A DNA stretch of 34,720 nucleotides from a virus. Positions 1-34,720 of the stretch are shown in pieces. Under the pieces are notes generated by a model. It did not search any database. It was not told where the DNA came from and saw nothing but the letters and a program-made list of their open reading frames with translations. The position numbers were made by a program, and so were the translations under genes. The DNA lies in the IMG/VR virus record IMGVR_UViG_3300027752_000054, positions 1 to 34,720 of that record. One strand, given 5' to 3'. Each line of letters opens with the position of its first letter. Position 1 is the stretch's first letter.

Positions 1-6516: not shown

Positions 6517-7109
6517 TGTCTGATAAAATTGCGTTTGTACTAGGTAATGGCACTAGTAGGAAGTCTCTTAATCTACAAACATTAAAAACAAAAGGTATAA
6601 CGTATGGATGCAATGCGTTATATAGAGAATTTGTACCTGATCATTTAGTATGCGTTGACACTAAAATGATAATTGAACTTAGTGAAAAGTTATTTCAAAC
6701 AAAACACAGTGTTTGGTCCAACCGGAATAAACTAACAGAGCGAACTCCTAATATAAATATTATGAATCCAAACAAAGGGTGGAGTAGTGGTCCAACTGCA
6801 TTGCTACTTGCATCTCAAAAAGAACATAACGAAATATATGTATTAGGATTTGACTATGTTGGTAGTGGTGACAACAATCATCTAGTTAACAATATATATG
6901 CAGGTAGTAAAAACTATAAAAAAGCTAATGATAGAGCAACTTATTATGGAAACTGGCAAAGACAAACAATGATGTGTATAAATCAGCATCCAAAAACTAA
7001 ATACTATAGAGTGTTAACTTCCCTAGAAGACTATATACCAGATCATTTAAGGGAGTTATCTAACCTAACACATATAACATTTGAAGATTTTAATAAGAAT
7101 TTTCAATAA
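6516..7109 (+). CDS. Putative sialyltransferase-fold / DUF115-like protein in the head operon
   Basis: The 197-residue product begins with a Rossmann-type strand and loop (IAFVLGNGTSR, residues 5-15), then YGCNALYREFVPDHLVCVD (30-48). Near 90-95 it has SSGPTALLLA and near 107-113 IYVLGFDYVG. The order GNG-x-S, CN, SG followed by a helix, and a strand ending in G-[IF]-D-[FY] is that of GT42 bacterial sialyltransferases such as Campylobacter CstII and of DUF115/MptE-like proteins. A nucleotide-sugar or related nucleotide-binding role is therefore plausible, but the match is by eye and the acceptor is unknown. A capsid-modifying enzyme would fit the location; so would a cargo gene simply carried in the operon. 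It overlaps the preceding stop by one base (TAATG). Codon use looks AT-richer than gp23. Confidence 0.6.
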   Translation: MSDKIAFVLGNGTSRKSLNLQTLKTKGITYGCNALYREFVPDHLVCVDTKMIIELSEKLFQTKHSVWSNRNKLTERTPNINIMNPNKGWSSGPTALLLASQKEHNEIYVLGFDYVGSGDNNHLVNNIYAGSKNYKKANDRATYYGNWQRQTMMCINQHPKTKYYRVLTSLEDYIPDHLRELSNLTHITFEDFNKNFQ

Positions 7110-7119
7110 GATAACTATA

Positions 7120-7143
7120 AAACGAGCTGTTTTGAGCCCGTTT
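7120..7143 (+). terminator. Weak terminator-like hairpin
   Basis: AAACGAGC (7120-7127) can pair with GCCCGTTT (7136-7143), with a single A-C mismatch, around an 8-base loop TGTTTTGA. Only three T residues end the stem, so termination would be inefficient. It stands between the 197-aa gene and a late promoter candidate, which supports a transcription-unit boundary. Confidence 0.3.
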
Positions 7144-7165
7144 AACACCTATATTTTCAATTAAG

Positions 7166-7173
7166 TGTAAATA
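7166..7173 (+). promoter_or_regulatory. Possible late promoter TGTAAATA before the prohead-core gene
   Basis: TGTAAATA matches seven of eight consensus positions and lies 33 bases upstream of the ATG at 7207. The same variant occurs at 33912-33919. It would drive the core, protease, scaffold and capsid genes. Confidence 0.45.
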
Positions 7174-7206
7174 TAATAGACAGCCTTGCTAATAAAGGAG
7201 AATAAC

Positions 7207-8187
7207 ATGACTGATCGCAATAAGTTTGAAGAAATGCTTGAGCGTCTCGTAAACGAAGACAAAGAAGGTGCAGAAGCACTTTTCCATGAAATCGTAGTTG
7301 AGAAATCAAGAGATATATATGAATCACTACTAGAAGACGAAGATGAAGTAGAAGAAACAACTGATGAAGAAGTTGATGAAGCATCTGACGAAGAAGTAGA
7401 AGAAGATGAAGAACTAGACGAAGATGCAGACCTAGATGAAACCACAGACGAAGAAGTAGAAGAAGGCTTCTTTGGTGAAGGTGATCCAGTTGACGACATG
7501 ACGATGGACATTGAAATGCCATCTGATGATGACGAAGGCGGAATGGACATGGACATGGACCCAGAAATGGGCGACGATGACATGGGCATGGGCGACGAAG
7601 AAGGTGACGTAGAAGATCGTGTTGCTGACTTAGAAGACGAGCTAGAAGCATTAAAAGCAGAATTTGAAGCCATGATGGGCGACGAAGCTGGTGAAGAAGG
7701 CGACGAAGACGAAATGGACATGGACGGCGAAATGCCAATGGACATGGATTCAGAAGAAGGCGACGACGAAGCTGAAGAAGAAGCATATGCATTTGAAACA
7801 GCAGACGAAGAAGTTGAAGAATCACGTAAGCCACAAACAGCAAAATCAGCAAGTGAAGTAATGCGTGAATATGCAGACAAAGTATCACCAAAAATGGGTG
7901 ACAACGGCGCAAACACAAAATCTACAATTGCAAAGCCAAACAATATGGGCGGCACAAGTGCTAACATAGTTAAAGGCGGCGACGGCGGAACAGGCGGAAC
8001 ACAAGGTGGACTATCTGCTCCAACAGCAAAGCCAATGAATACCAAGAACGTAAACGTTGTTGGTGCAAAGGGTGCGACAAAAATGTCTGCACAACCTGGT
8101 CACGGCGCTGAAAAGAAGTCAAAGCCAGAGACAGCCGATAAGGGTGCAAGTTCACCTCTAAACGGTGCTCCAAAAAGAGCAAAGTAA
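7207..8187 (+). CDS. Acidic prohead core protein (gp67/gp68-like position)
   Basis: The 326-residue product lies directly before gp21 in the place of T4 gp67 and gp68, small core proteins that help form the scaffold and set head shape. The N-terminal 40 residues form a charged helix with EGAEALFHEIVVEKSRDIYE, similar in pattern to gp67. Residues about 43-160 are very acidic, with repeats of the type TDEEVEE and Met-Asp clusters. A short heptad helix follows (VADLEDELEALKAEFEAM), then more acidic sequence. The C-terminal 120 residues switch to basic, Gly/Lys/Thr-rich sequence. I chose ATG 7207, 6 bases after AAAGGAG (7194-7200), over an in-frame TTG at 7186 that lies upstream of the ribosome site. 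Many Glu residues after a hydrophobic residue could be cut by gp21. It is several times longer than T4 gp67 (about 80 residues). Confidence 0.75.
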   Translation: MTDRNKFEEMLERLVNEDKEGAEALFHEIVVEKSRDIYESLLEDEDEVEETTDEEVDEASDEEVEEDEELDEDADLDETTDEEVEEGFFGEGDPVDDMTMDIEMPSDDDEGGMDMDMDPEMGDDDMGMGDEEGDVEDRVADLEDELEALKAEFEAMMGDEAGEEGDEDEMDMDGEMPMDMDSEEGDDEAEEEAYAFETADEEVEESRKPQTAKSASEVMREYADKVSPKMGDNGANTKSTIAKPNNMGGTSANIVKGGDGGTGGTQGGLSAPTAKPMNTKNVNVVGAKGATKMSAQPGHGAEKKSKPETADKGASSPLNGAPKRAK

Positions 8188-8196
8188 GGACTGATG

Positions 8197-8820
8197 ATGA
8201 ATTTACTAAGTGAGAGTTTGAGTTTTGACCAAGCCAGAGTGATTGTTGAGTCTGCTAATGACGGCAAAGATCTTTATATGAAAGGTATTTGCATTCAAGG
8301 AGGAGTACGCAACGCTAACCAGCGTGTTTATCCCGTAAATGAGATTAGCAGGGCTGTCACCACGCTCAGCGAGCAAATTGGAAATGGTTTCTCGGTCTTA
8401 GGCGAAGTAGATCATCCAGAAGGACTTAATATTAACATAGACCGCGTAAGCCATATGATTACAGATATGTGGATGGATGGCCCAAACGGTTATGGTAAAC
8501 TAAAAATACTACCGACACCGATGGGACAACTAGTTAAAACAATGCTGGAAAGCGGAGTTAAACTAGGCGTCTCATCGCGTGGTAGCGGTAATGTAAGCGA
8601 AGATGGTAGCGGCAACGTTACTGACTTTGAAATCATTACTGTAGATGTAGTTGCCCAGCCTAGTGCTCCGGGCGCCTACCCAACACCAATTTACGAACAC
8701 CTTATGAATACCCGCGGAGGTTATAAGGCGTTCCAAGCATCTAGGGAATTACAAGGCGACAAAAAGGCACAGAAATATTTAAAAGAGAGCTTATTAGATG
8801 TAATAAGCAAACTCCGCTAA
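8197..8820 (+). CDS. 21: Prohead core protease gp21
   Basis: This 207-residue protein matches the T4 gp21 head-maturation serine protease, which degrades the scaffold and trims gp23 after Glu residues. Motifs are the N-terminal block GICIQGGVRNANQRVYP, the catalytic His block GEVDHPEG (H73 counting from this ATG), VSHMI, and the catalytic Ser block GVKLGVSSRGSG (S126 or S127), then VDVVAQPSAPGAYPTPIYE. The fold is shared with herpesvirus assemblin. Two ATGs are in tandem, at 8194 and 8197. I prefer 8197 because it lies 6 bases from AAGGA (8186-8190); 8194 would be only 3 bases away. The 3' part encodes a charged helical tail that may tether the enzyme to the core. It follows the core gene after 9 bases and precedes gp22 by 20. 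Confidence 0.95.
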   Translation: MNLLSESLSFDQARVIVESANDGKDLYMKGICIQGGVRNANQRVYPVNEISRAVTTLSEQIGNGFSVLGEVDHPEGLNINIDRVSHMITDMWMDGPNGYGKLKILPTPMGQLVKTMLESGVKLGVSSRGSGNVSEDGSGNVTDFEIITVDVVAQPSAPGAYPTPIYEHLMNTRGGYKAFQASRELQGDKKAQKYLKESLLDVISKLR

Positions 8821-8840
8821 CTAGGAGAGGATATAAAGAA

Positions 8841-9935
8841 ATGTTAGACCAACTAAAATCACTCTTCGAAAACTCAGCACTATCGGAAGAGGTGCGTTCA
8901 GAATTAGAAGAAGCATGGAATGCAAAAGTAAACGAAAATCGTTTACAGGCCACCGCAGAACTACGTGAAGAATTTGCTAAAAAGTATGCACATGACAAAA
9001 CAACAATGGTGGAAGCCATTGATGCAATGTTAAGTGAAAAACTAGCAGAAGAAATTGCAGAGTTCCACGATGACCGTAAGCAACTAGCAGAAGCGAAAGC
9101 CAAGTATGCAGTTGCACAGCGTAAAAATGCCAATCTAATGAAAAACTTTGTTTCAGAGCAACTCGCAAAAGAAATCAAAGAACTACATTCAGATCAAAAA
9201 GTAACAGCTGACAAGTTTGTTGCTCTAGAAGAGTTTGTAGTAGAATCACTTGCAAAAGAACTTGCAGAGTTTTACGAAGATAAGAAAGACCTTGCCGAAA
9301 CAAAAGTACGTTTAGTACGTGAAGGCAAAGCTCACGTTAACAAAGTCAAATCAGACTTTATTAAGAAAAGTGCAGCATTAGTATCAGAAGCAGTGTCAAA
9401 AGGACTTAAGAAAGAAATTTCAGCACTTAAAGAAGATATTGATCAAGCACGTGAAAACGATTTTGGCCGCAAGCTATTCGAAGCATTTGCTAACGAATAT
9501 CAAATGAGTTATTTGAATGAGAATTCAGAAACCTCAAAACTGCTTAAAGTTGTAGATACAAAAAATAAACAGATTGTAGAAGCACGTACAGCAGCAGCCA
9601 AAGCAATTAAGATTGCAGAAAGTAAGACAAATGAGGTCAAAATGATCACTGAGTCAAACTCACGCAAAGATATTATCAGTAGTTTGATCTCACCATTGAG
9701 TAAAGATCAACGTGATATTATGACAGACTTACTGGAATCGGTACAAACTACAAAGCTACGCTCACAGTTTGACAAATACCTACCATCGGTTATCAACGAT
9801 AATAGTCCAGCGAAGAAGAAGGCAGTACTAGCAGAAGGCAGAGAAATAACAGGCAACAGAACACAAATCAATGACATACAAGCAGACGTAGACTCAAACA
9901 ATGTAGTCGATCTAAAACGTCTAGCTGGATTATAA
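8841..9935 (+). CDS. 22: Prohead scaffold protein gp22
   Basis: The 364-residue product is almost wholly charged helix, as expected of the T4 gp22 scaffolding core around which gp23 assembles. Three internal repeats are visible, each containing a phrase like LAEEIAEFHDDRKQLAE, near residues 69-84, 111-126 and 138-155. They predict coiled coil. The family block NDFGRKLFEAFANEYQ lies near 206-222, and the C-terminus ends in VVDLKRLAGL, a form typical of gp22 in marine T4-like phages. Sites of the form L-x-E or I-x-E occur along the chain, consistent with gp21 digestion. GGAGAGG (8824-8830) precedes the ATG by 10 bases. gp23 follows after 12 bases. Confidence 0.92.
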   Translation: MLDQLKSLFENSALSEEVRSELEEAWNAKVNENRLQATAELREEFAKKYAHDKTTMVEAIDAMLSEKLAEEIAEFHDDRKQLAEAKAKYAVAQRKNANLMKNFVSEQLAKEIKELHSDQKVTADKFVALEEFVVESLAKELAEFYEDKKDLAETKVRLVREGKAHVNKVKSDFIKKSAALVSEAVSKGLKKEISALKEDIDQARENDFGRKLFEAFANEYQMSYLNENSETSKLLKVVDTKNKQIVEARTAAAKAIKIAESKTNEVKMITESNSRKDIISSLISPLSKDQRDIMTDLLESVQTTKLRSQFDKYLPSVINDNSPAKKKAVLAEGREITGNRTQINDIQADVDSNNVVDLKRLAGL

Positions 9936-9947
9936 AAGGAGAAACCA

Positions 9948-11120
9948 ATGTCAGAACTACTAGAATCCCGCTGGCAGGATACGAAAAACGCACTACTTGA
10001 AGGCCTACAAGGCAACAAGAAAGCTGTAATGGCAACAGCACTAGAAAACACTCGTCGTTATCTATCTGAAACCGCTACTGCTGGTGCTACATCTGCCGGT
10101 AACATCGCAACACTTAACCGTGTGATCCTCCCAGTGATCAGACGTGTTATGCCAACTGTTATCGCTAACGAAATTGTTGGTGTTCAGCCAATGACTGGCC
10201 CAGTTGGTCAAATTCACACGCTACGTGTTCGCTACAGCGACACAGCAGGCACAGGCGCATCAGGCGCAGTTGCTGGTGAAGAAGCACTATCACCGTTCAA
10301 AATTGCTGAAGCATATTCAGGTAACGCTACAACTGCAAAAGCAGATGCAACAGCGGCACTTGAAGGCGCAGCTGGAAACAGACTAAGTATCCAGATCATG
10401 AAGCAAACTGTTGAAGCTAAAACACGTAAGCTATCAGCACGTTGGACATTCGAAGCCGCACAAGACGCACAGTCACAGCACGGCATCGACGTTGAAGCAG
10501 AAATCATGGCAGCACTTGCTCAAGAGATTACTGCTGAGATTGACCAAGAGGTCCTAGCATCTCTTAACACACTAGCTGGTACAGGTACAGATACTTATAA
10601 CCAAGCAGCAGTTAGTGGTACAGCAACTTTTGTTGGTGACGAACATGCTGCACTTGCAGTACTAGTTAACCGTGCAGCTAACCGCATCGCACAGCGTACA
10701 CGCCGTGGCGCAGGTAACTGGGCAGTTGTATCACCAGCAATCCTAACAGTTCTACAAAGTGCTACAACTTCAGCATTTGCACGTACAACTGAAGGTACTT
10801 TTGAAGCACCAACTAACACTAAAATGGTTGGTACATTGAACAACGCAATGAAGATCTACGTAAACACATATGCATCAGATGATGATGTACTAGTTGGATA
10901 CAAAGGTTCAAGTGAATCAGATGCAGCAGCATTCTATTGCCCATACATCCCACTTATGTCTTCAGGTGTTGTCCTAGATCCAAGTACATTCGAACCAACA
11001 GTTTCGTTCATGACACGTTATGGATATGTTGAGCTATCGAACACTGCTTCGTCTCTAGGTAATGCAGCTGACTACTTGGAAAAAGTAGAAGTAAATGCAG
11101 GCAACCTAAGCTTCAGTTAA
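9948..11120 (+). CDS. 23: Major capsid protein gp23
   Basis: This 390-residue protein is the T4-type HK97-fold shell protein. The block after the propeptide reads ILPVIRRVMPTVIANEIVGV, followed by QPMTGPVGQIHTLRVRYSD, the hallmark of gp23. A gp21 site (L39-S40-E41, then T42) predicts removal of a 41-residue propeptide; T4 cuts after residue 65 of 521. Also seen are SARWTFEAAQD (near 165), the RTRRGAGNWAVVSPA block (near 245-260) and a C-terminal FMTRYGYVELSN. At 390 residues it is clearly shorter than T4 gp23, so an insertion domain may be missing or small. The ribosome site AAGGAG (9936-9941) is strong, 6 bases before the ATG. Codons are richer in C-ending forms than in neighbouring genes, fitting high expression. 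A strong terminator follows. Confidence 0.96.
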   Translation: MSELLESRWQDTKNALLEGLQGNKKAVMATALENTRRYLSETATAGATSAGNIATLNRVILPVIRRVMPTVIANEIVGVQPMTGPVGQIHTLRVRYSDTAGTGASGAVAGEEALSPFKIAEAYSGNATTAKADATAALEGAAGNRLSIQIMKQTVEAKTRKLSARWTFEAAQDAQSQHGIDVEAEIMAALAQEITAEIDQEVLASLNTLAGTGTDTYNQAAVSGTATFVGDEHAALAVLVNRAANRIAQRTRRGAGNWAVVSPAILTVLQSATTSAFARTTEGTFEAPTNTKMVGTLNNAMKIYVNTYASDDDVLVGYKGSSESDAAAFYCPYIPLMSSGVVLDPSTFEPTVSFMTRYGYVELSNTASSLGNAADYLEKVEVNAGNLSFS

Positions 11121-11140
11121 GTTTAAACTTACATACTTTT

Positions 11141-11167
11141 AAAATAGGCCCTACGGGGCCTATTTTT
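11141..11167 (+). terminator. Intrinsic terminator after gp23, UACG tetraloop
   Basis: AAAATAGGCCC (11141-11151) pairs perfectly over 11 bp with GGGCCTATTTT (11156-11166). The loop is TACG closed by C-G, one of the extra-stable UNCG tetraloops, and the stem ends in five T residues. It closes the head operon. Because A residues precede the stem, it may also work on the other strand. Confidence 0.9.
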
Positions 11168-11169
11168 AT

Positions 11170-11182
11170 GATAAGTACTTAT
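11170..11182 (+). promoter_or_regulatory. Palindrome ATAAGTACTTAT and weak late-promoter-like box before the small gene
   Basis: The 12-base perfect palindrome ATAAGTACTTAT (11171-11182) lies between the gp23 terminator and the ribosome site AGGAG (11183-11187). Its left part, GATAAGTA (11170-11177), matches six of eight late-promoter positions. It could start transcription of the 65-aa gene beyond the terminator or act as a small operator or hairpin. Confidence 0.3.
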
Positions 11183-11197
11183 AGGAGTAACATAACT

Positions 11198-11395
11198 ATG
11201 CCAACAGGAACTATATACAAATACAATAAAGTTAGAAAGTTTAGCGTCATTAGACCTAAAGACTGGAAAACAAATCTCCAAGATGTACTTTTTAGTACAG
11301 TAAGTTTTGATTGCAAACTAGGAGATCATGTACAATACGATCACGTATTACGCAACGGCAAACGTTATGCCGAAAACTTAAGAAAGATATCCTGA
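11198..11395 (+). CDS. Small divergent cold-shock-domain-like protein
   Basis: The 65-residue product starts MPTGTIYKYNKVRKFSVIRP and continues with QDVLFSTVSFDCKLGDHV and NGKRYAENLRKI. The order of elements resembles a cold-shock domain: GT-[IV]-x-x-[FY]-N, then a basic FSVI in place of GFGFI (RNP1-like), DVLF in place of DVFVH (RNP2-like), G-x-x-V-x-[FY], and a final A-x-N-[LV]. Key RNP1 glycines and the RNP2 His are absent, so nucleic-acid binding is uncertain. If real it would be a small OB-fold RNA- or ssDNA-binding protein. I chose ATG 11198 behind AGGAG (11183-11187); the in-frame ATG at 11168 overlaps the gp23 terminator. It lies alone between a terminator and a late promoter. Confidence 0.5.
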   Translation: MPTGTIYKYNKVRKFSVIRPKDWKTNLQDVLFSTVSFDCKLGDHVQYDHVLRNGKRYAENLRKIS

Positions 11396-11418
11396 TAATA
11401 ACCCAATATTAGAAAAAG

Positions 11419-11426
11419 GATAAATA
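11419..11426 (+). promoter_or_regulatory. Late promoter candidate GATAAATA for the structural/fibre operon
   Basis: GATAAATA matches seven of eight late consensus positions and is followed by CTATT. It lies 85 bases before the ATG at 11512, leaving a leader of about 75 bases. It probably drives the genes from 11512 to 22956. Confidence 0.6.
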
Positions 11427-11446
11427 CTATTGTAGGTATAAACGGG

Positions 11447-11482
11447 CCTCAATAATGAGGACTTATGCAGAATACCATCTGC
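11447..11482 (+). other. Leader with two small hairpins
   Basis: CCTCA (11447-11451) can pair with TGAGG (11456-11460), and GCAGA (11467-11471) with TCTGC (11478-11482). Both are 5-bp stems in the leader of the 211-aa gene, between its promoter and AGGAG (11501-11505). They may stabilise the 5' end of the long message; alone each is weak. Confidence 0.3.
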
Positions 11483-11511
11483 GTAGACCTAGAACGTCAA
11501 AGGAGAAGACA

Positions 11512-12147
11512 ATGGGAAGACCATTAAATAAAAGATATTTCGGAGCACCAACAACGGCTGGCGACGAAATCAAAATACAGTTCCACAACGGAACTTCATC
11601 AGTAAACGGTTATATTGTTAAGCAACTTGGAAGTAAGAAATTCCGTTGCACAGATGGTATAATTGAAAAAGATTGTTTCTTAGTAGACAAAGCAGCGGGT
11701 ACTATTGCAGCAGGCGAAATGAGTATTGTAGTTAAAGACGATGCAGGCGCCGTAAAGCAAGTTACTAAAATCTCAGGACACAAAGTAACACTAGATTCAG
11801 GTGCAAGTATTGCTTGGAACTTCTCAGATGCAGCCGATGATGCAGCAGTTGAGATGGAAGAAGCTGGTAATGCAGGAGTTGCAGCAGTTGCAGTAACAGC
11901 AGTAACAGCAGCAAATCCAGGCAATGTTACAACAGGCGTAGCACATGGCTTAGTAACCGGCGACAGAGTAAGATTTGCTGGCGTAGTTGGTATGGTTGAG
12001 CTTAATGCTAACGTAGTATATGCAGCCACAGTTATAGATACTACACACTTTACAATTGGTGTTAATACAACTGGATACACTACTTACGTAAGTGGCGGTA
12101 CAGTAACACAAGTAGAAGCAGACGCAGACGTGTTCGAAGCCGATTAA
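11512..12147 (+). CDS. Virion structural protein with C-terminal E1-FCCH-like domain
   Basis: The 211-residue product starts MGRPLNKRYFG, an N-terminus I associate with structural proteins of marine T4-like phages. Residues about 15-120 look beta-rich, with GYIVKQLGSKKFRCTDG near 32-48. After an Ala-rich linker, residues about 140-205 have TAANPGNVTTGVAHGLVTGD, then a strand block with FAGVVGMVELNANVVYAA and FTIGVNTTGYT, and a closing GGTVTQ. This is the signature of the small beta domain called E1 FCCH-like in many phage tail and fibre proteins (strand, AHGL-x-x-GD turn, GM-x-x-LN, then FTI). The start at 11512 sits 6 bases after AAAGGAG. An in-frame ATG at 11455 would precede the ribosome site and is rejected. 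The exact virion location is unknown. Confidence 0.7.
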   Translation: MGRPLNKRYFGAPTTAGDEIKIQFHNGTSSVNGYIVKQLGSKKFRCTDGIIEKDCFLVDKAAGTIAAGEMSIVVKDDAGAVKQVTKISGHKVTLDSGASIAWNFSDAADDAAVEMEEAGNAGVAAVAVTAVTAANPGNVTTGVAHGLVTGDRVRFAGVVGMVELNANVVYAATVIDTTHFTIGVNTTGYTTYVSGGTVTQVEADADVFEAD

Positions 12148-12157
12148 GGAGACTTAA

Positions 12158-13207
12158 ATGGCTGAACGCATTAATCGCATAGGTACTGACAAGTACACAA
12201 TTACTGTTAACCCTAGTGGAGAGATTGTTCTTGACACTGGGGCAACCGGTAAAGTTACTATTACTGGTAGCTTGGATGTAGTAGGGGATATTACACAAAC
12301 AGAGGTCAACGAAGTTGTTGTACGTGATAAAACTATTACAATCAACAGCGGCGATGCAGGCGGCGATGCAGGTATTACTGATTTAAGTGATGGCTACGGT
12401 AAAGCTGCTGGTATTATAATTGATCGCGGTCCTGATGCGAATAATGCGAGAATCTTCTATGATGAAGATATAAAGACCATACGCAATGGTGCAGAGCCTG
12501 TTAATGAAGGTGCGTTTATTTTTAAACTATCCACTGGTGATTATGCAGGTATCCATACTAGTAGTATTGTTACAGATACAAATCAAAACTTGTATTTAAT
12601 AGGTGGCGGTACTGGTGTTGTTAGTGTTGTTGGTACAACCGACTACGAAAAACAAATATGGGACTACACAGGTAGCAATATTACAGCTAACCCTGCAACA
12701 GCAGATAAATTGGATCAGCCAGATGACGATGATGCTCTTGTTAACGCAAGAGGCTTGCTTGATTATGTAAAAGGTTATTTTACATATAACTTCCAAGATA
12801 AAATCACAACTGGCTCAATAACACCAACTAGCGTACAAGTGTACGACAGTGAAACAGGCGGCGGCACAAGTAGAGTTGAGATTAAATCTGACAACTCAAT
12901 TATTGCTACTTTCTTTGAAACTAGAGTTGAGTTTGAAGACTTACGATTTGACGATAACATTATTACCAGCAACGGTATTAACAGTGACATTGTTTTAAAA
13001 GGCTCAGGTACAGGTGTAGTATCACTAGATGGTTGGCAGAACTTTACAGTACAAGCTGATCCAGCAACTACACCTTCAGAAGGTACAACACTATATAGTA
13101 AAACACTAGGCGACGGCGGCACGGGGTTATTCTTTATAAACTCCGACGGCACAACAGACGAACTGGTAAGCAGAAATAAAGCATTGCTTTACAGTATTAT
13201 TTTTTAA
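12158..13207 (+). CDS. Tail-fibre-like virion structural protein
   Basis: The 349-residue product is beta-rich, with few Cys or long helices. Residues about 33-60 have GKVTITGSLDVVGDITQTEV followed by VRDKTITINSG, then ITDLSDGYGKAAGIIIDRGP. A matching module occurs in the 3580-aa protein (near 30680-30860), where DLTVNGDTTTINSTTLTVDD is followed by AAANGAGITVDG. Such modules are frequent in long fibre and whisker-type proteins of marine T4-like phages. Later segments carry alternating Gly/Asp/Ser strands (IYDSETGGG-type and SDIVLKGSGTGVVSLDG). The ribosome site AAGGAG (12146-12151) overlaps the preceding stop codon, so the two genes are translated together. A role in the adsorption apparatus is inferred from composition and neighbours. 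Confidence 0.65.
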   Translation: MAERINRIGTDKYTITVNPSGEIVLDTGATGKVTITGSLDVVGDITQTEVNEVVVRDKTITINSGDAGGDAGITDLSDGYGKAAGIIIDRGPDANNARIFYDEDIKTIRNGAEPVNEGAFIFKLSTGDYAGIHTSSIVTDTNQNLYLIGGGTGVVSVVGTTDYEKQIWDYTGSNITANPATADKLDQPDDDDALVNARGLLDYVKGYFTYNFQDKITTGSITPTSVQVYDSETGGGTSRVEIKSDNSIIATFFETRVEFEDLRFDDNIITSNGINSDIVLKGSGTGVVSLDGWQNFTVQADPATTPSEGTTLYSKTLGDGGTGLFFINSDGTTDELVSRNKALLYSIIF

Positions 13208-13218
13208 GGAACGACAAC

Positions 13219-13551
13219 ATGGCAATAGTAAACGCAGCAGTATTAACAACAGACACAACGCTGTTAACTGTTCCAGCTGGAAAGAAGTATGCATTGACTA
13301 CACTTCTTGTATGTAATACCGGCCAGGATGACGGAACAGGAAGCAACGATACTAAAGTTGATGTACATGTAATACCTAATGGATCAACAAAAAGTACAAC
13401 TAATCTGATATTAAATGATTTAGATATTGCCGCTGCTGATACGTTTACATTTTCAGCGGAACGACTAATCTTAGAAGCAGGCGACAGAGTTATGCTAGTA
13501 GGAGCAGCGCCGACTAACCTAACAGCAACATTGAGTTATTTGGAAGTTTAA
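13219..13551 (+). CDS. Small beta-sandwich-like structural protein
   Basis: The 110-residue product has the pattern of one beta-sandwich domain: ALTTLLVCNTGQDDG, then DVHVIPNGSTKS, LNDLDIAAADTFTF, and LEAGDRVMLVGAAP near the end. Proteins with the order tissue-like NT, HVIPNG and L-x-x-GD-x-[IV] occur among phage head-fibre or tail accessory proteins, but I cannot assign one. It stands 11 bases after the fibre-like gene with AAGGA (13206-13210) before the ATG, and 3 bases before the giant gene, so all three are likely co-translated. It might be an adaptor for the giant protein; that is inference from order only. Confidence 0.65.
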   Translation: MAIVNAAVLTTDTTLLTVPAGKKYALTTLLVCNTGQDDGTGSNDTKVDVHVIPNGSTKSTTNLILNDLDIAAADTFTFSAERLILEAGDRVMLVGAAPTNLTATLSYLEV

Positions 13552-13554
13552 TAA

Positions 13555-16500
13555 ATGAGTTTTATCAAAAGACAATCGATACACCAGAGAAAAATAGGCG
13601 ATAAAACCTTTATCCTTACTGCCGACGGTAATATGGAAATGAACCTTGCTGAAGGCAAAGAGTTTAAAGTAAACGCAAATATGATAACAACTGGGGATAC
13701 TACAGGCCCAAAGGTTACTAATGTTTACTACGTTACAGAAGACGGCAGCGATGCCAACGACGGACGTAGTGCTGACAAAAATGGAGCGTTTGCTAGTATT
13801 AAGAAAGCTTCGGAAATAGCACCAATAGGGTCAACTATTATTGTTGCGCCGGGTGATTACTACGAAAATAACCCTATTACACTAAGAGATTTTGTTACAG
13901 TAACAGGCCAAGGCAAACTTAGAAATACAAGAATATTTCCAAAAAATGCAACCTCTGATATATTCCTTATGGGTAACGCTTGTTACTTGTGGCAGTTAAC
14001 ATTTAGAGGATTACGTGCGCCAGGTTGGTGTGCAAGAATACGTCCAGGTGCATTAGTTACTACATCTCCGTATGTACAAAACTGTACAAACATGAACGGT
14101 CCTTGGTTAAACGATGGCACAGAGTTTATTCCTTTTGAAACAGTACAAATTGCTGGCATTACTCCAGGTGCAAAGCCTTTATTACTTGCTGATAATCCTT
14201 CTATTCCAGAAGGCAAGCAAATTAATCATACCGGTGGCGGCGGCGGCATACTTGTTGACGGAGACGATTATGATCCGGCTTCGTTGGTATTCAGTTTTGT
14301 TGCAGATGCATTTACACAGATTGCCCAAGGTGGCATAGGCTTCCACATTACTAACTTTGGTTATACACAGATTGTTAGTTGCTTTACAGTTTTCTGTTCA
14401 ACAGGATTTTTAACTACAAAAGGTGGCTACCTAAGTATTTCAAACAGTGTTAGTGACTTTGGTACAAATGGCTGTGTAGCTGATGGATATTATCCTATTG
14501 CATATACAAGTGCAAAAGTCGAAGAAAACTATTATTCCACAGTTGCTAGTGTTACACTTAGCTATTCAGGACAAGGATACACAAGTGCTCCTACTGTTAC
14601 GTTTAGCCCACCCGAGAAGATAGGCGGCGTAACTGCAACTGCAACAGCGGCTATTGATGCTACAACTGGTGAAGTTGCTGCTGTATCTATCGGTAACTCA
14701 GGCGAAGGTTATACTAGTCTACCAACAGTTACATTTACTGGCGGAGGCGGCACTATTCAAGCTACTGCCACTGTTAATCTAAGAACAAATGCTTCACTTA
14801 CACTTGCAAGTTTAAGAGACAAGCCACAAACTGGTTCTGTTATTAAACTAAGTGGCGATGATACATTCTATTATATTACGTCAAACACTATTGTTGATCA
14901 ACCTTTCGTTTACAATCAAGAAACATGCTCAAGAGATGTAAGACGTATTGTTGATGCAGTTACAGGCGATATTGTTATGGGAACATATTACCAAACAACA
15001 ACAGCCGCAACAAGTTATTTAAGAAGTACCTCGACTAAAGTTATACTTGATCAACTTGCTCCGACTATCTATGCTTTAGAATCAACTAGAGACGAAATGA
15101 AAGCATTGACTACTAATCTTGCAATGAAAGAAGAAATAGATCAACGTTTTAATATTATTACAAATACTCTTAATGCAGGTGACAGTAGTGGCATTCCGTT
15201 TATTGGTGAAAATGTTTTAAGTTCATTTAACGATCTAAGTAGCATTGACAGCGAACTTATTCAAGCCAAAGATAACGTATTGGCCAACAGAGACTTTATT
15301 GTTGAAGAACTAAATGCTTATATCAACGATCAGTTTACAGAAATGAGCTATAACACTGCTGAATACACCGAAGATATGACTGTGTTCTTGACTGGACTTG
15401 CATATTACATCGGTAACGGTGGTGACGAAACTATTATAAGACAAGCAAAAGAATTTAGATTTAGACCAAGATTTAAATCTCTTTATGTTTCTAGTTTTGA
15501 GTATGCAAGACAACTTGTATTAGGATATTCAGAAATCAGTTCAGACGGAACATCAGTAACTAGAGTTAATGAAGCATTTAACATGCTTATTAATGTTGTT
15601 GACGATGGCGATAGTTCTGCTATTGTACCAACCTTTGTAGAAAGTGTTGCGCCTAGTCAGAACGCTATTGATGCAAAGGATCACTTAGTATTAAACAAAG
15701 ATTTCCTTGTTGCAGAATTTAATGCGTTCCTTGCTCAAGCTGACGGAACACTAACTTATGATGCCGACGAATGGGAAGTATATGTTCAAAACGTCATTGA
15801 TGCTATTACATATGATATATTGTACGGCGGCAATAGTGCAACAAGACAAGAAACATTATTTATATGGCGCAGTGTAACTTGGACAGCCTTTACAACAACT
15901 AACCAGCAAGCATTTGAAGATTCGTTTGCTAGATTACGATTTGCTGCGCAGCGTGTTATTAGAGGATTGAGCGTTGTTGTTACTTCTGGAAATACCGAAA
16001 CACAAGACTTTACAAGCGGAAATGCTACACAAGTTGAAGCAACACTGCTTGATGGGCTGGTACAGATTGTTGAAAGTGTTATTGATGCACAAAGTATTGC
16101 AAACATAATCACAGTAGCATATCCAAACATTGAAGACGAACCTGCAGGACAAGTTAATGCATCTGCTATTTTAAAAGCAAATACTATTGCTATTATTACT
16201 TCTGTATTAGCATATAACTTAACAAACAATGCTGATTTAACATACAACGAAGAAAAATGTCAACGAGATGTTGGCTATTTGGTTGATGCAGTATACCGAG
16301 ATGCACAACTAGGAACTAATCAAAACAGTATTACAGCAGCAGTAGCATACAAACGTGCTAACACTGCATACTTAAACGTACAACAAAAACCTGCTACTAT
16401 CATTGCATTGCGCGAAGCTAAAAGATTAACAGTTGCAGCAGCAAATGGCGAAGCAGCATTCCAAGCTAAAGTAGACGACTTATTTGATAACATTTTTGAT

Positions 16501-19500
16501 ATCATCGAGTTTGATCAACTACCAAGTGAAGGTATTGAATATCCTGAGCCAGGTCCGGCAGCAGAAGCACTTATTGATGCACACGCACAGTTTGTTGCTA
16601 ACAAGGACTTTTTAATAGGCGAAGTTATTGCATATATTGCTGATAACAACTTTGTTTATGATCAAGCCAAATGCGAAAGAGACACTGGAATAATCATATC
16701 AGGCGCAGGCCGTGATGCATTATTAGGAACAAACTATAATAGTGTAACTAACGGGCTGTCATACCTAAGAGTAAATGCAGGAGCAGTACTAGCCGATCAG
16801 TTAACCGAAACGCTTGCTGCAATCACTTTTGCAAAAGGACAAGCTAATACTGCAACAGCAAGTGATGCAACTGCACAAACCGATGTTGCCGCAGCATTTG
16901 ATGAAGTAATAGATATTGTTACAAACGGCATAGGTAATGCTGATGCACTAGTTTGGACAGATCCAAGTGACGCAACAGCAGGACGTATTGCTGCTAAAAA
17001 TCAAATGCAAGCTAACAGAGCGTTCTTGCAAGCAGAAGCAGTTGCATTTATTACAAATAACTACAAAGACTTCACATACGATCAAGCTAAATGCGAAAGA
17101 GACATTGGGTTAATATTAGATGCAGTAGCACTTGACGTTGCACTAGGAACCAACTATAATAGTGTAACAGCTGGACTTGCATATCAAAGAGCAAGTAGTG
17201 CAGAACTACAAGATAATCAGCTAATACAAACAGCTGGCGCATTAAGAGAACTTAAAAAGCAAATAGTTAAACTAGGGTTAAGCGATACAGCCGAACCACT
17301 TGCTGAAGCAGCAATGGACGAGATTATCGATATCTTAGAAAACGGTGCATTAAGTACAGATGACGCAGCAGATGCATTAGTATTTCCTACACCAGGCACA
17401 TTGCCAAGTGTAAACTGTGTTGAAGCAAAAGATCAACTTATTGCTAACAAAGCATTTATACAAGAAGAAATCATTAGATGGATTGCTGTAAACTATCCAG
17501 CTCTGTCATATGACAGTACAAAATGCAGTAGAGATGTAGGTTACATTGTTGATGCACTATGCCACGATATTATGTATGGCGGCAACAGCGCAACACAGGT
17601 AGCTGCACAGTCGTACTTTGTAGGTGCAGTAGGACAACTAGGCGCAGGCGAATCGGTAGCTACAGCAGCAGCATACAACAGACTAGGACAAGTTGTAAGC
17701 GATGTTGTTATAGAAGCAACTGTAGTACAAAGTGGCGGAGGCGTATTATCACAAGATACTAGCGGAACTCCTGCAAGTTCTACAGAAGCTGACGATCTAG
17801 GCGGACTAGTTCAAATCATCGAAGATGTTATTATTGCTGGCAACGTAAGTGGCATTCCATCAGTTGTATTACCAAGTGTTATTTGGTCAACAGCAGAGCT
17901 GCAACAAGCATATAGTACTCTTAAAGGTAACAAAGCAAGCGTTCAAGAAGCAGTTATTATCTTTATTGCTAACAACTATCAGAGCTTTACATACGATGAA
18001 GCCAAGTGTGCAAGAGACGTTGGCATTATGATTGAAGCAGTTTGTTACGATGCTACCATTGGTACAAACTATAATCAGGTAACAGCTGGACTTGCATATC
18101 AAAGAGCAAATGCAGCAGTTGCAATAGGTGCGCAGAACTTGCAAACAATCAAAGCTATTGAATACCTAAGAAACACAATAAACACTGATGAAGTTCAGTT
18201 GTCGAGTGTGTTTAGAACTAGAGTGTTAGCAGGTTTCAACGAAATACTAGATATTATTAATAACGGATCTGTTAGTACAGATGTTGCAGCAGATGTTATT
18301 ACATTCCCAAGTAGTGGACTAAATGCAAACTATCCGTTAGCAGTTACACAACTACAAGCTAACCGAGACTTCCTAGCTGCTGAAACAAGTGCATATGTTG
18401 TTAACAACTTCCCAGCAGTAGTATTTAATGCTGCAAAGTGTCAAAGAGATGTAAAATACATTGTTGATGCACTATGTTATGATATTATGTATCGCGGAAA
18501 CTTAGCTTCTAAAAATGCAGCCGAAGCATACTTTGTAGGCGCAGCATCGCAGCTAGGCGCAGGACAACAAGCTGCAACTGCTGCTGCATTTGCAGATCTT
18601 GCAACTGTTATTTCAGATGTTATACAAGGTATTTCACATGCAAGTACAGAGCAAGCAGTTGTTAGTCAGAATACTGCCAATCCGGGTGCCGATGCAGGTA
18701 CAGCCGGTGAAGCTGAAGACTTGTTACAAATCGTTGAAGATGTTGTTACAGCAGGAGACATTAATGGTATTCCTGCAGACAACAACACAGACATCACTTG
18801 GACAGCAGCAACACTACAACTTGACTTTGCTGATTTAAATAGTACTACAAAAGTAGCATTTTACAAAGCAGATGTAATTGACTTTATTAACAGAACATTT
18901 ACAAGAAGTTTCACATTTAATAGTGCTAAGTGCAGTAGAGACACTGGTTACATTGTTGATGCACTTACATACGATATTTTGTATGGCGGTAACAGTGCAA
19001 CTTATCAAGCAGCACAAGCATACTATGTTGGCTACGTAAGTCAGGTAGTAGGACAACAGCCTGAAACGGCTGCTGCACTAGGATGGGTCAACACTCTACT
19101 AGGTAGTATATTACTTGATAATGTTTATGGCGATCCAGAGCAAACAGTAGAAACACAAGACACAAGTAGTGCTGCTGCAACTGCAACAGACGTTACTAAA
19201 GCACAAACATTACTACAAACATTCCAAGATGTTATCACTGACGGTGTAGACAATCTTCCAACAGTTTCTTACCCAACTACAACTTGGGCAACAGCTGGCG
19301 CACAAACTGCTATTGAAAGTTTAGAAGCAGCAAAGGCAACCATTGTTGCTGATACAATAACTGAGTTAGAAAACAACTACAATGCATTTTCTTATAATAT
19401 TGCAAAATGTACAACTGACACCGGATTGATCATTGATGCAGTTGCATACGACTTATTATACACAGGTAATATTCAAACTACCATTGCTACTAATGCATAC

Positions 19501-22500
19501 TTCTTAGGTGCTGCACAATATATTCCAGCATCACAAGTTGCTAACACAGTTGCAGCATATACACACTTGCAAGATATTACTTTAAAATGTATTGAAGGTG
19601 TTACAGTTACTCCGACTACCGGAAACACTGAAACACAAGTACTTTCCGGATCTTACGGTACAAGTGTTGAAAGTTCTACAGCAGTTGGACTTATTGGTAC
19701 TATTAAAGGTGCAATCAACACAGGATCGTTGATCGGAGTTCCTGGAGAAGTTAATCCAGACTTTAGTTGGCTACCTGCTACAACACGTTCGGCAGCAAAT
19801 GCATTACTTGCACAAAAAACAAATATCCAAACTGGTGTTATAAAGTTTATTCAAGATACTATTTTAGGATTTGAATATGATACTGGCAAATGCGCAAGAG
19901 ATACTGGATATGTTGTCGATGCTGTTATTTACGATGCAATGTACGGTGGTAACAAGCAATCACGTAGAGCAGCCGAAGCATACTACAGCGGTGCAATATT
20001 GGGTGCAGCAAAAGTTGGCAATGCAGATCAAGTATTGATTACTGCTTATAGTTATTATAAACTAGGTAGTTTGTTAAAAGAGATTGCTGAAAATACACCA
20101 GTAACTAAAAGTTATAACAACACAGAACCACAAGTTATTACAACACCAGATGCTAGTACAGCAGTTGGCGACTTACTTAAACTACTAGTTGATCGTATTG
20201 CACTTTCAGTACTTCAAGGGTATACAACAGGATGGCACGAAGTTAATCATAACTACGAGTTAGGAAGCGGAGTATATAATACTGAGCGTAATGTTATGAT
20301 TGGTGCTACTGAAACAATCGTAACTAATGCTATTGCAGACTTAAATGAGCAGTATGGTGGTAGTGCAATCATAACAGTATTCCCAGGTATTACTAGTGCA
20401 TTAACTACACAAGATATTTCATTGTATAATGTTTCAACTATTAGTACTTCAGGACATGCGTTTGAATATGTTGGTGCTGGTATTACATATAATGCACTTC
20501 CATTCTTTGGAGGCACACCGGTTGCTGCTAACGAAATACAAGAACTTAACAATGGTAAAGTTTTTGCTGGTGGTACAGTTGACCAAATCGGTAACTTTAG
20601 AGTTGGTAACTTCTTTGGTGTTAACGCACTTACAGGTAGTATTACACTTAACGCTAACGAAATCAACCTCCAAGGTCTAACAAGTGTTGGACCGTTTATT
20701 AGAGACGGTATTCCGGTTGGTGTAGAACTAAAAGAAGTTAGTGACAATGCTAACTTGATTTCGACTATTGGTACACAAGACTTTAACACTGCACCTACAC
20801 AAAAAGCTGTATCAACATATGTTGAAAACAGATACTTAAACAAACTAACAGGCGGCACAGTTACAGGTAACTTAGTACTCGACGGCGACTTTGATGTAAA
20901 CGGCGATGTTATTAGTACAGATGTTACAGGATCATTTAACTTATTAAACACAAGTGCTACAACTATTAATGCATTTGGCGAAGCTACAGATATTAATATA
21001 GGTGCAGCTACAGGTACAGTTACTATTAATCCAGACATGTTAGTCCAAGGTAGCTTAACAGTTAATGGCGACATTGTGTTTACAGGCGATGTTAGTTTAA
21101 ACATTCCTGATGAAAGTCAGCAAGCATACAGTATTAGTACTGAAGGATCGTTAGACTTTATTAGTATTAACACACGTACAGACGAAGAACTAGTTACATT
21201 TGGCATCCGTCCAAGTCTACTGGTTGAAAATACTACTGAATCAACAAGTGTTACATCAGGTTCGCTTGTTATTGACGGTGGTGTTGGTATTGCTAAAAGT
21301 GTTAACATAGGTATTGATTTAACAGTAGACGGCAGTGTTATATTAGGCGATGATAGAGCAATTGATACTGTTGATATTAATGGTACAACAGATATCGATG
21401 TTCCAGATAATAGTGTTGACGTATTTAGAATACATGAAAACGTCACAGACTATATTACTATTAATACAACCAATACAGCAGAAGTTGTAGAGTTTGGAAG
21501 TGTTCCAAACATTATTGTACTAAACAACGATGATGCAACAGACGATACTACTGGTGCTGTTCAAATCACAGGTGGTTTAAGTACACAGCGTAACATACAC
21601 GCAGGTGTTGATATTACTGCTGATAGAGATATTGTTGCTGATAGAGACATACAAGTTAACGGTACTAACATTACTACAGACGAAACAGGAACATTTAATG
21701 TATTCAATACTAACGCTACTCGTATAGATGCGTTTGGTGATGCTACAACTATTAACATAGGTGCAGCATCGGGTATATTAACTATTAATAACGAAATAGT
21801 TATTATTGACAGTGTTACAAGTTTGCAGATTCCAGTTGGTGATACAGCAGAACGTCCAACAGAAGCAACAGGTCAAGTACGTTTCAACACTGATACAACA
21901 GTGTTTGAAGGATACGATGGCAATGCATGGGGATCGCTAGGCGGAGTTAAAGATGTAGATCAAAATACATTTATCCGTCCAGAGACTAACCCAGGTGCTA
22001 ACAATGATGAACTAGAGTTCTTTACAAACGGATCTCAACGTGCTATTATTGGTAATACATTCTTTAACATTGATGCTAGTGTTATAACAACATTTGCTAA
22101 TATAACAGTAAGCAGCAACTATCAAACTGGTGCAGTTGTAATAGCAGGCGGACTTGGCGTTGCTAAAGACATAAATGTACAAGGTGCTATTGGCGGCAAC
22201 AACAGTGGTGTATTACAACTTACTAAACTAGCAACTGACACTATTGATATCAGAGCAAATACAATTCTTGCACAAGATGGCTTGAAACTTATAATGAATG
22301 CACCTGATAGTAGTGCAGACGATATTGTATATCCAATGACATTTGCGCACCATAGTTCAGCAGGCACTCCAGTTGCTGGTAGTGGTACTGGTGTACGTTT
22401 TGAAATGGAAACTGCAAACAATAACTTTGAAATTGCAGGCGACATTGCATTAGTAGCAACAGATATAACAGGTCTACAAGAAGACTTTGATATGGTGTTT

Positions 22501-22956
22501 AGAACTATGATCAGTGGTACAGCTGGTATTGAAAAACTTAGATTAAGTGAAGATGTATCAACACTAACAACTGATCTTGCAATCAACAACGATACACTAA
22601 GTACTAATCAAACAACATTTAACTTGTTGAATACAACAGCTACAACTGTAAACTTTGCAGGCGAAGCTACAACAATAAGTATAGGTGCTGCAACAGGTAC
22701 ATTAACTGTAAACCATAACTTCCACGTAACTGGGACAGTAAGTCTAGACAACGACTTAGCAGTTGCACACGGCGGTACTGGCGTAAGCACATTTACAACA
22801 GACGGTATACTTTATGGTAACGCAGCCACTGATGTTCAAGTTACTGATGCAGCTGGAACTAGTGATGCAAGTGACAGTTTCCAAATACTAACAGTAACAA
22901 GTGCAGTTGATGCAACACCAGTATGGACAGATACCATAGATGGCGGTACTTTCTAA
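13555..22956 (+). CDS. Giant repetitive virion protein, 3133 aa (fibre/adsorption apparatus)
   Basis: This is one open frame of 9.4 kb. Residues about 58-330 resemble a right-handed beta-helix of the DUF1565/pectate-lyase type: YYVTEDGSDANDGRS, STIIVAPGDYYENNPI, then short strands with NACYLWQLTFRGL and GGYLSISNSVSDFG. Residues about 330-412 hold two copies of an SG-x-GYTS-x-PTVTF repeat. Residues about 450-2250 are twelve degenerate repeats of 136-164 residues centred on KC-x-RD-x-G-x-IVDA. A block near 2300-2420 (YNALPFFGG, GNFRVGNFFGV, TGSITLNANEINLQGL) is shared with the 3580-aa protein. The rest is beta-rich shaft repeats (GAATGTVTI type) and the end has AHGGTGVSTFTTDGILYGNA. No S74 chaperone domain is present, unlike its paralogue. 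GGAAG (13542-13546) precedes the ATG by 8 bases. A long fibre or tail-sheathing fibrous structure is inferred; the enzymatic potential of the helix is unknown. Confidence 0.8.
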   Translation: MSFIKRQSIHQRKIGDKTFILTADGNMEMNLAEGKEFKVNANMITTGDTTGPKVTNVYYVTEDGSDANDGRSADKNGAFASIKKASEIAPIGSTIIVAPGDYYENNPITLRDFVTVTGQGKLRNTRIFPKNATSDIFLMGNACYLWQLTFRGLRAPGWCARIRPGALVTTSPYVQNCTNMNGPWLNDGTEFIPFETVQIAGITPGAKPLLLADNPSIPEGKQINHTGGGGGILVDGDDYDPASLVFSFVADAFTQIAQGGIGFHITNFGYTQIVSCFTVFCSTGFLTTKGGYLSISNSVSDFGTNGCVADGYYPIAYTSAKVEENYYSTVASVTLSYSGQGYTSAPTVTFSPPEKIGGVTATATAAIDATTGEVAAVSIGNSGEGYTSLPTVTFTGGGGTIQATATVNLRTNASLTLASLRDKPQTGSVIKLSGDDTFYYITSNTIVDQPFVYNQETCSRDVRRIVDAVTGDIVMGTYYQTTTAATSYLRSTSTKVILDQLAPTIYALESTRDEMKALTTNLAMKEEIDQRFNIITNTLNAGDSSGIPFIGENVLSSFNDLSSIDSELIQAKDNVLANRDFIVEELNAYINDQFTEMSYNTAEYTEDMTVFLTGLAYYIGNGGDETIIRQAKEFRFRPRFKSLYVSSFEYARQLVLGYSEISSDGTSVTRVNEAFNMLINVVDDGDSSAIVPTFVESVAPSQNAIDAKDHLVLNKDFLVAEFNAFLAQADGTLTYDADEWEVYVQNVIDAITYDILYGGNSATRQETLFIWRSVTWTAFTTTNQQAFEDSFARLRFAAQRVIRGLSVVVTSGNTETQDFTSGNATQVEATLLDGLVQIVESVIDAQSIANIITVAYPNIEDEPAGQVNASAILKANTIAIITSVLAYNLTNNADLTYNEEKCQRDVGYLVDAVYRDAQLGTNQNSITAAVAYKRANTAYLNVQQKPATIIALREAKRLTVAAANGEAAFQAKVDDLFDNIFDIIEFDQLPSEGIEYPEPGPAAEALIDAHAQFVANKDFLIGEVIAYIADNNFVYDQAKCERDTGIIISGAGRDALLGTNYNSVTNGLSYLRVNAGAVLADQLTETLAAITFAKGQANTATASDATAQTDVAAAFDEVIDIVTNGIGNADALVWTDPSDATAGRIAAKNQMQANRAFLQAEAVAFITNNYKDFTYDQAKCERDIGLILDAVALDVALGTNYNSVTAGLAYQRASSAELQDNQLIQTAGALRELKKQIVKLGLSDTAEPLAEAAMDEIIDILENGALSTDDAADALVFPTPGTLPSVNCVEAKDQLIANKAFIQEEIIRWIAVNYPALSYDSTKCSRDVGYIVDALCHDIMYGGNSATQVAAQSYFVGAVGQLGAGESVATAAAYNRLGQVVSDVVIEATVVQSGGGVLSQDTSGTPASSTEADDLGGLVQIIEDVIIAGNVSGIPSVVLPSVIWSTAELQQAYSTLKGNKASVQEAVIIFIANNYQSFTYDEAKCARDVGIMIEAVCYDATIGTNYNQVTAGLAYQRANAAVAIGAQNLQTIKAIEYLRNTINTDEVQLSSVFRTRVLAGFNEILDIINNGSVSTDVAADVITFPSSGLNANYPLAVTQLQANRDFLAAETSAYVVNNFPAVVFNAAKCQRDVKYIVDALCYDIMYRGNLASKNAAEAYFVGAASQLGAGQQAATAAAFADLATVISDVIQGISHASTEQAVVSQNTANPGADAGTAGEAEDLLQIVEDVVTAGDINGIPADNNTDITWTAATLQLDFADLNSTTKVAFYKADVIDFINRTFTRSFTFNSAKCSRDTGYIVDALTYDILYGGNSATYQAAQAYYVGYVSQVVGQQPETAAALGWVNTLLGSILLDNVYGDPEQTVETQDTSSAAATATDVTKAQTLLQTFQDVITDGVDNLPTVSYPTTTWATAGAQTAIESLEAAKATIVADTITELENNYNAFSYNIAKCTTDTGLIIDAVAYDLLYTGNIQTTIATNAYFLGAAQYIPASQVANTVAAYTHLQDITLKCIEGVTVTPTTGNTETQVLSGSYGTSVESSTAVGLIGTIKGAINTGSLIGVPGEVNPDFSWLPATTRSAANALLAQKTNIQTGVIKFIQDTILGFEYDTGKCARDTGYVVDAVIYDAMYGGNKQSRRAAEAYYSGAILGAAKVGNADQVLITAYSYYKLGSLLKEIAENTPVTKSYNNTEPQVITTPDASTAVGDLLKLLVDRIALSVLQGYTTGWHEVNHNYELGSGVYNTERNVMIGATETIVTNAIADLNEQYGGSAIITVFPGITSALTTQDISLYNVSTISTSGHAFEYVGAGITYNALPFFGGTPVAANEIQELNNGKVFAGGTVDQIGNFRVGNFFGVNALTGSITLNANEINLQGLTSVGPFIRDGIPVGVELKEVSDNANLISTIGTQDFNTAPTQKAVSTYVENRYLNKLTGGTVTGNLVLDGDFDVNGDVISTDVTGSFNLLNTSATTINAFGEATDINIGAATGTVTINPDMLVQGSLTVNGDIVFTGDVSLNIPDESQQAYSISTEGSLDFISINTRTDEELVTFGIRPSLLVENTTESTSVTSGSLVIDGGVGIAKSVNIGIDLTVDGSVILGDDRAIDTVDINGTTDIDVPDNSVDVFRIHENVTDYITINTTNTAEVVEFGSVPNIIVLNNDDATDDTTGAVQITGGLSTQRNIHAGVDITADRDIVADRDIQVNGTNITTDETGTFNVFNTNATRIDAFGDATTINIGAASGILTINNEIVIIDSVTSLQIPVGDTAERPTEATGQVRFNTDTTVFEGYDGNAWGSLGGVKDVDQNTFIRPETNPGANNDELEFFTNGSQRAIIGNTFFNIDASVITTFANITVSSNYQTGAVVIAGGLGVAKDINVQGAIGGNNSGVLQLTKLATDTIDIRANTILAQDGLKLIMNAPDSSADDIVYPMTFAHHSSAGTPVAGSGTGVRFEMETANNNFEIAGDIALVATDITGLQEDFDMVFRTMISGTAGIEKLRLSEDVSTLTTDLAINNDTLSTNQTTFNLLNTTATTVNFAGEATTISIGAATGTLTVNHNFHVTGTVSLDNDLAVAHGGTGVSTFTTDGILYGNAATDVQVTDAAGTSDASDSFQILTVTSAVDATPVWTDTIDGGTF
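14926..19893 (+). repeat. Twelve-copy protein repeat KC-x-RD-x-G-x-IVDA in the 3133-aa protein
   Basis: Copies are anchored by a Cys (or its replacement) at residues 458, 604 (Tyr), 740 (Trp), 902, 1040, 1180, 1324, 1485, 1629, 1793, 1952 and 2113, which is codons 14926 to 19893. Spacing is 136-164 residues. Two sub-types follow the anchor. One continues GTNYNSVTAGLAYQRA (copies at 902, 1040, 1180 and 1485). The other continues YGGNSATxxAAxxYFVGA (740, 1324, 1629, 1793, 2113 and, weaker, 1952). Helical segments ending in LQIVEDV and acidic linkers separate them. At the DNA level some copies are still close: the two at 16660 and 17080 share GATCAAGC and AAATGCGAAAGAGACA. Confidence 0.85.
20950..22712 (+). 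repeat. Beta-shaft repeats (TTINxxGxAT-x-INIGAATGTxTI) in the 3133-aa protein
   Basis: Three copies occur near 20950-21030, 21706-21790 and 22627-22712. Each follows an NLLNT or NVFNT phrase and is followed by a GDI/GSL-type strand block. The same repeat recurs six times, more loosely, in the 3580-aa protein (29560-31720). Regular short beta repeats with Gly and Asn turns are typical of trimeric fibre shafts. Confidence 0.75.
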
Positions 22957-22983
22957 ACTTACTGAATAAAGTAAAACAATAAT

Positions 22984-23010
22984 AAAAAGGGCTCTACGGG
23001 CCCTTTTTTT
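22984..23010 (+). terminator. Intrinsic terminator after the 3133-aa gene
   Basis: AAAAAGGGC (22984-22992) pairs with GCCCTTTTT (23000-23008). Two further pairs, T-G and C-G, can close the loop to TAC. Seven T residues end it. It resembles the terminator after gp23 in stem composition and in the TACGGG sequence at the loop. Confidence 0.9.
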
Positions 23011-23038
23011 ACGAATACAGTAACCATTTTTTAAACTT

Positions 23039-23046
23039 GATAAATA
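23039..23046 (+). promoter_or_regulatory. Late promoter candidate GATAAATA for the 3580-aa gene
   Basis: GATAAATA matches seven of eight late consensus positions, lies 28 bases after the preceding terminator and 77 before the ATG at 23124. This arrangement repeats that at 11419 (terminator, GATAAATA, structured leader of about 70 bases, strong ribosome site). Confidence 0.6.
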
Positions 23047-23055
23047 ACTTAGTAG

Positions 23056-23099
23056 CGATTTTTATCGTTTTATATTGGGCGTCTTCGGACCTGACCCGT
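23056..23099 (+). other. Structured leader with a UUCG hairpin
   Basis: CGAT (23056-23059) pairs with ATCG (23064-23067) around TTTT. Then GTC (23081-23083) pairs with GAC (23088-23090) around TTCG, a very stable tetraloop common in T4 messages. The flanking GGG/CCC may extend the second stem with an internal loop. It precedes the near-perfect ribosome site AGGAGG (23108-23113) and may protect the long message. Confidence 0.4.
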
Positions 23100-23123
23100 A
23101 CCTAAATAGGAGGCAGTTGCAAG

Positions 23124-26100
23124 ATGGCAACAAGGATTAGACATAAAAGAAGTGCAGTAGCGGGTAACGTACCTAGCGTAGGACAACTTCAAAGCGGCGA
23201 ACTAGCAATCAACACAGCGGATGGTAAAGTATATTTACTACGTGATGATAACACTATTCAAGATATTACAAAACGAATCTTTGAAGGTGACAGTCAGTTA
23301 AAAGTTGATGACTTAGGTGCAGCCGATCAAGCACAGATTACTGCTACAATCAATAACACTGATAGATTTACTATTACAGATACAGATATTAACTTCAAAG
23401 ATGCAGTTAATATTGAAAATGCTGAAACACTTACTTTTAAAGAACTTTCTGCTTCAGGTGCAGACGGTGTCACGCTTAAAGCACCAAATACATTAGATGC
23501 TGGCTATACCTTAACATTGCCCTCCAGTCAAGGTACAATCGGTCAAATCCTATCAATTAACGGCGTTGGCGAACTATTCTTTAATGATGCTGATATTTTT
23601 GGCGGCAACGTTATTTACGTATCTGCCGAACAAGGCGATGATGCAAACGACGGACAAAGTGCTCCAGTTAAAACAGTTAAACGTGCTTGTCAGTTAGCTT
23701 CCGCACAAGTATACAATGCAGACGGTACTATTACATTTAAACGTATTAACATTAAAGTTGCTGTTGGTGACTATACAGAAGACAATCCAATTATTGTTCC
23801 GGATAACACAGTTATCAAAGGTGACGGTTTGCGTGGTTGTATTATTCGTCCTGCTAATGCTAACTTGGACATGCTACGTGTTCGTAACGCTTGTTACTTT
23901 GGTGAATTTACATTCCGCGACGGTGTTGATGATAACTTTGTTCCGCTTATTACAGCTGACTACGCTGTTGCATTTGACGATCCAACTGCTACTGACGTAA
24001 CAGACCGCGCAACATATCCAAACTTACCAAATACAAAACCAACTATTACAACATCGCCATATATCCAAAACGCAAGTATTATTTCGTTCTTAGGTATGAA
24101 CGGAGCAAAGATTGACGGTTCAAAAGTTGAATCTCCAAACGTTCCGTTCAACCAGATTGAAGCAGAAAATCCAGTAGTTGGCGCAGTACCTGAGCAAGGT
24201 AAATCAATGGTTGCTAACGCTTTTACTATTCTAAGTTTTGGCGGTACTGCTTGGCGTTTAACTAACGATGCTTATGCACAGATTGTGTCTTGTTTTGAAA
24301 TCTTCCTACTAAACGGTGTTTACACACAAAGTGGTGGTTACTGTTCTATTACCAACTCTGCTACAAACTTTGGGTTGTATGCGTTGAGAAGTAGTGGGTA
24401 TTCACCTAAAGCGTTCCAGTTTGACAGAGCATTTGTAACAGGCACAGGACAGTTTGAAGGCAAGCAAACAATAACTGCTGTTGGTATTAAACGTGATGCA
24501 CCAGTTGAAGAATTTGTTATTCGCTTCCGTTCACCAGGTTATAAGACAGCATCAGATCAACTTAAACTTAACAAAGATATTATTGCTAACGATGTTGTTA
24601 GTTGGATTAATACACAAGTATCTGGAGCATCTGCAAGTATCTGGGCAGGGTTTACATACAACGAAGATAAGTGTCGCAGAGATGTACAACTTTTACTAGA
24701 TGCAATTAGATATGACTTTTTGTTTAATAGTAACTACAGAAGTGTAAGTGCTGCACTAAGATACTTTAGTGGGTCATTTGCTGACGCAACATTTGCTGCA
24801 CAAAAAGCTCAACATATTGCATCGTTTGCACAAGCAAAAGCATATACTGCAAATGCACTTACTGATGCTACAGCAACAAGTAGAGCTAATGCACTTTGGG
24901 ACGAGATTATTGATATTATCACTAACGGTGATGTAAATACTGTTCCTGGTGATAGTGTTGCAGCAGCATACTCGTATCCAACTCCATCTAGCGGTAGCAA
25001 TAACGCAAGCGATGCAGGATTTGCAAATGCAGTAGCACAGTTACTTGCTAACAAACTATTCTTACAAAAAGAACTTACAGCATGGCTTAATGTACAGATT
25101 GCAGCAGAAAACTCGCCGTTTGTTAGTGGCTTTGCTTACAATGTGGCCAAGTGCGAAAGAGATACAGGATTAATTGTTAATGCACTTGTTTATGACTTAA
25201 CATACGGCGGTAACCTCGAAACATACAATGCAGCACTTGCTTACTTTGTTAACGGAGTTGCACAATACGGAACAGGACAGTTAGAAGAAACTGTTGCAGC
25301 ATACGAACGATTAAAAGTTATTATTGGTCAAGTTATTCAAGAAGAAACTGTTACCGTTAGTGCTGGTAACGCACAAACACAAGACACTAGCGGAACAGCA
25401 GGTAGCGAAACTGCTGCTAATTGGGCTACTGCTAGACTTGATGATATTACTGGATACTTAAATAGTTTAGGTGCTACACCTCCTACTGTTGTTAATCCAG
25501 ACATTACTTGGACTGCACAGACACTACAAGATGACTACAATATACTAGACTTTACTGGCAGAATTAATATTGCACAAAATGTTACACAATGGATTAATGA
25601 ACAAATACAAGCTAATATGTGGTATGGGTTTGTCTATAATCAAGTAAAGTGTAATAGAGATACTCAGCTGATTGTTGACGCAGTTGCACAAGACCTTTAT
25701 GATACTGGCAACAGATATTCACGTAGTGCAGGTCTTGCATATTATAGTCAAAACTTACAAGATAGTTCTCGTATCAGTATTAGTGGCCAAGAAATGCAAA
25801 CTATTGCAGCAATTGAAAGAGCAAAAATTGAAGCACTAACTTACATTACAGGTGAAAGTGCAGCAGTTCAAAACTTTGCTGCCGCCCATTTTGATATTGT
25901 AAAAACAATCATCAACGATCCAAGCGATCTTCCAGATCCAACAGAAGTGTCAAGCGAAGGCGACATTACAAACGACTACAAAACTACGCCAACTGAAACT
26001 GTATTTAATGCAGGGACAGATGTTACACCTGCTGTTAATGTTATTACTATTGTAGATCACGGCTTCTCAAATGGCCAGAAGGTTATTTACGATCCAGACG

Positions 26101-29100
26101 GAAATCCTGCTATCAAAGGTCTTGATGCAGAACAAACATATTATATTAAAATTATCAACGATGACGAGTTTAGTTTAACATTTGATGAATCAGGAGACTT
26201 TGGTGTTGATATCAAAGGTGTTGGTGTTAATAATCACAAGTTCTTCTCAAATGTTATTGAGTTCTTTGTTGAAGAAATTACTAGTTCTCACCAAACATAC
26301 CAAACATTAATATTAGAGTCTGGAGCTGAAAGTTACGAATTTATTCCTGGTAAAATAATTGCAGGTACAACTGGCACAAACAACAACAGTGCATTTGTAG
26401 CAAAATGGGAACCAAGAGACCGTAGACTTGTTGTTAGTATTGAAGAAGTTGCTGTTGGGTCAAGTACATTACGTGTACAGTTTGATGAAACAAGTATTAT
26501 TAGTGCAGACCATGCAAGCTCACCAAATGAAACTATTGGAGTTAATGAAGCTGCTGCAAAAACCGGACTTGGTACAGCAACATTCTCTATTACAGCTACA
26601 GACGGTAGTGCAAGTTTAACTAACTTAGCTGCGTTGCTAGAGAAGCAAGTTTGGTTCCACAGACCTAGTATTGTTAACTCGTCATCACACACTTGGGAAT
26701 ATGCAGGTTCTGGTGTTGACTATAATGCGTTGCCACAAAACGGTGGTAATACAAGAACTGAGTTTGAACAGTATGAAGAACTTCCAGGTCGTGTTTACTC
26801 TTCGGGTACAAACGAACTTGGTGACTTTAAAGTTGGTGACTTCATTACAGCGTTCAACAGAACAGGTAACATTACATTTAGAAACAAAGTGCAAGTGGAC
26901 GAACTCGATGCGCTCCGTCTAAGCCTTAGTGATGTTGCTATTGAAGAAATCTCAACAAGTGTTAACTTAGGTGATGACGAAATTGGCGGCTCAAGTAATT
27001 CAAGAATGGTTACACAGTTGGCAGTACGTTCGTTTATTAACAATAGACTTGGCGGCTTTGTTGACAAATCAGTTAGTACAGCGGCAGTGCCAGGTGCTAT
27101 TGTTCAACTTAACACCAACGGTCAGTTGAACGGCGATTTGATTCCTGCCACACGTCAGTTTACAAACACAAACACAGCAGGTTATTTGTCAAAACTACAA
27201 CAAGTTGACGATATTCCAGCTATTGATCTTAAAGCTGGTGACATTGCTACAGAGAACTACGAACAAGTAGAACTTACACTTAGTGGAAATATTACTGCTG
27301 CCGACGGCGCAGTTATTACACAACCTGGTATTGCAGGTGCTACTGGTTATGCAAAGGGTACATATGCAACAAGTGGAAACATCCTTGTTGCAACTTCAAC
27401 TGCGGCATGGAACGACCAAGATGACAGTACTGGCGACCCATGGGACGCCAGCGGTAGTGCTCCTAACTTGTTTGTTAACGGAGTTGATTCGGGTGTTAAG
27501 CCTACTGTTAAAGGTACAGTATCAGAGATTATTGATAACTTCTTCCTACGTAGTTCAAACACCAGTCAGTACTTGATACTAGACCCTGATGATACTTACA
27601 CCTTTACTAGTGCAGTTATTACAAAGGTTTCACGTAGTAGTAACATTTCTACTATCACAACTGACGGCGCCCACAACTTACAACCAGATGTTAATGTACA
27701 AATTTTGGTTCCGGATGATACATCATACAGTGAAAATACACTAGTACTAACTATTCCTACAGCAACAACATTTACTATTGCTAACACAGGCGATAACGAA
27801 AGTGAAAAAACTGTTCCAGGTACTGCAAGAACTATTGTCACTTCGGCAGATGGTAATGCACAAGGTGCTGTTACAGAAACACGGTATGGTATCTTAACTG
27901 GTGTTGATAATGCTAACATCACAGGCGGTAGTTTGTATACGCCAACTGATGCAACAAAAACTTATATAAATGTTCCATTTACAAACAACTCAGGCTCAGG
28001 CACAGGCGCACTAGCAGATATTACTGTTACAGCCGGGCAGATTACCGACGTTGATGTTAAGCGTGGTGGAACCGGTTATGATACTGCTGACCTACTAAGT
28101 GTTGCAGCATCAAGTGTTGGCGGCACTGGTAGTGGATTTGAAATTGAAGTAACTGCATTTGAAAAACGTGCATACGTTAATATCCTAGGCGGCGAACTAT
28201 ATGTTGCTAGTACATCAAGTATTGACTTTGTTGAAGACAACACATCTGTACAAAATGCAAAAACTATTAACTTAGATGATATTATTCAAAATAACTTCTT
28301 AGCTGGTGTTCTTGGTTCTGGCGGCGCAGTTAACTATACCGATTCTCGTATTACTATTCCAAATCACGGTTTAACAACTGGCGATCCCCTTACATATAAT
28401 ACAAACGGTAACGTTGCTATCGGCGGCATGACAAACGGATTAGTATACTATACTAAGAAGATAGACGACAATATCATTGAACTATATTCAGGATTTGCAA
28501 GATTAAATCAAATTGATTTCCTAAGTACTCCGGCTAACAACGGTCACACACTTACAAGAAATACAGTTAACATAGTTGATAATAGTATTGTAGTTTTAGG
28601 ACACGGTTTAACAACTGGCGATGCTATTAGAATAGAATCTCTGTCAGACGGTAGTTCATCAAATGTATTGTTTAGTATAAATGCAGAAGCTGTTGCATCT
28701 GGTTCAAGATTCTTTGTAGGATCAGTAACAACCAACAGTTTTACATTACACGAGCTACGCAGTGATGCATTGAGTAGTGCTAACGATCTAGTAACTAATT
28801 CTAAAGACATCGACGGTATTGGTGTAGGTAGTGCAAGCATTATTCAAAACAATGTTCAAGTTAATGGTGTTATTAACACTTCGAGTAGATTAATCCAAAA
28901 CTGGAATAGTTTGGCTGCAACAAACATCGATGCTGAAAATATTATTTCCGGTACAATTTCTCCTTCACGCTTGGGTGCCAGCGGTGTACCAAACAGTGAA
29001 ACAGCCTTATTTGGTGATAGTTCTTATAAAAATGTTGTACAAACTCTTAAAAAGCAAAATACAACTGATAACCCTATTACACTAACAGGTAGTAGCATCG

Positions 29101-32100
29101 GCGGCGAGTTCTACGGTGATCCTGTAAACATTGGTATTGCTAACGTAGACTTTGCAGCAATATCAACATTCTCAACATTAGGTGTTAGTAGATACTTACA
29201 AACGCAGTTTGATGTTAACAATAACGGCAGTGGCGAAGTGTTTATCAAAGATGGTGTTGTAGATGCAGGTACAGTAGATGGACTAGACAGTGCTTACTTC
29301 TTAAACCCAGCCAACTTAACAAGTCTTGTTCCAGTTTCAAGAGGTGGTACAAACATTAGTACATACGCAATCGGCGACATGATATATGCACAAACCACAG
29401 GTAGTTTAAACACTCTCAACATTGGTAGAAACAACAGTTTCTTAAAATCAAACGGTGTTACACCAGAATGGGGAACTGCACTAGATCTATCAGAAGGTCT
29501 CGATGTTGGTAACGCTTCACTTAACTCATCGAGTACAGGTAGCGGTAGTATTTATAATGCAAATGTTACTAGTATTGATATTGGTGGTGACGCAACTAAT
29601 ATTAGAATAGGTAATGCAACTACAACACGCAACTTACTATCGTTTGTCGATGGGTATGATGCAACTAGTTCGCAAGCTGTTGTAGTTGAGTTAACTAGTA
29701 TTACAGAAAATACAAATGGTGTAACTGCAAATGGTGATAAAGAAGTTCCAATAGCAGATACTTCTAATATCCAAGCTGGTATGCTTGTTACTGGTAGTGG
29801 AAGTATTCCATCAAACACAACAGTAAGTGGCGTTACAGCTGAATATATTTATATTAGTGTTGCAACAACTGGTACTATTACATCCGGTACTACATTGTCA
29901 TTTACATACACACCAAAAACACTTGGTGTAACTGCTGGTGATACCATTACTATTGCAAGTAGTGCAGTAACAAACTTAGATGGTACTTGGCCAGTAACAG
30001 GTGCTACATTTAACGCAACATCATTTACTATTCAAACCGATGCAAATGTTACGGCAGATCCGTTAGATGTTGTTCAAGGTACTATTAATATTGGCAACAA
30101 TATGATTATTAGAAATAGTACTGTTGTATTTGGTAATGCAGAAGCAAGTACTACACCTACTAGTGCAACACTTAAAGGTACAAGTGGCATCGGTACAAAC
30201 GTTGCAGGTGGTAGTGTTACTATCGAAGGCGGCGCAGGTACAGGTAATGCAACTGGTGGGAATGTTGTTATTAGAACCGGCGAAGTGTCAACTTCGAGCG
30301 ATATTGAACACACTGTTGCAACACGCTTAACTATTGATACAAGTGGTAAAGCAATATTTACAGGCGAAGTCAATGTTGATGCAATATTAAGTACAAGCGA
30401 AACAACCGTTGCGTTACTAAATGATACAGCAACAACTATCAATATGGGCGGCGCTGCTACTGCTATAAACGTTGGTGCAGCAACAGGCAAAACTACTTTT
30501 GCACACGATGTTGATGTTAACGGCGGCGACTTAGACACTGATCAAAGTACATTTAACTTGTTGGCAACTCCAACAACTGTTAACATTGCAGCAGCAGGAA
30601 CAACAATTAATATTGGTACTGGCGGCGATGGCGGCGGCACAACTACTATCGGACACGACTTGATTGTTACCGGAGACCTAACAGTTAATGGTGATACTAC
30701 AACTATTAATAGTACAACACTCACAGTTGACGATCTTAACATTGTTGTAGCAAGTGGCGCAGCCAACGGTGCAGCAGCAAACGGCGCAGGTATTACAGTT
30801 GATGGCGCAAATGCTACACTTACTTGGGACAATGCAAATACTAGTTGGGATTCATCAGAAGACTTTAACTTAGAAAGTGGAAAAGCATATTTTATTAATG
30901 ATGCAGATGTACTTAATAGTACAACACTTGGCGGCGCAGTTGTTAACAGTAGTCTACAACAGGTTGGAACTATCGGAACTGGTGTTTGGCAAGGTACAAT
31001 CGTTGATCCAACATACGGTGGCACTGGTATAAACAATGGTAGTAAAACTATTACACTTGGTGGCAACTTTACGCACACTGGTGCTCATACACTTGGAGTA
31101 ACAACTACAGGTGCAACAAGTATAATACTTCCAGTATCAGGAACACTTGCTATTACAGGCAACCCATTAAGTCAGTTTGCTGCAACTACAAGTGCGCAAC
31201 TACGTGGTGTAATAAGTGACGAAACAGGATCAGGAGCATTAGTATTTGCAACAAGTCCAAGTTTTACTACTAGTATTGATGCTGCTAGTGCAACAATGGG
31301 ACTGCTAGATTCAACTGCTACAACTATTAACATGGGTGGCGCTGCTACTACTGTTGAGATTGGTGCTGCAACTGGTACAACAACTGTACACAACAATGTT
31401 GACATTGATTTAGATTTGAATGTAGATGGCGGCGATATTACTACAGGCGCCGGAACATTTAATCTTGTTAATACAACTGCAACGACACTTAATATAGGTG
31501 GTGCAGCAACAACAGTTACCGCAGGTGCTACAACAGGTAACTTTAACATTAGAAATACAAATGTTAACTTAGCAGGCAATTTGTTTGTAAATGGTAATAC
31601 ACTTGACACAGATGAAACCGGTGTGTTTAACTTGTTAAAAGACAATGTTACAACACTAGCAATGGCACAAGCTGCTACTGAGATTGTAGTTGGTGAAACC
31701 AAAGCAGCAGCGACTCTTGCAGGCGACCTAGGTGAAATGATTGTACGTATGGATTTACGTACAAACACTGATATGTATGTTGATGGTGACTTATTTGTTA
31801 GCCGAATCAACAATACACCAATCGGCAATATAACACCAAGTACTGGCGCATTTACAACACTTGCTGCAAACAACTTTGTAACATTCACAGACGGTACAAA
31901 TGCAACAGGCGCAGCTTGGGCACAAGCAATAGCAGCAGTTAAAATAACAGGCGGCTTATGGGTCCAGCAAGACATACGTGCAGATAACTTTATCGGCGAT
32001 ATGAGTGCTGCATTCTTAACAAGTGGAACTATTCCAAATGCACGTATACAAGCAACTGGCGTAACACAACACCAGTTAAGTATTACAGGAACCGGTGCTC

Positions 32101-33866
32101 TAAATGCAGGTAGTATTACTAGTGGGTTTGGCAATATTAATATTGGTACAAGTATTTTCTCAGGTGACGGTAGTGGACTAACAACACTTAGTGCAACTGC
32201 CTTGAGCAGCGGCACTGTAGCAGATGCTAGAATATCGTCCAGCAGTATTACACAGCACCAAGCTGATATTACAGGAACAGGTATTCTAAACAGTGGTAGT
32301 ATTACTAGTGGGTTTGGAAGCATCAACATTGGTACTGATATAATCACTGCTAATGGTAGTGGATTAACAACACTTAATGCAAGTAACTTGAGTAGCGGTA
32401 CTGTTGATGGCGGCAGACTTGGTGGGAACCAAAGTATGGGAGGTATTAAAACCTTTACTAACACAACTGCTGCAACATCAGTTACAACTGGTGCAGTTAA
32501 AGTTTCAGGCGGTATGGGTGTTGCTGGTAACTTGTATGCTGGTAACTTCTACGGCAATGGCGCAAACATATCGGCTATTAACGCTGGCAACATTGGAAGT
32601 GGTACAGTTCCAAATGCACGTATTACAGGAACATACAGTAACTTAACTGGTACTGGTGCGCTTGATGCTGGTGAGATCAGCAGTGGATTTGGCAACATTA
32701 ATATTGGAACAAGTACATTTACTGGTAACGGTAGTGGCCTTACTGATGTAGATGCTGCAACACTAGATGGCATTGATAGTGCAAACTTCTTACGCAGTGA
32801 TACAGCTGATACAATGGCTGGCTTACTAACAATGTCACACGCTGGTGACGAAATGATTCGTTTGCAAGATACAAGTGCTACTGGTAATCCTTATATTAGT
32901 TGGTATCAATCAACTACAAGACGTGCTTATATGCAATATGTAGACAGCGGAGATACATTACTACTTAATAACGAAGGCGGTGCTGCATTACTTAGAATTA
33001 AGACAGGCACAAACGGATTAACATTCCAGTCTGGATCTGAATACACAGTATGGCACAGTGGCAACGACGGTGCTGGTAGTGGACTAGATGCTGATACACT
33101 TGATAGCCTAAGCAGTGGTAGTTTCCTACGCAGCGATGCTGCTGACAGCTTTAGTGGAACACTAAGTGGTGCTGGTAGTATTAACATCACAGGCAACATA
33201 ACTGCTGTTAACTTTACTGGTAACGGTAGTGGATTAACTGGATTGACTGCTGATAATGCCAACACACTAGACGGCATTGACAGTACTGGGTTCTTGAGAC
33301 TAGCTAACGGAGGCACTGTTACAGGAACATCGCAATTCCAAAGTAACCTAGGCACTACAAGTGGTACTTTAAGTTCTCCTCCTCTTCAGGTATATTCGAC
33401 AAGTACTAACTCAGCATTTATGAGTTTCCATAGAGGCGGCAGTTATGCGGTTAATATGGGTCTAGACAGTGATAACGTTCTGCGTATCGGCGGCTGGTCT
33501 GCTTCGGCAAATAGATTCCAACTGGATATGACTGGTAACTTAACGTTGGCAGGCGAAGTTACAGCATATTCTGATTCTAGACTAAAAGACAATATCGAAT
33601 TAGTAACTGATGCTTTAGGTAAAATTACAGCATTACGTGGCGTAACATTTACACGTAATGACCAAGACGATACCGAAAGACGTCATATGGGTGTTATTGC
33701 TCAAGAAGTTGAAACAGTAATGCCTGAGCTAGTAAGAACAGACAGTGCCGGTATTAAAACTGTTAACTACGGTGCTATGGCAGGTGCGTTTATCGAAGCG
33801 TTCAAAGAGCAACAAAGTCAGATCGATGAACTCCGTGCAATGGTACAAAAACTTTTAGATAAGTAA
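23124..33866 (+). CDS. Giant tail-fibre-type protein, 3580 aa, with C-terminal S74 chaperone domain
   Basis: One 10.7-kb frame. The N-terminus (RIRHKRSAVAGNVPSVGQLQ, then SGELAINTADGKVYL) is the form common at the start of marine T4-like fibre proteins. Residues about 155-440 resemble a beta-helix module with YVSAEQGDDANDGQSA and NACYFGEFTFRDG, paralogous to that of the 3133-aa protein. Three KC-x-RD repeats are centred on C517, C677 and C843. Several E1-FCCH-like beta domains (near 970, 1500, 1740 and 1815), loose shaft repeats, and GNGSGLT/LDGIDS-x-x-FLRSD repeats follow. The last 100 residues, from SDSRLKDNI (S3483, K3488), are Peptidase_S74: an intramolecular chaperone that trimerises fibres and normally cuts itself off at this Ser, ending in a coiled coil. 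AGGAGG (23108-23113) is 10 bases before the ATG. Likely a long trimeric adsorption fibre; the receptor is unknown. Confidence 0.85.
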   Translation: MATRIRHKRSAVAGNVPSVGQLQSGELAINTADGKVYLLRDDNTIQDITKRIFEGDSQLKVDDLGAADQAQITATINNTDRFTITDTDINFKDAVNIENAETLTFKELSASGADGVTLKAPNTLDAGYTLTLPSSQGTIGQILSINGVGELFFNDADIFGGNVIYVSAEQGDDANDGQSAPVKTVKRACQLASAQVYNADGTITFKRINIKVAVGDYTEDNPIIVPDNTVIKGDGLRGCIIRPANANLDMLRVRNACYFGEFTFRDGVDDNFVPLITADYAVAFDDPTATDVTDRATYPNLPNTKPTITTSPYIQNASIISFLGMNGAKIDGSKVESPNVPFNQIEAENPVVGAVPEQGKSMVANAFTILSFGGTAWRLTNDAYAQIVSCFEIFLLNGVYTQSGGYCSITNSATNFGLYALRSSGYSPKAFQFDRAFVTGTGQFEGKQTITAVGIKRDAPVEEFVIRFRSPGYKTASDQLKLNKDIIANDVVSWINTQVSGASASIWAGFTYNEDKCRRDVQLLLDAIRYDFLFNSNYRSVSAALRYFSGSFADATFAAQKAQHIASFAQAKAYTANALTDATATSRANALWDEIIDIITNGDVNTVPGDSVAAAYSYPTPSSGSNNASDAGFANAVAQLLANKLFLQKELTAWLNVQIAAENSPFVSGFAYNVAKCERDTGLIVNALVYDLTYGGNLETYNAALAYFVNGVAQYGTGQLEETVAAYERLKVIIGQVIQEETVTVSAGNAQTQDTSGTAGSETAANWATARLDDITGYLNSLGATPPTVVNPDITWTAQTLQDDYNILDFTGRINIAQNVTQWINEQIQANMWYGFVYNQVKCNRDTQLIVDAVAQDLYDTGNRYSRSAGLAYYSQNLQDSSRISISGQEMQTIAAIERAKIEALTYITGESAAVQNFAAAHFDIVKTIINDPSDLPDPTEVSSEGDITNDYKTTPTETVFNAGTDVTPAVNVITIVDHGFSNGQKVIYDPDGNPAIKGLDAEQTYYIKIINDDEFSLTFDESGDFGVDIKGVGVNNHKFFSNVIEFFVEEITSSHQTYQTLILESGAESYEFIPGKIIAGTTGTNNNSAFVAKWEPRDRRLVVSIEEVAVGSSTLRVQFDETSIISADHASSPNETIGVNEAAAKTGLGTATFSITATDGSASLTNLAALLEKQVWFHRPSIVNSSSHTWEYAGSGVDYNALPQNGGNTRTEFEQYEELPGRVYSSGTNELGDFKVGDFITAFNRTGNITFRNKVQVDELDALRLSLSDVAIEEISTSVNLGDDEIGGSSNSRMVTQLAVRSFINNRLGGFVDKSVSTAAVPGAIVQLNTNGQLNGDLIPATRQFTNTNTAGYLSKLQQVDDIPAIDLKAGDIATENYEQVELTLSGNITAADGAVITQPGIAGATGYAKGTYATSGNILVATSTAAWNDQDDSTGDPWDASGSAPNLFVNGVDSGVKPTVKGTVSEIIDNFFLRSSNTSQYLILDPDDTYTFTSAVITKVSRSSNISTITTDGAHNLQPDVNVQILVPDDTSYSENTLVLTIPTATTFTIANTGDNESEKTVPGTARTIVTSADGNAQGAVTETRYGILTGVDNANITGGSLYTPTDATKTYINVPFTNNSGSGTGALADITVTAGQITDVDVKRGGTGYDTADLLSVAASSVGGTGSGFEIEVTAFEKRAYVNILGGELYVASTSSIDFVEDNTSVQNAKTINLDDIIQNNFLAGVLGSGGAVNYTDSRITIPNHGLTTGDPLTYNTNGNVAIGGMTNGLVYYTKKIDDNIIELYSGFARLNQIDFLSTPANNGHTLTRNTVNIVDNSIVVLGHGLTTGDAIRIESLSDGSSSNVLFSINAEAVASGSRFFVGSVTTNSFTLHELRSDALSSANDLVTNSKDIDGIGVGSASIIQNNVQVNGVINTSSRLIQNWNSLAATNIDAENIISGTISPSRLGASGVPNSETALFGDSSYKNVVQTLKKQNTTDNPITLTGSSIGGEFYGDPVNIGIANVDFAAISTFSTLGVSRYLQTQFDVNNNGSGEVFIKDGVVDAGTVDGLDSAYFLNPANLTSLVPVSRGGTNISTYAIGDMIYAQTTGSLNTLNIGRNNSFLKSNGVTPEWGTALDLSEGLDVGNASLNSSSTGSGSIYNANVTSIDIGGDATNIRIGNATTTRNLLSFVDGYDATSSQAVVVELTSITENTNGVTANGDKEVPIADTSNIQAGMLVTGSGSIPSNTTVSGVTAEYIYISVATTGTITSGTTLSFTYTPKTLGVTAGDTITIASSAVTNLDGTWPVTGATFNATSFTIQTDANVTADPLDVVQGTINIGNNMIIRNSTVVFGNAEASTTPTSATLKGTSGIGTNVAGGSVTIEGGAGTGNATGGNVVIRTGEVSTSSDIEHTVATRLTIDTSGKAIFTGEVNVDAILSTSETTVALLNDTATTINMGGAATAINVGAATGKTTFAHDVDVNGGDLDTDQSTFNLLATPTTVNIAAAGTTINIGTGGDGGGTTTIGHDLIVTGDLTVNGDTTTINSTTLTVDDLNIVVASGAANGAAANGAGITVDGANATLTWDNANTSWDSSEDFNLESGKAYFINDADVLNSTTLGGAVVNSSLQQVGTIGTGVWQGTIVDPTYGGTGINNGSKTITLGGNFTHTGAHTLGVTTTGATSIILPVSGTLAITGNPLSQFAATTSAQLRGVISDETGSGALVFATSPSFTTSIDAASATMGLLDSTATTINMGGAATTVEIGAATGTTTVHNNVDIDLDLNVDGGDITTGAGTFNLVNTTATTLNIGGAATTVTAGATTGNFNIRNTNVNLAGNLFVNGNTLDTDETGVFNLLKDNVTTLAMAQAATEIVVGETKAAATLAGDLGEMIVRMDLRTNTDMYVDGDLFVSRINNTPIGNITPSTGAFTTLAANNFVTFTDGTNATGAAWAQAIAAVKITGGLWVQQDIRADNFIGDMSAAFLTSGTIPNARIQATGVTQHQLSITGTGALNAGSITSGFGNINIGTSIFSGDGSGLTTLSATALSSGTVADARISSSSITQHQADITGTGILNSGSITSGFGSINIGTDIITANGSGLTTLNASNLSSGTVDGGRLGGNQSMGGIKTFTNTTAATSVTTGAVKVSGGMGVAGNLYAGNFYGNGANISAINAGNIGSGTVPNARITGTYSNLTGTGALDAGEISSGFGNINIGTSTFTGNGSGLTDVDAATLDGIDSANFLRSDTADTMAGLLTMSHAGDEMIRLQDTSATGNPYISWYQSTTRRAYMQYVDSGDTLLLNNEGGAALLRIKTGTNGLTFQSGSEYTVWHSGNDGAGSGLDADTLDSLSSGSFLRSDAADSFSGTLSGAGSINITGNITAVNFTGNGSGLTGLTADNANTLDGIDSTGFLRLANGGTVTGTSQFQSNLGTTSGTLSSPPLQVYSTSTNSAFMSFHRGGSYAVNMGLDSDNVLRIGGWSASANRFQLDMTGNLTLAGEVTAYSDSRLKDNIELVTDALGKITALRGVTFTRNDQDDTERRHMGVIAQEVETVMPELVRTDSAGIKTVNYGAMAGAFIEAFKEQQSQIDELRAMVQKLLDK
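24672..25652 (+). repeat. Three copies of the KC-x-RD repeat in the 3580-aa protein
   Basis: Anchors are Cys codons at 24672, 25152 and 25650 (C517, C677 and C843), spaced 160 and 166 residues. They read KCRRDVQLLLDAIRYD, KCERDTGLIVNALVYD and KCNRDTQLIVDAVAQD. They are the same repeat as in the 3133-aa protein and lie in the same place relative to the shared N- and C-flanking modules, so the two genes differ mainly by repeat number in this section. Confidence 0.8.
32080..33300 (+). repeat. Fibre shaft repeats before the S74 domain
   Basis: A unit of the form TGTGALNAGSITSGFGNINI, then GT-x-x-x-x-GNGSGLTxL, then a variable LSSGTV or LDGIDSxxFLRSD phrase, occurs near 32090-32215, 32275-32400 and 32645-32810, with shorter partial copies near 33085-33295. 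Such repeats are typical of fibre distal shafts that carry an S74 chaperone and were probably copied by recombination. Confidence 0.75.
33570..33866 (+). other. Peptidase_S74 intramolecular chaperone domain
   Basis: The domain begins SDSRLKDNIE, with Ser and Lys five residues apart as in the self-cleaving dyad of endosialidase-type chaperones. It contains GVIAQEVETVMPELV and VNYGAMAGAFIEAFKE, and ends in a heptad helix QIDELRAMVQKLL. All key residues of the family are visible, so cleavage before S3483 to release about 98 residues is expected. Confidence 0.9.
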
Positions 33867-33873
33867 TAATAAC

Positions 33874-34720: not shown

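What the first reader, a model, noticed from the sequence alone, without database searches (positions are those of the whole stretch)
14926..25652. An unnamed Cys-Arg-Asp repeat (KC-x-RD-x-G-x-IVDA), 15 copies in two proteins
The motif recurs every 136-166 residues, with a near-invariant Cys followed by Arg-Asp and a D-A-x-x-x-D helix face. Two sub-types, GTNYNSVTAGLAYQRA and YGGNSATxxAA, are mixed along the chain in a non-random order. I know of no named domain for it. The regular spacing suggests stacked helical bundles along a fibre. The single Cys per repeat is striking for an extracellular particle.
Basis: seen in the sequence. Interest (0 to 1): 0.7.

Follow-up and report, generated by a model that had tools for sequence, protein, structure and literature searches.

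The report
Phycobiliprotein-like domain arrays in phage fibres
The repeated segment in two giant tail proteins of this phage has the fold and the pigment-attachment signature of the light-harvesting proteins of cyanobacteria, which suggests that some marine phages carry strings of bilin-binding-type domains on their tails.

Summary
The repeat is real: 15 copies (12 in the 3133-aa ORF 13555-22956, 3 in the 3580-aa ORF 23124-33866), 136-166 residues apart; 13 have the Cys, 12 the full C-x-R-D. It is not unknown in kind. It is a remote relative of phycobiliproteins, the bilin-carrying antenna proteins of cyanobacteria, and KC-x-RD falls on their bilin-attachment helix (Cys84/Arg86/Asp87 of phycocyanin alpha, numbering recalled).

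Evidence: AlphaFold models of two Cys-bearing repeats (pLDDT 91) and of two natural Cys-lacking repeats (pLDDT 88.6) both align best to phycobiliproteins (Z 16.7 and 16.1). Profile-profile E is about 1e-7; reversed and 48 unrelated families score far lower. Cys, Arg and Asp are kept or lost together.

The family is common in cyanomyovirus tail fibres and gp7, and is in the virion proteome of one phage. Among 26 named phage records, 13 of 15 with repeats encode the bilin lyase CpeT; 0 of 11 without do.

Against bilin binding here: the window's capsid and portal resemble jumbo phages of proteobacteria, and CpeT is absent from 24 of 24 related contig fragments.

Fold and kinship: about 93%. Bound bilin: about 50%. 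Light-gated adsorption: speculative. No earlier report in my searches.

The parts
13555..22956 (+). giant fibre protein 1 (3133 aa) with 12 repeats
   Evidence: PHROG tail-fibre families phrog_5342, 4527, 17885, 9851
23124..33866 (+). giant fibre protein 2 (3580 aa) with 3 repeats and a C-terminal Peptidase_S74 chaperone domain (aa 3483-3538)
14899..15336 (+). repeat 1, Cys458, C-S-R-D, GTYYQT type
15337..15744 (+). repeat 2, Tyr604 at the Cys place, no motif
   Evidence: modelled
15745..16230 (+). repeat 3, Trp740 at the Cys place, no motif, GGNSAT type
   Evidence: modelled
16231..16644 (+). repeat 4, Cys902
16645..17064 (+). repeat 5, Cys1040
17065..17496 (+). repeat 6, Cys1180, GTNYNS type
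   Evidence: modelled
17497..17979 (+). repeat 7, Cys1324, GGNSAT type
   Evidence: modelled
17980..18411 (+). repeat 8, Cys1485
18412..18903 (+). repeat 9, Cys1629
18904..19380 (+). repeat 10, Cys1793
19381..19863 (+). repeat 11, Cys1952, C-T-T-D
19864..20340 (+). repeat 12, Cys2113
24645..25124 (+). repeat 13, Cys517 of protein 2
25125..25622 (+). repeat 14, Cys677 of protein 2
25623..26060 (+). repeat 15, Cys843 of protein 2; lacks the last helix of the unit (read from the sequence)
16954..17991 (+). two-repeat stretch modelled (aa 1134-1479)
15226..16224 (+). natural motif-free two-repeat stretch modelled (aa 558-890)

Best explanation
The repeat is a phycobiliprotein-like domain: a globin-type helical fold (in phycobiliprotein terms helices A/B-E-F-G-H) strung in tandem in giant tail-fibre and baseplate proteins. 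Shown: repeat, fold match of predicted models, profile kinship, and co-conservation of Cys-x-Arg-Asp at the place where phycobiliproteins bind their bilin. Inferred: the Cys-bearing copies still bind a ligand through that triad, most likely a bilin or another linear tetrapyrrole held by a Cys thioether, while a minority of copies (repeats 2 and 3 here) are spacers that have lost the site. In cyanomyoviruses, which often carry CpeT, the phage lyase would help to load the fibre; in the window's own phage, whose host is unknown, the source of bilin is unknown.
For: Structure: two-repeat model pLDDT 91.0, pTM 0.86. Foldseek against PDB: 47 of the top 50 rows are phycobiliproteins, phycobilisome chains or smURFP. 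VIA: best 9i1r_A allophycocyanin, Z 16.7, rmsd 1.8 over 120 residues; all 50 rows are phycobiliproteins or fluorescent proteins. Motif-free natural control (12 rows, none with C-x-R-D): pLDDT 88.6; all 50 VIA rows phycobiliprotein-type (one titled only 'Bacterial fluorescent protein'), best Z 16.1, rmsd 2.6 over 151. So the fold match does not rest on the motif. Sequence: hhalign of 182 non-redundant repeats with 85 phycobiliproteins, E 2.5e-8, probability 94; 80 clean repeats E 4.2e-7; the 15 window repeats alone E 5.3e-5, probability 67. Controls: reversed 10.4 and 11.0, best of 48 unrelated families 16.0, real 48.2. The repeat profile against 1422 cyanobacterial ORFs: 207 of 214 hits at E<=10, and 90 of 92 at E<=0.1, are phycobiliproteins (loci chosen round phycobiliprotein genes, 224 phycobiliproteins among the ORFs). 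Over 146 cyanobacterial genomes its one hit (E 6e-4) is phycocyanin alpha. Triad: 254 distinct sites: Cys in 219; of these Asp+3 in 219 and Arg+2 in 205; of 35 without Cys, Asp in 18 and Arg in 6 (Fisher p 7e-22, relatedness not corrected). In the window's own clade (10 orthologues, 43% of columns invariant) the 10 motif Cys and their Asp are identical in 90 of 90 cells, Arg in 82 of 90. Context: in 26 named phage records repeats and CpeT agree in 24: both 13, neither 11, repeats only 2, CpeT only 0. Virion: the S-SZBM1 protein with 6 repeats (6619 aa) is in the virion proteome, 71 peptides (PMC9146016 Table 1, passages).
Against: Masking KC-x-RD drops the profile match to E 0.014 (same register; score 20.5 against 16.0 for the best unrelated family); masking all of helix E gives 0.07; helix E alone gives 4.6e-7. 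Sequence kinship thus leans on one helix. No Foldseek hit to PDB is below E 0.001. For the motif-free model only 16 of Foldseek's top 50 are phycobiliproteins, though those have probability 0.96-1.00 and all others at most 0.41. No single repeat reaches the PF00502 cut-off (best E 0.053 in 1 of 15). Bilin binding is not shown. The window's capsid and portal are nearest to jumbo T4-like phages of Vibrio, Sinorhizobium and Pseudomonas. CpeT is in 0 of 24 repeat-bearing IMG/VR contigs, PsbA in 0 of 20, CpeS in 0 of 13; all are fragments. T-type lyases serve the Cys153-type site of beta subunits (PMC10452541, passages), not the Cys84 type.
Confidence: 0.6

Rival explanations
1. Apo scaffold: the phycobiliprotein fold was captured long ago and is now only a rigid spacer in long fibres; Cys-Arg-Asp is kept for folding or packing between domains, and no pigment is bound.
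For: Copies without the triad keep the fold. The window's phage looks non-cyanobacterial in head genes and no bilin lyase genes were found in related contigs. A second Asp (Cys+14) is as conserved as the triad (90 of 90) and looks phage-specific (Cys in the phycocyanin alpha sequences listed).
Against: Copies without the triad are predicted to fold as confidently, so it is not needed for the fold. Cys, Arg and Asp are lost together, as expected of a ligand site. CpeT tracks the repeats in named phages.
Confidence: 0.35
2. Receptor-binding adhesin: the arrays are the host-recognition part, and the YGGN / GTNYNS loops, not the Cys, do the work.
For: They lie in tail fibres and baseplate proteins, where host recognition happens.
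Against: The arrays lie in the N-terminal three quarters of protein 1 (aa 449-2262 of 3133), while protein 2 ends in a C-terminal chaperone domain as T4-type distal fibres do; the most conserved positions are the triad, not the loops.
Confidence: 0.15
3. Chance resemblance: the fold match is a generic helical bundle and C-x-R-D arose independently.
For: The sequence signal is concentrated in helix E; helical models give middling Z easily (notes).
Against: Both models rank one family through all 50 VIA rows with Z 14-17; the motif lies at the same place in the same helix; unrelated and reversed controls fail; the scan of cyanobacterial genomes finds phycocyanin alone.
Confidence: 0.05

Closest known systems
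Phycobiliproteins (PF00502; phycocyanin, allophycocyanin, phycoerythrin subunits)
   Same: Helical fold (Z 14-17); C-x-R-D on helix E in register; length about 160 residues
   Different: Tandem arrays in one chain, in phage tail proteins; most rows align from about residue 24 on, so the N-terminal X/Y helices appear to be missing or replaced by the preceding repeat; below the PF00502 cut-off; no bilin shown
ApcE, bilin-binding domain of the phycobilisome core-membrane linker (4xxi, 4xxk)
   Same: A phycobiliprotein domain built into a large multidomain chain; 4xxi_A Z 15.8, rmsd 2.0 over 118
   Different: One domain, in the cyanobacterial antenna, not in a virus
smURFP (7uqa, 6fzn), engineered from an allophycocyanin (origin recalled)
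   Same: Compact single phycobiliprotein-type domain; Foldseek TM by target length 0.79, rmsd 2.8 (6fzn_B)
   Different: Engineered; binds biliverdin; Cys chemistry of the phage repeat untested
PHROG families phrog_5342 (tail fiber), phrog_4527 (short tail fiber), phrog_701 (virion structural)
   Same: Contain these repeats: 12, 13 and 12 of 15 window copies match
   Different: Families of whole giant proteins; the repeat and its kinship are not described in their names
T4 gp7 (baseplate wedge)
   Same: Gene in which P-HM2 carries the repeats, and the annotation of the S-SZBM1 protein
   Different: P-HM2 gp7 is a 4458-residue open frame; no repeat was found anywhere in the T4 record

Membership tests
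Phycobiliproteins | globin-like phycobiliprotein fold | tested here: met
   predicted models only: and the motif-free control
Phycobiliproteins | Cys-x-Arg-Asp bilin signature on helix E | tested here: met
   12 of 15 window copies; 205 of 254 distinct sites
Phycobiliproteins | profile kinship beyond chance | tested here: met
   hhalign E 2.5e-8 to 5.3e-5 with controls; weakens to 0.014 when the motif is masked
Phycobiliproteins | score above the curated cut-off of Pfam PF00502 | tested here: not met
   best single copy E 0.053; window record no match. Hence filed as a remote relative, not as a member of PF00502
Phycobiliproteins | covalently bound bilin | not testable with these tools
   needs protein
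Phycobiliproteins | N-terminal X/Y helices and alpha-beta hetero-oligomers | tested here: inconclusive
   most alignments start near residue 24; some span residues 1-177 by drawing on the preceding repeat; oligomers not tested
Phycobiliproteins | part of a light-harvesting antenna | tested here: not met
   encoded in phage fibre and baseplate genes

The most novel reading that the evidence does not exclude
The tails of many cyanomyoviruses carry bilin pigments on strings of phycobiliprotein-like domains, loaded with help of the phage's own CpeT, and these act as a photoreceptor that gates adsorption. This would explain both what phage bilin genes are for and why some cyanophages attach only in the light. 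Fit so far: P-HM2, reported not to adsorb in the dark, has the repeats (KCARD, KCIRD in gp7) and CpeT; P-SSP7, reported to infect in the dark, has neither. That is two phages only, of different morphotypes.
Probability: 0.15. Interest if true: 0.97.

Novelty: new variant of a known kind. Interest (0 to 1): 0.82.

Why it matters
Phycobiliprotein relatives outside the photosynthetic antenna, as tandem arrays in virus particles, would surprise both fields. It gives a concrete candidate target for phage-encoded CpeT, whose role was called 'unresolved' (PMC3037559, passages; cpeT in 12 of 16 genomes there), and a testable candidate for the 'light-specific attachment mechanisms' of phages such as P-HM2 (PMC7852597, passages; PMC7112961, passages). 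It also names a domain that runs through some of the largest proteins of marine phages.

Tried and rejected
Unnamed new domain: rejected by fold and profile. Pfam and PDB sequence searches alone were not enough: 11 of 17 PDB hits at E<=10 were phycobiliproteins, none below 0.086. Disorder: rejected (pLDDT 91 and 88.6).

First guess that the window is a cyanophage: not supported. Its gp23 and gp20 are nearest to jumbo T4-like phages of proteobacteria. No host marker turned up in the three stretches of the 85-kb relative that were read (no tRNA; ORF list read by eye only). tblastn with repeats 5-12 finds matches in 68 of 50,697 phage records, all named as cyanophages or as Synechococcus or Prochlorococcus phages, so the family's named carriers are cyanophages although the window's head genes are not of that kind.

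Adjacency of cpeT to a repeat fibre: seen in S-PM2 (1.4 kb apart, three CDS between) and by coordinates in S-RSM4, ACG-2014e and S-CAM3, but cpeT is far from the repeats in P-HM2 and Syn9, so I do not use it as proof.

Limits of counts: the 26-record panel is not random. P-HM2, ACG-2014e, S-RSM4, S-CAM3, S-SZBM1 and DSL-LC03 were chosen because one search had hit them, the others from memory of cyanophage names and accessions plus T4, HTVC008M, Ma-LMM01 and two podoviruses as outgroups. Fisher p is 2e-5 for 26 and 1.4e-3 for the 20 that I class as cyanomyoviruses; related phages are not independent. A3 (80 rows) was chosen from units with Cys and Asp, so its invariant Cys and Asp are by selection. 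L039/L040, with a short variant of about 108-119 residues, were left out of A3; without them the triad counts are Cys 196 of 230, with Arg in 182 and Asp in 196 of those 196, and no Cys 34, with Arg in 6 and Asp in 18.

Literature: 10 searches; all papers read as passages only, none as whole text. Jia et al. 2010 (S-PM2) was seen only in reference lists.
Full report
WHAT IS THERE. The window is the head-and-fibre block of a T4-like phage: by sequence the gp20 portal (4503-6260), a gp21-type protease (8194-8820), gp22-type scaffold (8841-9935) and gp23 capsid (9948-11120), then two giant fibre ORFs (portal and capsid by tblastn; the protease and scaffold names are by position and recall). 13 of 15 have the Cys and 12 of 15 the full C-x-R-D. 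Each copy is recognised by a profile of the other 14 at 38-144 bits; 200 shuffles of each reach at most 11.9.

WHAT IT IS. Pfam has nothing for the repeat in either whole protein. The PHROGs that match are families of whole tail proteins. The first clue was that 11 of 17 weak PDB sequence hits were phycobiliproteins, aligned on the bilin-attachment helix. I then collected relatives: 66 viral loci, all 66 with Cys-bearing repeats; 254 distinct sites with the window's own. hhalign of 182 non-redundant repeats with 85 phycobiliproteins gives E 2.5e-8, 132 columns; a clean set of 80 gives 4.2e-7; the 15 window copies alone 5.3e-5. The 182-repeat query scores 10.4 with reversed phycobiliproteins and at most 16.0 with 48 unrelated families of the same loci, against 48.2. 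A profile of the phage repeats picks phycobiliproteins out of 1422 cyanobacterial ORFs (90 of 92 hits at E<=0.1), and its one hit in 146 cyanobacterial genomes is a phycocyanin alpha.

FOLD. Repeats 6+7 model at pLDDT 91.0, pTM 0.86. Among PDB chains ranked by Foldseek, VIA gives allophycocyanin first (Z 16.7, rmsd 1.8, 120 residues), and all 50 rows are phycobiliproteins or fluorescent proteins, some engineered or designed. Since the model could in principle be steered by the motif, I used a natural control: repeats 2+3, where Tyr and Trp replace the Cys, with an alignment of 12 rows none of which has C-x-R-D. It models at pLDDT 88.6, pTM 0.82, and again all 50 VIA rows are phycobiliprotein-type, best Z 16.1. 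Foldseek alone is less clear-cut for this control: 16 of its top 50, with no E below 0.001. I take fold and distant kinship as shown to the extent that predicted models can show it. One caveat stands: without the KC-x-RD columns the sequence match alone is marginal (E 0.014).

HOW IT LIKELY WORKS. In phycobiliproteins the Cys carries the bilin, and the Arg and Asp bind its propionate and pyrrole nitrogens (recalled). In the phage family these three go together: of 219 Cys-bearing sites 219 have the Asp and 205 the Arg; of 35 Cys-less sites 18 and 6. In the window's own clade, where 43% of array columns are invariant, all 10 motif Cys and their Asp are unchanged in 90 of 90 cells. Copies that lost the triad are predicted to keep the fold, so the triad is under selection for something other than folding. 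A ligand site is the simplest reading, and a bilin the likeliest ligand. In named phages there is a genomic link to bilin chemistry: of 26 records searched whole, repeats and CpeT are both present in 13 and both absent in 11; repeats without CpeT in P-SSM7 and the lake phage DSL-LC03; CpeT without repeats in none. Bilin reductase genes do not track the repeats: in the first 15 records they are in 4, of which P-SSM2 lacks repeats, and 5 repeat-bearing records lack them. The domains are in virions: the 6619-residue baseplate protein of S-SZBM1, which has 6 repeats (4 of 6 with C-x-R-D), gave 71 peptides (PMC9146016, passages).

AGAINST. The window's own phage is not of the cyanophage kind by its head genes: gp23 is 69% identical to that of a Vibrio jumbo phage and gp20 about 50% to those of Sinorhizobium and Pseudomonas jumbo phages. 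No CpeT was found in 24 of 24 related contigs, no PsbA in 20 of 20, no CpeS in 13 of 13; all are fragments of 33-113 kb. T-type lyases are known for another Cys (PMC10452541, passages). So for this phage a bilin source is not in evidence, and an apo scaffold remains a serious rival.

PRIOR WORK. Searches for cyanophage + phycobiliprotein + tail fiber (5 papers; passages of four read: PMC10665884, PMC2984593, PMC9146016, PMC12542629; PMC4916379 not opened), phage + phycobilisome + tail fiber + bilin + virion (listing), and phage + phycocyanin + baseplate (listing) showed no report of phycobiliprotein-like domains in phage tails. The library lacks most subscription journals, so this is not proof of novelty.

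VERDICT. A real, widespread and, as far as I can find, unreported variant of the phycobiliprotein fold in phage tails. Membership of PF00502 is not claimed. Bilin binding is likely enough to test; light-gated adsorption is an open, testable speculation resting on two phages.

Noticed in passing
L039 and L040 (ORF of 4373 aa): A compact variant: 23 mapped copies of the KC-x-RD unit in L039 at mostly 108-119-residue spacing in one protein, too short for a full phycobiliprotein domain.
   Followed up: partly
L038 (ORF of 4433 aa) and L020 (3402 aa): Arrays of 20 and 15 mapped copies with mostly the long spacing, longer than in the window.
   Followed up: partly
window 4503-11120: Portal and capsid are those of the jumbo T4-like group (Vibrio 2.275.O, Phosso, PA5oct, GAP32), while the fibre repeats are otherwise known from cyanophages: a mosaic of head and tail.
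   Followed up: partly
window 14899-20340: Besides the triad, an Asp 14 residues after the Cys is invariant (90 of 90 orthologue cells; 195 of 196 Cys-bearing sites); the listed phycocyanin alpha chains mostly have Cys there. A phage-specific role is unexplained.
   Followed up: no
window 14899-20340 and 24645-26060 with flanks: The arrays seem to interrupt one fibre trunk region: in protein 1 aa 247-317 match phrog_5342 at 1677-1747, and in protein 2 aa 1147-1534, after the array, match it at 1818-2100.
   Followed up: no
L207:2204-15844: A 4547-aa ORF in the 85-kb relative of the window, after baseplate-like genes; possibly its gp7; not checked for repeats.
   Followed up: no
L192:10557-15384 (S-PM2 record): Some 16 tRNAs are annotated inside the coordinates of the repeat-bearing fibre CDS, with its locus tag; looks like an annotation fault of the record.
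   Followed up: no
window 7186-8187: A very acidic 333-aa ORF just before the protease gene, likely a prohead core protein (name by position only).
   Followed up: no
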